Shown here piece after piece: positions 1-56,089 of a stretch of DNA of 56,089 nt (its first letter is position 1; every line of letters begins with the position of its first letter). This DNA is from Candidatus Sulfotelmatobacter sp. (GTDB lineage: Bacteria; Acidobacteriota; Terriglobia; Terriglobales; Acidobacteriaceae). The stretch is taken from the NCBI GenBank assembly GCA_030038125.1, contig JASHPL010000188.1, positions 1-56,089 of the forward strand, written 5' to 3'. The position numbers were made by a program, and so were the translations under genes. The notes below the pieces were generated by a model. It saw only the letters and a list, made by a program, of their open reading frames with translations. It searched no databases and was not told where the DNA came from.

Positions 1-1
1 C

Positions 2-2020
2 GGGCACAAGGGACCGCACATCCCTTTGCTGCAGGCGGGACCCGGCAAAGCCGTCGACATTACCTTGCCCATCGAAGAAGGTGACAAATACCGGCTAGGC
101 AAGATCACCTTCAAGAACAACGTGCATTTTCCCAACAGTGCGGCGCTGCGCACTCTTTTCCCCATCAAGGACGGAGATGTTTTCAGCCGGGAAAAGATCG
201 CCAAAGGCCTGGAAAATCTGCGGAAAGCCTATGGCGAGTACGGGTACATCAATTACACGGGCCTTCCCAATACCACCTTCGATGAAGAGCATAAGCTGGT
301 CAACGTAGAGATCGACGTCGACGAGGGCAAGCAATTCTATGTCCGCCGTATCGAATTTCAGGGCAACACGACTACCCGCGACAAGGTGATTCGCCGCGAA
401 CTCGCACTCGAAGAAGGCGGCGTCTACAACTCCCGGCTGTGGGAGCTCAGCTTGTTGCGCCTCAACCAACTCTCCTATTTCGATCAGCTCAAGCCCGACG
501 ATCCCAATGTCACAGAAAAAAAATTGGACGAGAAAGACGGATACGTCGATCTTACCCTGAAGGTCCACGAAAAAGGCAAGAACAGCATCGGACTCAATGG
601 CGGCGTCAGCGGGTTGGAAGGCGCTTTCATCGGCTTGAATTATGCCACCAATAACTTTCTGGGACGCGGCGAGACCTTGCAGATTCAGCTTAGCCTGGGA
701 AATCTGGCGCGCAGCGCTCTCTTCGGCTACACCCAGCCCTACATGTTCGATCGTCCCCTGCAATATGGATTTACCGTTTTTGGCAACAAATACAATTTCA
801 ACCAGGCGCGCCAGCTCTCCCTCTTCAGCGGTCAGAACCTGAATCTCCCCAGTGCAGTCCTGCAGAACCTGCAGAACTATTCGCAATCGAGCATCGGCTT
901 TACCAATAGTTTGAGCTACGCCCTGCATCGCTCATTCAAACGCGTCGGCATCACCTATTCGTTCGACAATTCGACGCTGCTGCCCCTCAGCACCGCCTCC
1001 AAGACACTGTTCGACTACATCGCGTTTCGCGGTATTTCCGGCCCGCTTGCGGTGAATGGAATCATCACCAGCAAGATTTTTCCGAATTTCTCGTTTAATA
1101 CCCTGGATAGCGGGATTTCCCCCAAAAGCGGCAAACAGATGGTGGCAGGCGTAGAAGTCGCCGGCCTGGGAGGAACCGTCCGCTCGGTGCGGCCGACCGT
1201 CCAGTACAAGCGCTTTTTCCCCATGCAGAATCACCGCAATACGGTCGGTTTTAACGTTGAAGCTTCGTTTATCAGCGGCTATGGCGGCCTGGTGGCGCCG
1301 CCGTTTCAGCGCTTCTACATGGGCGGCGAATATGACATCCGCGGCTTCGACGTGCGCTCGATCTCGCCGGTCGCATTCCTGCCCAATACGAGCGTCATCA
1401 CCTTGCAAAACCCGGACGGGACGCCGGTTCCCAAGAACCCGGCCAACCCGCTGCAGGGCAATTGGACAATTCCGATTCCCGTGGATCAGATCGTGTTTCC
1501 CGGAGGCGATCTGAGCGTTTGGGAAAACCTCGAGTACCGCATCACCATCGCCGGGCCGGTAGCCATTGCTCCCTTTCTCGATACCGGCATCGATCCGATC
1601 CTCCGCCGTTCGCAACTGGAAATTGCCCTCGAACAGTACGAACAGGTCATCAGCACGTATTACGGCTGTCCCGCGCTCGATCAAGGGTACAACTGCGTTG
1701 GCGATAAGCGGCTGAATCCTCTGCCCTCGGAATATTTGCAGGTCCTCGGTGCCACCAATTGGAAGCCGCGTATGTCAACTGGCCTCGAATTACAGACCTT
1801 CCTACCCGTGGTCAATGCTCCATTCCGCTTCTACTGGGCCTATAACCCGGTCCGGCTAGATGACCGGACGACGCCGCCAATTCCCATCACTCGGGACATG
1901 TTCCCGCCAAATGCCGCGGGCGATTATACGTTTCTCAAGGCCAGGCAGACCTATGCTCCGGAATTCCTGCTGCGGGAGCCGCGCAAGACCTTCCGCTTCA
2001 CCGTGGCAACGACCTTCTAG
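2..2020 (+). CDS. bamA: Outer-membrane assembly factor BamA (3' part, cut by window start)
   Basis: BamA is the Omp85 barrel that folds and inserts outer-membrane proteins. The frame is open to the left edge, so the signal peptide and first POTRA domains lie outside the window; the TTG at 26 is only an internal Leu codon. Two POTRA-like modules are visible (about residues 20-95 and 100-160 of the visible part), followed by a surface-antigen barrel. The barrel carries the diagnostic loop-6 motif GGEYDIRGF near residue 435 and ends in an aromatic beta-signal (FRFTVATTF) with a terminal Phe. Some extracellular loops are long, for example around bases 1390-1510 and 1640-1740, as is common in large acidobacterial Omp85 proteins. 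It is followed by the skp-type chaperone gene, the usual bamA-skp order. A TamA-like protein is an alternative, but the neighbour favours BamA. Confidence 0.93.
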   Translation, partial: GHKGPHIPLLQAGPGKAVDITLPIEEGDKYRLGKITFKNNVHFPNSAALRTLFPIKDGDVFSREKIAKGLENLRKAYGEYGYINYTGLPNTTFDEEHKLVNVEIDVDEGKQFYVRRIEFQGNTTTRDKVIRRELALEEGGVYNSRLWELSLLRLNQLSYFDQLKPDDPNVTEKKLDEKDGYVDLTLKVHEKGKNSIGLNGGVSGLEGAFIGLNYATNNFLGRGETLQIQLSLGNLARSALFGYTQPYMFDRPLQYGFTVFGNKYNFNQARQLSLFSGQNLNLPSAVLQNLQNYSQSSIGFTNSLSYALHRSFKRVGITYSFDNSTLLPLSTASKTLFDYIAFRGISGPLAVNGIITSKIFPNFSFNTLDSGISPKSGKQMVAGVEVAGLGGTVRSVRPTVQYKRFFPMQNHRNTVGFNVEASFISGYGGLVAPPFQRFYMGGEYDIRGFDVRSISPVAFLPNTSVITLQNPDGTPVPKNPANPLQGNWTIPIPVDQIVFPGGDLSVWENLEYRITIAGPVAIAPFLDTGIDPILRRSQLEIALEQYEQVISTYYGCPALDQGYNCVGDKRLNPLPSEYLQVLGATNWKPRMSTGLELQTFLPVVNAPFRFYWAYNPVRLDDRTTPPIPITRDMFPPNAAGDYTFLKARQTYAPEFLLREPRKTFRFTVATTF

Positions 2021-2026
2021 CCATGT

Positions 2027-2055
2027 TTGACTGCCCGATGCGCCATAACTATAAT
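2027..2055 (+). promoter_or_regulatory. Sigma70-type promoter for skp
   Basis: TTGACT (2027-2032) and a perfect TATAAT (2050-2055) are separated by exactly 17 bases. The site starts seven bases after the bamA stop codon. Transcription would begin near 2062 and leave a leader of about 220 bases before the skp ATG, so skp can be expressed apart from bamA. The match is read directly from sequence; activity is inferred. Confidence 0.75.
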
Positions 2056-2096
2056 GTGCCTGATCCACGCCACCATTGGAAAAGTGACGCTGGATG

Positions 2097-2120
2097 GCAT
2101 GCCCGGAGGGTGTGGCATGC
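2097..2120 (+). promoter_or_regulatory. Hairpin in the skp leader
   Basis: GCATGCC (2097-2103) and GGCATGC (2114-2120) are perfectly complementary around a 10-base loop that contains GGAGG. It lies inside the predicted long 5' leader of skp and may be a structural element. No known riboswitch class is recognised. Confidence 0.35.
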
Positions 2121-2284
2121 AACGCTGGCAATCTCGTGCGCCTATTTCCGACGGCGGCCGCTACCACGGCGGAGACCTCAATTCAGCGCGGCCCAGCGTG
2201 AACTGAAAGCAATTTGCGACCGAGACGAGCTTCATTCGCGGCAACATTTCCCGGAACTATGTTCCAAGGAGTTCAACTGATCCA

Positions 2285-3016
2285 ATGAATAGTAAGTTCT
2301 TGCGATTTCTCCCAGCGGTTGCGGTTCTTTTTGCATTCTCGGCTTTAGCCCAAACCAGCAGCGCGGCGACACCGCCGGACGCTCCCGGCGCTACGCCCGC
2401 CGCTCCGGCCACCACCACGGCTGCTCCGGCGAGCACAGGCACGAAAGTTGGCACGATCAACATCCAGGAAGCGATCTTCGGCAGCAATGAAGGTCAGCGT
2501 GATCTCGGGGCACTGCAGAAGAAATTCGATCCCAAGCAGAGCGAACTGAAGGGCCAGAATGACGAACTTGAGAGCTTGAAAAAACAGCTCAATACACAGG
2601 GGCCGAGCCTCAACGAAGAAGCTCTGAACAATTTGAAAGGCCAGATCGAGTCCAAGCAGAAAGCTTTCGATCGCGCCGTGCAGGACGCGCAAGAGGACTT
2701 CGGCAATCAGCAGCAGGAAATTGCTTCCCGCATCCTGAAAAAGATGGCCCCGATCATCGTGAAATACTCGCAGGACAATGGCTTCGGCGTGATCGTCGAT
2801 ACTTCCAAGCCTTGGCCGCAGAGCCCGGTGCTCTGGTGGGGTGAGGCCGTCGACATCACCAAGCCGGTCGTTGACGCTTACAACGTGCAGTCGGGCGTGG
2901 CCGCCCCGGCCGCGAGCAGCACTCCGGCGACCTCGAAGCCGGCCGTTCCCAAATCGACTACTCCGAAGTCTTCAACGCCTGCTTCTAAGCCGGCGGGCTC
3001 GAATCCTTCACAGTAG
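2285..3016 (+). CDS. OmpH/Skp-family periplasmic chaperone
   Basis: Skp-type proteins hold unfolded outer-membrane proteins in the periplasm on their way to BamA. The 243-residue product has a signal peptide (residues 1-22, ending ALAQ), an Ala/Pro/Thr-rich linker to about residue 55, the OmpH start (KVGTINIQEAIFGSNEGQRD), a charged coiled-coil segment (about 70-140) and the C-terminal strand region GFGVIVDTS. A Ser/Pro/Lys/Thr-rich tail follows from about residue 205, making it longer than the roughly 160-residue enterobacterial Skp. The start is supported by AAGGAG at 2266-2271. The gene lies downstream of bamA with its own promoter and is followed by a clear terminator. Family assignment is firm; the role of the low-complexity tail is unknown. 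Confidence 0.88.
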   Translation: MNSKFLRFLPAVAVLFAFSALAQTSSAATPPDAPGATPAAPATTTAAPASTGTKVGTINIQEAIFGSNEGQRDLGALQKKFDPKQSELKGQNDELESLKKQLNTQGPSLNEEALNNLKGQIESKQKAFDRAVQDAQEDFGNQQQEIASRILKKMAPIIVKYSQDNGFGVIVDTSKPWPQSPVLWWGEAVDITKPVVDAYNVQSGVAAPAASSTPATSKPAVPKSTTPKSSTPASKPAGSNPSQ

Positions 3017-3051
3017 CGTCCGGACACCTCTGGTGCTCGCAAAGTTCCCGC

Positions 3052-3082
3052 AGGCCGCGTGAAAACGCGGCCTCTATTTTTT
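3052..3082 (+). terminator. Rho-independent terminator after skp
   Basis: AGGCCGCGT (3052-3060) pairs perfectly with ACGCGGCCT (3065-3073) around a GAAA tetraloop, followed by CTATTTTTT. This ends the skp transcript and separates it from the TonB-like gene. Confidence 0.9.
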
Positions 3083-3152
3083 CCCTGAACCAGATCTGTC
3101 TGCCCGTCCGCGGTGTCCATAGCAGCAACAGAAATTGCTGCTGGAGGACGCC

Positions 3153-3902
3153 ATGCCCCAACCGGAAATATTTTCAGACTGCATGCTTCAGATTTCCTCG
3201 GCCCAGCGTTCGCGCCGCAGCTGGACGACGCTGACTTCGTTCGGACTGCAGGCGGCTGTGATCAGCTTATTACTGCTGTTCCCTTTGTTAGAGACTGTAG
3301 GTCTGCCTGCGAACCGCGCTCTTCCAACGCCGGTCTCGTGGGGAGCGCAACCGCCCTCTTCTCCATCCATCCAGCGCCGTCAAGTGACCACAATTGTCAG
3401 CAATCTCGCGGACAACCGGATCATTGCCCCCCAAGAGATTCCCCGGCACGTGGCGATGATTACGGAAACAGTCGCACCGCCACAGGTCAGTTTCGGCCGG
3501 CCTGGTGTCGAGGGCGGAACGGGAAATGGATCGGGGGATGGCATTCTGGGAGCCCTAAGTGATCTTTCTGCGCGTGACGCTGTGCTTCCGGCGCCTGCTT
3601 CCAAGCCCGTGGCGCCTATGTTTCGGACTTCGAGCATGTTGGAGGGAAGCCTGATTCGCCGTGTGCAGCCGGTCTATCCGGTGCTGGCCAGAAGCGCTCG
3701 AATTCAAGGAGCCGTGGTCTTGCAGGCGATCATCAGCAAGGAAGGCACGATTGAGAACCTGCGCGCTGTCTCGGGACATCCTATGTTGATCCCATCTGCG
3801 ATTGAGGCAGTCAGGCAGTGGCGCTATCGCCCGTATATCTTGAACCACGAACCGATTGAAGTCGAAACGCAGATCACGGTGAATTTCACGCTGCAGAACT
3901 AG
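3153..3902 (+). CDS. TonB-like energy-transducing protein
   Basis: TonB proteins carry proton-motive energy from the inner membrane to TonB-dependent receptors. The 249-residue product has a short cytoplasmic N-terminus rich in Arg, one membrane helix (about residues 28-47), a low-complexity periplasmic spacer with a Gly-rich stretch, and a TonB C-terminal domain (about 160-249) with the family signatures QPVYPVLARSARIQGAVVL and AVRQWRYRPY. The ATG at 3153 is preferred over an in-frame TTG at 3135 because GGAGG sits at 3143-3147. No exbB or exbD is adjacent. It might serve receptors such as the one at 43287, or act in another envelope complex; its partner cannot be read from sequence. Confidence 0.82.
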   Translation: MPQPEIFSDCMLQISSAQRSRRSWTTLTSFGLQAAVISLLLLFPLLETVGLPANRALPTPVSWGAQPPSSPSIQRRQVTTIVSNLADNRIIAPQEIPRHVAMITETVAPPQVSFGRPGVEGGTGNGSGDGILGALSDLSARDAVLPAPASKPVAPMFRTSSMLEGSLIRRVQPVYPVLARSARIQGAVVLQAIISKEGTIENLRAVSGHPMLIPSAIEAVRQWRYRPYILNHEPIEVETQITVNFTLQN

Positions 3903-4025
3903 CCCAGATTTCCGCCTTGCCACCGGGGCCTTCTCCGTCTCTGTGCCTCGTGGCGGAGACCGTAGCTGTAAGCCGCAGGTACGGGAGTAGCCCCGGCGTA
4001 ACGTGGGAGTACGCTCTGCTGCCGC

Positions 4026-4031
4026 TATAAT
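4026..4031 (+). promoter_or_regulatory. TATAAT -10 element close to the alr start
   Basis: A perfect TATAAT ends eight bases before the GTG at 4039, so transcription would start at or next to the start codon, giving a leaderless or nearly leaderless mRNA. No good -35 hexamer is visible 17 bases upstream (GTGGGA), so this is tentative. Confidence 0.4.
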
Positions 4032-4038
4032 CGCGAGA

Positions 4039-5229
4039 GTGGCAACCACCGCAGAAATCCTGAGTCGTGTGGCAACCCGGCCGACCTGGGCCGAAGTGTC
4101 CCTGGCGACGCTGCGCCAGAATTTTCGCACCGTGCAGAAGCATGTGGGCGCCAATGTCACGGTGTGCGCGGTAGTAAAAGCCGACGCCTACGGACATGGA
4201 GCGGTTGAGTGCTCACGCGCTCTCGAGGCTGAAGGCGCACGCTGGCTCGGCGTGACCTCGCTCGACGAAGCTATTCCCTTACGCGACGCCGGGATCCAGG
4301 CGAACATTCTGCTGATGACTGGTTTCTGGCGGGGAGAAGAAGCGGAAATCGTCCGCCTGCGTTTAGCTCCTGCGGTTTGGGAACTGTGGCATATCGAGTC
4401 ACTCGAACGGGCGGCCGCCGGACTGGGCGTGATGCGGCAACCCGTGCATCTGAAAGTCGATACCGGAATGGGACGGCTCGGGGTGGGTATCGATCAGCTA
4501 CCCGCTGTTCTCGACGCCATCAAATCGGCAAAACATCTGGCGTTGGATGGGCTCTCGACACATCTGGCCTCTTCAGAAATCATGGACGCACCGTCCGTCG
4601 CCGAACAAGCGGGCGCCTTCGAGATTGCCCGGCGCATGGTGCGCGAAGCCGAATTGCAACCGGCGTTCGTCCACATGGCAAATACGGGAGCAGTGATCTC
4701 GCGTCCAGAAACATGGTCGAATATGAACGGCAACAGCATGGTGCGTCCCGGCGTCGCACTCTACGGATATTATTTGCCGTTTCAACGCGCGGGACGCGAA
4801 GTGAGCGGCGGAACTCTGCGCTTAGCGGTCAAACCCATTTTGACGTGGAAGACGCGCATCTTGTCTCTGCGCGATTTTGGACCAGATCAGGCGCTTGGCT
4901 ACAACGGAACGTATGTCACCAAAGCTGCCGCACATGTTGCCGTTTTGCCGGTAGGATACGCCGATGGCTACAACCGGCAGCTTTCCAATCGCGGACGCGT
5001 AATCGTGCGCGAGCATTACGCGCCCATCGTCGGCAGCATCTCCATGGATTTAACTCTGGTGGACGTAACCGGAATTCCCGGGGTCTCGGTCGGAGATGAG
5101 GTCATTCTTCTCGGTACATCCGACGGGATGAACGTCGATGCCCTCGAACACGCTCGCCTTGCCAACAGCTCTCCTTACGAAATTCTCTGCAATATTTCCA
5201 AGCGCGTCCCGCGAAGATATGTAAGTTAG
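4039..5229 (+). CDS. alr: Alanine racemase
   Basis: PLP-dependent interconversion of L- and D-alanine in the cytoplasm, supplying D-Ala for peptidoglycan. The N-terminal barrel has the cofactor motif VVKADAYGHG with the PLP lysine at about residue 47. The C-terminal domain has the catalytic-tyrosine region LGYNGTY, the PVGYADGYNR motif and VGSISMDLTLVDVT. At 396 residues the length is normal. GTG 4039 is chosen because family similarity begins close after it (TWAEVSLATLRQNF); a GTG at 4003 in the same frame would add 12 non-conserved residues. No Shine-Dalgarno sequence precedes it, but a TATAAT lies just upstream. The gene appears monocistronic. Confidence 0.95.
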   Translation: MATTAEILSRVATRPTWAEVSLATLRQNFRTVQKHVGANVTVCAVVKADAYGHGAVECSRALEAEGARWLGVTSLDEAIPLRDAGIQANILLMTGFWRGEEAEIVRLRLAPAVWELWHIESLERAAAGLGVMRQPVHLKVDTGMGRLGVGIDQLPAVLDAIKSAKHLALDGLSTHLASSEIMDAPSVAEQAGAFEIARRMVREAELQPAFVHMANTGAVISRPETWSNMNGNSMVRPGVALYGYYLPFQRAGREVSGGTLRLAVKPILTWKTRILSLRDFGPDQALGYNGTYVTKAAAHVAVLPVGYADGYNRQLSNRGRVIVREHYAPIVGSISMDLTLVDVTGIPGVSVGDEVILLGTSDGMNVDALEHARLANSSPYEILCNISKRVPRRYVS

Positions 5230-5480
5230 ACGGCTACAACGGAAATGCGAATTGTGTCCGAGCAGATTTGAAACAAGCCGAGGGTGGCCCACCCTACACG
5301 ATTGTTCGTAAGTGCGAAGTTTGACTGCCGACAGTTCTACAATCGTGCTGATTGTTCTGGCCGTGTTTTCGTCATTGCCACTCAGTTCCGGCGCCAATCG
5401 CGCCAACCCCGAATTGCGACCGCTGCGTGTCAATCGCGTTTCTCCGCCGCGCCCGCGTTGCTACACTAAAAATCTGACGA

Positions 5481-6593
5481 ATGGCTTCGCGCTACGCACA
5501 ATGGATGTACGACTGGGAAAACCGGCTCACATCGGTCGATAACAACCGTGTCGTTCGTCCGCTGGATTGGGGCACGGATTGGGCCTCGCATTGGCCCTGT
5601 CGCAACGGATTCGGACCGAGCCATATGCTCGACGATCCGGAAAAGTTTTTTGTTGATTCCAATCACCGTATTCTTGCCGACAGCGATAAGTTCTTTTCCT
5701 ACTCGCGTCCCACCGACTACCAGTTGGAGCGGCGCGAAGTTCAGGTTTTCTCCACGCGCGAAGTTCCCGATCCCAAGCTTGAGGCGAAAGTGAAGGGAAC
5801 ATTCGCCGATTTTCTTCGCTTTACCTCGCCGGTACCAACGCCATACCCGGAAAACAATCTCGTAAATGCACGCTGGTTTCCGGTGCAAGGACGTCGCGCC
5901 ATTGTGCTGCTGCCGCACTGGAATGCGGATGCGGTCGCCTATACGGGTCTTTGCCGCGTGCTGAACTTGTTGGGCGTCGCGGTGCTGCGGCTGAGCATGC
6001 CCTATCACGACATTCGTATGCCGGCCGAAATCGCCCGTGCCGACTACGCAGTTTCCGCCAACATTGGTCGCACCCTCGATGCTGCCCGTCAAGGCGTCAT
6101 CGATATTCGCTGCTGCCTGGACTGGCTTGAGCAGAACGGCTACACCCAGCTTGGGATCGTAGGCACGAGTCTGGGATCGTGCTATGCATTTTTGGCCGCA
6201 GCCCACGATCCCCGCATTCACGTTGCGGCCTTCAATCACGCCTCGACTTACTTCGCCGACGTGGTCTGGCACGGCCAATCGACGCGCCACATCCGGCAGG
6301 GAATCGAACAGAAGATTGATCTTGAAACTCTCCGCCAGGTGTGGATGGCCATCAGCCCCATGGCCTATTTCGAACAGTTTTCGCGCTGGCCCAAGCGGTC
6401 GCTGATCGTTTACGCGAAATATGATCTGACGTTCTTACCAGAATTTTCACGCCAGGTCGTTACCGAATTCGCCCGTCACGAACTGGAGCACAAAGTCGTC
6501 GTCTTACCCTGTGGCCATTACACAACTGGCGAAACCCCATACAAATATATGGACGGATGGCAACTCGCCTCCTTTCTGCGAACTGCCTGGTAA
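5481..6593 (+). CDS. Alpha/beta hydrolase, ABHD18-like (Abhydrolase_18)
   Basis: A 370-residue protein without a signal peptide. After an N-terminal segment unusual for hydrolases (about 1-130, many aromatic residues and 'DWGTDWASHWP'), an alpha/beta-hydrolase core is visible: the strand and oxyanion region AIVLLPHW, the nucleophile elbow GTSLGS with Ser230, a candidate acid Asp315 in YAKYDLTF and a candidate base His346 in PCGHYTTGE. This pattern fits the ABHD18/Abhydrolase_18 family, whose substrates are poorly known. Nothing in the neighbourhood points to a substrate. A possible -10 (TACACT, 5462-5467) lies 13 bases before the ATG, so the leader would be very short. Confidence 0.75.
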   Translation: MASRYAQWMYDWENRLTSVDNNRVVRPLDWGTDWASHWPCRNGFGPSHMLDDPEKFFVDSNHRILADSDKFFSYSRPTDYQLERREVQVFSTREVPDPKLEAKVKGTFADFLRFTSPVPTPYPENNLVNARWFPVQGRRAIVLLPHWNADAVAYTGLCRVLNLLGVAVLRLSMPYHDIRMPAEIARADYAVSANIGRTLDAARQGVIDIRCCLDWLEQNGYTQLGIVGTSLGSCYAFLAAAHDPRIHVAAFNHASTYFADVVWHGQSTRHIRQGIEQKIDLETLRQVWMAISPMAYFEQFSRWPKRSLIVYAKYDLTFLPEFSRQVVTEFARHELEHKVVVLPCGHYTTGETPYKYMDGWQLASFLRTAW

Positions 6594-6809
6594 GGACCGA
6601 GTGGAGCGTGTTGGAACCGGTATCACCAATGTGCAGCTGCGTACTCCCATCATGCATTTCTGACCCTCGTTGATGGACCAGGAGATTTTCGGCTCGTCAC
6701 AAACTTCCTCATTGACCACGCGTTGAACTTGTGGTTAGATGCCCGAATCCATTCTCGCCGAACCATCCCCCGGGTTGGCGGGCACGCTGGGGCGTGCATG
6801 AGGTGATGT

Positions 6810-7799
6810 ATGAAGTTGAGCGGTCCCGCCCTGCTTCTTTCCCTGCTGGCATTCACTTTCAACCTGACGACGGCTAATGCGACTGCTCGCGACGTGGTCC
6901 TGCCCGCCGGGACTCTGTTGAAATGCACGGTCAACGAACCCAATTTCTCCACCAACACGGCTTCCGTCGGAGACCCGGTGCTTTGTAATCTCCACGGCAT
7001 GGTTCAATTTGGTCAGCAAGCATTCCCGCGCGGCAGCTATCTGGTGGGACATCTCGAAGCCGCCAAAGATCCCGGACACTTTTTCGGCAAGGGATATCTC
7101 GATCTCCATTTCGACCGCATTGGCGTTCCCAGTGGCGACATGCCGCTCGATGCCAAGGTGATCGCCGCGGGGAAATACAGAGTCGATCGCGAGGGCCGGA
7201 TCCGGGGTAAAGGACACGCCAAGCGCGACGTTGCCGAGTGGATGTTGCCTCCGCTTTGGCCCTGGAAAGTTATCATGCTTCCGGCTCGCGGGCCTCGTCC
7301 GGCGCTCAGAGGCGAGACCGCCATTACCCTCCGTCTCATGGATGACGTCGAACTCGCCCAAGTGGCCGAAACGTTTGGTCCAGGCTGGCACTTCTTTGGA
7401 CAGCCACAGCCGCAGTCGCAGTCCTACCATCCTGTTCCCGGCGCAGATCAGTCCGGAGACAGTGTGCAGCTTGCGACCCGGGTCCCTCCTGCGCCGCAAA
7501 CCACAACCGGTCCGCAGATGTCATACGCGACCTATGCCTCGAACACCGCTGCCTTGCCCGATGGCATCGTGACCGTCCCCGGAATGCCTGTATTCGTGCT
7601 GAATACCGGCTCGCTTTTGTGTGTCAGCGGTTTCGGCTATTCGGATAACCGCATCAGCTACACTCTGGCCTCCGGAGGTACGGGCGTAATCAGCGCGGAT
7701 GAAGTGGACTGGCCCGCGACCACGCGTCTCAATGCCAGGCGCGGAGTGCGGGTCACGCTCCACGCCGGACACATCGCCACCGGAACTCCTGGCCTTTGA
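6810..7799 (+). CDS. Secreted protein of unknown function
   Basis: A 329-residue protein with a clear signal peptide (about 1-25, ending TANATA). Residues 30-130 (LPAGTLLKCTVNEPNF, a conserved two-Cys region, GSYLVGHLEA) recall the beta-rich periplasmic domain often seen in acidobacterial envelope proteins and loosely the VirB10/TrbI fold, but no secretion genes are near. The middle is Gln/Pro-rich (about 195-235) and a second small domain with two conserved-looking strands closes the protein. There is no catalytic motif I can name. A strong terminator follows, so it is probably a single-gene unit. Only the export prediction is confident. Confidence 0.7.
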   Translation: MKLSGPALLLSLLAFTFNLTTANATARDVVLPAGTLLKCTVNEPNFSTNTASVGDPVLCNLHGMVQFGQQAFPRGSYLVGHLEAAKDPGHFFGKGYLDLHFDRIGVPSGDMPLDAKVIAAGKYRVDREGRIRGKGHAKRDVAEWMLPPLWPWKVIMLPARGPRPALRGETAITLRLMDDVELAQVAETFGPGWHFFGQPQPQSQSYHPVPGADQSGDSVQLATRVPPAPQTTTGPQMSYATYASNTAALPDGIVTVPGMPVFVLNTGSLLCVSGFGYSDNRISYTLASGGTGVISADEVDWPATTRLNARRGVRVTLHAGHIATGTPGL

Positions 7800-7827
7800 T
7801 TCTCCTTGTTTTTTCCGACCTGAACGT

Positions 7828-7856
7828 GCCGCTGGCGCCCGCCAGCGGCTTTTTTT
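7828..7856 (+). terminator. Rho-independent terminator
   Basis: GCCGCTGGC (7828-7836) and GCCAGCGGC (7841-7849) form a perfect 9-bp stem with a GCCC loop, followed by seven T residues. It ends the transcript of the secreted protein at 6810-7799. Confidence 0.92.
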
Positions 7857-7972
7857 GTTCGTTGTGGACCAGCGTTACCCCCGACAAGCCCATGCCGATT
7901 CCGTGCGACTTTGCGCTCAACATTCAATCCAATGAGCATTCGTAACTCAGAAAACGTCCTGTCGAGGTACCC

Positions 7973-8347
7973 ATGCATAAAATCAACATCGCCGAAAAGT
8001 TCTCCAGGATTTCCGAGTGCTACCAGCCCCACATCGCCGCCGAACTTAATGGCCAGATGGTCAAGCTCGTCAAGTTCGATAGCCCGTTCATATGGCATCA
8101 TCACGATCACGAAGACGAATTGTTTCTGGTAGTCAAAGGTGGCTTCCGCATGGAATTTCGAGACGAAGAGTCCCGCGAGCGCCACGAATGGATCAACGAG
8201 GGCGAATTCATCGTCGTTCCGCGCGGCGTCGAGCATCGTCCCGTGGCCGAAGAGGAATGCTGGGTGATGCTGTTCGAGCCTGCCTCCACCCTTAATACCG
8301 GCAACGTTGTGAACGAACGTACCGTGGCGCAATTGCAGCGCGTGTAG
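7973..8347 (+). CDS. Small cupin-domain protein
   Basis: A single-domain cupin of 124 residues. Motif 1 is WHHHDHEDELFLVVKGG, giving the His-x-His-x(3,4)-Glu metal ligands, and motif 2 is EFIVVPRGVEHRP with the fourth ligand His. Such cupins bind a divalent metal and act as isomerases, dioxygenases or ligand sensors; the substrate cannot be inferred here. The start is preceded by GAGG. It lies between a terminator and a glutaredoxin-like gene, with 128 bases to the latter. Confidence 0.85.
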   Translation: MHKINIAEKFSRISECYQPHIAAELNGQMVKLVKFDSPFIWHHHDHEDELFLVVKGGFRMEFRDEESRERHEWINEGEFIVVPRGVEHRPVAEEECWVMLFEPASTLNTGNVVNERTVAQLQRV

Positions 8348-8475
8348 CAAACTGATAGAGGCTGGGTTCGTGATCAGCGGTTGGAGATTGGGGCTAGTGG
8401 CTCGCAACCAAGCTCTGTTTAGACAATCTGTCTCCTGGCCCCTGACCTCCAATCCCTAGTCCCTGCGAGAACCAC

Positions 8476-8733
8476 ATGCAAGTACTCCTCTACTCCTCCT
8501 TCTGGTGCCCTGATTGCCGAGAGGCGAAACGCTTCCTTGCGAAGCACAACATTCCCTATCGGGATATCGACGTCGAAACTACTCCCGGCGCCGCCGACGA
8601 AATCGTCCGCCACACCGGCAAGCGCTCTGTCCCGCAATTCGTCATCGACGGCGAATGGATACAGCCCTACCGCCCCGGCAAAGGATTTCTCTACGAAGAA
8701 ATGGCCAAGCGCCTTGGCATCGAGCGGCCCTGA
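8476..8733 (+). CDS. Glutaredoxin-family protein (CPDC active site)
   Basis: An 85-residue thioredoxin-fold protein. The redox motif is Cys11-Pro-Asp-Cys14 in SSFWCPDCREAKRFL, and the cis-proline loop is KRSVPQFVIDG. Length and layout match small glutaredoxins and NrdH-redoxins that reduce protein disulfides in the cytosol. The WCPDC sequence rather than CPYC or CVQC makes the class uncertain. No ribonucleotide reductase gene is adjacent. Confidence 0.85.
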   Translation: MQVLLYSSFWCPDCREAKRFLAKHNIPYRDIDVETTPGAADEIVRHTGKRSVPQFVIDGEWIQPYRPGKGFLYEEMAKRLGIERP

Positions 8734-8919
8734 AGCGCAAACGAAAGTCCACCTGTACCTGCATATCGCACGTACATCCCCTTCAGTACCGTGGCAAACC
8801 CGCGTGAAACTGGCGAAGATAGGGCCAATTGGCGGTTTGGCCAGTTTGTCGACCAAACCGAACAGCGCGGGCATTTTTAAAACAAGCGCACGGCCGCGCA
8901 CAAGCCACTTCAAACTCCT

Positions 8920-9945
8920 ATGGCCGACTTTCAGATCGAGCCCCGACTCGAGGAATCAAAAGTAAACGAGTCATCCCTTTCCGAGGCCGATCGTCCGCAA
9001 TCCGTCTCCGAACCAAACGTCTGCGACTACTGGCAGCACACAGTGCAGGCAGTGTTGGCCGTGGTCATGTTTTTCGGAGCTCTGGGAATGGTGCGTTATT
9101 ACGGCCCGCGCGCCGAGCAGCCAATCCCCGCTGACGATCTGCAGAAGCAGGTTCACGAGCTGACACAGGAAATCGCGCAGCTCAAGCAAGAGCAAACCAT
9201 GCCGGCCACCGTGCTCACCCGGTATCGCAATTCGATCGGCTATATCTACGGTGTATATCAGGTCGGCTTTCCCGGGCTGCGTCCTTCAGTGCGGGCGCGA
9301 GTTTCCGGCACGGGGTTTCTCGTCGCCGACGGTTTGCTGGCCACCAACCGCCATATCGCCCAGCCCTGGTATGGAGACGTCGATTCTGAAGCTCTGATTG
9401 ATCGCGGCGCCTTAGCCAGTCTGGAAACTCTGGTTATTTTTTTCCCCGGTTCTCCGACGCCGGTGAGCCTGGCTCCCGCGGCTCTTTCAAAAACATCGGA
9501 TCTCGCCATTCTTCGCCTTCAGGACCCGGAAGCAATCCGCGGTTTGCCGATATTGCCGCTCGCCAAGTCCATGAGCGCTCCGGGAGAGCGAGTCACTGTG
9601 GTCGGATATCCCATGGGAATTGCCGGCATGGTCGCCAAGTCACCTTCGAATATCTACGATCGCCTCGCCTATCGTCATAACGACATCAATGCTGCCAGCG
9701 AACTGGCCGCGCTCTCGCTGATTCGGCCCTCCGCCACTTGGGGACATCTCGGCGATGTCGTCGGCGATAAGCTGATCTATGACGCGCCCACCGCTCACGG
9801 TGGCAGCGGCGGGCCAGTCTTCAATTCCGTGGGAGAGGTCATCGGTATAAACTCCGCTTTTATGGATGGATTCAGCGGAGGAACACTTGGCATTTCGATC
9901 GAGTCGCTGCGTCCACTTCTACAACAAGCCACCAATCCTCGCTAG
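8920..9945 (+). CDS. Membrane-anchored trypsin-like serine protease without PDZ domain
   Basis: A 341-residue protein: a cytoplasmic N-terminus (1-38), one membrane helix (about 41-60), a short coiled-coil segment (about 75-95), then a Deg/S1C-like protease domain. The catalytic triad is visible: His145 in ATNRHIA, Asp194 in TSDLAIL and Ser296 in GGSGGPVFN. The sequence ends soon after the protease domain, so there is no PDZ domain, unlike DegP or DegS. It is probably an inner-membrane anchored periplasmic quality-control or signalling protease; the substrate is unknown. It converges with clcA. Confidence 0.87.
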   Translation: MADFQIEPRLEESKVNESSLSEADRPQSVSEPNVCDYWQHTVQAVLAVVMFFGALGMVRYYGPRAEQPIPADDLQKQVHELTQEIAQLKQEQTMPATVLTRYRNSIGYIYGVYQVGFPGLRPSVRARVSGTGFLVADGLLATNRHIAQPWYGDVDSEALIDRGALASLETLVIFFPGSPTPVSLAPAALSKTSDLAILRLQDPEAIRGLPILPLAKSMSAPGERVTVVGYPMGIAGMVAKSPSNIYDRLAYRHNDINAASELAALSLIRPSATWGHLGDVVGDKLIYDAPTAHGGSGGPVFNSVGEVIGINSAFMDGFSGGTLGISIESLRPLLQQATNPR

Positions 9946-9973
9946 GGAGACAGGAAGCCCTCGTCCGGATGCA

Positions 9974-10011
9974 GGGTGCCCCACTTCTGGCCGATTTTGC
10001 CTGAAGTAGGG
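9974..10011. repeat. Imperfect intergenic palindrome between convergent genes
   Basis: CCCCACTTC (9979-9987) and GAAGTAGGG (10003-10011) form an imperfect stem around a 15-base loop, preceded by AGGGTG. It sits between the convergent protease and ClC genes and could act as a weak bidirectional terminator. The wording 'GGGTGCCCCACTTC' resembles dispersed intergenic palindromes of acidobacterial genomes (recollection, not searched). Confidence 0.4.
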
Positions 10012-10017
10012 TCTTGA

Positions 10018-11808
10018 TCAAACCAGCTTTGCCCGGTCCGTTTCCGCATGGCGCCTGCCCCACATCAATCGCGCCGGTTCGGACAACTCCTGAATGTGTT
10101 CCCAGTCTTTGGCTTTGAGCAAATCAAAAGCAGTCAAAATTCCTGCCAGTTCTCCGCTTTCGCGATTGACTACCGGGCAGCGTCCAATTTCTTCCTGCAC
10201 AAAGCGCAGGGCAACGTCATGCACAATCTCGTCCGAGTAAACGATGGGGAAGTCTCGATGTGCCAGGTCGCCCGCCTTTTCATCGGGCTTCGCCGCCAGC
10301 AGATCACGGCGGTGGAGCAGGCCAATCGCCTGGCCATTTTCATCGATTACCGGAACCGAACCGTGATTCAGAACTTCTGGGAGAAATTCCGAAACACGCT
10401 GGTGCGCTCGCACGGTATCGACATCTGGATTCATCACATCCCGCACTCGCAGCAATTTCATGGGATCGACGGTATACGCGTCTGGAACGAGTGTTCCGCG
10501 TCGCACCAGTCGTTCCGTATTGATGGTGGTGCGCATCATATAATGCACCGCCAGATCCGCGACCACCGCGACCAGAAACACCGGCAGAAACGCGTTATAC
10601 GCCCCGGTTACCTCCAGCATAAATAGAATCGCGCTGGGCGTAGCGCGGTAAATGCTCCCAAACAGCGCGGCCGTCGCCACCATTCCGTAAATCCCAATGG
10701 CCGATGAATTGGGTATGATCAGATGAACCAGGGATCCATAGGCTGCGCCCAGGCTGCCTCCGATCATCAACGCGGGCGCGAAAGTTCCCCCCGAAGCTCC
10801 AGAGCCGAGCGCAACCGCGAAAGCGGCCAGCTTCGCGAATCCAATGCCAGCCAGCCTGTGCAGGGGCTGCGGCGTGGCCAGCACTTTGGCAATGACCGCA
10901 TAACCGGTTCCCAGGACTTCCGGATAGAAAAGCGCCAGGATGCCAACAAATAATCCGCCCAGCGCCGGAACCAGAGGAAACCAGATTTTCAGATCGTCGA
11001 AGAATTCCTCGCACAGATATAGCGCGCGCGTCATGACCCACGCAAGAAATGCGCAGCCTATGCCCAGGAGGACAAAGAAAGGCAGTTCGCCGGCGTGGAA
11101 GTGATAATCGGTTTGCAGCGGAAACACCGGCTGCCCGCCGCGAAATGCCATCGCCACCATCGTTCCCGTGGCGGACGCCAGCGCGATGGGGATGAATGAG
11201 CGGGCGCGGAATTCAAATACCAGTAGTTCGATCGCCATCATCACGCCCGCAAACGGAGTTTTGAAAACGCCCGCCAATCCCGCCGCCGCGCCACAGGCCA
11301 GCAAAATTCTGCGTTCTGAAGGGGACGAGGGAATCAATTGCCCAATGATCGATCCGAGAGCCGCGCCGGTCTGGATGATCGGACCCTCAGCGCCAAACGG
11401 ACCACCGGTTCCGACCGTAATCGCGGCGCTGAGCGGCTTAAAAAACCCAACCCTCGGCTTGACGATGCTGCCTTTCGTCAGTACGACGGCCATCGCTTCA
11501 GGTATGCCGTCGCCTTTGACCTCAGGAGAGAAATACTGCACCAGCAAGCCAACTCCCAGTCCGCCGGCCGCCGGCAAGAACAGAAACCACCAATGGTGTG
11601 GCGCTGTGTTCGGTGGCAGATACGCGCTGCTCCACCTGCCGAAGAAAAACAGATCAGTCAGGAAATTGATGGCTCGTAAAAGGGCCTCTGCGACGAAACC
11701 TCCCAGCGCGCCGACGACAATTCCCAGCGCCGAGATCCCCAGCAGGCGTTCCTGCGGACGGGAAGCCTTCCCGGTTCCATTCGCGGTTTGAGACATATCG
11801 ACCGTCAT
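10018..11808 (-). CDS. clcA: ClC-family chloride channel/antiporter with CBS pair
   Basis: A 596-residue integral membrane protein. The ClC ion-path motifs are present: GDGIP (residues 99-103), GAEGP (139-143) carrying the gating glutamate Glu141 (most family members have GREGP), and GGTFAP near residue 337. Two C-terminal CBS domains (about 455-580) probably sense adenine nucleotides. ClC proteins exchange Cl- for H+ or conduct Cl- or F-; which one applies here is not decidable. A MarR regulator lies 157 bases upstream on the same strand, with a hairpin between them, so the two may be co-transcribed. A second in-frame ATG is at 11796. Confidence 0.93.
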   Translation of the reverse strand: MTVDMSQTANGTGKASRPQERLLGISALGIVVGALGGFVAEALLRAINFLTDLFFFGRWSSAYLPPNTAPHHWWFLFLPAAGGLGVGLLVQYFSPEVKGDGIPEAMAVVLTKGSIVKPRVGFFKPLSAAITVGTGGPFGAEGPIIQTGAALGSIIGQLIPSSPSERRILLACGAAAGLAGVFKTPFAGVMMAIELLVFEFRARSFIPIALASATGTMVAMAFRGGQPVFPLQTDYHFHAGELPFFVLLGIGCAFLAWVMTRALYLCEEFFDDLKIWFPLVPALGGLFVGILALFYPEVLGTGYAVIAKVLATPQPLHRLAGIGFAKLAAFAVALGSGASGGTFAPALMIGGSLGAAYGSLVHLIIPNSSAIGIYGMVATAALFGSIYRATPSAILFMLEVTGAYNAFLPVFLVAVVADLAVHYMMRTTINTERLVRRGTLVPDAYTVDPMKLLRVRDVMNPDVDTVRAHQRVSEFLPEVLNHGSVPVIDENGQAIGLLHRRDLLAAKPDEKAGDLAHRDFPIVYSDEIVHDVALRFVQEEIGRCPVVNRESGELAGILTAFDLLKAKDWEHIQELSEPARLMWGRRHAETDRAKLV

Positions 11809-11860
11809 AGTTTAAAGAGAAAATGAAACCGTTTGAATCGGGCCCCTTTAACAGCAAAGC

Positions 11861-11878
11861 GCGGGCAGGAGTGCCCGC
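11861..11878. repeat. GC-rich hairpin between marR and clcA
   Basis: GCGGGCA (11861-11867) and TGCCCGC (11872-11878) form a perfect 7-bp stem with a GGAG loop. There is no U-run on either side, so it is more likely a dispersed intergenic palindrome or a processing/attenuation structure than a terminator. Confidence 0.45.
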
Positions 11879-11965
11879 GAAGCGCTATCCCCAAAATCCA
11901 TTAGCAATTAAATCTTGCGTCACCAATTTTAGTCTCCGAAAACTTACTCGACACGAGCTGGGCGC

Positions 11966-12472
11966 TCAGAATACAACTTGGGCATAACTATCTTTACGAC
12001 TCGTACTCCGCCGCTCATTCCGAGGTCTAGTTGCGTTCCGAACTTTTCGCACTCGGTCGCTTTCACTGCGCATGACTTTTCGCAGCGCCAAAACCAGAGC
12101 CGGAGCGGCATTCTGTAATTCCTCATGATGATGCAATGCCAGTTCCTCCAGCACACGCTCGCCCTTTTGGGTCAAGGCCAGCAACACCTCGCGCCGGTCA
12201 TGTTGCGCACGCTCGCGGTGTACATAGCCGCCCCCTTCCAGGCGATTGACCAATTCGACCGCGCTGTGATGTTGAATCTGCATTCGATTCGCCAGTTCGC
12301 GGATGCGCGGGCGCACCCCCGCCGGCATGCCTTTGATGGTTAGCATCAGCTGATATTGCCCGCGTTCCAGTCCCGCCGCCTGTACCGCCTGCTCGCTGAA
12401 ATGGAGAAACTTTCGAATCTGGTGCCGAAACTCGGCCAGAGCTTGATAGTCCGACAGGGTCAGCCTCTTCAT
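11966..12472 (-). CDS. MarR-family transcriptional regulator
   Basis: A 168-residue winged-helix protein. An N-terminal dimerisation helix (1-35) is followed by the MarR helix-turn-helix (RIRELANRMQIQHHSAVELVNRLE, quoted as its start RIRELANRMQ and end VELVNRLE) and the wing with the conserved DRREVLLALTQKGE segment. The tail after residue 140 is Arg-rich. MarR proteins usually repress their own gene and a neighbour, and release DNA on binding a small aromatic or oxidant. The upstream region holds a TATAAT flanked by two copies of a half-palindrome, consistent with autoregulation; clcA downstream is a candidate target. Confidence 0.88.
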   Translation of the reverse strand: MKRLTLSDYQALAEFRHQIRKFLHFSEQAVQAAGLERGQYQLMLTIKGMPAGVRPRIRELANRMQIQHHSAVELVNRLEGGGYVHRERAQHDRREVLLALTQKGERVLEELALHHHEELQNAAPALVLALRKVMRSESDRVRKVRNATRPRNERRSTSRKDSYAQVVF

Positions 12473-12484
12473 GAGTTAAATTGT

Positions 12485-12524
12485 ATCGTGCCCCGATAGT
12501 ACAAACATTATATCGTGAAGCGAT
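12485..12524 (-). promoter_or_regulatory. Candidate marR promoter with paired operators
   Basis: Two copies of ATCGTG-N3-CGAT (12485-12497 and 12512-12524), each an ATCG-N5-CGAT inverted repeat, are centred 27 bases apart. Between them, overlapping the second, lies a minus-strand TATAAT (12512-12507), giving a start near 12500 and a leader of about 28 bases. The arrangement is what an autorepressed MarR gene would show. The -35 is weak. The rest of the 12473-12788 gap holds the inverted repeat described next. Confidence 0.5.
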
Positions 12525-12560
12525 GTATTTCTTTCACCACCTGCTCCGGTCCGGTATTTG

Positions 12561-12634
12561 ACCACGAAGGGCGCGAAGTGCCACCAACGAAACTGGTGGG
12601 TTCCTGGCTTCGTGCTCCTGGCGTCCTTCGTGGT
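12561..12634. repeat. Imperfect inverted repeat upstream of purB
   Basis: ACCACGAAGG (12561-12570) is the exact reverse complement of CCTTCGTGGT (12625-12634), with partly complementary inner arms. The sequence is of the 'cttcgtg...ccttcgtggt' type that I recall as dispersed in acidobacterial intergenic DNA (unverified). It lies within an upstream in-frame extension of purB that is not conserved, supporting the later purB start. Confidence 0.45.
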
Positions 12635-12788
12635 TTGCGAATTCAGGACGCTAGCGAACCGTTCCGATTCCGCAGCTGGCCAACCACTGGCTGAAAGGCG
12701 CTCACGGCTTCTTAGGCTCCGCTGGCCTCTTTTCCTTCGCCCGTTTAGAATCCTCTGTCCATCTCCGCAACCGAGAGGAGCAAGACCC

Positions 12789-14132
12789 GTGATCCCGCGC
12801 TACACCCGGGCCGAAATGGCCCGCATCTGGAGCGACGAAAACCGCTTTCGCACCTGGCTCGCCGTCGAAGTCGCTGCCACCGAGACTCTGGCCGAGGCCG
12901 GTCTCGTGCCCAAGGACGCGGCCAAGGCCATACGCGAGCGCGCAGATTTTCGCGTCGAACGCATCCATGAGATCGAAGCCGATGTTCGGCACGATGTGAT
13001 CGCCTTCACCACCGCCGTCGCCGAAATCGTCGGTCCGCATGCCCGCTGGTTCCATTACGGGCTCACCTCCAACGACGTGGTCGACACCGCCCAGGCCCTG
13101 CTGATCCGTCAGGCTTCGTCGGTGATCGCGCAGGATTTGCAGCGCCTGGCCGAGGTGCTCGAGCGCCGCGCATGGGAATTCAAAGACACGCCCATGATCG
13201 GCCGCACGCATGGCATTCACGCCGAACCGATCACCTTCGGGTTCAAAATCGCGAACTGGTATTCAGAAACCCAGCGCAACATAACCCGCTTCACGGCTGC
13301 AGCCGAGGACATGCGCGTGGGCAAGTTCTCCGGCGCTGTGGGCGTTTTTGCCCATCTCACGCCCGAACTGGAAGAGAAAATCTGCGCACGCCTGGGATTG
13401 AAAGCGGCTGCGGTTTCATCGCAAGTGATTCAGCGCGATCGGCACGCGCACTACCTGGCCACGCTCGCCGTGATTGCATCGACGCTCGATAAGATCGCGA
13501 CTGAAATTCGGCACCTGCAGCGCACCGAGGTTCGCGAGACGGAGGAGTTCTTCAGCGAAAAACAAAAGGGATCGTCAGCCATGCCGCACAAGCGCAATCC
13601 GGTCACGGCCGAACAGATCAGCGGCCTGGCCCGCGTGGTGCGCGGCAATGCCCAGGCTGGCTTTGAGAACGTCGCGCTGTGGCATGAGAGAGATATTTCG
13701 CATTCGTCAGTGGAGCGCGTCATCCTGCCGGACTCGACCACGCTGATCGACTACATGCTCTCGAAGACCGCCAACCTTGTCGACACCATGTTCGTCTATC
13801 CCGACCGCATGCTGGCGAACCTGGAGAGCACGCGAGGCTTGATCTTCAGCGGCCAATTGCTGCTCGACCTGGTGGAACACGGCGTCAGCCGCGAGGATGC
13901 GTATCGCATGGTGCAATCCCACGCCATGCGCGCCTGGAAAGAGGGATTGGATTTTCATCAGCTGGTTCTGGCGGACAAGGAGATCAGCAGCCGCGTACCC
14001 CGAAGGCAAGTCGAACATGCGTTCAACCTGCAGCGTCAACTGAAGAACATAGACAAGATTTTCGCGCGCGTGTTTGGGAACAAGGAGCCAAGCGGACGCC
14101 GAGCGAAGACACGACGTCGCAAGCGGGGCTAG
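12789..14132 (+). CDS. purB: Adenylosuccinate lyase
   Basis: PurB removes fumarate from SAICAR and from adenylosuccinate in purine synthesis. The fumarase/aspartase signature SSAMPHKRNP lies near residue 262-271; the conserved TSNDVVDTAQ and GRTHGIHAEPITFG segments, which carry active-site residues, are also present. GTG 12789 is chosen because GAGAGGAG lies eight bases upstream and the mature family N-terminus (IPRYTRAEMARIW) follows at once. An in-frame ATG at 12558 would add 77 residues with no family similarity. At 447 residues it is slightly long owing to an Arg/Lys-rich tail after about residue 425. Confidence 0.95.
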   Translation: MIPRYTRAEMARIWSDENRFRTWLAVEVAATETLAEAGLVPKDAAKAIRERADFRVERIHEIEADVRHDVIAFTTAVAEIVGPHARWFHYGLTSNDVVDTAQALLIRQASSVIAQDLQRLAEVLERRAWEFKDTPMIGRTHGIHAEPITFGFKIANWYSETQRNITRFTAAAEDMRVGKFSGAVGVFAHLTPELEEKICARLGLKAAAVSSQVIQRDRHAHYLATLAVIASTLDKIATEIRHLQRTEVRETEEFFSEKQKGSSAMPHKRNPVTAEQISGLARVVRGNAQAGFENVALWHERDISHSSVERVILPDSTTLIDYMLSKTANLVDTMFVYPDRMLANLESTRGLIFSGQLLLDLVEHGVSREDAYRMVQSHAMRAWKEGLDFHQLVLADKEISSRVPRRQVEHAFNLQRQLKNIDKIFARVFGNKEPSGRRAKTRRRKRG

Positions 14133-14148
14133 TGAGAGGCCAAATTTA

Positions 14149-14177
14149 CACTTTTGCAAAGTGTTCCTTCAGGAACA
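14149..14177. repeat. Two overlapping hairpins after purB
   Basis: CACTTT-TGC-AAAGTG (14149-14163) is followed at once by TGTTCC-TTCA-GGAACA (14162-14177); the two share two bases, so they are mutually exclusive or stacked structures. No T-run follows. They begin 17 bases after the purB stop and may define the mRNA 3' end. Confidence 0.45.
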
Positions 14178-14252
14178 TTGTATGCACAAAGTCGTAAATG
14201 CCATTCAGTATGAAGTACTGGAATATTAGTGACTTACAAAAAATCGACACGA

Positions 14253-14332
14253 CCCCGGACGAGGGCGTCCGGGGTTCCATAATCGCGTCCGGGGTTCCAT
14301 AATCGCATCCGGGGTTCCAAAATCGGATCCGG
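14253..14332. repeat. 20-bp tandem repeat with leading hairpin
   Basis: A perfect stem CCCCGGAC (14253-14260) / GTCCGGGG (14267-14274) runs into about 3.4 copies of a 20-base unit of the form CGTCCGGGGTTCCATAATCG, with single-base differences between copies, ending near 14332. The period is exactly 20. The GC-rich repeats follow an AT-rich stretch, unlike the surroundings. It does not code. It lies between purB and the convergent DUF4105-like gene. Confidence 0.75.
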
Positions 14333-14392
14333 ATCGACAATGGCCTTCCGGGCCTCACTATTCTCGGGTGAATACAAGGACCTGGCTTCGCT

Positions 14393-15763
14393 CTACGGCC
14401 GGTTGCCGTGAATGTTGTCGGGGCGCTGGGAGGTTCTCGCTGTCAAAGAAGAGTCGTTCGGGGCCAGCATTTGCTCGAGAAGGTTCCAATCACGGGTGAC
14501 TTCGGGTTCGGAGATTTCGTGCGACGCTTTGGAGCGCAATTCCGACTGGAGCCTGGCTTCCAGGAGTTCGCGGGCAAGGCCTGAGCTTGCCGCATCGCCC
14601 AGAACGTTATCCGCGGAAGCACCCACGCGGAGCACACGTCCGTTCTCCACTACCTGTAGCACGAGCCGGCCTTGATCGTCGAATTCGGTTATGGCGTGCG
14701 ATTGGAGATGAGACCAATTCTTCTCGACATTCTGTCCGGCGCCGGTGGGGTACTCGGTCTGCAGAAGGTCCTTGAGTTCTTGCTGATAGGAGCGAAGGTC
14801 TTCATGGCCGATGGGCTGCTGCAAATCGCCACCAGGATCGAGAACCAGAGCTGCCTTGGCGGGCTGAAAACGTCCCGCGCCGACTCCTTCGTATACGGCG
14901 AAGACGCAGCCGGCAAATATGGGGCTAGCAATGGCGCTGGGGACGATGTATTTCTTCGATTTGAAAAACGATTCGACTACGCCGTGGACCGCGGAACTGC
15001 GCGGCATGCTCCCCGGAACCTGCGCGATGATGAAACGCGAATACTCGATTTCTGGATGGCGTTGATTGTATTTCACCAGCATCTTGGCCATCTGCTTGGG
15101 GGTGGTAATGCCCACGTCGGCGACGACGCTGCGATGCAACGCCTTGGGATAGTAAAAATTGATGATGCCCTTGGCGAAATCCGCGCAGTTACTGGAGACG
15201 GTGCGGAAATGAGACCGGTTAGACGCGGCGTTCAATTTTTGGATCAGGGCCGCATCCTGCTCGGCAGTGGTTTCGATCTGGAACCCATAGATCGTGCGAT
15301 CGTAGGACGAGCCGACGAGTTCATACCAATTGCCGCCGGGAGCCTCGCCGTTGTTGACGTCGGGCGCAACCAGTTCCAGGTATTTTCGACGGTAGCGATC
15401 GCGGAGAAACGCAACCATTTTCGTGTCGGCAAACAGAGGCACGTCTTCGGGCCGGGCGACTGCATATAAGTACGGAATCAGAGGGATGGCGATCCAGTCG
15501 TACCCACCGACATCGTCATAGCGGCTGAGGACGACGCCGGTCTCGCCGGGAAGGCAGGGACGCAGCCGGACCGGGTTCTCGGCGCATACTCCGGAGAGAT
15601 AAACGGCGGCGTGCCCGGTAGCAGTGAAGAATCCGAGCTTGCCATAGGGCTCCTCCAGAAGCAGCGTGGCCGAGGCGCTGGCGAACGAAACGAAAGCCAA
15701 CACCACGAGCGCTGGCAGCCCCAGTCGGCGAAAAAATAGATGGTGCCGTTGAAGCATCATCAC
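14393..15763 (-). CDS. Secreted DUF4105-like (permuted NlpC/P60-like) protein
   Basis: A 456-residue protein with an N-terminal signal peptide (about 1-32, ending SASA). Residues 35-230 carry a His in TGHAAVYLSGVC and a later Cys in SSNCADFAKGIINFYYP. The His-before-Cys order with an 'NCADF' motif is what permuted papain-like/NlpC-P60 folds such as DUF4105 show. The C-terminal half (about 270-456) is unassigned and ends in a polar tail. The activity could be a peptidase or acyl-amidase on cell-wall or lipid substrates; no partner gene is near. CAGGAGTG just before the double ATG supports the start. Confidence 0.65.
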   Translation of the reverse strand: MMMLQRHHLFFRRLGLPALVVLAFVSFASASATLLLEEPYGKLGFFTATGHAAVYLSGVCAENPVRLRPCLPGETGVVLSRYDDVGGYDWIAIPLIPYLYAVARPEDVPLFADTKMVAFLRDRYRRKYLELVAPDVNNGEAPGGNWYELVGSSYDRTIYGFQIETTAEQDAALIQKLNAASNRSHFRTVSSNCADFAKGIINFYYPKALHRSVVADVGITTPKQMAKMLVKYNQRHPEIEYSRFIIAQVPGSMPRSSAVHGVVESFFKSKKYIVPSAIASPIFAGCVFAVYEGVGAGRFQPAKAALVLDPGGDLQQPIGHEDLRSYQQELKDLLQTEYPTGAGQNVEKNWSHLQSHAITEFDDQGRLVLQVVENGRVLRVGASADNVLGDAASSGLARELLEARLQSELRSKASHEISEPEVTRDWNLLEQMLAPNDSSLTARTSQRPDNIHGNRP

Positions 15764-15804
15764 TCCTGAAAATTTAAGCCTAACCCCTGTAATTAGAACC
15801 CTTT

Positions 15805-15819
15805 AACTAAAGATTAGTT
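15805..15819. promoter_or_regulatory. Inverted repeat upstream of the DUF4105-like gene
   Basis: AACTAA-AGA-TTAGTT is a perfect 6-bp palindrome in the AT-rich 202-base gap between the DUF4105-like gene and queG. Its centre is about 49 bases upstream of the DUF4105-like ATG, a plausible operator position. No regulator is assigned. Confidence 0.35.
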
Positions 15820-15965
15820 GCTATGAATCGGAAAAACCAGTTACTGAGGTTCACAAAGAGTCATAAGCCGGTCGTAAAAGGCGAACACCCGGCGAACATC
15901 GTATTAATCTCAGGTTAAATTTGCCATGATTTTGAAGGCAATATGTCCTGACTTTGCCAAATTCC

Positions 15966-16910
15966 TCAGGTCGAAGCTTTCTGCAGACGATCCCTGGCCC
16001 AGCGGGCGCTTTGGGCTACGGACTGGTCTTGGTCGGCGTTGAGTTTCTCGAGCACGGGGAGGAAATCAGGGTTTCCGCTATTGCCCATTGCAATGGCGGC
16101 ATTGCGACGCAGGCCGGAGCGCTTGGCACGGCGAATGGGGGATCCGCGAAAAGTCTCGCGAAATTCCTCCGCGCTCATTTCGGCAAGCCAAGTCAGCGCG
16201 GGATTTACCAGACCGGTCCGGGGCTGGAAGTCTCGTTCGGTCGAGACCGAAGCTTTCCGGTTCCATGGGCAAACGTCCTGGCAGATGTCGCAACCGAAAA
16301 CGTGACGGCCCATCCCTGCACGCAGTTCTTCGGGAATCGAGCCACGTTTTTCAATGGTTAGATAGGCGATGCATTTGTTGGAATCGAGCTGGTAAGGCGC
16401 GAGGATCGCATGGGTGGGGCAGGCGTCGATGCAACGCGTGCAGGTGCCGCAACGGTCGGGAGCAGGAAGATCGGGTGTGAATTCGAGCGAGGTGAGGATC
16501 ACCCCCAGAAACAGCCACGATCCTTTTTTCTGGTTGATGATGCAAGTGTTTTTACCGATCCATCCGATGCCGGCATATTTGGCGAAAACGCGCTCGACGA
16601 TGGGGCCAGTATCGACGTAACAGCGTGTGGTGAGATCCGGCGGACGGGGGCATTCGTCGCTGCGGAGGGTCTGTTGCAAAACTTCTTCAACTTGCCTCAG
16701 GCGGCGCAGAACGATGTCGTGATAATCCTCGCGGCTCCAGGCGTAGCGGGAAATCCAGCCGCGATTTGGATCATCGAACTGGGTCGAGTAGGGATGGGCG
16801 GTGTTGTAATTGATAGCGCAGACGACCACGCTCCTCGCCCAGGGAGCTGAACGGGAAAGCGATGCGCGCTTAAGATCGCCGCGCTCGTCGCGGGCTTCCA
16901 TGTATTTCAT
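15966..16910 (-). CDS. queG: Epoxyqueuosine reductase QueG (N-terminus without canonical start)
   Basis: QueG reduces epoxyqueuosine to queuosine in tRNA, using cobalamin and two [4Fe-4S] clusters. Visible: the active-site region YVDTGPIVERVFAKYAG-IGWIGKNT, the first cluster run CGTCTRCIDACP with a later Cys in DSNKCIAYL, the second run CDICQDVCPWN, and a C-terminal HEAT-like segment (RRNAAIAMGNSGNPDFLPVL). The ATG at 16910 is internal to the family: upstream in the same frame, up to about 17062, the translation gives the expected N-terminus (AAAEAGFDLCGIAPA ... WIASGHAGEMKYM) but with no ATG, GTG or TTG before a stop near 17138. An ATG at 17085-17083 is in another frame. Either a frameshift, an assembly indel or a non-canonical start is present. 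Confidence 0.88.
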   Translation of the reverse strand: MKYMEARDERGDLKRASLSRSAPWARSVVVCAINYNTAHPYSTQFDDPNRGWISRYAWSREDYHDIVLRRLRQVEEVLQQTLRSDECPRPPDLTTRCYVDTGPIVERVFAKYAGIGWIGKNTCIINQKKGSWLFLGVILTSLEFTPDLPAPDRCGTCTRCIDACPTHAILAPYQLDSNKCIAYLTIEKRGSIPEELRAGMGRHVFGCDICQDVCPWNRKASVSTERDFQPRTGLVNPALTWLAEMSAEEFRETFRGSPIRRAKRSGLRRNAAIAMGNSGNPDFLPVLEKLNADQDQSVAQSARWARDRLQKAST

Positions 16911-17129
16911 TTCCCCAGCATGGCCGGAGGCGATCCATTGGGGGAAATATTCGAGCTCGCGGGTGTCGGTGGCTGGCGCGATGCCGCAAAGGTCAAAACC
17001 TGCCTCGGCGGCAGCGCGCTGGACGATATGTTTGACTTCGTGGACTCGGATGGGCGTGGCTCCCTGTCGGATTGTCGCTAAGCATATTCTATGCGGTTTT
17101 GTGGTGTCGGCTCTCGCCAGGGCGATCGG

Positions 17130-17159
17130 ATGACAGTCTCACACTCTCGGCGTTATGCT
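17130..17159 (+). promoter_or_regulatory. Candidate promoter giving a leaderless transcript
   Basis: ATGACA (17130-17135) and TATGCT (17154-17159) are 18 bases apart. The expected start point is about 17166, the A of the proposed ATG. There is no Shine-Dalgarno sequence, which fits leaderless translation. Hexamers are imperfect. Confidence 0.4.
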
Positions 17160-17165
17160 CTGGCG

Positions 17166-17957
17166 ATGCGCACTAAACGATGGGCTCTCGCCATTCTTTG
17201 CGTCTGCTTCAACCCGCTTACGAACGCGTTCGCGCAACAACCCGCCACGCTTCCAGTCGTGATCACAGTGTCGGACCCGACTGGAGCGCGGGTAAGGAAT
17301 GCCAACGTCCGGCTGGTTCCCGCTCCCAAAGACAGCGCGAATCTGCAGACGAATGAGGCGGGTTCGCTGTGGCTGAATCTGCAGCCGGGTGGTTATGCGG
17401 TCTTCGTACTTACCCCGGGATTCAAAAAATCCGCCACGCACATTGAAGTTCACGCCGGGTCCCAGACATTTCCCATCATGCTAGAGATCGCTCCTACAGG
17501 CAGTCCCATGGTCCTGCCGGTCGAATGGAAGAACGATCTGATTTTGATGAACTATCCGTATCACCTGCCGGAAGCAGTATCGCTGTCCGACCTGAAAGCC
17601 ATGCCACACGTCACGGTGACCATTCACAACACGCACAGCAATGCAGACGAAACTTATGCGGGAGTGCGCCTGGCCGATCTGCTGGGGAAAGTTGCGGCGC
17701 CGCTGGGAAAAGACCTGCGTGGGGACGCGATGGCTGATTATGTTATTGCGACTGGGTCGGATGGTTATAAAGTAGTACTCGCTCTAAGCGAGGTCGATCC
17801 CGCCTTCCATCCCGGAGAAGTGCTAGTGGCGGATACGAAAGACGGCAAGCCGCTGGACGCGCACTCCGGTCCATTTCAGCTCGTGGTAACTGAAGATAAG
17901 CGCCCGGCGCGCTGCGTACGGAACCTGACAACGATTGAGTTGAAGCCGGCGGAGTAG
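17166..17957 (+). CDS. Secreted carboxypeptidase-regulatory-like + molybdopterin-fold domain protein
   Basis: Start ATG 17166 is preferred because a signal peptide follows directly (MRTKRWALAILC ... NAFAQQ); in-frame ATGs at 17091 and 17130 only add non-hydrophobic residues. Residues about 28-110 form a carboxypeptidase-regulatory-like beta-sandwich (VVITVSDPTGARVRNANVRLV). Residues about 140-263 resemble the sulfite-oxidase type molybdopterin-binding fold (TYAGVRLADLLGKV, ATGSDGYKVVLALSEVDP, GPFQLVVTEDKRPARCVRNL). The domain is short and lacks the active-site Cys that would bind molybdenum, so it is probably a non-catalytic binding protein. Role unknown. Confidence 0.72.
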   Translation: MRTKRWALAILCVCFNPLTNAFAQQPATLPVVITVSDPTGARVRNANVRLVPAPKDSANLQTNEAGSLWLNLQPGGYAVFVLTPGFKKSATHIEVHAGSQTFPIMLEIAPTGSPMVLPVEWKNDLILMNYPYHLPEAVSLSDLKAMPHVTVTIHNTHSNADETYAGVRLADLLGKVAAPLGKDLRGDAMADYVIATGSDGYKVVLALSEVDPAFHPGEVLVADTKDGKPLDAHSGPFQLVVTEDKRPARCVRNLTTIELKPAE

Positions 17958-17975
17958 GTAGGGAAGCGAGCCAAT

Positions 17976-18016
17976 CGCGCGATTATTGCGGCACAAAAAA
18001 AGTGCCGCATCGCGCG
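17976..18016. repeat. Long hairpin between convergent genes
   Basis: TGCGGCAC (17987-17994) pairs with GTGCCGCA (18002-18009) around a loop of seven A; an outer arm CGCGCGA (17976-17982) pairs with TCGCGCG (18010-18016) across a 4-base bulge. It lies between the + strand gene ending 17957 and the - strand DUF507 gene ending 18079, and may end transcription from both sides. There is no U-tract outside the stem. Confidence 0.6.
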
Positions 18017-18078
18017 GCTCGCCCGGATCCTTTGCTGCGCAAAGGACGCTTGCTCAGGATGACAACAGGGCCCACACT

Positions 18079-18354
18079 CTAGATGCCGAGTTTCTTGACT
18101 TCTTCGCTGTAGTACTTGCGGTAGAGAATATCCCACTCCTGCGAGCCTTCGAGGATGGTGCGTTTCTGGTTCTCAATTTTCTGGCGAGCCGACTGATCGA
18201 TTTTTTCTTCCTGGTTGAGCAGTTCTTCGAGAAATTTGCGGATTTCCTGGCGGATGGTGTTGGGATCTTCGATGAATTCGACATCATCCATTTGCTTGAG
18301 CACGTCGCTGACGGCGCGGGCCAGCACGTTGACCTTGTCGCGGCTAAGTCTCAC
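18079..18354 (-). CDS. DUF507 family protein (second of the pair)
   Basis: A 91-residue, highly charged, all-helical protein without signal peptide or membrane segment. The layout (SRDKVNVLARAVSDVLKQMD, then IRQEIRKFLEELLNQEEKID, then a C-terminal QEWDILYRKYYSEEVKKLGI) is that of DUF507, a family of unknown function. Its start overlaps the stop of the preceding DUF507 gene by four bases (ATGA), so both are translated from one mRNA, which suggests a heteromer. Confidence 0.8.
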   Translation of the reverse strand: MRLSRDKVNVLARAVSDVLKQMDDVEFIEDPNTIRQEIRKFLEELLNQEEKIDQSARQKIENQKRTILEGSQEWDILYRKYYSEEVKKLGI

Positions 18355-18629
18355 AGCACCGCCTTATACTTGCGCACGAGTTCGCTTTTTACTTTGCGGA
18401 ACATCTCCTGATAATTGGCGCCAGTCTTGCGCATTTCTTCGGAATAGGCTTCGAGAATCACACGGACTTCGTCGTTGATGCGATCTTCCAGCGTGAGTTC
18501 GTCGAGCAGCGCCGAGTGCACGCGCTCGGTGACGGCGGGAACGGCCTTGGTCTCAATGAGCTTGGCGGCAATCAGTTTCTTTGTGACTTCGCGGGCCAGA
18601 TAGCCCACATATTCTTTAGAAAGAAGCAT
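18351..18629 (-). CDS. DUF507 family protein (first of the pair)
   Basis: A 92-residue helical protein starting MLLSKEYVGYLAREVTKKL, with a middle segment LEDRINDEVRVILEAYSEEM and a C-terminal MFRKVKSELVRKYKAVL. The start at 18629 is preferred to an in-frame one at 18719, which would add a 30-residue Arg/His-rich tail unlike the family. It overlaps the next gene by four bases. The two share the DUF507 pattern but are clearly divergent in sequence. No enzymatic motif is present. Confidence 0.78.
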   Translation of the reverse strand: MLLSKEYVGYLAREVTKKLIAAKLIETKAVPAVTERVHSALLDELTLEDRINDEVRVILEAYSEEMRKTGANYQEMFRKVKSELVRKYKAVL

Positions 18630-18789
18630 CTGCGGATCGTGCGCTGTGCAACCAGTGTGAGTGTGAAGCAAGAGTTTAACACAGGAACTGTGCCTGAATC
18701 GGCTTCTGCGCTGACTCATCCTGTGTCAGCGGGGAGCTTTACTCTGCCGGGCGCCCAAGGCAGTCGTCCCACACGACTCGGCTGGACCT

Positions 18790-20223
18790 TTATGGTTGAC
18801 TTTGAGCCGGAGGTTGGTCACGCAGGGTGTAGACAAACTGTTTTATTTCGTGGCGCTCGTGTTCTCTGTTCTGAGCCGATTGCTGCACCAGTTGCTGATA
18901 GGTTTGGATTTCGGATTTGGCTTGCTCCGAGCGTCCGGTGGCGCGATAGGCCTGCCCCAGGCGGTAGTGCGCCTCTTCCAGGTCAGGCTGGATCTGGGCC
19001 GCGCGCTGAAAATCGTCGATCGCTTTCGAAAAATCCTGCTGAGCGGCGTGAACCGCGCCGCGTTGCAGGTAGGCGTCGGCGAACTTGGGATCGAGACGAA
19101 GAGCATTGTTCAGAAGCGATTCGATTTGCGTGAACGATGCCGCCGACGATTGCGGATTATTGCGCTGCTTCCAGAGAGCAACAGCGTAGAAATAATTGGC
19201 CTGCGAGCTGTCGGGATGAAGGGTCACGAAACGGTGCAGCTTTTCGACGACTTGATTTGAGGTCGAAGTCTCACCGCGCTCGATCTTGCCCAGGAAGAGA
19301 TAGGGGATCGGATTGTCAGGATTCAAATCTGAAGCCGCAGAGAGATTCTTGACAGCCAAATCGTAGGAGCCAGCTGCGAACTCAGACGCACCCAGGCCGA
19401 TCAACATGCGGATGGAACCAGGAAAGAGGCGTGCGCCATTGGAGAAGACTTCGATCGCAGGTTCGGGAGCGTGATGCAAGAGCAACTCCGATCCCCAATC
19501 GAAGAGATTCGATTCGCTCGGGTCCAGTTCGGCAGCGCGCTGATATTCGTGCGCCGCTTCGAGCGAGTTGCCGAGTTGTTCCTCGATGCTGGCGAGTTGA
19601 TGGTGCAGTTCCGCATTGCCTGGGTCACGCGTGAGTTGTGCGCGCAGACTTTCCCCCATGTTTGGCAGAGCCTCGGATTTTGCGGCGGACGGTTCTTTGC
19701 TGAGTGACGCCGCATCCTTGGCGACGGCTTCGCGGGTGCGCACAATGGTGTCGGAACCGTGTCCGCCAAGGCTGGTCGTATCGGTGACTCCAGAGACGGT
19801 GAAGTGAGGCGGATCGAAAAAGTTGGGAGCGTCTGGGTATGCCCGCGTCTCTAAAGTAATATCTAGGCTTCTGGATTGCCCTGGGGCGAGGAAGATTGAA
19901 TGGATGCTGGCGTCACGGAAAAACTTAGACCCGGCGGTTCCGAGGTTGTAGACGCCGCTGCGGAGCGAGGCAAATTTATAGTTCCCTTGCGAGTCCGTGT
20001 GGCCATTTAAAGATGTTGATTCTCCCTCTCTCTGCAAAATCAGGCTTACCGGAACGGGCTTACCCGACGGATCGCGAACCGTGCCGTACAATGTGCCCGC
20101 TTCTTGCGATTGCGCGAATAGCGATAAGCTAGTCACAAGAATTGCGGCCAATTTGAGAATGCTGGACGAACTTATCGGATATACGGGCGGGGAACTCATC
20201 GCGTTCCTTAGAACAGAAGCCAA
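18790..20223 (-). CDS. Secreted TPR protein with carboxypeptidase-regulatory-like domain
   Basis: A 477-residue protein with an N-terminal signal peptide (hydrophobic stretch about 22-37, ending LFAQSQ). Residues 42-125 form a carboxypeptidase-regulatory-like domain (GTLYGTVRDPSGKPVPVSL). A polar linker leads to an array of tetratricopeptide repeats from about residue 205 to 455, with typical motifs such as FADAYLQRGAVHAAQQDFSKA and ALRLDP. Such proteins act as periplasmic scaffolds; the partner is unknown. An in-frame ATG at 20199 is an equally likely start. It is divergent from the nucleoside hydrolase homologue. Confidence 0.82.
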   Translation of the reverse strand: MASVLRNAMSSPPVYPISSSSILKLAAILVTSLSLFAQSQEAGTLYGTVRDPSGKPVPVSLILQREGESTSLNGHTDSQGNYKFASLRSGVYNLGTAGSKFFRDASIHSIFLAPGQSRSLDITLETRAYPDAPNFFDPPHFTVSGVTDTTSLGGHGSDTIVRTREAVAKDAASLSKEPSAAKSEALPNMGESLRAQLTRDPGNAELHHQLASIEEQLGNSLEAAHEYQRAAELDPSESNLFDWGSELLLHHAPEPAIEVFSNGARLFPGSIRMLIGLGASEFAAGSYDLAVKNLSAASDLNPDNPIPYLFLGKIERGETSTSNQVVEKLHRFVTLHPDSSQANYFYAVALWKQRNNPQSSAASFTQIESLLNNALRLDPKFADAYLQRGAVHAAQQDFSKAIDDFQRAAQIQPDLEEAHYRLGQAYRATGRSEQAKSEIQTYQQLVQQSAQNREHERHEIKQFVYTLRDQPPAQSQP

Positions 20224-20330
20224 AGAGGAAATTCACCATTCTTCTGCTAGTCCCGGATTCTAGCTGCCAGACTTCACGGTCGCAATGGCCGCGGTTCGAA
20301 AGCAAGCAAAATTACGATTGGAGATCAAGG

Positions 20331-21413
20331 ATGAGACTTGTCCCATGGGCGCTGACTCTGGTTTTGTTGGGGGCTTCAATGCCGTCATGGAGTCAGCAGA
20401 GTTCTGGCAAAAAGAAAATCATTATCGACCAGGATGCAGCGGGACCGGCAGGAACAGATCAGCAATCGATGTTGCTGCTGATTCAATCGCCGGAGACGCA
20501 GGTTCTTGGCATCACCGTAGTCACGGGCGACGAATGGCTCAAGGAAGAAGTTGCGCACACGCTGCGCATGCTGGAGTTGATCGGAAGGACTGACATTCCG
20601 GTTGTCCCGGGCGCGGAGTATCCGCTGGTTCGGCGGCAGGACACCACGGAGTTGTGGGAGCAGCAATTCGGGTTGGTTCGCTGGTTGGGTGCGTGGACTC
20701 CGCGGCGATACCATCCAGCGGATCAACTCGGCGAAATGCCCGAGGGCTTGCCGACAATTAAGCCGAGGAATGAAGATGCAGTGCATTTTCTGATCGAGAT
20801 GGTGCACGAGTATCCGCACGAGATCACGATTTATGAAGGCGGCCCGATGACGAATCTGGCACTGGCCATTTCGATCGATCCGGAATTCGCCGGCCTTGCC
20901 AAAGAACTCGTGTTCATGGGAGCCAGCCTGAATCCCGCGACCGACGATCCGGAATTTGTGAATACGCCGAGACATGAATTTAATTTATGGTTCGATCCGG
21001 AAGCCTCGCATATTGTGCTGATGGCACCGTGGGAAAAAATCGTGTGCACAACTGTCGATATTTCCGTGAAGACGGGGCTGACGCCGCAGTTGATCGCTGA
21101 GATCAAAAGCGGCACTTCGCCGGCTGCGCGCTACATCGGAACCTATGCCCGAGTGCGAGGAAAGTACAGCTATTTGTGGGACGAACTGGCGGCAGCGGCG
21201 TGGCTCGATCCCAGCCTGATTACAGCAAAGGAAACGCGGTACCTCGATGTGGGTCTCGATCGCGGAGCGGGCTATGGAGACACACTGAGCTGGTCGGAAC
21301 AGGAAAAGCCAAAGATCAGCGGCCAGCCGGTGGAGATTCAAGTCGATCTGGATACCCAGAAGTTTTACAAGATGTTTGTCGATCTGCTGAGAGCGCCGAC
21401 GCCGAAGCCATAA
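20331..21413 (+). CDS. Secreted inosine/uridine nucleoside hydrolase-like protein with altered metal motif
   Basis: A 360-residue protein with a signal peptide (about 1-22, ending SWSQQ), so it is exported, unlike cytosolic RihA/B-type enzymes. The family fold is visible: LGITVVTGDEWLKEE, IPVVPGAEYPL, EITIYEGGPMTNLALAI, KELVFMGASLNP and WDELAAAAWLDP with the conserved Asp284. The N-terminal Ca2+ motif, normally DTDPGxDDA, reads DQDAAGPAGTDQQ: Asp33, Asp35 and Asp43 are kept, but three residues are inserted and the final Asp is Gln44. It may hydrolyse an unusual nucleoside or sugar conjugate, or be a non-catalytic relative. AAGG before the ATG supports the start. Confidence 0.8.
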   Translation: MRLVPWALTLVLLGASMPSWSQQSSGKKKIIIDQDAAGPAGTDQQSMLLLIQSPETQVLGITVVTGDEWLKEEVAHTLRMLELIGRTDIPVVPGAEYPLVRRQDTTELWEQQFGLVRWLGAWTPRRYHPADQLGEMPEGLPTIKPRNEDAVHFLIEMVHEYPHEITIYEGGPMTNLALAISIDPEFAGLAKELVFMGASLNPATDDPEFVNTPRHEFNLWFDPEASHIVLMAPWEKIVCTTVDISVKTGLTPQLIAEIKSGTSPAARYIGTYARVRGKYSYLWDELAAAAWLDPSLITAKETRYLDVGLDRGAGYGDTLSWSEQEKPKISGQPVEIQVDLDTQKFYKMFVDLLRAPTPKP

Positions 21414-21429
21414 ATCCAGCGTCTCCGGC

Positions 21430-24400
21430 TCATTGTTGCAGTTGCTCTAGCATCTGCGTGGCTGGCGCGTCATCGGGCCGCTGCTTGAGCAGATCGCGCA
21501 ATAGGTCGCGTGCCTTGTCGCGAGCGCCCTCCAGGGCATAGACGCGAGCCAGATTCAGGTAGGCTTGATCGAACTGAGGCGCAACGCGAATGCATCGCTC
21601 AAAACTGGCGACCGCATCGTCGCGGCGTTGCGTGACGAGATAAAGAATTCCGAGATTATTCAGTGCTTCGGGATATATAGGACGCGCGGCCAAAGCGCGA
21701 TGCAGGTATTCATCGGCTTTGACCGTGTTGTCGCTCTGCGCGAAGACCATACCGAGACTATAGTTGGCCTCGGGATCGTCCGGCGCGATTGCCACGGCCT
21801 TCTCAAGCGTTGTGCGAGCGTCGTCCCAGCGCTTCTCGAGTCGATAGGCATTGCCGAGGTTCTCGAGCGCGGCGAGATGGTGTGGATTCAGGGTCAACGC
21901 TCGCTGAAAACAAGCGATCGAGTCCTCCATGCGCTCTTCGCGGGTGGCAATGACGCCGAGATTATTCCAGGAATCCGGAATTGTGTCGGGATAGCCGGCA
22001 TCGACCTTGAGCGCGCGCTCAAATGCGTCACGTGCCGCTGAATTCTCGTTCCTATTCATGTGCACGCTGCCGATCCCGTAGAGCGCTTCGGCGCTGGAGG
22101 GATCGTCATGAAATGCCTGCTCGAAAGCTGCGGCAGACTGGTCGAGATATCCGAGTTGAAAATAGAGCGCACCCAAAGAAAGAAAATTGCGGCCGAACTC
22201 AAGGGAATGGCCGTGGCTGGGAAACGGAAGGGCCCGGGCGAGACGCTCGGCATCGGTCGCGGGGATGGAGCGAAAGTCTCGTTCAACATGTTCGGCCTCG
22301 ATTGGGCCCAGATATACCTTCACGATTTCGCTGTTCGCATTGATCAGAAAGGAAGTGGGAAGGCTGAGGTCGCGATGGCGATCAAAGAGCTGGCGGTAAA
22401 GAATGTTGTAGATCGCGAGCACATCCTCGGAGCCGCGCAGGATAGGGAACGTAAAATTCTGACTGTTTGTGGCTCTATGTGAGCTCTCGTTTTGTGCAGA
22501 GGAGTGTTCTTTTTCTACTTGTACACTGAGTAGAGTCAGTCCTTCATTTGCCCAACGAGCTTGAAATTTCTGCAACGTCTGCAACTGCTCCTGGCATTCG
22601 CGGGATTCCGCCGTCCAGAAATTCAAAAGAATGATTTTGCTGCGAATGGTAGAAAGGGTGGTCGTGCGTCCAGAAGAATCGGGAAGGGAAAAGTCCGGAG
22701 CGGAAATGGGTGCCAACAGCCACGTTTCGGTTCTGGTTGGAAGCGAGTCAGCTTCCGCTGCAACTTGAGTCGCGGACGGAGCGGGCTTTGCAAGATTCTT
22801 CTTGAACGCCTCAATTCGCGAGGGTTCTTCGCCTTCTTCCACCCAGATCGTGTGGTTGGCCGGCAGATTCCGAAGTTCTTGCACAAATCCGCTAGGCCAA
22901 TGAATGGAAGCATTCAATACGCCAACTGCCTCGCCCAATCCGAAGAAAACGGTTTTGCTGTGTTGCGAAAGGAAACCTGATCCGGCCTGAAGCATGCGCG
23001 TTTGCTGGCCTTTGCCAGTATCAATGGTGATTGCTGCGCCGATCGCATCGCGGTTGCTCCTGGTGCCTTGGAGACGAAAAGCGATCGACGGTGGCAGGTT
23101 CTCAGCGACGTTTTTCAACAGTCGCAGCTGTGGCGCGTTGCGATTCTTCAGGCAAATTTCAGGGCGCCCGTCGTGATCGAAATCAGCAAGAGCGAACGAC
23201 CGGCCGTCTTCGATGAAATCGAGGCCCAGCGCGCCGGAAACATCAGAGAACGTGCCGTCGCGATTATTCACATAGAACACGTTGCGTTCGTAGCCGCTCC
23301 AGGTTCCGTCGCCCCGAATGAGTTCGTTGATCGCGTTCCATCCCTGCTCGTACTGCTTGTCTGGACGCGCGTCGTCGGGAGACTTGGCTACAACCTGCCG
23401 CCAAAAGAAACTGTTCAGATCACGCCGCGAAGGCCCGGAGACCATCCCGTTGGCGATATAGAGATCGAGATATCCATCGTGATCGAAATCCAATGCATCG
23501 CTCGACCAAGACCAGCGCCCCATCCCTGTTCCCGAGGCGTTTGTCCTGTCATCAAACATTTCGCCATTATTGCGAAGCAATGAATTTCCCATCGCATGCT
23601 TCTGATAGAGTGCACGAATCTGTTGTGGCGAGTCTTTTCTGAAAATCTCTTGCGCGGAAACGCGCAGGCCGGCAGCGGTCCACATGTCCGCGACATAGAG
23701 ATCCTGCGCACCATCATTGTCATAATCGATCCAGCCGACGCTCATACCCGCGCCAACGTCTTCGCATTTCGCCTGCGGAGCAACGTCGGTGAACGTGCCA
23801 TCGCCGTTATTGCGATAGAGATTCTTACGTCCGAAATCGTTGACCACGTAAAGATCAGGCCAACCGTCGCGGTTATAGTCATTCCAGCCGCAGGCGAAAC
23901 TATACCGGGTATTGTTCTGGTTCATGCCGGATTCGGTCGTTACATCGCGAAACGTACCATCGCGATGGTTGCACATCAGAAAATTGGGCGGGCCGTTTTC
24001 GGCATCGTGATACGGCGAGGGATATTTGTATTGGCCTGTGCCCTGATAATAAGAGTAGAGACAAAAATAGATATCGAGCCAGCCGTCACGATCGTAGTCC
24101 GCGACAGCCGCGCCGGTGAAGGTTCCCCGGGGGGGATTCGCAAAGTGAAATGCGTCAGGTTTCTGGCGAAATTTCCCGCCACCCTCGTTCAGAAACAACA
24201 ACGGACCGTTTGTACCCACCACAATCACGTCTTCGAAACCGCGGTTACTGAAATCGGCAAAAATCGCACACGCGGAATTTTCCAGAACCCCTAGCCCGGA
24301 AGACTCGGTAATGTCTTCAAAGGTTCCATCGCCGCGGTTGCGATAGAGCCGGTTCGGCAAACCTGCTGGCTGGCAGATGTAAAGATCGTCGTACCCGTCC

Positions 24401-25308
24401 TTGTCAATGTCGGCGGCCGAGACGCCATTGTGACCGTAAATGTCGATTCCGCAGGCTCCGTCGAGAAGGGTTCGCCAATAGTCCGTCCCGTGCATCATCT
24501 GCGCCGCGAAAGACGGATTTGCGCCAAAGGCCGCGGAAGCCCGATCCGCGTAGACTTGCCAACGGGCGCTAGCCTGCGTTTCATCGAGTGCTTGCCAGTT
24601 GCGCAGCCGCAATTCGCCCGCTGCAGAAAGCTCCCACGCCAACGTCCAGTGACCGATGCGCTGTTCACGGTAGAATTCGCGGCCAGAACCGACAATCTCG
24701 TAGCGAACGCGGGTTTCGATGTGCACAGGCGATGACGTTGAGGCAGGCTGGTCGGCTTTGATTTGAGTGATCTGAAATTCGGCGGTCACGACACTTGTGT
24801 AAATGCTCAAAACAGAATTCAGATCGTGAATGAAGGCTTTGCGATCAAGGAGGCGGCCAGAGACGAAAGTATTTTTTCGAACTTCCAGGAGAGCATCCGA
24901 GCGCACGATTCGCGAATCACTGGGTGCGATCGAATTTCCGGAGAAATCGTTGGCGAGGAGTCTAGCGATTCGGTCCAAATCTTGTGGGGATCGCTGAAGG
25001 CTTGTACGCCAGGTTTCAAGAATTGCGCCAATCTGCTCGGCGTACTTTTCGGAGATGAATTCGTCCAGACCCGGCTGCACTTTTAGGAGCAAGGCATCGA
25101 GTAGCCGTTCGTTGCGATAGTGGGGATGGATCTGGAAACCGGCATCGGCCGCCGGAGTTGTGTTCGTACGCGCCCCGCCAGCGAAGGCCAGCCGCCACCA
25201 GTGACTAGGGATGAGACTTGCGCCTGCACCCTGGCAGAACCGGAGTAGAAAATCACGCCGATGAAGGTCGATGGGAGAGTGCGATTTTCCTCCTCGGACC
25301 GATGTCAC
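21430..25308 (-). CDS. FG-GAP/ASPIC-UnbV + thioredoxin-like + TPR fusion protein
   Basis: A 1292-residue exported protein. A Tat-like start (RRDFLLRFCQGAGASL) precedes an N-terminal helical region (about 50-250). Residues about 290-740 are FG-GAP/VCBS repeats with calcium-binding DxDxDG loops (AADIDKDGYDDLYI, ADYDRDGWLDIYF, IDYDNDGAQDLYV). An ASPIC/UnbV domain (about 750-840) has RGSNRD-type LQGTRSNRDAIGAAI and IHWPSGFVQEL. A TlpA/AhpC-like thioredoxin fold (about 885-1040) reads NFWTAESRECQEQL, so only the second active-site Cys is left. Six or more TPRs fill about 1065-1290. The first part matches CRTAC1-like surface proteins; the fusion order is unusual. It is convergent with the nucleoside hydrolase gene. 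Confidence 0.85.
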   Translation of the reverse strand: MTSVRGGKSHSPIDLHRRDFLLRFCQGAGASLIPSHWWRLAFAGGARTNTTPAADAGFQIHPHYRNERLLDALLLKVQPGLDEFISEKYAEQIGAILETWRTSLQRSPQDLDRIARLLANDFSGNSIAPSDSRIVRSDALLEVRKNTFVSGRLLDRKAFIHDLNSVLSIYTSVVTAEFQITQIKADQPASTSSPVHIETRVRYEIVGSGREFYREQRIGHWTLAWELSAAGELRLRNWQALDETQASARWQVYADRASAAFGANPSFAAQMMHGTDYWRTLLDGACGIDIYGHNGVSAADIDKDGYDDLYICQPAGLPNRLYRNRGDGTFEDITESSGLGVLENSACAIFADFSNRGFEDVIVVGTNGPLLFLNEGGGKFRQKPDAFHFANPPRGTFTGAAVADYDRDGWLDIYFCLYSYYQGTGQYKYPSPYHDAENGPPNFLMCNHRDGTFRDVTTESGMNQNNTRYSFACGWNDYNRDGWPDLYVVNDFGRKNLYRNNGDGTFTDVAPQAKCEDVGAGMSVGWIDYDNDGAQDLYVADMWTAAGLRVSAQEIFRKDSPQQIRALYQKHAMGNSLLRNNGEMFDDRTNASGTGMGRWSWSSDALDFDHDGYLDLYIANGMVSGPSRRDLNSFFWRQVVAKSPDDARPDKQYEQGWNAINELIRGDGTWSGYERNVFYVNNRDGTFSDVSGALGLDFIEDGRSFALADFDHDGRPEICLKNRNAPQLRLLKNVAENLPPSIAFRLQGTRSNRDAIGAAITIDTGKGQQTRMLQAGSGFLSQHSKTVFFGLGEAVGVLNASIHWPSGFVQELRNLPANHTIWVEEGEEPSRIEAFKKNLAKPAPSATQVAAEADSLPTRTETWLLAPISAPDFSLPDSSGRTTTLSTIRSKIILLNFWTAESRECQEQLQTLQKFQARWANEGLTLLSVQVEKEHSSAQNESSHRATNSQNFTFPILRGSEDVLAIYNILYRQLFDRHRDLSLPTSFLINANSEIVKVYLGPIEAEHVERDFRSIPATDAERLARALPFPSHGHSLEFGRNFLSLGALYFQLGYLDQSAAAFEQAFHDDPSSAEALYGIGSVHMNRNENSAARDAFERALKVDAGYPDTIPDSWNNLGVIATREERMEDSIACFQRALTLNPHHLAALENLGNAYRLEKRWDDARTTLEKAVAIAPDDPEANYSLGMVFAQSDNTVKADEYLHRALAARPIYPEALNNLGILYLVTQRRDDAVASFERCIRVAPQFDQAYLNLARVYALEGARDKARDLLRDLLKQRPDDAPATQMLEQLQQ

Positions 25309-25396
25309 TGCAAATCACGCGAACCGAAGCTAACATCGGTGAGTTTGGGGGGTCAAGGCGGGTAATCGATCTCGCGCGTCAAGGAAAGTAGCAGGT

Positions 25397-25425
25397 TTGA
25401 CCTATTCCACAGTGCCTCTTAGAAT
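25397..25425 (+). promoter_or_regulatory. Sigma70-type promoter of the tRNA gene
   Basis: TTGACC (25397-25402) and TAGAAT (25420-25425) are 17 bases apart. Transcription would begin near 25432, about 82 bases before the mature tRNA. It is the only strong promoter match in the 25309-25513 gap. Confidence 0.7.
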
Positions 25426-25513
25426 TGATGAGTGTAGTTGTTCCTTGCTTTCCCACAGGCAAGCCGGCCCGTGGAAAGTCTCTTTCGCACTCTCCCCGAT
25501 TTGCAATGAACAT

Positions 25514-25590
25514 GGCGGTGTAGCTCAGGTGGTTAGAGCGACGGTCTCATAATCCGTAGGTCGTTGGTTCGAGTCCAACCGCCGCCACCA
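25514..25590 (+). tRNA. tRNA with CAT anticodon, probably elongator tRNA-Met
   Basis: A 77-nt cloverleaf with encoded CCA. The acceptor arm GGCGGTG pairs with CGCCGCC, the D arm is GCTC...GAGC, the anticodon loop is CTCATAA (anticodon CAT), and the T arm GTTGG/CCAAC holds TTCGAGT. The first base pair G-C and the absence of the three G-C pairs at the anticodon stem end argue against initiator tRNA. A tRNA-Ile2 with lysidine-modified CAT cannot be excluded by sequence alone. Confidence 0.93.
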
Positions 25591-25718
25591 GGTTTGATAG
25601 GTCCCTCCCGGGGTTCTGCGCCCGCCTTGGCTTTGACTCACCAGCAAGGCTGGCCTAGAATTTATGTAGAGGTGTAAGAGAGTGCGTCGCGGCGGGAGCC
25701 GCGTCCGTGGAGGAGTTT

Positions 25719-25898
25719 ATGGGTGAGTTTTCGCCGTTCCATTGGCTCTTGGTGATTGCGATCGCCCTGTTACTTTTCGGACCCTCCAAATTTGCTTCAC
25801 TGGGCAAAGGGCTGGGTGAAGGCATCCGCAACTTCAAGTCGGCGATGAAGGACGGGGAAGAAAAGAAGGACGAAAAAGCCTCCGAGAAGAAATCGTAG
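25719..25898 (+). CDS. tatA: Twin-arginine translocase subunit TatA/E
   Basis: A 59-residue protein: one N-terminal membrane helix (HWLLVIAIALLLFGPSK), the FGPSKFASLGKGLGEGIRNFK hinge and amphipathic helix (key FGP and LGKGLG residues), and a Lys/Glu-rich cytoplasmic tail. TatA oligomers form the pore for folded Tat substrates. ATG 25719 is used because GGAGGAG at 25709-25714 lies just upstream; the GTG at 25707 is part of that ribosome site. No tatB or tatC is adjacent. Tat-type leaders occur in the window (GH5 at 35182, fusion protein at 21430). Confidence 0.93.
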   Translation: MGEFSPFHWLLVIAIALLLFGPSKFASLGKGLGEGIRNFKSAMKDGEEKKDEKASEKKS

Positions 25899-25957
25899 TC
25901 CTTCCGTCTAGTCTCTGCCTGTCGCGGTAGTTCTTCTCTTTCAGTACTTCTTTTTTT

Positions 25958-26524
25958 TCACTTCAAATTTCCTAGCATCCGATAGACCAGCGGGACCGAC
26001 AATCCCACAACATTGGTGTAATCGCCTTCGATGCGCGGAATCCAGCGCGAAGCCCTGCCTTGGATCGCGTAAGCACCGGCCTTATCCATCGGCTCACCGG
26101 TGGCGATGTACTCTTGAATCTCTTGTTCGGAAATTGCGCACATCGTAACCAGCGTGGATTCGGAAGCCCTATTGATTTGCGGGTTTCCGTTCTTCGCCCC
26201 CGTGACGAGACACACGCCCGTGATCACTTCATGCACACGCCCGGAGAGCAGATGGAGCATGCGCGCCGCGTCGGCCGCGTCCGCTGGCTTGTTGAGGATC
26301 ATGCCATCCGCAACAACGATCGTGTCCGCCCCCAACACCCTGTCATGCGGACGAGAGCGCCAAACCGCGAGCGCCTTTTCCCGCGCCAGACGCTCGGCGC
26401 AATCGCGCGGCGATTCATTGGGGAGTGGGGTTTCGTCGATATGCGCCGGTTCAACGGTAAAGGAAATGCCGGCGCTGCGGAGGAGTTCCTGACGACGCGG
26501 CGAGGCGGAAGCGAGAACCAGCAT
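25958..26524 (-). CDS. maf: Maf-type nucleoside-triphosphate pyrophosphatase
   Basis: Maf proteins hydrolyse non-canonical or pyrimidine NTPs (dTTP/UTP type) to monophosphates and pyrophosphate. The 188-residue product has the signature LASASPRRQELL at residues 4-15, the catalytic-base region GADTIVV with Asp67, and the LSGRVHEVITGV and GAYAIQGRASRWIPRIEGDYTNVVGL motifs (key residues Q, G, D). Normal length. It is convergent with tatA and no promoter is obvious upstream. Confidence 0.93.
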   Translation of the reverse strand: MLVLASASPRRQELLRSAGISFTVEPAHIDETPLPNESPRDCAERLAREKALAVWRSRPHDRVLGADTIVVADGMILNKPADAADAARMLHLLSGRVHEVITGVCLVTGAKNGNPQINRASESTLVTMCAISEQEIQEYIATGEPMDKAGAYAIQGRASRWIPRIEGDYTNVVGLSVPLVYRMLGNLK

Positions 26525-26927
26525 GCAATCCTGATTTTATCGGATGCAGACGAGGTGCTCAGGGAGCGATCAATTCGCTGCGATCCCCCGAGGCGTTCCT
26601 TGATGATCTCGCGGATTTTGCCTCGCCACTGCACGCGACCAACCGGAAAATTCCCACGGCCTTGCAGAATTCTCAAGGCAGTGGAAGGCCTCTTCCACGA
26701 TCTGGCGTCTTTTACGGCGAATGCGCTGGTTCGGCAACGGGAAATTTGAACTTTGAATCCGAACAACTTTCTTTCCATTTCTTCTTCTGATCGCTAAGAT
26801 GGCGGGTCCGAGATTCCAGCGATGCGGAACCTTCCCCGGATCCTCTGGTCGGAGCAAGAACCGCAAACCCGAGCCCGGGCTTCCCACACCGCGATGGGCC
26901 AACTCATCATTTCCTGGGAGACCATTC
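26525..26927. other. 403-base gap between maf and the glycosidase operon
   Basis: This divergent gap should hold the promoters of maf (-) and of the glycosidase operon (+). I see no convincing sigma70 pair, palindrome or RNA gene. A ribosome site GGGAG (26916-26920) at its end supports the GH2 start. Open frames across it have no recognisable product. Confidence 0.5.
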
Positions 26928-29537
26928 ATGTATAGACTCGCCATTCTTCTTACGATTGTTCCGTGCGCCATGCTGACGGTGGTTCCCGCACGTTCCCAAA
27001 CCGGCTTTCAAAAACAAGTGATCGAATTGAACTCGGGCTGGGAATTCCGGCAGGCGCCAGATCCCGGCGCAGCCGAGACGACCTGGAGGCCAGCGCAAGT
27101 TCCCGGCGATGTTCATCTCGATTTGCTGCGCAACAATCTGATCCCCGACCCTTTCTATCGCGACAACGAAGCCAAACTGCAGTGGATTGAGAACGCGAAC
27201 TGGGAATATCGCACGACCGTTCAGGCTACCCCGACATTGCTCGAACACAAAAATGTAGAGCTGGTTTTTGAAGGACTCGACGCCTATGCCCAGGTTTATC
27301 TGAACGAGAAACTGATCCTGACAGCGGACGACATGTTTCTCGAGTGGCGCGTAAACGTGAAATCCGACCTGCACTCGGGCGGCAATCAGCTACGAGTGGT
27401 TTTTCCTTCTCCGATCACGGAGGCGGCCAAAGTCGCTGCCTCGGATAAGTGGAGGGAATATACGCACACGGAAGAGAAAACTTACGTCCGCAAAGCCGCG
27501 TATGAATATGGATGGGACTGGGGTCCGCGATTTGTCACGAGTGGAATTTGGCGGCCCGCCAAACTCGAGGCCTGGAATGACGCGCGCATTTCGAATCTTC
27601 ATATCGCGCAACGGGACGTGACCGCGAGAATGGCGCACCTGACAGCAGAGATCGAAATCACGGCGGCCAATGACGCATCAGGCAGAATTACACTCGCTTA
27701 TGTTCACAAAGGGAAAAAATCGGAAACATCGCTCGACGCCGATTTGCACCCCGGCGTGAATCATTTTGAATTTCCGTTGCAAATCGAGAATCCGGATCTC
27801 TGGTATCCGGCAGGATATGGCGCGCAGCCGCGATACGAGTTCACAGCCGAACTGAAGATTGGGAAGAACGTCGAAGATCAGGCCACCGTTCACACCGGAC
27901 TGCGTTCGATCGTATTGCGCCGCGATCTTGATCAGTGGGGACGCTCTTTCGAGTTCATCATCAACGGCATTCCTATTTTCGGGAAAGGGGCCGACGTCAT
28001 TCCTTTCGACAGCTTTCCCAACCGTGTGACCACCGCGCAATATCGGCGCATTCTCGAATCTGCCCGCGACGCCAATATGAACATGATCCGCCATTGGGGC
28101 GGCGGCTATTACGAAACCGACGAGTTCTACGATTTATGCGACGAACTGGGCATTATGATATGGCAGGATTTTATGTTCGGCAACGACTGGCAGCCCGGCA
28201 CCTATGCTTTCAAGCTGACGGTAGAAAAAGAAGCTGAATATCAAGTTCGCCGGTTGCGCGATCACCCCAGCATCATTATTTTTTGCGGCAACAATGAAAC
28301 GGAAGAGGCCTTCCACTGGCAGGATCGCGACTCGCTCAATACGTCGGCCCGCATGCAGATGTGGCAGGACTATCTCACGGTCTTCAGTGGAATTCTGGCG
28401 CGCACCGTGAATCGACTTGCTCCCGAGACGCCGTATTGGCCGAGCTCTCCGAGTTCCGATTACGAAGAGACCTCAGACAAATTTCAATCCGGCGATTTTC
28501 ACGATTGGAGCGTGTGGCACGGCCGCGTTCCCTTCAGCGAATACGAAAAACACAACCCGCGCTTCATGACCGAATTCGGATTTCAATCCTTTCCGGAAAT
28601 GGCGACCGTGGATGCATTCACGCTTCCCGAAGACCGCACCAGCATTTTTACTCCTGTGATGCTCGCTCATCAGAAAAACAATGAAGGCAACTCGATCATT
28701 CACGATTACATGCTCAAGTATTATTTCGAGCCAAAAGATTTCGCGTCATTCCTCTACGCCAGCCAGGTATTGCAAGCGGAGGGAATCAAGATCGGAGCCG
28801 AGCATCTTCGGCGCAATCGGCCGCGCACCATGGGCTCCATTTATTGGCAGTTGAATGATTGCTGGCCGGTCGCTTCCTGGTCGAGCATTGATTACTACGG
28901 ACGCTGGAAAGCTCTGCAGTACTATGCGCGGCGCTTCTATGCTCCGCTTCTGGTTTCGCCGCACGTGGAAGATGGCAGCTTCAATGTTTATGTGGTCTCG
29001 GACAAGACGACTCCGACTGCTGCTCATCTCCGGGTGCGCCTGATGACGCTGGCGGGCGCAACCGTCAGCGACAAAACTCAAGACATCCAAGTCCCGGATC
29101 TCTCGAGCAAGATTTACCTGCAGCGTCCACTTTCGGAATATGTAAACGCGAACGACACCGACGCTGCGAACATTTTTGCTGTTACCGACCTAATTGTGGA
29201 CGGAAAGAAGGTATCGACGAATCTGGTTTATTTCGTGCCAACGAAGGTGGTCCATCTGCCCGATCCGCAGATCGTGAATGAACTTACGGCAGAAGGCAAT
29301 TCTTACCGCCTGCATTTAACCTCCAAAGCGTTGGCTCGAAGCGTATATGTCACTTCCGGCAATACTGATGCGCAGGTCTCCGACAACTATTTCGACCTGA
29401 TTCCCGGCGATCCGGTTGACATTATGATTCAGAGCAAGGCCGGCATCGAGGAATTGAAAAAAGATCTTAAAGTTATCTCGCTGGTCGACGCGTTCGCGCC
29501 TGCTACGGAAGTTAAATCAGCGGCGGAAGGAAATTGA
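26928..29537 (+). CDS. GH2 family beta-mannosidase
   Basis: An exported 869-residue enzyme that should release mannose from the non-reducing ends of beta-mannosides. Signal peptide residues 1-23 (ending PARSQ). The domain order is jelly roll (about 30-200, with WEYRTTV and LVFEGLDAYAQVYLN), immunoglobulin-like domain, TIM barrel and C-terminal beta domains. The acid/base is Glu457 in CGNNETEEAF and the nucleophile Glu549 in FMTEFGFQSFPE; IRHWGGGYYETDEFYDLCDE (key WGGG) is typical of beta-mannosidases rather than beta-galactosidases. ATG 26928 is chosen over 26799 for its signal peptide and GGGAG site. First gene of a seven-gene operon; the next starts two bases after its stop. Confidence 0.9.
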   Translation: MYRLAILLTIVPCAMLTVVPARSQTGFQKQVIELNSGWEFRQAPDPGAAETTWRPAQVPGDVHLDLLRNNLIPDPFYRDNEAKLQWIENANWEYRTTVQATPTLLEHKNVELVFEGLDAYAQVYLNEKLILTADDMFLEWRVNVKSDLHSGGNQLRVVFPSPITEAAKVAASDKWREYTHTEEKTYVRKAAYEYGWDWGPRFVTSGIWRPAKLEAWNDARISNLHIAQRDVTARMAHLTAEIEITAANDASGRITLAYVHKGKKSETSLDADLHPGVNHFEFPLQIENPDLWYPAGYGAQPRYEFTAELKIGKNVEDQATVHTGLRSIVLRRDLDQWGRSFEFIINGIPIFGKGADVIPFDSFPNRVTTAQYRRILESARDANMNMIRHWGGGYYETDEFYDLCDELGIMIWQDFMFGNDWQPGTYAFKLTVEKEAEYQVRRLRDHPSIIIFCGNNETEEAFHWQDRDSLNTSARMQMWQDYLTVFSGILARTVNRLAPETPYWPSSPSSDYEETSDKFQSGDFHDWSVWHGRVPFSEYEKHNPRFMTEFGFQSFPEMATVDAFTLPEDRTSIFTPVMLAHQKNNEGNSIIHDYMLKYYFEPKDFASFLYASQVLQAEGIKIGAEHLRRNRPRTMGSIYWQLNDCWPVASWSSIDYYGRWKALQYYARRFYAPLLVSPHVEDGSFNVYVVSDKTTPTAAHLRVRLMTLAGATVSDKTQDIQVPDLSSKIYLQRPLSEYVNANDTDAANIFAVTDLIVDGKKVSTNLVYFVPTKVVHLPDPQIVNELTAEGNSYRLHLTSKALARSVYVTSGNTDAQVSDNYFDLIPGDPVDIMIQSKAGIEELKKDLKVISLVDAFAPATEVKSAAEGN

Positions 29538-29539
29538 TC

Positions 29540-31093
29540 ATGAGGAGCCGAATCGCTTTCGGATTCGTTGTTCTGCTTTGCGTTGCCTCGGGTTCATCTC
29601 CGTTCGCTCAAGGTCAGTCGCGTGTTATCCACATCGACGCAGGCAAAGTCACGGGCCGCATTCGCTCGTTTCAAGGCGTGAACGGCCAACCGACTCCTGT
29701 GATGGCAGGTCTGCCGAACCTGGTTACACAGTATAAAGACCTGCACATCGATTTCGTGCGCACGCACGATTTCATGGGGCCAACCGAGATCGACTCTCGC
29801 TATGCAAATGACGATCCACTGCTGGCATGGCTTGTTCCTAACGACGAAGCACGTGCCAAGCTGGTCACCGCCGGCAACGAGAGCACTATCTTTCCGGATT
29901 GGAGCGCCGATGCGGAAAAGCCCGAGAGCTACCGCTTCGGCCCCACCGATAGAGTCATTCAAGCCATCCGCGAAACTGGCGCGCAGGTGTATTACCGCGT
30001 TGGTCGCAGTTGGGGAGCGAACCGAAACCCACCCGCGGATTTCCACAAGTTCGCCGAGATCGTCAAGCACATTGCAATGCATTACAACCAAGGTTGGGCT
30101 AACGGCTTTCATGACAATATTCGTTATTGGGAGTTCTGGAATGAGCCGGAAACTTTCTGGTCCGGAACACCAGATCAGTTTTATTCTTTGTACGAAAAAA
30201 CGGTGCGCGCGCTGAAATCGGTGGATGCGTCGTTGAAAGTGGGTGGCGATGCCAAAGCCATTCCCACCGACGGCGGTCCGTACCGCGAAGGTTTTCTCAA
30301 TTACTGCGCCGCCCACAAGTTGCCGCTGGATTTCTATTCCTGGCACACGTACGCGGACGGTTCGGCCGATCCGTACGATGCGGTCAGAATCGGAAAGGAA
30401 ATTCGAGATCTGCTCGACTCCAAAGGATTCCCCAAGGCGGAAAGCATACTTTCCGAGTGGAATTTGAGCGCAGATTTTACTGATGTTGAAAAACAGTTGC
30501 TCCGCGGACCAGAGAACGCAGCATATATCGACACGGTACTGACCTATCTGCAGGATTCCACAATCAGTCAGGCTGAGTTTTATCGCGGAGACGCAACCTG
30601 GATGGGCCTGTTTGGGCTGCATGGCGAGTACTTCAAGACCGCCTACGCTTTCAAGGCTATGGCTTTGATGCTGCAGACTCCGCAGCGACTCGAAGCGACC
30701 GGTGGGGATACGATCGGCTTTGCTGTTCTCGCCGGCCGGTCCGCGGACGGAAAAACTGTACAGGTCTTGATCAGTAACTACGAAATTCCGCCCGGGTACA
30801 AGCCGCATCAGATGCCTCCGCCCGCTGCCGTGCAAGCGGTGTTGAACGTGGATTTTTCCAGCATGAAATTTCTACCGCGAAGAACGAACATTCATTACGT
30901 GAACAACTCTGGCAATTCGCTAACGATCGATCATCTTCCCTGGGGAAATGCTCCATTCACAGTTAAGCGATTCCGCATCACGAACACTGAGGAGCTCGCA
31001 TTAGTGGAAGAGAAAAAATTCCAAGGCGGAAAACTGGAACTCTCGGATCCCCTGCCGCCGCCGGGCGTGGAGTTGATCATTCTGAAGCGGTGA
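29540..31093 (+). CDS. GH39-like glycoside hydrolase
   Basis: An exported 517-residue retaining glycosidase of clan A. Signal peptide 1-27 (ending PFAQGQ). The barrel shows LHIDFVRTHDFMGPTEID near its start, the acid/base Glu202 in YWEFWNEPE and the nucleophile Glu306 in ILSEWNLS; a beta-sandwich follows from about residue 400. GH39 members are beta-xylosidases, alpha-L-iduronidases and others, so the linkage is uncertain; in this locus a role on hemicellulose or glycan side chains is likely. ATG 29540 is preceded by GGAAGGA (29525-29531), and the gene is translationally close to the GH2 gene. Confidence 0.8.
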   Translation: MRSRIAFGFVVLLCVASGSSPFAQGQSRVIHIDAGKVTGRIRSFQGVNGQPTPVMAGLPNLVTQYKDLHIDFVRTHDFMGPTEIDSRYANDDPLLAWLVPNDEARAKLVTAGNESTIFPDWSADAEKPESYRFGPTDRVIQAIRETGAQVYYRVGRSWGANRNPPADFHKFAEIVKHIAMHYNQGWANGFHDNIRYWEFWNEPETFWSGTPDQFYSLYEKTVRALKSVDASLKVGGDAKAIPTDGGPYREGFLNYCAAHKLPLDFYSWHTYADGSADPYDAVRIGKEIRDLLDSKGFPKAESILSEWNLSADFTDVEKQLLRGPENAAYIDTVLTYLQDSTISQAEFYRGDATWMGLFGLHGEYFKTAYAFKAMALMLQTPQRLEATGGDTIGFAVLAGRSADGKTVQVLISNYEIPPGYKPHQMPPPAAVQAVLNVDFSSMKFLPRRTNIHYVNNSGNSLTIDHLPWGNAPFTVKRFRITNTEELALVEEKKFQGGKLELSDPLPPPGVELIILKR

Positions 31094-31126
31094 ATGTTCT
31101 GGGACGGGACCAAGGCAAGAAGAATT

Positions 31127-31819
31127 ATGAGCACTTGGAGCGGCGACGAAGAACTTTTAACCACGATCCGGCGTGAGTTATTTACCTGCGTCGTGGGCGA
31201 TGTCATGGACAAACTTGGGCTGCAGCACCAGTTCCTTCCTCCGCAGATTCGCCCGCTGCGTCCGGATATGATCTTGATTGGCCGTGCCATGCCGGTGCTT
31301 TCCATCGATGTTTTTGAGGAAAAGGTTACGGGGGCTCACAACCAACTGATGGAGAAGCCGTTCGGGTTGATGCTGGAAGCGCTGGATGACTTGAAGGCCA
31401 ACGAAGTCTATGTCAATACAGGATCATCCCCGCGCAACGCACTTTGGGGCGAGCTGATGACTGTTCGCGCGCGCAAGCTGGGAGCGGCGGGAGCGGTCTT
31501 GAACGGCTATTTGCGCGACACCAAAGCCGTGCTCAAGCTCGATTTTCCCGCCTTCTGTTGGGGATCTTACGCACAGGACTCTGCCCCCCGTTATAAGGTT
31601 GTCGACTTCCGCATTGCGATTGAAATCGGTGCGGTTCGCATACGGCCGGGCGATTTTCTCTTTGGAGATATCGATGGAGTCTGCGTAATTCCGAGCGAAG
31701 CCGCGACAGAGATTTTTACGAAAGCGCTGGAAAAGGCTCGCGGTGAGAAGCTGGTGCGAAAGGCGTTAGAAGAGGGCAGCAGTGCGGTTGCTGCCTTTGA
31801 AAAGCACGGAATCATGTAA
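31127..31819 (+). CDS. RraA-like aldolase/demethylmenaquinone methyltransferase-fold protein
   Basis: A 230-residue protein of the RraA fold, which contains divalent-metal 4-hydroxy-4-methyl-2-oxoglutarate/oxaloacetate aldolases as well as the RNase E inhibitor RraA. Visible: CVVGDVMDKLGLQHQFLPPQIRPLR, the GxLxxD-type GYLRDTKAV motif with the metal/pyruvate-site Arg and Asp, and FGDIDGVCVIPSE. Its place between glycosidases and a dehydrogenase/dehydratase pair points to a metabolic aldolase, plausibly for a 2-keto-3-deoxy sugar acid (inference). The in-frame ATG at 31094, directly after the GH39 stop, is an alternative start that adds 11 residues. Confidence 0.8.
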   Translation: MSTWSGDEELLTTIRRELFTCVVGDVMDKLGLQHQFLPPQIRPLRPDMILIGRAMPVLSIDVFEEKVTGAHNQLMEKPFGLMLEALDDLKANEVYVNTGSSPRNALWGELMTVRARKLGAAGAVLNGYLRDTKAVLKLDFPAFCWGSYAQDSAPRYKVVDFRIAIEIGAVRIRPGDFLFGDIDGVCVIPSEAATEIFTKALEKARGEKLVRKALEEGSSAVAAFEKHGIM

Positions 31820-31845
31820 GAAAGTTTTGCAGAAATACGAAGCCT

Positions 31846-32619
31846 ATGATTCAGATCGATCTTTCCGGCAAGGTGATTCTCATTACGGGCGCGATGGGCG
31901 CGATCGCCGAGCACATGGTGAAGAGACTGAGCGCTGCCGGAGCCACGTTGGTTCTGCTCGATCTCAAGCCCGCGAATGAGGCTCATGAGACTTTGCGGTG
32001 GTGGAAGATTCAGGAAGACAGTTACGTTTACCACTCCCTCGACATCACCGATTCCGCGAGATTGGCTCAGGTAGTAAGTGGCTCGTTCGAACGTTTTCCT
32101 CAGATGGATACTGTCCTGGGACATGCTGGCGGGTGCGGCTTGCATCCTTTCGCCGAAACGTCTGAATCGGAATTCGAGCGCATTTTTCGCTTCAATTTTC
32201 TGGCGCAGGTCGTGCTGACGCGCTGCGTTTTTGCGCAATGGACAAAGCGCAAGATCGCGGGTCATCTGATCTTCACGTCTTCTTATGTGGCACGTGTTCC
32301 GCATACGAAAATTCCTGCTTATGCATCGGCCAAAGCTGCGCTTGAGAATTTGGCCCGCTGCATGGCTCTGGAGTATGCTGCGTCGGGAATTCGCGTCAAC
32401 GTGATTGCACCAGGAAATGTTGCGGCGGGAAGTTCACTCAAAGTTTTTGAGGAAGACGCGGCTTATCGTGATTTCGTGCTCCGCGTGTCGCTAGGGCAAC
32501 GCAACAGCCCTGAGTCGATTGCAGACGCGTTTTTATTTCTGTGTTCGCCTCTTGCGGCGGAGATCAGCGGACAAATCCTCAACGCCGACTACGGCTCGGG
32601 AATCGGGAATCGACTATGA
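31846..32619 (+). CDS. Short-chain dehydrogenase/reductase (SDR)
   Basis: A 257-residue classical SDR. The nucleotide motif is TGAMGAIAEHM (the usual TGxxxGxG ends in Ala), Asp59-like acidic residue LLDLKP follows beta-2, and the active site is FTSSYVARVPHTKIPAYASAKAA with Ser, Tyr and Lys. The acidic residue after beta-2 suggests NAD preference. It is 26 bases after the RraA-like gene and its TGA overlaps the ATG of the next gene, a mannonate dehydratase homologue. Likely substrate: a sugar or sugar acid feeding mannonate, such as fructuronate or mannose; not provable here. Confidence 0.82.
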   Translation: MIQIDLSGKVILITGAMGAIAEHMVKRLSAAGATLVLLDLKPANEAHETLRWWKIQEDSYVYHSLDITDSARLAQVVSGSFERFPQMDTVLGHAGGCGLHPFAETSESEFERIFRFNFLAQVVLTRCVFAQWTKRKIAGHLIFTSSYVARVPHTKIPAYASAKAALENLARCMALEYAASGIRVNVIAPGNVAAGSSLKVFEEDAAYRDFVLRVSLGQRNSPESIADAFLFLCSPLAAEISGQILNADYGSGIGNRL

Positions 32620-33734
32620 AAGTGGGCCTCGGTTTATACCGGCACATGCTGACGCGCGAGTACTACGATTTTGCGCGACAGGCAGGATGCACACATGTTG
32701 TTGTTCACCTGGTGGATTACTTCAACCAGGGCTCGAGCAATCCGCGCCACAACCAGCCCACCGGAGGTAAATATCAGCCTTGGGGAGTTGCAGGCGATCC
32801 CGAAAAACTTTGGACCGTCGCCGAACTGAAAAAGCTACGCAAGGAAATCGAGGATGCAGGTCTCGTTCTCGCGGCCATCGAGAATCTTGATCCCGCCCAT
32901 TGGCACGATGTTCTTTTGGATGGTCCGCGCCGCCCGCGACACATTGAGAACGTAAAGACGATCATCCGGAATATGGGCGAGGCCGGCATTCCAGTCCTCG
33001 GATATAACTTCAGCCTGGCCGGCGTTTGCGGCCGAGTCACGACTTCATCGGGTCGCGGGGGAGCATTGACGGTTGGCATGGATGGTCCCGCCGATGAGCA
33101 ACCCGTGCCCAAGGGCGTGATCTGGAACATGATCTATGACCCAAATGCCGCGCCCGGCACGTTGCCATCAATTTCACACAATGAACTGTGGCGGCGCTTG
33201 CAGCGATTTCTCGAAGATGTGATCCCGGTTGCGGAGCAGGCTGATGTGCGGCTGGCGGCTCATCCGGATGATCCTCCCATGCCGACCATGCGCGGACAGC
33301 CGCGTCTGGTGTATCAGCCGCACATGTACCAGCGCCTGCTCGATCTGGTTCCGAGCCCCACCAATGCGCTGGAACTGTGCGTGGGAACGATCGCGGAAAT
33401 GACAGAGGGAGATGTTCATGAAGCCGTCGATCGGTACAGCGCTCAGCGCAAGATCGCGTACATTCATCTGCGCAATGTGGTAGGGAAGGTTCCACACTAT
33501 CGAGAGACTTTCATCGATGAGGGACAGGTGGACATGGTGCGCATTTTGACAATGTTGAATCGCAATCACTTCGAAGGTGTCGTCATTCCCGACCACACTC
33601 CGCAAATGTCCTGTGCCGCCCCCTGGCATGCGGGGATGGCTCACACGCTAGGCTTCATTCTCGCTGTGAAAGCGATGCTGGAATCTCCGAAGATGGCTCC
33701 AGACGTGGTGACAGAAACAACATCGCGAGGCTGA
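32616..33734 (+). CDS. Mannonate dehydratase family protein (divergent UxuA)
   Basis: A 372-residue TIM-barrel protein of the UxuA family, which dehydrates D-mannonate to 2-keto-3-deoxy-D-gluconate using a divalent metal. Conserved elements: GLGLYRHMLTREYYDFARQAGCTH at the start (key GLGL, GC), GYNFSLAGVCGR, the metal-site LAAHPDDPPMPTMRG, IAYIHLRNV and VIPDHTPQM. It is shorter and clearly different from the second UxuA at 38315, especially in the middle and in having DHTPQM instead of RPDHGH. The start overlaps the SDR stop (ATGA), indicating coupling. The substrate could be another aldonate. Confidence 0.82.
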   Translation: MKVGLGLYRHMLTREYYDFARQAGCTHVVVHLVDYFNQGSSNPRHNQPTGGKYQPWGVAGDPEKLWTVAELKKLRKEIEDAGLVLAAIENLDPAHWHDVLLDGPRRPRHIENVKTIIRNMGEAGIPVLGYNFSLAGVCGRVTTSSGRGGALTVGMDGPADEQPVPKGVIWNMIYDPNAAPGTLPSISHNELWRRLQRFLEDVIPVAEQADVRLAAHPDDPPMPTMRGQPRLVYQPHMYQRLLDLVPSPTNALELCVGTIAEMTEGDVHEAVDRYSAQRKIAYIHLRNVVGKVPHYRETFIDEGQVDMVRILTMLNRNHFEGVVIPDHTPQMSCAAPWHAGMAHTLGFILAVKAMLESPKMAPDVVTETTSRG

Positions 33735-33738
33735 TAAC

Positions 33739-35157
33739 CTGACTTCCCCGCCCACGCAACCGAAGTCGCTCGAGCAAACTCCATCCCGTCCCGCCTCTCG
33801 GGGAGCACTGTTTGTCGCAGCCACAGTTTCCACTCTCGGCGGATTACTTTTCGGATACGACAATATTGTTATCAGCGGCGCAATCGGCTACCTAAGCCGG
33901 CTGTTCCATCTCGACGCGGCCGGAATGGGATGGGCCGCCGGTTGCGCTCTAATCGGGTGCATCGTCGGGTGCGCCTTTGCTGGAACAGTTGCCGATCATC
34001 TCGGAAAGAAAAAAGGACTCGCTCTCTGTGCCGTTTGTTTTGCTCTTTCCTCCGGCGGAATTTTCTTTGCAGCGAGCCTTCATCAATTCGTGATCTGGCG
34101 CCTGATTGGCGGGTTGGGCATCGGTGCCGCTTCGGTCATATCTCCAAATTACATTGCCGAGATTGCCCCCACTCGAGTGCGTGGCCGCTGCGTGACTCTC
34201 TACCAGTTGGGCATAGTCGCCGGAATCCTTGCCGCGGTCTTGGTCAACATGCTGATCCAGCGCATGGGCGATGATTCGTGGAATACGACCGTGGGCTGGC
34301 GATGGATGTTCCTCGCCGGCATCGTACCTGCGCTTTTGTTCGGTGGCATGATTCTTCCGGCTGTGGAGAGTCCGCGCTGGCTGATGAAGATGGGACGTCG
34401 CGATCAAGCCGTCAGTGTGCTGACTCGCGTCAATGGCTCCGCGGTCGCGATGCGCGAGGCTGCCGAAATCGAAAATTCTCTGATGATCGAAGAGGGCCAT
34501 ATCTCGGAGCTGTTCTCGACCTTTCGCCGTCCGTTATTGCTGGGCATCATGTTGGCCGGATTGCAGCAGATCAGCGGGATTACCCCGGTTTTTTCTTTTC
34601 TCCCGGAGATCTTCCGCTCTGCCGGAGCCGCGACCGGCGCTGCCTTTTTTCAGTCCGTGCTGGTGAGCCTCATCAACCTGTTCTTTACCCTGATTGCACT
34701 TTGGCTCGTAGATCGCGCAGGAAGAAAGACGCTGATTCTCGCGGGTACCACGGTGCAGTTTCTCTCATTTCTTCTGGTCGGATGGTTCTATCACGTCCAC
34801 GGCAGTGGACTTGCCGTCCTGATCCTTGTAATGAGTTTCGTGGCCGGGCATGCATTCGGAAACGGCGTGGCATGCTGGGTCATCATTTCAGAAATCTATC
34901 CCACGAAGGTTCGCGGGCGCGGCATGTCGATCGCGACTACCGCACTTTGGCTGGTGGGATATTTGGGGAATCAACTCTTCCCGCTCATGGAGAAGAATCT
35001 CGGATCAGACGGAACCTTCTGGTGTTTCAGCGCCGGAGCTCTGTTGACAATCATTCTCGTCGCCTTGCTGATCCCCGAAACCAAAGGGCGTTCACTTGAA
35101 GAGATCACCAGATTTTGGGCGCCGCAAGGCCAAACGGTGACTTCAGTAGCCGACTAA
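33739..35157 (+). CDS. MFS sugar porter (no canonical start codon)
   Basis: A 12-helix major facilitator of the sugar porter family. Motifs: GGLLFGYD in helix 1, RGRCVTLYQLG after helix 4, PAVESPRWLMKMGR before the central loop, DRAGRKTLILAG and the terminal IPETKGRSLEEI. The first ATG in frame is 33925, but the helix-1 motif lies upstream of it (about 33840-33870), so the gene must start earlier. From the last upstream stop (33709) to 33925 the frame has no ATG, GTG or TTG; CTG 33739, about nine bases after GCGAGG and five after the UxuA stop, is proposed. An indel is the alternative. It probably imports the mono- or oligosaccharide released by the glycosidases. Confidence 0.8.
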   Translation: MTSPPTQPKSLEQTPSRPASRGALFVAATVSTLGGLLFGYDNIVISGAIGYLSRLFHLDAAGMGWAAGCALIGCIVGCAFAGTVADHLGKKKGLALCAVCFALSSGGIFFAASLHQFVIWRLIGGLGIGAASVISPNYIAEIAPTRVRGRCVTLYQLGIVAGILAAVLVNMLIQRMGDDSWNTTVGWRWMFLAGIVPALLFGGMILPAVESPRWLMKMGRRDQAVSVLTRVNGSAVAMREAAEIENSLMIEEGHISELFSTFRRPLLLGIMLAGLQQISGITPVFSFLPEIFRSAGAATGAAFFQSVLVSLINLFFTLIALWLVDRAGRKTLILAGTTVQFLSFLLVGWFYHVHGSGLAVLILVMSFVAGHAFGNGVACWVIISEIYPTKVRGRGMSIATTALWLVGYLGNQLFPLMEKNLGSDGTFWCFSAGALLTIILVALLIPETKGRSLEEITRFWAPQGQTVTSVAD

Positions 35158-35181
35158 TGTCGCGTTATCGAGGTGCGATCG

Positions 35182-36518
35182 ATGAAGACCACTTCCTCTT
35201 CTCTCTCCACTGCGGACAATCGGATCGTCAGTGGAGTTGCTCGATTGTCCTCCGGCGTCAGTCGGCGCGATGCTCTCAGATCCATCGCGCTGACGGCAGC
35301 GGCCGCCGCACTACCATCTCGATTAACAGATGGAGTTTTTGCTGAAACATCGCAGTTGAATAATCGAGTAGCTTCGACGTCCAAGCACGCGAAGAATCCG
35401 AAATGGTATGGGTTCAACCTACTTGAATACTTTTCGACTGATTCGGATTGGATGAAGTATTTTCCGTACAAAAACGATGGCATGTTCGTCGAGGATGACT
35501 TTCGCTGGATACGCGACTGGGGTTTCAATTGGGTCCGTTTGCCGATGGATTACCGCTTTTGGACGGACCCTCAGGACTTGCGAGAATTCAGGAAGAGAAA
35601 GTTGCGCCCGTCGATCGCGCCATTCGTCTCGGCGACAAATATGGGGTCCACGTCAATTTGTGCCTGCACCGAGCGCCCGGGTACTGCATCCTTGACACCC
35701 TGAATGAGGCGCTCACAGGGATCCACATCACCAAAGAAAAAAGCAGCGTTTTTAGCGATCCGAAAATGCTGGAGGCATTCGTTTATCAATGGACATTCTT
35801 GGCCGGTCGCTACAAAGGGATTTCCAGTGAAAAACTCAGTTTCAACCTTGTGAACGAACCCATCGTGCTGCCGGCGGCTCCGGAAATGCACCCATCCAGC
35901 GCCACGGAGAAAGCGAAGCCAGAGAATGTCTTCAGAGGAGAATTCGCGCGCCAGCATGCTGCCGACTACACCCGAGTCGCGTCCGCTGCGATTGACGCGA
36001 TTTCAAAAACGGATTCGCAACGCCTGGTCGTCACGGATGGATACTACGGCGGGACCGCTCCGATTCCAGAATTGTTCGAAACCAGAGCACTGCAAAGCTG
36101 CCACACATATCATCCCGTGCAGCTTACGCATTACCGCTGTGAGTGGGCGCGTGGCTTGCTGACGGGACACGAGCCGGTTCCATCCTGGCCGACGAAAGAT
36201 CGTGCCGGGGTCACCATCGACCGAGCAGAGCTGGAAAAGACATTTCACCCGTGGGGCGAATTGGCTGATCATGGAATTCCCATTCACTTCGGGGAAATGG
36301 GATGCTACAAGCACACGCCCCCGAATGTCGTTCTGGCCTGGTTTGATGACACTCTGAGCGTCCTTAGTGATTTGCATTCGGGATGGGGGTTGTGGAATTT
36401 CCGCGGACCATTCGGCATTCTCGATACGGAGCGCGCGGGAACGCACTATGAATCCTGGCATGGTCACCAACTCGATCGTCCGCTGCTCGACTTGCTGCTG
36501 CGCAAGATGAAGGCATAA
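35182..36518 (+). pseudogene. GH5 family glycoside hydrolase, frameshifted
   Basis: Two overlapping frames together encode one GH5 endo-glycanase. The first (from ATG 35182) gives a Tat-type leader (SRRDALRSIALTAAAAALPS) and the barrel start as far as MDYRFWTDPQDLREF; its continuation to 35703 is nonsense. The second frame takes over near base 35590 (EEKVAPVDRAIRLGDKYGVHV) and runs to 36518. It holds the acid/base Glu in FNLVNEP (base 35856) and the nucleophile Glu in HFGEMGCYK (base 36294). The whole would be about 445 residues. GH5 enzymes include beta-mannanases and endoglucanases, which would fit the adjacent beta-mannosidase. The shift may be a real lesion or a sequencing error; all active-site residues are intact. 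Confidence 0.85.
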
Positions 36519-36568
36519 GCACGCAATCCGCCGAGAGAAGGACGCCGAAGAATGTTTTCAGTTTTCCT

Positions 36569-37504
36569 CTAGCGAGTCCGTGTGAATGCTCGGAACTCAC
36601 TTTCGGGCTGGCCCGCGATTTCGGTTGGAAACGCATATAAACTGCCGGCGAGTCGATCACTTGCTGGCGCTTCGATTTTCGCCGTGGTTACGTAGAGAGT
36701 CTTGCGGTCGCGCCCGCCAAACGTGCAGGTTGTAACGTTCTTCACCGGCATTTCGACGACGCGATCGATGCTTCCGTCCGGGGCGGCACGCACAACGCAC
36801 GCTCCAGAAAAACGGCAGTTCCAGAGATAGCCTTCGGAGTCCACCGTGGAACCATCCGGCAGTCCGCGGCTAAATCCTTGAAGGAAAGGACGCTCATTTG
36901 ATATCGAGCCGGTCGTCGCGTCATAGTCGTACTGCCATATGACATTGGCAAGCGAATCGCCGAAGTAAAATTTTTTCGCATCCGGACTCCAGGCTAGAGT
37001 ATTTGAAATTCCAATGTCTCGACGCCACACCGTTACTTTTCTATCCGGGTCGATGCGAAATAGGATGCCGTCTCGTCCACTTGCTTCTCCACCTGATCCA
37101 TCGGAGTCCACGTTGTTGCGCATCGAGCCGACCCAGAGACTTCCACGAGGATCGACTCGGGCGTCATTCAGGCGAACTCGGGGCCATCCTTGCAAACAGA
37201 ACAATGGCTCGTGCCGTACATCGGTTTCCGGCTCCCACAAAATCACACCTGAACCCAAAATCACCGCGAGCACGTCTGACCGATCCGTGCGTGTGAGAGC
37301 CGTTACTGGCTCGTCGAAGAACCAGGTGCGAACGGTCTGATCGGAGAGTTTGTAACGATGAATCAGGAATCGGTTGATGTCACACCAGTAGACCGCTTCA
37401 TGTAAGGCGTGCCAGACCGCGCCCTCACCGCACGCATCGCCAGTGGGTGCAACGCAAACGGCAGGACTGATCTTGGAGCTTTCGATGTCAGGCACGGGGA
37501 TCAT
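36569..37504 (-). CDS. SMP-30/gluconolactonase family lactonase
   Basis: A 311-residue six-bladed propeller of the SMP-30 family, which opens sugar lactones with a divalent metal. The metal ligands are recognisable: Glu in GEGAVWH, Asn in RLNDARVDPRG, Asn in ISNTLAWSP and Asp in LPDGSTVDSEGYLWN. No signal peptide, so cytoplasmic. It overlaps the upstream SDR gene by four bases, so an SDR that makes a lactone and this lactonase are co-translated: a typical sugar oxidation pair. Convergent with the GH5 gene. Confidence 0.88.
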   Translation of the reverse strand: MIPVPDIESSKISPAVCVAPTGDACGEGAVWHALHEAVYWCDINRFLIHRYKLSDQTVRTWFFDEPVTALTRTDRSDVLAVILGSGVILWEPETDVRHEPLFCLQGWPRVRLNDARVDPRGSLWVGSMRNNVDSDGSGGEASGRDGILFRIDPDRKVTVWRRDIGISNTLAWSPDAKKFYFGDSLANVIWQYDYDATTGSISNERPFLQGFSRGLPDGSTVDSEGYLWNCRFSGACVVRAAPDGSIDRVVEMPVKNVTTCTFGGRDRKTLYVTTAKIEAPASDRLAGSLYAFPTEIAGQPESEFRAFTRTR

Positions 37505-38289
37505 TGCACTCCTATACCTGCTAATAGTCCACCATCTACGACATAATCTCCGCCGGTACAGAACGCAGCTTTATCGGAAACGAGGAAAGCAGCCAGCTCC
37601 GCGACCTCTTCCGGAGTTCCGATTCTTCCAATCGGATGAGCCGCGCCAAAGCGTTCAAATACCGCTTCTGTCGGGAGGTCTGCCCCGAAATGTGCCGCAG
37701 ATCGGGCCAGCATCGGCGTGCGAATGGAACCGGGGCTGATGGAGTTCACGCGAATGTGATCTTTCGCATGATCGAGCGCCAACGCCCGGGTCAAGCTATG
37801 CACCGCGCCTTTTGATGTAGCGTAGGCGGCCACCCCGCGCTGGCAAGCACGACCTTGCACCGAGGAAAGATTCACAATTGCACCTCCGCCTCGCTTCGCC
37901 ATTTCCGGAATGCCGAAGTGTGCGAGCAAAAAAATGCCACCCACATTCACCATCATGCAGCGGTTCCAGGTTTCGGGGTCGGTCTCGACCGCTGTGCCAA
38001 AGGGATGAATCGCCGCCGCGTTGACGATAATGTCGAGCCCGCCGTAGGTCGCAACGGTTTTGGCAATCATGGCCTGTACTTGTCCGGGCTGGCTTACGTC
38101 GCAATGCTCGACACGGAGCGGCAGTCCGGAGGCTTGCGATTCCTGTTGCAATTCCTGGTTTGCACCTGGCTCGATACCACAAGCGACAACGGTGCAACCG
38201 CCAGTTGCGAGGCGCTTCGCGATCGCGCGTCCGATTCCAGTCGTGCCAGTTACAATCGCAACGCGATTCTCAAATTCCTTCATTCTCAC
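37501..38289 (-). CDS. Short-chain dehydrogenase/reductase (SDR)
   Basis: A 262-residue classical SDR: TGTTGIGRAIAKRLA cofactor motif, NAAAIHPFG, active-site Ser in VNLSSVQGRACQRGV, YATSK with Tyr and Lys, SPGSIRTPM and the C-terminal GGDYVVDGG. Residue 'ACGIEP' after beta-2 gives no clear NAD/NADP preference. Located between canonical uxuA (25 bases upstream) and the SMP-30 lactonase (overlapping start), it probably oxidises an aldose or reduces a keto-uronate. An ATG at 38283 is an alternative start. Confidence 0.88.
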   Translation of the reverse strand: MRMKEFENRVAIVTGTTGIGRAIAKRLATGGCTVVACGIEPGANQELQQESQASGLPLRVEHCDVSQPGQVQAMIAKTVATYGGLDIIVNAAAIHPFGTAVETDPETWNRCMMVNVGGIFLLAHFGIPEMAKRGGGAIVNLSSVQGRACQRGVAAYATSKGAVHSLTRALALDHAKDHIRVNSISPGSIRTPMLARSAAHFGADLPTEAVFERFGAAHPIGRIGTPEEVAELAAFLVSDKAAFCTGGDYVVDGGLLAGIGVQ

Positions 38290-38314
38290 TCCTTCTCGCT
38301 GGCGCCCGAACTCC

Positions 38315-39517
38315 TTACTTCGTCTCCTTGTTCGCGAGTTCAGGAATCGCGTACTTCAGTCCTGCGATGACTCCACGTAGTTCGGCAAGGCCCTTCAACC
38401 GTCCCACCAGTGAATACCCGGGATTCGTTTGTCGCAAGATATCGTCGGCCAGCAGGTGCCCGTGATCGGGACGCATGGGAATCTCGCAGTCTGGCCGATT
38501 CCGCTTTCTTCGCCGCGCTTCTTCTTTCAGAATCGCACAAATCACTCCAACCATATCGGAACTGCCGCGCAGGTGTTCCGCTTCGTAGAAAGATCCGTCG
38601 GGCTCGCGCGAAACCTGCCGCAAATGCACAAAATGTATCCGCGTGGCAAATTCCTCGACCATAGCGGGCAGATCATTATCGGCGCGCGCACCGTACGAGC
38701 CAACACAAAACGTCAGCCCATTCGCTGCGGTATCGAGGCCAGTCAGTATCGACCTCACATCGTCGGCGGTAGAAACGACACGCGGCAAGCCGAATAGCGA
38801 CCAAGGCGGGTCATCTGGATGAATCGCCAAGCGCACTCCAAGCTCCTCTGCGACCGGAACAACTTCGCGCAAGAACGAAATCAGATTTCTTCGCAACTCA
38901 TCGGCGGTAACTCCTGTGTACTGCGCGATCAAGTTTTTCAAAGTTGGGCGGTCGTACGATTCCTCGGCGCCCGGCAGTCCCGCTATGATGGTACGTTCTA
39001 ATTCATCGCGCCGAACTTCCGGCATCGTATCGTAACGAGCGCGAGCCGCGGACACGCGCTCGGGAGAATAGTCGTGCTCCGCGCCGGGCCGCCGCAGCAC
39101 AAACACGTCATAGACCGCAAAATCGGTAACATCGAATCGAAGCGCATATCCCGTGCTTGGCAGCCTCCATCGCAAATCGGTGCGCGTCCAGTCAACCACT
39201 GGCATGAAGTTGTAGCAGACAACTTTCACACCAGCCCGGGCAATTACCGCGAGAGAATCTTTCCAGGCATCGGTGAATTGACGAAAAGGACCGGTCTGCA
39301 GCCTGATCGAGTTGTGAATTGGAATGCTTTCGACCACCGACCAAGTCAGTCCCGCCGCCTCGATCTCCGATTTTCGTTTGAGCACCTCGTCGTCCGGCCA
39401 AGCTTCGCCCCGATAGAGATGATGCAGCGCCGAGACCACTCCCGTGGCTCCGGCTTGGTTAACGTTATCGAGCGATACTGGGTCTTGTGGTCCAAACCAC
39501 CGCCAGCTTTCTTTCAC
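38315..39517 (-). CDS. uxuA: Mannonate dehydratase
   Basis: A 400-residue canonical UxuA: D-mannonate to 2-keto-3-deoxy-D-gluconate and water, with Fe2+ or Mn2+. Typical elements are [24 protein letters not shown] at the N-terminus (key WFGP, GATG), [58 protein letters not shown] and IPMRPDHGH. Start GTG 39517. A TAATAT -10-like element lies six bases before it on the same strand, so the mRNA may be leaderless. First gene of the - strand operon uxuA-SDR-SMP30. It is more like E. coli UxuA than is the paralogue at 32616. Confidence 0.93.
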
Positions 39518-39626
39518 GCCGCTATATTAAACGCATTCGAGTGCGGGATGAGACTCTGTCGGCGCTTTCAAGCCTGATAGACAGAGAATTGCTTTCCATT
39601 GGAAGATATAAGAACGGAGAGACGCG

Positions 39627-40283
39627 ATGTCGGAAGTTGGCGCAGACCGATCTAACGGTCTAAAGGCTGTGATCTTTGATTATGGCGAAGTGCTGTGCCA
39701 CGCTCCAACGCCGGCGGAAAACCAGCGCCTGGCAAGTTTCTTCGGCATTGGCGTCGATCAACTTCCTGTGCTTTGGGCACGGAATCGCGGACCCTTCGAC
39801 CGCGGCGATCTTACTCCAGAGGTCTACTGGTCGATGTTAGCGAAAGACGCGGGAGTGGATATCAGTCCCAGCCTGATTGCCGAGATCTGCGAACTCGACC
39901 TAACCATGTGGAGCAACGTTAATGTTGGTATGGTGGCGTGGGCGCAGAAATTGAGCTCGGCAGGTGTGAAGGTCGGCCTGCTTTCCAACATGCACCCCAA
40001 CATGGTGGCGCATTGCCGTAAGTATTTTTCCTGGCTTAAGGACTTTGATTGCGTGACCTTTTCCGCCGAGGTTCGCATGATCAAGCCGGACCCGGCAATT
40101 TACCAGCACACGCTTCGTGGATTGGGGGTTACGGCCTCTGAGACTTTGTTTCTTGACGACCGCGAGATCAACGTTGCGGCTGCGAAAGCTCTGGGGATTT
40201 ACGCTCTTCGTTTTGAATCCATGGCGCAGCTGCGCCGCGACTTACAAACGATCGGATTCAAGCTCTTGCCTGCAAACTCCTGA
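39627..40283 (+). CDS. HAD-superfamily hydrolase, subfamily IA
   Basis: A 218-residue phosphatase-like protein. Motif I is VIFDYGEVL with the nucleophile Asp18; the usual second Asp (DxD) is Gly20, as in YihX-like members. Motif II is LLSNM, motif III the Lys in RMIKPDPAIY, motif IV FLDDREINV. The cap is helical. Such enzymes dephosphorylate small sugar phosphates. Divergent from uxuA with a 109-base gap; GGAGAG precedes the ATG. Its link to the locus is positional only. Confidence 0.87.
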   Translation: MSEVGADRSNGLKAVIFDYGEVLCHAPTPAENQRLASFFGIGVDQLPVLWARNRGPFDRGDLTPEVYWSMLAKDAGVDISPSLIAEICELDLTMWSNVNVGMVAWAQKLSSAGVKVGLLSNMHPNMVAHCRKYFSWLKDFDCVTFSAEVRMIKPDPAIYQHTLRGLGVTASETLFLDDREINVAAAKALGIYALRFESMAQLRRDLQTIGFKLLPANS

Positions 40284-40304
40284 TCGCCGTACGCCCTTCA
40301 CTCC

Positions 40305-41381
40305 TTATTGCTGCTGACCTGCTGGCGGTTGTCCCGGAGTGATGTTTTGTAGTTTTTGGAATTCCTGCATTTCGTGCTGCGCCTCCGCCGTTTTGCCTTG
40401 CCGGCGATACATTCCGGCGAGAGCAAAATGCGTTTGTGCCGCCAAGTCACTTTCTTTTTCAATCGATAATAGGTCGATCCAGGCTTTTTCGGCGGCGGCG
40501 GTATCGCCTTCCAGAAATGCAGCCTTGCCCAGCGAATAGAGCACCTCCGGCATCTGCGGACGCAGATGATCGGCCCGAATCAATTGCTCGCGTGCTTCAT
40601 GCGCCTTGCCCTCCTGCAGCAGCGCTGAGCCGAGGCGGTAGGCTGCTTCGGCATTCCCTGGTTGCATTTTCGTCTGCGCTCGAAATTCGACTTCTGCTTT
40701 GTCCCATTGCGAGGATTTGGCGTAAACGTCCCCAAGCTCTAAATGAAGCTCAGGGGTGTCCGGACGCAATTTAAGAGCGGCAAGAAATTCGCGCTCGGCC
40801 TGCGGCATTTGTCTTAACACGAAATAATTTTCCCCCATCGCCTCATGGGCGCGGGCCGAATCCGGATAAGCGGCCACTAGAGTATCGATCGATTGCTTCG
40901 ATAATAATCCGCTAGCCCGGCCGAGATAGTACAGCAAGTCGGGATCGTTCGGACGCTCTTCGAGCGCAGCTTGCAGATGAGTGACCGCCTCTTTCAGGCG
41001 TCCAGCGTTGACTTCCGCAATCCCCAGCGCAGCGGTTTCATGCGCCCGTTCCAAATGAGGGATCGCTTCCTCGGCATAACCTTCGACAAGCAAGGCGTAA
41101 CCGAGCAACTGATGGGCCGGAAGCAGGTCGGGCTTAAGATCCACGGCATGCTTGAGCGGGGCAATCGCACGATCGTATTCACGATTTTCCAGGTATGCCT
41201 GCCCCAGACTCATAAAGCCTTCCGCCAGGTTGGGATCGAGATCCGTTGCCTTGCGAAATTCTGCGATCGCGACGTCGATATGATGTTCTTTCTCTGCCGT
41301 TATTCCCGTTTGCAGGTGGGAAAGGGCATCGGGGGACGCTGCCTGGCTGGAAAGCCAAAGCAGTATCAAGACATGAATCAT
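40305..41381 (-). CDS. Secreted TPR protein
   Basis: A 358-residue exported protein made almost entirely of tetratricopeptide repeats. Signal peptide 1-15 (MIHVLILLWLSSQAA), then about nine TPR units with the W/LG/Y-A-P pattern (for example AEGFMSLGQAYLENREYDRA and PEVLYSLGKAAFLEGDT). A Gln/Pro tail closes it. Its ATG overlaps the TGA of the CRTAC1-like gene upstream, so the two are translated together and probably form a complex. This pairing recalls the single-chain FG-GAP/TPR fusion at 21430. Confidence 0.87.
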   Translation of the reverse strand: MIHVLILLWLSSQAASPDALSHLQTGITAEKEHHIDVAIAEFRKATDLDPNLAEGFMSLGQAYLENREYDRAIAPLKHAVDLKPDLLPAHQLLGYALLVEGYAEEAIPHLERAHETAALGIAEVNAGRLKEAVTHLQAALEERPNDPDLLYYLGRASGLLSKQSIDTLVAAYPDSARAHEAMGENYFVLRQMPQAEREFLAALKLRPDTPELHLELGDVYAKSSQWDKAEVEFRAQTKMQPGNAEAAYRLGSALLQEGKAHEAREQLIRADHLRPQMPEVLYSLGKAAFLEGDTAAAEKAWIDLLSIEKESDLAAQTHFALAGMYRRQGKTAEAQHEMQEFQKLQNITPGQPPAGQQQ

Positions 41382-43030
41382 GGCTTCTCCGGTTCGCGTA
41401 TCTCGAGAAACTGGTCGGCGTGCACATCAGCGAGCGACTGGTGAATTCCGGACGGCCAAAGAACCTCGATCTTCGCGGTCTGAGCTGCTCCCAGACCGAA
41501 ATGCAGCCGCTTGTCGTTGGAGCAGAGATAGCTGCCCGTCGCCGTTGCGTACCGAGTCTGTCCGTTCACCCGCACGCGAGCCCCGTATCCGTCTCGGTTG
41601 CTGCGTGTGCCGCGCAATGAAATAGTCAGCCAATGCTGATTTCCGCCGCGGTTCATAAACACCTGAGGCGCGCCGCCCAGGACGCTCACCACAACATCTT
41701 GCCAGCCGTCATTGTTCAAATCGCCAAAGGCAGCTCCGCGACTGGCGGCCGGGACCGTGGTGCCGGGATCCACGGACTCGAAGCGTCCGTTGTGATTCAT
41801 GGCTAACAGGGGCAACTGCTTGTAGTGCAGCGACGGATCGATGTCCTCTACATTGTCGAGCACATGACTTTGAGCCACAAATAAATCTTTCCAGCCATCG
41901 TTATCGAAATCTTCCAGACCCACTCCCCATCCGGAACTGCCGCTTGACAGGACTCCCAGGCCGGTTTCAAGACTTCGATACTCGAAAAAGCCGCCGCCAT
42001 CGTTGTGATACAAACTGAAAATCTCTCGCGGAAGTTCGGTCACCACGATGTCGGGACGTCCGTCATTATCGTAGTCCTGAAAGACGACGCCCATTCCCGA
42101 CATTCGTCTACCATCCTGCGATAGCGCGGCGCCTGCTTCCAGCGCGTTTTCGGTGAAGGTTCCATTCCCATTATTGTGGAACAGAAACTGCCTCATGCCG
42201 TCATTCGAAACGAAGATGTCGGTGAAGCCGTCATCGTCATAATCGGCGAACGCCAGTCCCAAGGCTCTTCCTTTGCTTGATGCAATGCCGGAGCGCTGGC
42301 TTACGTCGGTAAAGGTTCCGTCGCCGTTATTGTGAAAGAGGATATTGGTGGTCACCGGAAATTCTTCCGGCGGGCAATAGGTGTGCCACTCTGCCCCGCA
42401 ACTTTTGCTGTGCTTCGTGTCCCATTCCATGTAACGGGTTACGAATAAATCCAATTTACCGTCATTGTCGTAATCCAAGAAGCCTGCCGATACTGACCAT
42501 CCTCCTGCCGCAACCCCGGCTTTCTCGGTGACATCCGTGAAGGTGCCATCGCCGTTATTGTGATAAAGCGTGTTCTTGCCATAGTTCGTGACGTAGATAT
42601 CCGGATAACCGTCATTATCGTAGTCGCCAACCGCGACTCCCATGCCGTAGTTTCCATCTCCTGCATTCGCCAGGCCGGCGTGCTCGGTGACGTCGGTAAA
42701 GCTGCCGTCCTTGTTTTGCCGGAACAACCGGTTCCAGTACCTAGGATCGTGACGGTCGAAGTCCTCAGTCTTCATCGGATCCAACACGCGGCCGCCGTTG
42801 ACCATGAAAATATCGAGCAAGCCATCGTCGTTGTAATCGAGCAGGGCAATTCCTCCGGGCATGGTCTCGATGAGGTACTTCTGCGTCGTGGGAGAGTTCT
42901 GCAGGACGAAATTCAATCCTTTTAGCTGCGTTAGTTCAAGAATCGAGGACTGCGGAGAGGCCGCACAAAATATCAGCCCGGAGAAGCACACCACCGCAAA
43001 GAGAAATTTCGGCCCTGACTGCTTCATCAT
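41378..43030 (-). CDS. CRTAC1-like FG-GAP/ASPIC-UnbV surface protein
   Basis: A 550-residue exported protein: signal peptide 1-25, then at least seven FG-GAP/VCBS repeats with DxDxDG-type calcium loops (LLDYNDDGLLDIF, VGDYDNDGYPDIYV, FADYDDDGFTDIFV) and the recurring 'FHNNGDGTFTDV'. An ASPIC/UnbV domain ends the protein (LRGTRSNRDGYGARV, VLWPSGIHQSLADV). The propeller probably binds glycans or other surface proteins. It is co-transcribed with the TPR gene and divergent from the TonB-dependent receptor across a 256-base gap. Confidence 0.88.
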   Translation of the reverse strand: MMKQSGPKFLFAVVCFSGLIFCAASPQSSILELTQLKGLNFVLQNSPTTQKYLIETMPGGIALLDYNDDGLLDIFMVNGGRVLDPMKTEDFDRHDPRYWNRLFRQNKDGSFTDVTEHAGLANAGDGNYGMGVAVGDYDNDGYPDIYVTNYGKNTLYHNNGDGTFTDVTEKAGVAAGGWSVSAGFLDYDNDGKLDLFVTRYMEWDTKHSKSCGAEWHTYCPPEEFPVTTNILFHNNGDGTFTDVSQRSGIASSKGRALGLAFADYDDDGFTDIFVSNDGMRQFLFHNNGNGTFTENALEAGAALSQDGRRMSGMGVVFQDYDNDGRPDIVVTELPREIFSLYHNDGGGFFEYRSLETGLGVLSSGSSGWGVGLEDFDNDGWKDLFVAQSHVLDNVEDIDPSLHYKQLPLLAMNHNGRFESVDPGTTVPAASRGAAFGDLNNDGWQDVVVSVLGGAPQVFMNRGGNQHWLTISLRGTRSNRDGYGARVRVNGQTRYATATGSYLCSNDKRLHFGLGAAQTAKIEVLWPSGIHQSLADVHADQFLEIREPEKP

Positions 43031-43156
43031 TGCTTCGAAAGAACGGTCCAGCGGAGTCCGCGCACTCGTCGGTTTGTGAGTGATTTCGTATCATCTTCCA
43101 AGTGATGCTGCCTTGTAAATCCCACCTTTGCCCAAAATAGGAATTTCCACATGGGC

Positions 43157-43168
43157 GTAAACGTTAAC
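43157..43168. promoter_or_regulatory. LacI-family-like operator
   Basis: GTAAACGTTAAC matches its own reverse complement at 10 of 12 positions and has the central CG of LacI/CcpA-type operators. It lies in the divergent gap between the CRTAC1-like gene (-) and the receptor gene (+), 118 bases before the receptor ATG. TTGACA (43214-43219) and TTGACG (43233-43238) follow, without a convincing -10. Confidence 0.5.
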
Positions 43169-43286
43169 GGTGCCAACGTATCAAAAAAGCATCTAGAAAA
43201 CCGGTTTTTCTTCTTGACAACGCTCATCCAGGTTGACGAAACTGCCGGGCTAACCTAATGCGAATCGATTAGCGGAGGAAGATCTC

Positions 43287-46200
43287 ATGAGGCGTTGTGG
43301 ACTTCTCGGCTTCCTGGCGGTGTTGTTCCTAATCCTCTCAACAAGCTTTCCAGTTTATGCGCAATCGACCTACGGATCGATTTCCGGTGCAGTCACCGAT
43401 CCCACAGGGGCCGCTGTATCGGGTGCCGAAGTTACTCTGACAAATCTCAGCACGTCAGAGAAGCGCACGCAGACAAGTGGTAACAACGGACTGTTCACAT
43501 TTGTGAACTTGTTCCCGGGAAATTACCGGGTCGACATCGAGAAGCAGGGCTTCAAGCACTTCGCCCAACCGACTGTCATCGTGCAAGTGCAACAGGACAG
43601 CCACGTTGCCGCCGCCCTCACTGTTGGTCAGGTCACGGAAACGGTCGAGGTCACATCGGAAGCTCCACTGCTGCAGACGGAGTCAGCATCGTTGGGTCAG
43701 GTTATCGAACAGCGCAAGGCCAATGAGCTGCCCCTGAACGGCCGCAACATTTTCAACTTGATTGTAGTTTCCCCCGCGGCGGTCGCACAAGGAACTGCCG
43801 GCGGTTCGCCAGTCGGCGAGAATCCCTTCAGCTGGGGCAACTACCAGGTTGGAGGTTCCTTCGCGAATCAGGGTGCAGAATATCTGGATGGTCAACCCCT
43901 GAACATCGGCTACATCAATTTGCCGATCATTATCCCCATTCAGGATTCAATCGGCGAATTCAAAGTGCAATACAACAACGTCGGTGCTGAGTGGGGTAAG
44001 TTCTCTGGCGCCGTTATGAATTTCAGCACGAAGTCCGGCACCAACAGTTGGCACGGTTCTGCCTATGAATACTTCCGCAACAAAGTGCTGAATGCGAACG
44101 AATACTTCAATAAGCAAGGTGAACTGTCCGCAGGCAAAGCGAACGAAGCTCCGCCATGGGAGCAGAATCAGTACGGCTTCGAACTCGGCGGACCAGTAAT
44201 CAAGAACAAGACTTTCTTCTACACCGCCTGGGAAGAATACCGGCAGCGAACCTCGATACCGTTCACGACTACTGTCCCGGCGGCGGGCATGTTGTCAGGA
44301 AACTTCAGCTCAGTGTGCACTGCAGCGGGAGGTACCTTTAACTCCGCGGGTCTTTGTAGCGCGACCGCAGGGCAGATCTACAATCCATACACTTATAGTA
44401 CGGCCACCGGAAATCGGAGTCCGTATGGTTTGGATCCGCTTAATGCGTCTTGCCCTGGCAACTGCATTCCAGCCGCGCAATTCAGCAAGGCGGATTCGAT
44501 ACTTGGCGCCAAATATTACCCAGCCCCGAACCTTCCCGGAATCGTCAACAATTACTCGACCGCATACGCCAGTGGCGGGAATACGAATGAGTTCGTTGCG
44601 CGCGGCGATCAAAATATCGGGCAACAGACGCGGTTGTTTGGCAGATTTTCCTACTATGGATTGCTGGATCTGCCGGAGAATCCGTTGGGAACAGGCTTGT
44701 GCGAGGACCGTTGCGCGGAGAACTATCACAGCAAATTGCTTGCGTTTGATGTAAATCACACCTTTACACCCACGACCATTCTTGACGTGAACCTATCTGG
44801 AAGCCGCTTCGTGTATCTGCGCAGTCCGCTTCTTTCAGGTTTTGACCTCACGACTCTGGGGTGGCCTGCCACATACAACAGTCCGCCAAGCTCGATCCGG
44901 ACCCCTCCCACACCGGAATTCAACACTCCGAATGACGTAGGGCACTCGCAGGGTAACAGCGCTATCGGCGATCACAACACGCAGTACAACTTGACACCTG
45001 CGCTCACAATGATCCGCGGCAAGCACACTTTTCAGGTTGGCGCTCAGTTCGAGATCGGTCTCGATAACTATTACCAGACCAATATCGCCAGCGGCGCATT
45101 CGGCTTTGATGGAATTTGGACCCAAGAAAGCCCCTCTAGCGCCACGGCCGTCGGCGGGTCTCCTTACGCTGACTTTGTTCTGGGATTAGCGCTGAACCAG
45201 GGCTCTTTCGCTGGGAACCAGTCGGAGGGAGTGGCGCAGGTTCCTGCTCAATCGAAGGGCAAGCAAACTTATCGAGCCTTCTACTTTAATGACACTTGGC
45301 ACATAACCCCCAAGTTTACCGCCAACCTTGGTCTTCGTTACGAATTGCAGGGAACTTGGTCCGAGGCTTACAACCGCCTGACGTATTGGAATCCCAATGC
45401 GACCAATGGCACGGTTACGGGTTGCTCAGGCGTAGCTGGGTCTCCCTGCCCCGGTGATGCGGCGTATGTCGGAACAGGGCCGAATTCGACCGACAATAAC
45501 CTGCCGCTCGATAAGAAAGCATTCTCTCCACGGCTGGGATTCGCCTATTCCGTGGATCCGAAGACGGTCGTTCGTGCCGGTTTCGGCATCTTCTTCATTC
45601 CGAACTACGTTTCGTTCGCGACCAATCCAGACAACGACGTGGTGAACCTAGCGACCACGCCCTTCACGGCTACGATCGATAAGTTTGAAACTCCAGTCTC
45701 CACGCTAGACGGAAACACCTGCACGCAGACAGGAACCACCTTTGCCTCATTTAGCTGCGCCAATGCTGGGCCCTTCACTGCGGGAGGAATCCTGGCGCCG
45801 CCAGGACGCAACGCGACCCCGAGCCTTTCGAATTTCGTGGCGGCGAACGGCAGCCCCGGCCTGGACCCTTACCTTAACCCAAGGTACGGTTATATCGAAC
45901 AATACAATCTTGACATTCAGCGTCAATTGCCCGCAGGATTCTTCGCGGATGTTGCCTACGCGGGTGCGCACGGCGTCAATCTGCAACAATACCAAACAAA
46001 CATTGATCAAATTCCAGATTCTTTCGTTGCGCAGGCCGCGGCGCAGGCTGCCAGCGGCGTGACGCCAACTATCGCGACGATCCTCCCACGCAATCCGATG
46101 GCTGGCACGAGCCCGAACGCCACAATCGGCGCTGCCACGATCGTTGCCGGACAGTTGGATCGACCCTATCCCGAGTACAACGGCTTGAATCTTAACGGCT

Positions 46201-47030
46201 ACGGATGCTGCGGCAGCAGCTACAATTCGCTGCAGGCAACGGTGCAGCGCCGGTTTCAGGGCGGCGGCACGCTGCTGGTGGCCTATACCAATGCCAAGCT
46301 GATGAGCAACACGGACACGCTCACGAGTTGGCTGGAGAGTGATTCAAGTGGTACCGGTGGAGTCGGATCCGTTCAGGATTGGAACAACCTCAAAGGTGAA
46401 AGATCGCTTTCTTCGCAGGATGTTTCGCAGCGGCTGATCATCAGCTATGTTCTTGATCTTCCCTTCGGACGTGGCAAGATGTTCGCCAATAATCTGAATG
46501 GGATCGAGAACGGAGCGGTTTCCGGTTGGGGCGTCGATGGCATCACTACCTTCCAGCGCGGTTTCCCACTCAAGATGAGTTACGCTGGTACAACCCCTCT
46601 AGAAGCGGCGGGCTTGGGTATCGCGAACATACGTCCTGACGTTGTGGCCGGATGCAGCAAGGGCGGAACCAAGGCAATCAGCACCAACGTTGCGACTAAC
46701 CCAGAACTCTATTTCAACACGTCTTGCTTCGCAACTCCGCCAGACTGGGGGTATGGCACGGAGTCCCGTGTGGATGCCACCCTTCGAGGTCCCGGCATCA
46801 ACAACTTCGATTTTGCTATCTTCAAGCGGACGAACATTGGTGAGCGGATGGGAATTGAGTTCCGAACAGAGTTCTTTAACCTCTTCAACCATCCCTATTT
46901 CTCACCCCCCGCGACAGGATACGATGGCAGCCCTACCGCGAACGGGTTCGGCGTGGTGACCAGCACGGTCTCGGCAGGCTCGGCTTCGCCGGAGCGTCTG
47001 GTTCAGTTTGCCCTCAAATTTGTTTTCTGA
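43287..47030 (+). CDS. Oar-type TonB-dependent receptor
   Basis: A 1247-residue outer-membrane receptor. Signal peptide 1-25 (ending VYAQ), a carboxypeptidase-regulatory-like domain (about 28-110, YGSISGAVTDPTGAAVSGAEV), a plug domain (about 120-260, with ELPLNGRNIFNLIVVSP) and a large barrel ending FALKFVF with a terminal Phe. Several extracellular loops contain Cys pairs. This is the acidobacterial Oar/SusC-like architecture, usually tied to uptake of oligosaccharides or peptides; no SusD is adjacent. GGAGG at 43274-43278 fixes the start and a terminator follows the stop. Substrate unknown; the glycosidase locus next door suggests an oligosaccharide. Confidence 0.92.
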   Translation: MRRCGLLGFLAVLFLILSTSFPVYAQSTYGSISGAVTDPTGAAVSGAEVTLTNLSTSEKRTQTSGNNGLFTFVNLFPGNYRVDIEKQGFKHFAQPTVIVQVQQDSHVAAALTVGQVTETVEVTSEAPLLQTESASLGQVIEQRKANELPLNGRNIFNLIVVSPAAVAQGTAGGSPVGENPFSWGNYQVGGSFANQGAEYLDGQPLNIGYINLPIIIPIQDSIGEFKVQYNNVGAEWGKFSGAVMNFSTKSGTNSWHGSAYEYFRNKVLNANEYFNKQGELSAGKANEAPPWEQNQYGFELGGPVIKNKTFFYTAWEEYRQRTSIPFTTTVPAAGMLSGNFSSVCTAAGGTFNSAGLCSATAGQIYNPYTYSTATGNRSPYGLDPLNASCPGNCIPAAQFSKADSILGAKYYPAPNLPGIVNNYSTAYASGGNTNEFVARGDQNIGQQTRLFGRFSYYGLLDLPENPLGTGLCEDRCAENYHSKLLAFDVNHTFTPTTILDVNLSGSRFVYLRSPLLSGFDLTTLGWPATYNSPPSSIRTPPTPEFNTPNDVGHSQGNSAIGDHNTQYNLTPALTMIRGKHTFQVGAQFEIGLDNYYQTNIASGAFGFDGIWTQESPSSATAVGGSPYADFVLGLALNQGSFAGNQSEGVAQVPAQSKGKQTYRAFYFNDTWHITPKFTANLGLRYELQGTWSEAYNRLTYWNPNATNGTVTGCSGVAGSPCPGDAAYVGTGPNSTDNNLPLDKKAFSPRLGFAYSVDPKTVVRAGFGIFFIPNYVSFATNPDNDVVNLATTPFTATIDKFETPVSTLDGNTCTQTGTTFASFSCANAGPFTAGGILAPPGRNATPSLSNFVAANGSPGLDPYLNPRYGYIEQYNLDIQRQLPAGFFADVAYAGAHGVNLQQYQTNIDQIPDSFVAQAAAQAASGVTPTIATILPRNPMAGTSPNATIGAATIVAGQLDRPYPEYNGLNLNGYGCCGSSYNSLQATVQRRFQGGGTLLVAYTNAKLMSNTDTLTSWLESDSSGTGGVGSVQDWNNLKGERSLSSQDVSQRLIISYVLDLPFGRGKMFANNLNGIENGAVSGWGVDGITTFQRGFPLKMSYAGTTPLEAAGLGIANIRPDVVAGCSKGGTKAISTNVATNPELYFNTSCFATPPDWGYGTESRVDATLRGPGINNFDFAIFKRTNIGERMGIEFRTEFFNLFNHPYFSPPATGYDGSPTANGFGVVTSTVSAGSASPERLVQFALKFVF

Positions 47031-47047
47031 AGTTTCACTCGACAACG

Positions 47048-47076
47048 GGACTGGGCTTTCGTCCAGTCCTTTTTTT
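47048..47076 (+). terminator. Rho-independent terminator after the receptor gene
   Basis: GGACTGG (47048-47054) and CCAGTCC (47063-47069) form a perfect stem with an 8-base loop, followed by seven T residues. It lies 18 bases after the receptor stop codon. Confidence 0.9.
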
Positions 47077-47152
47077 GTGTCGAGTTTTCTTTGTTCTCTG
47101 TCAACCCATGCCGGTCTATACTTCGGTTTCCTCATTCCGCGCCACGCCGCCC

Positions 47153-47569
47153 ATGAAAAGCAACCCAACCCTCGATTACGCCGAAGCGCAGAAGATCGTC
47201 ACCTGCATCGTGGAAAAAGCCACTAGCATTCAGAAAGCGGTTGCGATCGCCGTGGTCGATCCTCATGGTGAGCTGATCGCCTTTGCCCGCATGGATGGCG
47301 TGGCGCTACCATCGATCAACATTGCTATCAACAAGGCCTGGACCGCCGCACGAACCGGCAAACCTACGCGGGAGATCGGGGAAAAAGTCAGGCACCCGGA
47401 GCGAGGACACGACATCGCCTATTATGGCGATCCGAGATTTGTGGGATGGGGCGGCGGCATTCCCGTACGCAAGAATGGCGAGGTAATCGGCGCGGTTGCC
47501 GTGAGCGGATTGTCGTCGGCAGAAGATGCAGACCTGGCCAACTTCGGCGCCGCTATGATCAGCGACTAA
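47153..47569 (+). CDS. GlcG/HbpS-family protein
   Basis: A 138-residue single-domain protein of the GlcG/HbpS (PF03928-type) fold: LDYAEAQKIVTCIVEKATSI, AIAVVDPHGELIAFARMDGV, INKAWTAARTGKPT and the Gly-rich GGIPVRKNGEVIGAVAVSG. Some members bind heme, others accompany glycolate or diol metabolism. ATG 47153 is chosen because the family begins there; in-frame starts at 47075 and 47108 add 26 or 15 unrelated residues. A TATACT (47117-47122) upstream could be the -10. Cytoplasmic; function here unknown. Confidence 0.83.
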   Translation: MKSNPTLDYAEAQKIVTCIVEKATSIQKAVAIAVVDPHGELIAFARMDGVALPSINIAINKAWTAARTGKPTREIGEKVRHPERGHDIAYYGDPRFVGWGGGIPVRKNGEVIGAVAVSGLSSAEDADLANFGAAMISD

Positions 47570-47861
47570 GACGGTTTAGTAATTGGCGGCGAGGTCCTAA
47601 TATGAGCGAATCGTGGTAGTGGCTCAGCTTGCCTTTAGCGGGGATGTGCGACAAACATGCGATTTCTTGCCGCGCAGAAAACGTGCGGCATATTCGTACG
47701 TCGAGGCTGGATCCCACGCTCGCAGTTCGGGATGACAAAGGCGAACTGAGCCCCTACCCGAATCGTTGACATCTTTTCTTTCCCACCCCTAATATGACCT
47801 CACTTGGAAGTTTGCGGCCGAATTCGTAGCGCTCGCCTCTGAAACGATTGGGCAATTCTGC

Positions 47862-49250
47862 ATGGAAAGCAACGAATACGATCTTGTCGTGATTGGTAGC
47901 GGCCCAGCCGGCCAAAAGGGAGCTATCTGCGCTGCCAAGCTTCGCAAAAAAGTTGCCATCATCGATCGCAAGAAGACGATCGGCGGCGTTTGTGTCCACA
48001 CCGGAACCATTCCGAGCAAAACCTTGAGGGAGGCAGTTCTCTACCTGAGCGGTTTCCGGCAGAGAACTTTTTACGGCCGCGGCTATGTACTGAAGGATCG
48101 AATTTCGATGTCCGACCTGATCTTTCGCGCGCAGGCCGTGATGGCGCGCGAGATCGAGGTGATCAAGGCCCAGCTGCGCCGGAATTATGTAACGACGCTG
48201 GAAGGCGAAGCGCGCTTCATCGATCCGCACACGATCGAGATCAAGAACGACGACGGATCGCAACTCGTTCGTGGACAGCATGTCTTGATTGCCTGTGGGA
48301 CTCGGCCCGCGCACAGCAGCGAGATCCCGATCGACGGCAAACGGATCTTTGATTCCGATCAGGTTCATGAATTGGACGAAATCCCGCGAGATCTCATTGT
48401 TGTCGGAGCGGGAATCATCGGGTTGGAATACGCCTCTATGTTTGCCGCTCTTGGCGTGAAGGTCACGTTACTGGACCAGCGTCCCGTACTCGTCGATTTT
48501 GCCGATCGTGAAATCATCGAAAGCCTCTGTTTTCAACTGCGGCAACTCGGCACCGTCTTTCGTCTGGGAGAAAAAGTTGTATCGGTGGGCTTCGATGCGG
48601 AGCGCGATCGGGTCTTTGCCAAACTGGAGAGCGGCAAGAGAGTGCACGGACAAGGCTTGCTTTACACTGTCGGGCGGCAAGCCAATAGCGATCAACTAAA
48701 CCTTCCCGCGGCGGGGATCAGTTCGGACGGTCGTGGCAAACTCATGGTGAACGAGCACTTTCAAACCGACGTTCCTCACATCTACGCTGCCGGGGACGTG
48801 ATCGGGTTTCCCGCCCTGGCCAGTACCTCGATGGAGCAAGGCCGCCTGGCCAGTTGTCACATGTTTGGCAAACCGGGAACGATGCCGCCAAACCTCATTC
48901 CTTACGGCATCTACACGATTCCTGAAATTTCCATGGTTGGTCACACGGAAGAGCAATTGACGCAGCAGAAAATTCCCTACGAAGTTGGACTGGCTCGCTA
49001 CGCCGAACTGGCCAAGGGCCAAATGCTCGGGGACGAACAAGGTCTATTGAAACTCCTGTTCGATCCTGATTCGCTCAAATTGCTGGGCGTCCATGTAATC
49101 GGCGATCGCGCCGCCGAAATTGTTCACATTGGGCAGGTGGTTCTGACCATGGGAGGCACGATCGAGTATTTTCGCGATACGGTTTTTAACTATCCTACGC
49201 TTGCCGAGGCGTACAAGGTTGCGGCTCTCGATGGACTAAACAAACTGTAG
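47862..49250 (+). CDS. sthA: Soluble pyridine nucleotide transhydrogenase (SthA-like)
   Basis: A 462-residue flavoprotein of the disulfide reductase family. FAD motif VIGSGPAGQKGA, the altered redox site GVCVHTGTIPSKTLREA in which only one Cys remains (the partner is Thr), NAD(P) motif VVGAGIIGLEYASMF, second FAD motif HIYAAGDVIGFP, and the dimerisation domain with YTIPEISMVG. Loss of the CxxxxC pair separates SthA from lipoamide dehydrogenase and fits hydride transfer between NADPH and NAD+. It could balance NADPH made by sugar oxidation. No promoter is evident in the 292-base gap before it. Confidence 0.9.
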   Translation: MESNEYDLVVIGSGPAGQKGAICAAKLRKKVAIIDRKKTIGGVCVHTGTIPSKTLREAVLYLSGFRQRTFYGRGYVLKDRISMSDLIFRAQAVMAREIEVIKAQLRRNYVTTLEGEARFIDPHTIEIKNDDGSQLVRGQHVLIACGTRPAHSSEIPIDGKRIFDSDQVHELDEIPRDLIVVGAGIIGLEYASMFAALGVKVTLLDQRPVLVDFADREIIESLCFQLRQLGTVFRLGEKVVSVGFDAERDRVFAKLESGKRVHGQGLLYTVGRQANSDQLNLPAAGISSDGRGKLMVNEHFQTDVPHIYAAGDVIGFPALASTSMEQGRLASCHMFGKPGTMPPNLIPYGIYTIPEISMVGHTEEQLTQQKIPYEVGLARYAELAKGQMLGDEQGLLKLLFDPDSLKLLGVHVIGDRAAEIVHIGQVVLTMGGTIEYFRDTVFNYPTLAEAYKVAALDGLNKL

Positions 49251-49329
49251 CGGGGTAAGTCAGTTTTCATGATAAGAAACGAACGTAGGGTTCCGGGGGC
49301 ATCATCCGTGCTTCCACCGCGATGAATGT

Positions 49330-51300
49330 TCAGCCATGCGCGGCTGCAGCGCGCGTGCGAGAAGTATCGGGCGCAGGATTGACGTTGGCGGAGAGTAGGC
49401 AAGCATCTTCTACAACTGCTCCGGCTGCGGAACTTATAACTTGGAGAAGATCCAGCTCATTTTGCGAAAATGCATCCTGTTTGATCCGGTAGACCGCTAG
49501 TACGGCGACGAGCGCGGTTTTTCCGGCAACGGGCACAGCTAGAGCCGACCGCAGTGTGCTGTATTTCGTGGGGTCGTTGAGGTAGCCGGGCTCGACCGAG
49601 GGATTGCCATTCAGAATTGCCTTGGAGTTCTGAGCCACCCATCCAGCCAACCCTTCTCCCACAGGAATTCTCAAGGAAGAAAACAGGCGGAAATTATCTC
49701 CACTGGCAAATTCCGGTGCGAGAATTTTGTCTCTAAGCACGTAGATGGCGATACCGTCATGCGGAACAAACTGCCGGATCCTGACAGCGAGGAGAGATAA
49801 GAGATCCTGCAACCCGAGCGGTCCACCGAGCCTTCCGCCGATTTCGCAAAGCTTTTCCACCTGTTCTCGGGCTGTCTTTACGAGGTCAGCGTGATGATTG
49901 ACTTGCGCTTCAGATGAAATAGCTGGTTGGTGATGATCCGCAAAACCAGCGTCAGGCGCCGATCCGCGCTCAACCTTGATATCTGTCGACAATTTCGCAA
50001 TCGTTTGCACGGGCTGCTCGTGGGCAAGCTTTTCCAGTTCCACATAGCGGCGCGAGAGTATCTCCACAACCTTTGGGTCGAAGCTGGTACCAGATTCTGA
50101 TGCGACTTTCGCCATAGCTTCATTGAGCGGCAGTGCCCGCCGGTACTGGCGATCCGAGGCCAGTGCATCCAGGCAATCGACCGCGGTAAGAATGCGCGCC
50201 CCAATCGGAATCTCTTCGCCCTTTAGCCCGCTGGGATATCCACTGCCATCCCACTTTTCGTGATGGGCTCGCACAATGGGGACAACCGGATATGGAAAAT
50301 CCACCTGCTCCAAAATTTCCGCGCCAACGATAGGATGAATCTTCATTTTTTCGAATTCTTCCGGGGTGAGCTTGCCCGGTTTGGCAATGATGTGCTCGGG
50401 GACCGCGAGTTTGCCGATGTCGTGCAGTACCGAAGCGGCGCGCAGCGCTTCCGTTTCGTCCTCGTTTAAGCCCAGATCCCGCGCCAGTTCCATGGCATAA
50501 ACGCGCACGCGCTGCAGGTGATCGCCAGTGGTTTGATCTTTTGCCTCGATCGCAAGGGCAAGGGCTTCGATGGTCCGCAGGTGAAGATTCGAGATTTTTT
50601 CCGCATGCAACTTTTCGGTTTCCAGTTTGCCGAGATAAAGCCGGTACGAACGGTACATCAGATAGATGGGCGGCAAAACCAGCAGAGAGGCTTGCCAACC
50701 GATGTGGGCATTCAAGAAACTGACCATACCGGCAATGGCTGCCCCCACCATGTAGTAGGGAAATGACCACACATAGCTTTCGCGCCAGACTCTCTGGATG
50801 GGTTTTTCTTCAGTCAGCCCGATAATCGCCGACATCGCCGCGGTATTACAGGCGAAATAAGCGATAGCAGTGATCAAAAGAGCCAAGGGGCCAGGACGAC
50901 GCAGGACGTAAATCGATATCGCTTTGTACACGCCGTAAGCGAGTCCGCTCGAGACCGTCACTTGAGACAGGTTGAAAACCAATTGCACGAGCTTCAGCCG
51001 CCGCGCTGGCTTCCAATAGAACTGAGCCAAAGTGCTCACCAAGCCGATCAGTAGGGTCTCGGGCAGACTCAGCTCTAAGATTCCGAGCAGGGTAAACAGA
51101 AAATTGACGGAAAGTGTTCCCTCGATCCCCGGCAAACTCACTTTGAACATGGAAGCCAGCACGGCCGCTATCAAATAGCAAGCAAACTTCACCGGATCGC
51201 CGGATTGCCAATTGGAGAACGCCAATACAAAGCAGCCGAGAGCGGCCAGCATCATTCCCGCGAGATACACACGAGTCCCGAGATGTCGCGGGGTGGACAT
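49330..51300 (-). CDS. Membrane HD-GYP protein with GAF domain
   Basis: A 656-residue protein with about seven N-terminal membrane helices (roughly residues 10-225, MASE-like sensor), an HD-GYP domain (about 240-425) and a C-terminal GAF domain (about 480-635, with PVGEGLAGWVAQNSKA). The catalytic motifs are TTGDHLQRV, VLHDIGKLAVP, HPIVGAEILE, HHEKWDGSGYP and DCLDALASDR; HHEKWDGSGYP is a full GYP-type motif, so it should hydrolyse cyclic di-GMP or a related dinucleotide. A 60-residue linker precedes the GAF domain. Monocistronic; divergent from the subtilase gene. Confidence 0.9.
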   Translation of the reverse strand: MSTPRHLGTRVYLAGMMLAALGCFVLAFSNWQSGDPVKFACYLIAAVLASMFKVSLPGIEGTLSVNFLFTLLGILELSLPETLLIGLVSTLAQFYWKPARRLKLVQLVFNLSQVTVSSGLAYGVYKAISIYVLRRPGPLALLITAIAYFACNTAAMSAIIGLTEEKPIQRVWRESYVWSFPYYMVGAAIAGMVSFLNAHIGWQASLLVLPPIYLMYRSYRLYLGKLETEKLHAEKISNLHLRTIEALALAIEAKDQTTGDHLQRVRVYAMELARDLGLNEDETEALRAASVLHDIGKLAVPEHIIAKPGKLTPEEFEKMKIHPIVGAEILEQVDFPYPVVPIVRAHHEKWDGSGYPSGLKGEEIPIGARILTAVDCLDALASDRQYRRALPLNEAMAKVASESGTSFDPKVVEILSRRYVELEKLAHEQPVQTIAKLSTDIKVERGSAPDAGFADHHQPAISSEAQVNHHADLVKTAREQVEKLCEIGGRLGGPLGLQDLLSLLAVRIRQFVPHDGIAIYVLRDKILAPEFASGDNFRLFSSLRIPVGEGLAGWVAQNSKAILNGNPSVEPGYLNDPTKYSTLRSALAVPVAGKTALVAVLAVYRIKQDAFSQNELDLLQVISSAAGAVVEDACLLSANVNPAPDTSRTRAAAAHG

Positions 51301-51481
51301 GCTTCCTTAGATTTTGCCGAAGTGTGATTCCAATTACGGATGGAAAAGTGACCCGGCTGGTTACCGTCGTGTTCTCTCGTGTATTCAATGACTTGCGATG
51401 GACGTTCCGTCGTGAAAGTGTCGCCGCTACGACCGAATCCCCGCCAAAAAAAGGGCCAACTTGTCCTGCCGCTCTCTGTTC

Positions 51482-51496
51482 GGGACAAAGTGTCCC
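51482..51496. promoter_or_regulatory. GGGACA-N3-TGTCCC palindrome
   Basis: A perfect 6-bp inverted repeat with three bases between arms, in the 328-base divergent gap (51301-51628) between the HD-GYP and subtilase genes. A further TTGTCC at about 51462 gives a half-copy upstream. Possible operator; regulator unknown. Confidence 0.4.
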
Positions 51497-51521
51497 ATTG
51501 ATTCCATATCTCGATCTGTGA

Positions 51522-51537
51522 AGTGATTGAAATCACA
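51522..51537. promoter_or_regulatory. CRP/FNR-like binding site
   Basis: AGTGA-TTGAAA-TCACA matches the TGTGA-N6-TCACA consensus of CRP-type regulators at nine of ten positions. It is about 100 bases before the subtilase ATG and 220 before the HD-GYP start. Nothing else is recognised in this gap beyond this site and the palindrome at 51482. Confidence 0.5.
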
Positions 51538-51628
51538 ACACCGAATTCCTGGCATTGTGGAAGTCAGCCTGCACCGCATATGCCGGCCTTCCCCGCCGAG
51601 CGGTTTGGTTTCTTTGGTCGAGGGAGAT

Positions 51629-53389
51629 ATGAAGAGATTCCTAGCCCTGCTTTTGATCTTTAGCGCGTCCATCGCCTACGCCAGCAATCCCAAGTTGTCG
51701 CCCGAACTACAGGGCTACCAGTCCAGCCAACAGGTGCAGGTCATTGTTCAGTATGCGCCCGGAACGCAGGTGAACTGCGCCGGCCTGCTCGGTCTGGTGG
51801 ACTGCCTGGTCAACGACATTGTGAAGTTGGGCGGCACCATTGTTGGTCAGTTGCCGCTAGTCAACGGCGTCGTCGCTTTGCTGGACGGCCCTGGCATTAT
51901 CAACCTTGCTAACAACGCGAACGTTGTCTATATCAGCTCAGATCGTCCGTTGTCTCCCACACTGAGCAATGCAGCCCCCGCGATTAATGCTTTTGCTGCC
52001 TGGCAATCGGGTTACACAGGTTCGGGCATTGGCATCGCACTGATCGATAGCGGCGTCAACAGCCATCCGGATTTGAAAGGCGGTTTTCTGTCGTCCCGTG
52101 TGGTTTGGAACCAGAGCTTCGTGCCCGGCAATACTTCGACAAACGATCAATACGGTCACGGTACGCATGTTGCCGGGCTGATCGCGGGAGATGGCGTCAG
52201 TTCAACCGGCACTCAGTATACGCGCACGTTTAAAGGCATCGCGCCCGGTGCAAACCTGGTGAATCTGCGGGTGCTCGATCAGAACGGCGCCGGTACGGAC
52301 AGCACCGTCATTGCAGCGATCGACGAAGCGATCGCACTTAAACCGCTGTTTAATATTCGTGTTATCAATTTGTCTCTTGGCCGCGCCATCTACGAAACAT
52401 ACAAACTCGATCCCTTGTGCCAGGCGGTCGAAGCAGCCTGGAAGAGTGGCATCGTGGTTGTGGTTGCAGCGGGAAACAACGGCCGTTACCTGCCCACCGA
52501 CGGCTACGCCACAGTCACTTCGCCAGGCAACGATCCATATGTCATCACGGTCGGCGCAATGAAGCCAATGGGCACTCCTCAGCGTACCGACGATCTAATT
52601 GCCAGTTACAGTTCCAAGGGGCCAACCGCAGTAGACGCTGTGGTGAAGCCGGATCTCGTTGCTCCCGGCAATCTCCTGGTCTCGCTTGCGGCTCCCAGTT
52701 CAACGCTCTACAGCGGATATCCCAGCAATCAGGTGCCTTTTAGTTACTATGTGGAAGGAGGCAGCAGCGCATCCTCCACAACTTATTTCACACTCAGTGG
52801 CACCAGCATGGCCGCAGGGGTGGTTAGTGGTGTCGTGGCCGATCTGCTCCAAAAAACTCCCAGCCTCAACCCGGATCAGGTAAAAGCGCGGCTGATGAAA
52901 ACCGCGTGGAAATCTCTGCCGGCGTTCAGCAGCACGACCGATCCCACAACCGGCATTACGTACACCGACCAATACGACGTATTTACTGTGGGTGCTGGTT
53001 ATGTTGATGTCGAAGCTGCGTTGGCCAATACGGACTTGGCCAATGGCACGGCAATGTCGCCCATCGCAACCTTCAACGGCACCACGAATCAGGTCTTCAT
53101 GACTGACGCTCCCTCTGCGATTTGGAACAAGTCGGCCACATGGTCGAACGCCGTAGTATGGGGATCATCGCAGTTCATCACTGGTACGACAGCGAGTGCC
53201 AGCAGTAGCACATCCGGAAGCAGCACGCCATCGGGCAGTAATGCCTTGTGGGGAAGCAACGCCTTGTGGGGATCGAATGCGCTCTGGGGCAGCAATGCTC
53301 TTTGGGGATCCAACGCCTTGTGGGGGAGCAACGCCTTGTGGGGATCGAACGCTCTTTGGGGCAGCAACGTATCGGGAGGGGAGCAATAG
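51629..53389 (+). CDS. Secreted subtilisin-like (S8) protease with C-terminal WG repeats
   Basis: A 586-residue exported subtilase. Signal peptide 1-20 (ending SIAYA), an inhibitor-like propeptide (about 22-110), then the catalytic domain: Asp140 in IALIDSGVNSHPD, His177 in YGHGTHVAG, Ser393 in LSGTSMAAG, and an oxyanion Asn in VVAAGNNGRY. After about residue 490 comes a Ser/Thr/Gly-rich segment and seven exact SNALWG hexapeptides before SNVSGGEQ. ATG 51629 follows GGGAG; an in-frame start at 51527 adds non-signal residues. Candidate CRP-like and palindromic sites lie upstream. Likely an extracellular or surface-bound protease. Confidence 0.9.
   Translation: MKRFLALLLIFSASIAYASNPKLSPELQGYQSSQQVQVIVQYAPGTQVNCAGLLGLVDCLVNDIVKLGGTIVGQLPLVNGVVALLDGPGIINLANNANVVYISSDRPLSPTLSNAAPAINAFAAWQSGYTGSGIGIALIDSGVNSHPDLKGGFLSSRVVWNQSFVPGNTSTNDQYGHGTHVAGLIAGDGVSSTGTQYTRTFKGIAPGANLVNLRVLDQNGAGTDSTVIAAIDEAIALKPLFNIRVINLSLGRAIYETYKLDPLCQAVEAAWKSGIVVVVAAGNNGRYLPTDGYATVTSPGNDPYVITVGAMKPMGTPQRTDDLIASYSSKGPTAVDAVVKPDLVAPGNLLVSLAAPSSTLYSGYPSNQVPFSYYVEGGSSASSTTYFTLSGTSMAAGVVSGVVADLLQKTPSLNPDQVKARLMKTAWKSLPAFSSTTDPTTGITYTDQYDVFTVGAGYVDVEAALANTDLANGTAMSPIATFNGTTNQVFMTDAPSAIWNKSATWSNAVVWGSSQFITGTTASASSSTSGSSTPSGSNALWGSNALWGSNALWGSNALWGSNALWGSNALWGSNALWGSNVSGGEQ
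53237..53362 (+). repeat. Seven 18-bp repeats encoding SNALWG
   Basis: Exactly seven in-frame 18-base units, 126 bases in all, each coding Ser-Asn-Ala-Leu-Trp-Gly. The codons vary (AAC/AAT, GCC/GCG/GCT, TTG/CTC/CTT), while the protein sequence is constant, so the peptide is under selection rather than a fresh DNA expansion. Resembles 'WG' tails of some subtilases. Confidence 0.93.
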
Positions 53390-53697
53390 AGAGCGACTCC
53401 TGATAATCATTTTCAGGTATGGTCGTAATTTCAGGAGAGTGCTGAATTGTCGTTCCGAGCCCCATTTTTTTCGGCGTGAGGAATCTGCGGTTAGAAACTT
53501 CCAGATTAAGCACATTCCTCGTTCGCTCTAAATGACATGATCCGAATAGATGCCCGGCCAGTGTAAAGATCACTCCTAAACTTGAGCGTGCTAAGTCGTC
53601 TCAATTTCAGCCATAACTGGTTCGGAAGCAGTTTTAAAGGCATCGTGTTTCTTGGTGTGCCTGACGGGCCTAGTGAATTTTGAGCACCACCAAGATC

Positions 53698-53725
53698 TTG
53701 AATGTCTCCGTTTGTGTCGTATAAT
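53698..53725 (+). promoter_or_regulatory. Promoter of the ECF sigma factor gene
   Basis: TTGAAT (53698-53703) and a perfect TATAAT (53720-53725) are 16 bases apart. The start would be near 53732 with a leader of about 105 bases. The remaining 53390-53697 part of this 447-base gap shows no gene, terminator or palindrome that I can support. Confidence 0.65.
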
Positions 53726-53836
53726 CCCAAGCAGGCAAAGGCACCAGTGCTGGCCCGTTTGTATGTTGCTGGTGCGTTCCGGATAAGGTGCTCGATTCGC
53801 TTCCCCGAATTCACCCAAAACCTTACAGGAGACCAA

Positions 53837-54412
53837 ATGGATGTGTCTCCGGATCGTCAAGCGGTAACCCAGCTTCTGCACGAATGGCGGGGTGGCAATA
53901 AGCAAGCCTTGGATCAGCTCATGCCATTCGTGTATGACCAACTGCGGAAGTTGGCCGCGAATTGTCTGCGGGCAGAGCGACCCGATCATACCCTGCGTGC
54001 GACGGCCCTGGTGCACGAAGCATATGCCCGCCTAGTCGATTGCGACGTGGAGTGGCAGGACCGGGTGCATTTTTTCGCGGTTTCGGCGCGTGTACTCCGT
54101 CGCATTCTGGTGGATTACGCCAAGGCGCGCAATCGAGACAAGCGAGGCGGCGAGTTTCAGAAAGTGCCTCTGGATGAGGCGTTGGTCGTGGGGCCGGAAA
54201 GCGATAAAGGTCTCATGGATCTGGACCAAGCTTTGCGCCGCCTGGCCGCTCAAGATCAACGCAAGAGCGATCTGATCGAATTGCTCTTCTTTGGTGGTCT
54301 CACCTACGACGAAGCCGCTGCTGCGCTGAAGATTTCCCCGGCAACCGTACATCGCGAACTCACTTTGGCGAAAGCGTGGCTTTATCGCGAACTCGGACAC
54401 GGTACGGCGTAG
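53837..54412 (+). CDS. ECF-type sigma factor (Sigma70_ECF family)
   Basis: A 191-residue sigma factor. Region 2 spans about 15-95 (FVYDQLRKLAANCLRAERPDHTLRATAL, key YDQLRKLA and TLRATALVHEAYARL); region 4 about 130-185 has the helix-turn-helix LTYDEAAAALKISPATVHREL. No anti-sigma gene follows; instead a Ser/Thr kinase begins 62 bases downstream, the usual pair in Acidobacteria and Planctomycetes, where the kinase is thought to control the sigma factor. ATG 53837 is supported by AGGAG at 53827-53831 and by family length; an in-frame ATG at 53702 overlaps the promoter. Confidence 0.9.
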   Translation: MDVSPDRQAVTQLLHEWRGGNKQALDQLMPFVYDQLRKLAANCLRAERPDHTLRATALVHEAYARLVDCDVEWQDRVHFFAVSARVLRRILVDYAKARNRDKRGGEFQKVPLDEALVVGPESDKGLMDLDQALRRLAAQDQRKSDLIELLFFGGLTYDEAAAALKISPATVHRELTLAKAWLYRELGHGTA

Positions 54413-54474
54413 GAGCAATCCATGCTTGCTTCCTGCCGAAGCTCCGCCAACCGTAAAGCAAGGATCAGCACCTG

Positions 54475-56089
54475 ATGGCCACCTCCCCTGAGCGCTGGCA
54501 GCGAGTGCAAGCTTTGTTCTATGAAGCTCTGGAACTACAACCGGAGGCTCGCTCCCGGTTTCTGCAGAAGAATTGTGGGGGGGATGAAGCGCTTCGAAAG
54601 GAATTAGAAGGCCTGCTAGAGGCCACCGAGAAACCTTTGGAGTTCCTGAAGAAGCCGGTGCTCGAAGCGGCTCAGCAGATAATAGCGGAACCGAGCAAGC
54701 AGGCCATTGCTCCCAGCACTAAGCTGGACCATTATCAAATCATCTCCTTGTTAGGAAGCGGCGGCATGGGCGAGGTCTATCTCGCGGAAGACCTGCAGCT
54801 CAAACGCAAGGTCGCGCTAAAAGTATTGAAGCCGGAGTTGACGCGTGATGAGCGAGATCTTCGGCGCTTCCAACACGAGGCGCTCGCAGCCTCATCCCTC
54901 AATCATCCAAACATTCTGACCATCTACGAATTCGGACGTGTGGATGGAATGCGTTTTATCGTTTCCGAGTTTATCGAAGGGCAGACACTTCGCCAGAAAT
55001 TAACTGCTGGGAAACTTGATTCCAATACAGTGGTCGACATCGCGATCCAGATCGCCAGCGCGCTCGCGGCTGCCCACAGTTCGGGAATCGTTCACCGCGA
55101 CATCAAGCCTGACAATGTCATTGTGCGAAGCGATGGAATTGTGAAGGTTCTCGACTTCGGCATTGCAAAGCTGGGGGAAAACCAAAGACAAGAGACCTTT
55201 CGCCGAACGCTAAGCATCTCCACCAGCCAGCCTGGAATGGTTATCGGCACCGCAAAGTACATGTCTCCTGAACAAGCCCGAGGACTGCCGGTCGACGGGC
55301 GTAGCGACATTTTCAGTCTCGGCGCTGTAGTTTACGAGCTGATTACCGGAACGGCTGCGTTTAGCGGAGAAACAACCAGCGATGTACTGGCGGCAATTTT
55401 AAAGTCGGATCCTCCGCCTCCCGCTGACTTTGTTCCCGATGTACCTTATGAGGTCGAACGCGTGATCAGCAAGGCTCTCCGGAAAGAGCGGGACACTCGC
55501 TATCAGTCAGCGGCCGATATGCAGATCGATTTGCAGGACTTCAGGAAGGAGTCCGAGTTTCAAGCCAGGCTGAAACTCCCAGCACGTCCCCGAACCGCAA
55601 GAACGGGGTGGGGCAGCCTCACTCCAGCGCGAGCGACTCTGGCGGGAGCGGTGCATGATAGCAAGTCGATTGGGAAATGGATTCCAGTTTTAGCGCTGTT
55701 GTTGTTTGCGATCCTCACCACTTTTTACCTGGCCTTTAAGCGGCCGAAGCTGCCTGCGGCAACTACGCAAACGCGAACCTTGGCCATCCTTCCTTTTCGC
55801 AACCTCAAAGAGGACGCTCAGACCGATTTTCTCGGATTTTCGCTCGCCGACGAAATCATTACGAAACTAGGCTACATCAGTGCGCTAACCGTGCGGCCTT
55901 CATCCTCGGTCGACAAATATCGCAATCAGATCATTGATCCGCAAAAAGTTGCTGCAGATTTGAAGGTCAACACGCTGCTGACAGGCAGCTTCATCAAGGA
56001 GGGAGATGACCTTAGGATCACGGCTCAACTGATCGACGTTAAACCGGACAGGATTCTTTGGCGTGATGTAATCGATCTGAAGTACGACA
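54475..56089 (+). CDS. Membrane Ser/Thr protein kinase with TolB-like domain (cut by window end)
   Basis: 538 codons are visible and the gene runs off the window. An N-terminal helical segment (1-85) is followed by a Hanks-type kinase domain: Gly-loop GSGGMGEVY (94-102), ATP lysine Lys116, HRDIKPDN (207-214), DFG (227-229) and the SPEQ activation-segment end (264-267). One membrane helix (about 402-421) leads to an extracytoplasmic TolB-like/FlgO-type domain (AILPFRNLKEDAQTDFLGFSLADE, key AILPF and LADE). Complete relatives usually end in TPRs. It follows the ECF sigma gene by 62 bases with AAGGA at 54460-54464, so it is likely co-transcribed and its signalling partner. Confidence 0.92.
   Translation, partial: MATSPERWQRVQALFYEALELQPEARSRFLQKNCGGDEALRKELEGLLEATEKPLEFLKKPVLEAAQQIIAEPSKQAIAPSTKLDHYQIISLLGSGGMGEVYLAEDLQLKRKVALKVLKPELTRDERDLRRFQHEALAASSLNHPNILTIYEFGRVDGMRFIVSEFIEGQTLRQKLTAGKLDSNTVVDIAIQIASALAAAHSSGIVHRDIKPDNVIVRSDGIVKVLDFGIAKLGENQRQETFRRTLSISTSQPGMVIGTAKYMSPEQARGLPVDGRSDIFSLGAVVYELITGTAAFSGETTSDVLAAILKSDPPPPADFVPDVPYEVERVISKALRKERDTRYQSAADMQIDLQDFRKESEFQARLKLPARPRTARTGWGSLTPARATLAGAVHDSKSIGKWIPVLALLLFAILTTFYLAFKRPKLPAATTQTRTLAILPFRNLKEDAQTDFLGFSLADEIITKLGYISALTVRPSSSVDKYRNQIIDPQKVAADLKVNTLLTGSFIKEGDDLRITAQLIDVKPDRILWRDVIDLKYD

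Follow-up and report, generated by a model that had tools for sequence, protein, structure and literature searches.

A probable soil acidobacterium carries a locus that we interpret, with moderate confidence, as a catabolic island for mannan (probably glucomannan) in which mannose would enter metabolism by oxidation instead of an initial phosphorylation. The locus comprises two gene groups facing each other, one per strand (Table 1), in a window of 56,089 nucleotides that is the whole of contig C368. From sequence we infer the enzyme activities, the export, the identity of the sugar and the roles of the RraA-fold protein, SDR1 and UxuA1 as follows. The GH2, GH5 and GH39 glycosidases, judged by eye to be exported, would free sugars from mannan, and the sugar porter would import them. 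SDR2 would then oxidize D-mannose to mannonolactone, which the SMP-30 protein would open to D-mannonate, and UxuA2 would dehydrate this acid to 2-keto-3-deoxygluconate (KDG). KDG would most likely be phosphorylated, and then cleaved, by a KDG-kinase-like protein and a KDPG aldolase encoded elsewhere, with the RraA-fold protein as a possible direct KDG aldolase; UxuA1, its active site rebuilt, probably takes that aldonate or a related one as its substrate. The first-pass annotation had proposed such an oxidative aldose route (SDR, SMP-30 and UxuA) beside mannan hydrolases, and the proposal is strengthened by the recurrence of this triad, the relatedness of SDR2 to the structures 3vtz and 2dtd, the co-occurrence of GH2, GH39 and GH5 homologues and the absence of UxaC matches in the stretches from bacterial relatives.

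Table 1. Genes of the locus, with positions in the window and the matches on which family assignments rest.
Gene product	Position	Strand	Basis
GH2 beta-mannosidase	26928..29537	+	Pfam GH2 and mannosidase Ig domains; best solved relative 6byc beta-mannosidase, 775 bits
GH39 family glycosidase	29534..31093	+	PF01229 61 bits; best solved relative 5z3k 'glucosidase', 297 bits
RraA-fold protein, candidate 2-keto-3-deoxy-aldonate aldolase	31127..31819	+	PF03737 108 bits
SDR1 short-chain dehydrogenase	31846..32619	+	PF13561/PF00106
UxuA1, divergent UxuA subfamily	32616..33734	+	PF03786 184 bits
MFS sugar porter	33739..35157	+	PF00083 326 bits; TIGR00879 314 bits (cut-off 237.8)
GH5, frameshifted	35173..36518	+	Longer piece: 1vjz endoglucanase 221 bits; 3w0k bifunctional endomannanase/endoglucanase 176 bits
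SMP-30/SGL family lactonase	36569..37504	-	PF08450 260 bits; 7plb SMP-30 protein 139 bits
SDR2, aldose-dehydrogenase-like	37501..38289	-	3vtz glucose 1-dehydrogenase 177 bits; 2dtd 145 bits
UxuA2, canonical D-mannonate dehydratase	38315..39517	-	TIGR00695 481 bits; E. coli UxuA 4eac 463 bits
HAD-family hydrolase, loosely associated with the locus	39627..40283	+	PF00702/PF13419

Gene families of the two facing groups

All the families that had been assigned to the facing groups were found, with the corrections that the GH5 gene is frameshifted and that the two UxuA homologues are unequal. The GH5 reading frame is broken near 35590, an intact relative aligning in two frames, and its relatives are endoglucanases or endomannanases. 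The overlapping genes described earlier were also seen, as 4-base overlaps between GH2 and GH39, SDR1 and UxuA1, and SDR2 and SMP-30 when the starts in Table 1 are used. The RraA start at 31127 was picked by aligning relatives, the first ATG lying at 31094, and the start of the sugar porter is uncertain (CTG 33739 or ATG 33925). By eye, the N-terminus of GH2 resembles a signal peptide, and SDR1 has a YxxxK and a nucleotide motif. Homologues of the HAD hydrolase with at least 44% identity occur in loci L040, L045 and L052.

UxuA2 scores above the curated UxuA cut-off (TIGR00695, 481 versus 199.55 bits) and, at the active-site positions compared, is identical to E. coli UxuA; the metal ligands and the His and Tyr, which from the S. 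suis enzyme we take to be catalytic, are retained, as they are in six of six aligned UxuA2-type relatives. The SMP-30 protein is well above the PF08450 gathering score (260 versus 26.3 bits), and the GEG, ND, N and PDG motifs, presumably its metal ligands, are present in all seven aligned rows, the window protein included. SDR2 falls below the cut-off of the NCBIfam aldose dehydrogenase model PRK06398 (212 versus 341 bits). The first of its solved relatives is 3vtz, deposited as glucose 1-dehydrogenase, and the fifth is 2dtd, both of which we take to be Thermoplasma aldohexose dehydrogenases of the AldT group. The position of AldT Glu84, a residue we assume to be important for mannose, aligns with His in SDR2, which counts against mannose as the substrate.

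Recurrence of the gene set in other genomes

Other genomes contain blocks of the locus at 60-88% identity, which puts the gene set far beyond chance. UxuA2, SDR2 and SMP-30 form one recurring unit, which appears in the same order on contigs without UxuA1 (L132 and L133); L134 has UxuA2 and SDR2 with a 35%-identical SMP-30 protein, and a UxuA1 search of its genome (G151) at E up to 1e-30 found nothing. SDR2 was present at 55% identity or more in 14 of 87 loci, 10 of which have UxuA2 and 10 SMP-30 at the same threshold. L053 contains SDR2 and SMP-30 and no UxuA2; L036, also without UxuA2, matches only the final 74 residues of SDR2. Homologues of the GH2, GH39 or GH5 glycosidases accompany triad genes in 6 of 10 loci, versus 2 of 31 other Acidobacteriota-titled loci (Fisher p 0.001, the loci not being independent).

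The second conserved block is RraA-SDR1-UxuA1-porter, with an SDR1 homologue of at least 55% identity in 16 of 41 Acidobacteriota-titled loci. The isolate KBS 96 is among the carriers of RraA-UxuA1. UxuA1 at 57% identity or more was found in 28 genomes of a 299-genome sample of the class, and only three of these also had SDR2 at 70% or more, with up to eight SDR candidates scored per genome; thus, most occurrences of the UxuA1 block lack the triad. The three genomes of the same genus in the sample gave neither a UxuA1 match (E up to 1e-30) nor an SDR2 match (E up to 1e-60), indicating that the locus is patchy. This speaks against a wide conservation, which the first-pass annotation had suggested checking across Terriglobia.

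Outside the phylum, SDR2, SMP-30, UxuA2, UxuA1 and RraA occur together on Ensifer/Sinorhizobium megaplasmids with a sugar-type ABC transporter. In Ensifer adhaerens they lie within about 10 kb at 58, 59, 60, 50 and 60% identity, respectively; the closely related Sinorhizobium chiapasense also has the set, as does a Rhizobium, in a copy whose reading frames are broken. The Ensifer/Sinorhizobium cluster stretches gave no uronate isomerase match. An Ensifer gene that by eye resembled aldose 1-epimerase is not counted as evidence, since neither it nor its S. chiapasense counterpart has a Pfam match. A similar sugar-acid gene set thus occurs in unrelated soil and root bacteria, and its recurrence fits aldose oxidation, D-mannose being the most likely substrate. 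A bolder proposal, which we regard as rather doubtful, is that Acidobacteriota and rhizobial megaplasmids share a single portable bacterial pathway, made up of these five proteins, for oxidizing an aldose, probably mannose, to KDG; RraA would cleave KDG as a sugar-acid aldolase of a new kind, and the Tyr-less UxuA1 subfamily would catalyse an undescribed UxuA-fold step.

It might be argued that the route starts from an aldose other than mannose, for instance L-rhamnose, L-fucose or a sugar of hemicellulose, whose aldonate would then be the substrate of UxuA2 and UxuA1. In rhizobial copies an FAA hydrolase is paired with an SDR; in S. chiapasense the pair resembles the last steps of the L-rhamnose diketo route, the hydrolase being closest to 2,4-didehydro-3-deoxy-L-rhamnonate hydrolase (368 versus a cut-off of 500). 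Furthermore, a RhaT-family transporter gene replaces the sugar porter in L142, and GH95 or GH65N-type genes lie nearby in L153 and L134. However, the score and residues of UxuA2 mark it as a canonical D-mannonate dehydratase, and the glycosidases of the window are a beta-mannosidase and an endomannanase-like enzyme. We consider another aldose unlikely and retain mannose as the preferred substrate.

Probable fate of KDG and possible roles of UxuA1 and RraA

The first-pass annotation had noted the absence of UxaC, KDG kinase, KDPG aldolase and mannose-6-phosphate isomerase (PMI). None of these has a match on contig C368, and so the statement is true of the window, but as a statement about the genome it is false, as matches were found on other contigs. 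C387 encodes a KDPG aldolase (194 versus a cut-off of 156 bits) next to a KDG-kinase-like gene that is 62% identical to the gene of relatives, although below every curated kinase cut-off. C487 encodes UxaC (601 versus 387), adjoined by a kduD/mannonate-oxidoreductase-like SDR and a galactonate-transporter-like MFS protein. On C227 a full-length ORF has a partial PMI match barely above the cut-off (26.3 versus 22 bits), beside ORFs that by eye resemble manC and manB. The PMI match means that mannose could enter by phosphorylation, which counts against the oxidative reading. Several relatives have KDG kinase and KDPG aldolase genes near the RraA-SDR1-UxuA1 block; this, together with the gene pair on C387, speaks against the wholly non-phosphorylated ending suggested earlier, and KDG probably passes at least partly through phosphorylation. 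The enolase-type dehydratase of relatives had no match in the genome, in a search that had no control.

The presence of UxaC raises the possibility that the locus serves glucuronate catabolism, SDR2 or SDR1 reducing fructuronate to mannonate for dehydration by UxuA2, with UxaC encoded elsewhere. Indeed UxuA1 and UxuA2 are the only PF03786 (UxuA) matches in the genome, so the only UxuA genes that could partner UxaC sit in the locus, and UxuA2 may also serve glucuronate. In L042, L048 and L050, moreover, the gene after SDR2 belongs to the galactonate-type transporter cluster (TIGR00893-like; the scanned L050 copy scores 274 versus a cut-off of 395), and SMP-30 was not found in the compared stretches of these loci. 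It should be noted, however, that C487 carries its own SDR, that 10 of the 14 SDR2 loci also have a lactonase and that the glycosidases of the window are of the mannan type. In addition, an E. coli UxaC query, which recovered the UxaC of the genome itself at 49%, matched only one of 153 loci, in a haloarchaeon, and an E. coli UxuB query matched none, although SDR-type reductases escape such a query; the 153 loci exclude the window itself and include stretches of its own genome over the window. Glucuronate as the main substrate is thus improbable, slightly more so than another aldose, and oxidative mannose entry remains our preferred reading.

UxuA1 does pass Pfam PF03786 but misses the curated UxuA cut-offs (TIGR00695, 112 versus 199.55; PRK03906, 152 versus 191 bits). 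It belongs to a clade separate from UxuA2, and the long branch between them rules out a recent duplication. The metal-ligand positions are kept in 105 of 105 rows of the UxuA1 subfamily (94 distinct); the Tyr aligned with the putative catalytic Tyr occurs in none, all 105 (94 distinct) having Met instead. The subfamily is widespread, occurring under record titles of seven phyla, and its members, where annotated, are named mannonate dehydratase, an annotation made doubtful by the loss of a residue thought to be catalytic. We no longer take the missing Tyr to prove that UxuA1 cannot be a mannonate dehydratase, since PGY is likewise absent at this site in a haloarchaeal UxuA-like protein adjoining UxaC. 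The AlphaFold model of UxuA1 is nearest to mannonate dehydratases, with the loop of the Tyr region modelled at low confidence.

The RraA-fold protein resembles class II aldolases of this fold in the fold itself and in the Arg-Asp motif, which we take to be catalytic and which is invariant in 27 of 27 rows (23 distinct). It lies under every listed NCBIfam cut-off, including those of the HMG/CHA aldolase models (PRK09262, 60 versus 179; TIGR02798, 51 versus 304.5), and the gene context is suggestive of a KDG aldolase. FlDet shares the fold and the conserved motif, and shows that RraA-fold proteins can instead act as dehydratases/decarboxylases (PMC8563752). For Paenibacillus sp. B2, where uxuA adjoins an RraA-family aldolase gene, hydratase and aldolase roles have been proposed (PMC12673573), and the RraA-UxuA1 pair could by analogy serve aromatic (lignin) catabolism, with UxuA1 as hydratase and RraA as HMG-type aldolase. 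This we consider very improbable, as the pair accompanies a sugar porter, a lactonase and glycosidases, and no ring-cleavage family was found among the 10 window proteins scanned.

Relation to known sugar oxidation systems

In soil and peat, habitats rich in Acidobacteriota, mannans are major hemicelluloses. If correct, a bacterial oxidative mannose route would alter the annotation of mannose use, because UxuA is routinely read as a marker of glucuronate catabolism. By score, UxuA2 belongs to the UxuA family proper, as does the UxuA of the bacterial glucuronate pathway (UxaC, UxuB and UxuA); in contrast with that pathway, UxaC and E. coli-type UxuB gave no match in the locus or in the compared stretches of bacterial relatives, and a lactonase is present. 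Non-phosphorylated oxidation of L-fucose and L-rhamnose proceeds through an SDR, a lactonase, a dehydratase and an aldolase or diketo hydrolase. The predicted chemistry here follows the same order, and the rhizobial copies have the FAA hydrolase and SDR, but the dehydratase is UxuA rather than an enolase- or IlvD-type enzyme, and the downstream genes vary by phylum.

The closest precedents are archaeal. In Thermoplasma acidophilum, AldT oxidizes mannose to mannonolactone, a mannonate dehydratase (ManD) yields KDG and a KDG aldolase follows (PMC6901390). There too dehydrogenase and dehydratase genes are adjacent, and SDR2 matches 3vtz and 2dtd; however, ManD is Ta0753, the lactone opens spontaneously and the KDG aldolase is not RraA (PMC6901390). 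The locus, in contrast, has a canonical UxuA, an SMP-30 lactonase, an RraA-fold protein and a second UxuA. Ta0753 is presumably an enolase-type dehydratase. The locus would also be a source of candidate mesophilic enzymes for a cascade that has so far been built on Thermoplasma enzymes (PMC6901390). For Natronoglomus mannanivorans, mannose oxidation with a semi-phosphorylative Entner-Doudoroff ending has been predicted; its cluster, likened here by description, has mannanase and GH2 beta-mannosidase genes and two mannonate dehydratase genes, and RraA appears in the legend to the figure of the cluster, but the system is archaeal, a prediction only, and SMP-30 is not mentioned in the part of the paper available (PMC10963439). 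Consistent with the first-pass annotation, which was unaware of any such route in Acidobacteriota, none was found in a search of one open-licence library, the Thermoplasma (PMC6901390) and haloarchaeal (PMC10963439) systems being close precedents. Oxidative mannose utilization has thus been proposed so far mainly for archaea, on the basis of enzymes in Thermoplasma and of prediction in haloarchaea, and the locus described here would represent a bacterial variant.

Composition of the locus

All the genes named in the first-pass annotation (glycosidases, porter, SDRs, SMP-30, UxuAs and the RraA-like gene) were confirmed in the window, which is the entire contig C368 of a genome comprising 494 contigs (6.02 Mb, 93% complete). 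In a scan of named genome contigs the nearest relatives by UxuA1, a divergent UxuA-like protein, carried Acidobacteriota titles. The plus-strand group encodes, in order, GH2, GH39, the RraA-like protein, the short-chain dehydrogenase SDR1, UxuA1, a sugar porter and GH5, and the minus-strand triad the canonical D-mannonate dehydratase UxuA2, a second dehydrogenase, SDR2, and the SMP-30 lactonase. The locus is real, coherent and conserved, though patchily. GH2 is a clear beta-mannosidase (775 bits to 6byc), and the solved protein closest to GH39, 5z3k, was deposited as a glucosidase. The longer piece of GH5, whose frameshift denotes either a pseudogene or an assembly error, is nearest to the endoglucanase 1vjz and then to the bifunctional endomannanase/endoglucanase 3w0k. 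By eye, the glycosidase N-termini resemble signal peptides. Of the 10 loci carrying triad genes, 6 also had a homologue of GH2, GH39 or GH5, compared with 2 of 31 others, which speaks for mannose as the substrate.

Positions of features in the window and in loci from relatives (L-numbers)
Sequence	Feature	Position	Strand	Remark
Window	Large flanking ORFs	21430-25308, 41378-43030, 43287-47030		By eye, FG-GAP/ASPIC repeat-like; one TonB-receptor-type-like
Window	GH5	35173-36518	+	Broken by frameshift near 35590
Window	HAD-family hydrolase	39627-40283		Adjoins minus-strand triad; homologues (at least 44% identity) in L040, L045, L052
L042	Xaa-Pro-peptidase-like gene	8026-9231		Within RraA-SDR1-UxuA1 row; odd in a sugar pathway
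L050	Same	8041-9231		Same; scanned copy below cut-offs
L144	Same	8067-9230		Same
L055	RraA-UxuA1 region	6901-14531		By eye, preceded by large PQQ-dehydrogenase-like gene, followed by enolase-like and phosphoglycerate mutase-like genes
L056	Same			Same
L142	Region of RhaT-family transporter gene	10564-13803		Replaces sugar porter 3' of UxuA1; DUF5054 protein nearby, weak GH38 similarity
L148	UxuA1-type gene (about 44%)	9001-10101		Agrobacterium larrymoorei Ti plasmid, within sugar ABC-transporter region
L153	Phocaeicola plasmid row	8632-20189		Also GH95 and GH2 genes

Mannose, glucuronate and the fate of the keto-deoxy acid

It had been proposed that mannose is oxidized by an SDR, opened by SMP-30 and dehydrated by UxuA to 2-keto-3-deoxygluconate (KDG), which the RraA-like protein cleaves unphosphorylated. 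We favour the oxidative mannose route, with moderate confidence, as the best reading of the locus, given the lactonase within the triad and the beta-mannosidase and endomannanase-like enzyme encoded beside it; a phosphorylated ending is, however, available in the genome. The nearest solved relative of SDR2 is 3vtz, and by eye an SVQ stretch is common to SDR2, 3vtz and 2dtd and absent from the three other chains shown. It could be argued that the locus serves glucuronate instead, through the isomerase UxaC, an SDR acting as fructuronate reductase, and UxuA2. Indeed UxaC, previously reported missing, lies on contig C487 of the same genome, accompanied there by an SDR and by an MFS protein resembling galactonate transporters, and the genome contains no other UxuA. 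Against this, E. coli UxaC and UxuB queries matched only 1 of 153 loci, that of a haloarchaeon, although many stretches are short and the search cannot distinguish SDR-type reductases. UxuA2 may serve both routes.

KDG kinase and KDPG aldolase had likewise been thought absent, but contig C387 carries a KDG-kinase-like PfkB gene (62% identical to the relatives' gene; under all curated kinase cut-offs) adjoining a KDPG aldolase (TIGR01182, 194 versus 156 bits). Of 80 loci from relatives, 8 carried the kinase cluster, 9 a KDPG aldolase and 11 an enolase-type dehydratase, near the RraA-SDR1-UxuA1 block. Thus, the genome offers at least the option of ending the route through phosphorylated KDG, and this option is probably taken up. 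A search of the window's own genome for the enolase-type dehydratase, run without a control, gave no match.

SDR2 (at least 55% identity) was present in 14 of 87 loci, accompanied by UxuA2 in 10 and by SMP-30 in 10. Where UxuA2 was missed, the stretch stops 106 bases beyond SDR2 (L041), the SDR2 match covers its last 74 residues only (L036) or UxuA2 is in fragments, 49-60% alike (L152); in L053, which has SDR2, no UxuA2 was found. SMP-30 was not found within the stretches examined of L042, L048 and L050, and in L134 an SMP-30 of 35% identity adjoins UxuA2. The UxuA2-SDR2-SMP-30 order is kept on contigs lacking UxuA1 (L132, L133), and UxuA2-SDR2 occurs in L134, whose genome gave no match to UxuA1 with E values up to 1e-30.

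The UxuA1 block

Both mannonate dehydratase homologues are present but unequal in kind: against the curated UxuA cut-off of 199.55 bits UxuA2 passes with 481 (463 against E. coli UxuA) and UxuA1 fails with 112, and a long branch parts them in the tree. When 105 UxuA1-type rows were aligned (94 distinct, as some genes were entered twice), every row retained the metal-ligand positions and had Met at the position aligned with the putative catalytic tyrosine (Tyr325 of the S. suis enzyme). The top PDB matches of the UxuA1 AlphaFold model (mean pLDDT 81, below 50 at residues 328-335, adjoining this loop) were the three solved mannonate dehydratases. UxuA1 may still be a dehydratase, since a haloarchaeal UxuA-like protein beside UxaC likewise lacks PGY at the tyrosine position.

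UxuA1 (at least 57% identity) recurs in 28 of 299 class genomes, its own included, but patchily, neither it nor SDR2 having a match in the three same-genus genomes sampled. UxuA-like matches overall occurred in 119 of the 299, weaker ones (about 32-43%) being commoner than those of at least 57%. SDR2 at 70% or more was found in 4 of 299 (at most 8 candidates scored per genome), and only 3 of the 28 UxuA1 genomes were among them; the UxuA1 block is therefore found more widely than the triad, in whose absence it must often function. From 225 relatives in the contig scan 80 loci were kept, of which 41 bear Acidobacteriota titles and the remaining 39 belong, by title, mainly to Verrucomicrobiota and Planctomycetota. 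At set thresholds UxuA1 was joined by RraA in 19 of the 41, by SDR1 and by the porter in 16 each, by SDR2 in 7, and by UxuA2 and by SMP-30 in 6 each; among the 39, one locus had RraA and none had any of the other genes. These counts are lower bounds because loci stop at contig ends or 10 kb.

Plasmid relatives and published precedents

Searching plasmids with UxuA1 and RraA led beyond Acidobacteriota to another phylum, on megaplasmids of Ensifer adhaerens and Sinorhizobium chiapasense, whose clusters count as one case because most genes are near-identical (67-98%). In both, RraA and a UxuA2 homologue overlap (by listed starts), and a divergent arm carries a GntR-family gene, then a sugar-type ABC transporter, SDR2, UxuA1 and SMP-30; Ensifer identities to the window are 60% (RraA), 60% (UxuA2), 58% (SDR2), 50% (UxuA1) and 59% (SMP-30). 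An FAA hydrolase and an SDR follow, the S. chiapasense hydrolase being nearest to 2,4-didehydro-3-deoxy-L-rhamnonate hydrolase (368 against a cut-off of 500). The Phocaeicola plasmid row, by eye 3' of an AraC-type gene, comprises RraA (59%), an enolase-type dehydratase, an SDR, SMP-30 and a sodium:solute symporter, with no further aldolase among the ORFs inspected there, and resembles a further oxidative sugar pathway that employs RraA. These plasmid neighbourhoods speak for a sugar-acid role of RraA, perhaps that of the aldolase.

In the one open-licence library searched, we found no oxidative mannose route in Acidobacteriota. Thermoplasma and haloarchaea offer close precedents. In Thermoplasma, AldT, ManD and KDG aldolase converted mannose in vitro, and the authors of that study regarded a mannose-specific oxidative pathway as still undiscovered at the time of writing (PMC6901390). 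RraA-type proteins appear in Flavobacterium, where FlDet is a dehydratase/decarboxylase with this fold (PMC8563752), and in Paenibacillus B2, where an RraA-family gene adjoining uxuA was interpreted as lignin catabolism (PMC12673573). In Natronoglomus a mannan cluster holds two mannonate dehydratase genes, the figure legend names RraA, and an oxidative semi-phosphorylative route is predicted (PMC10963439).
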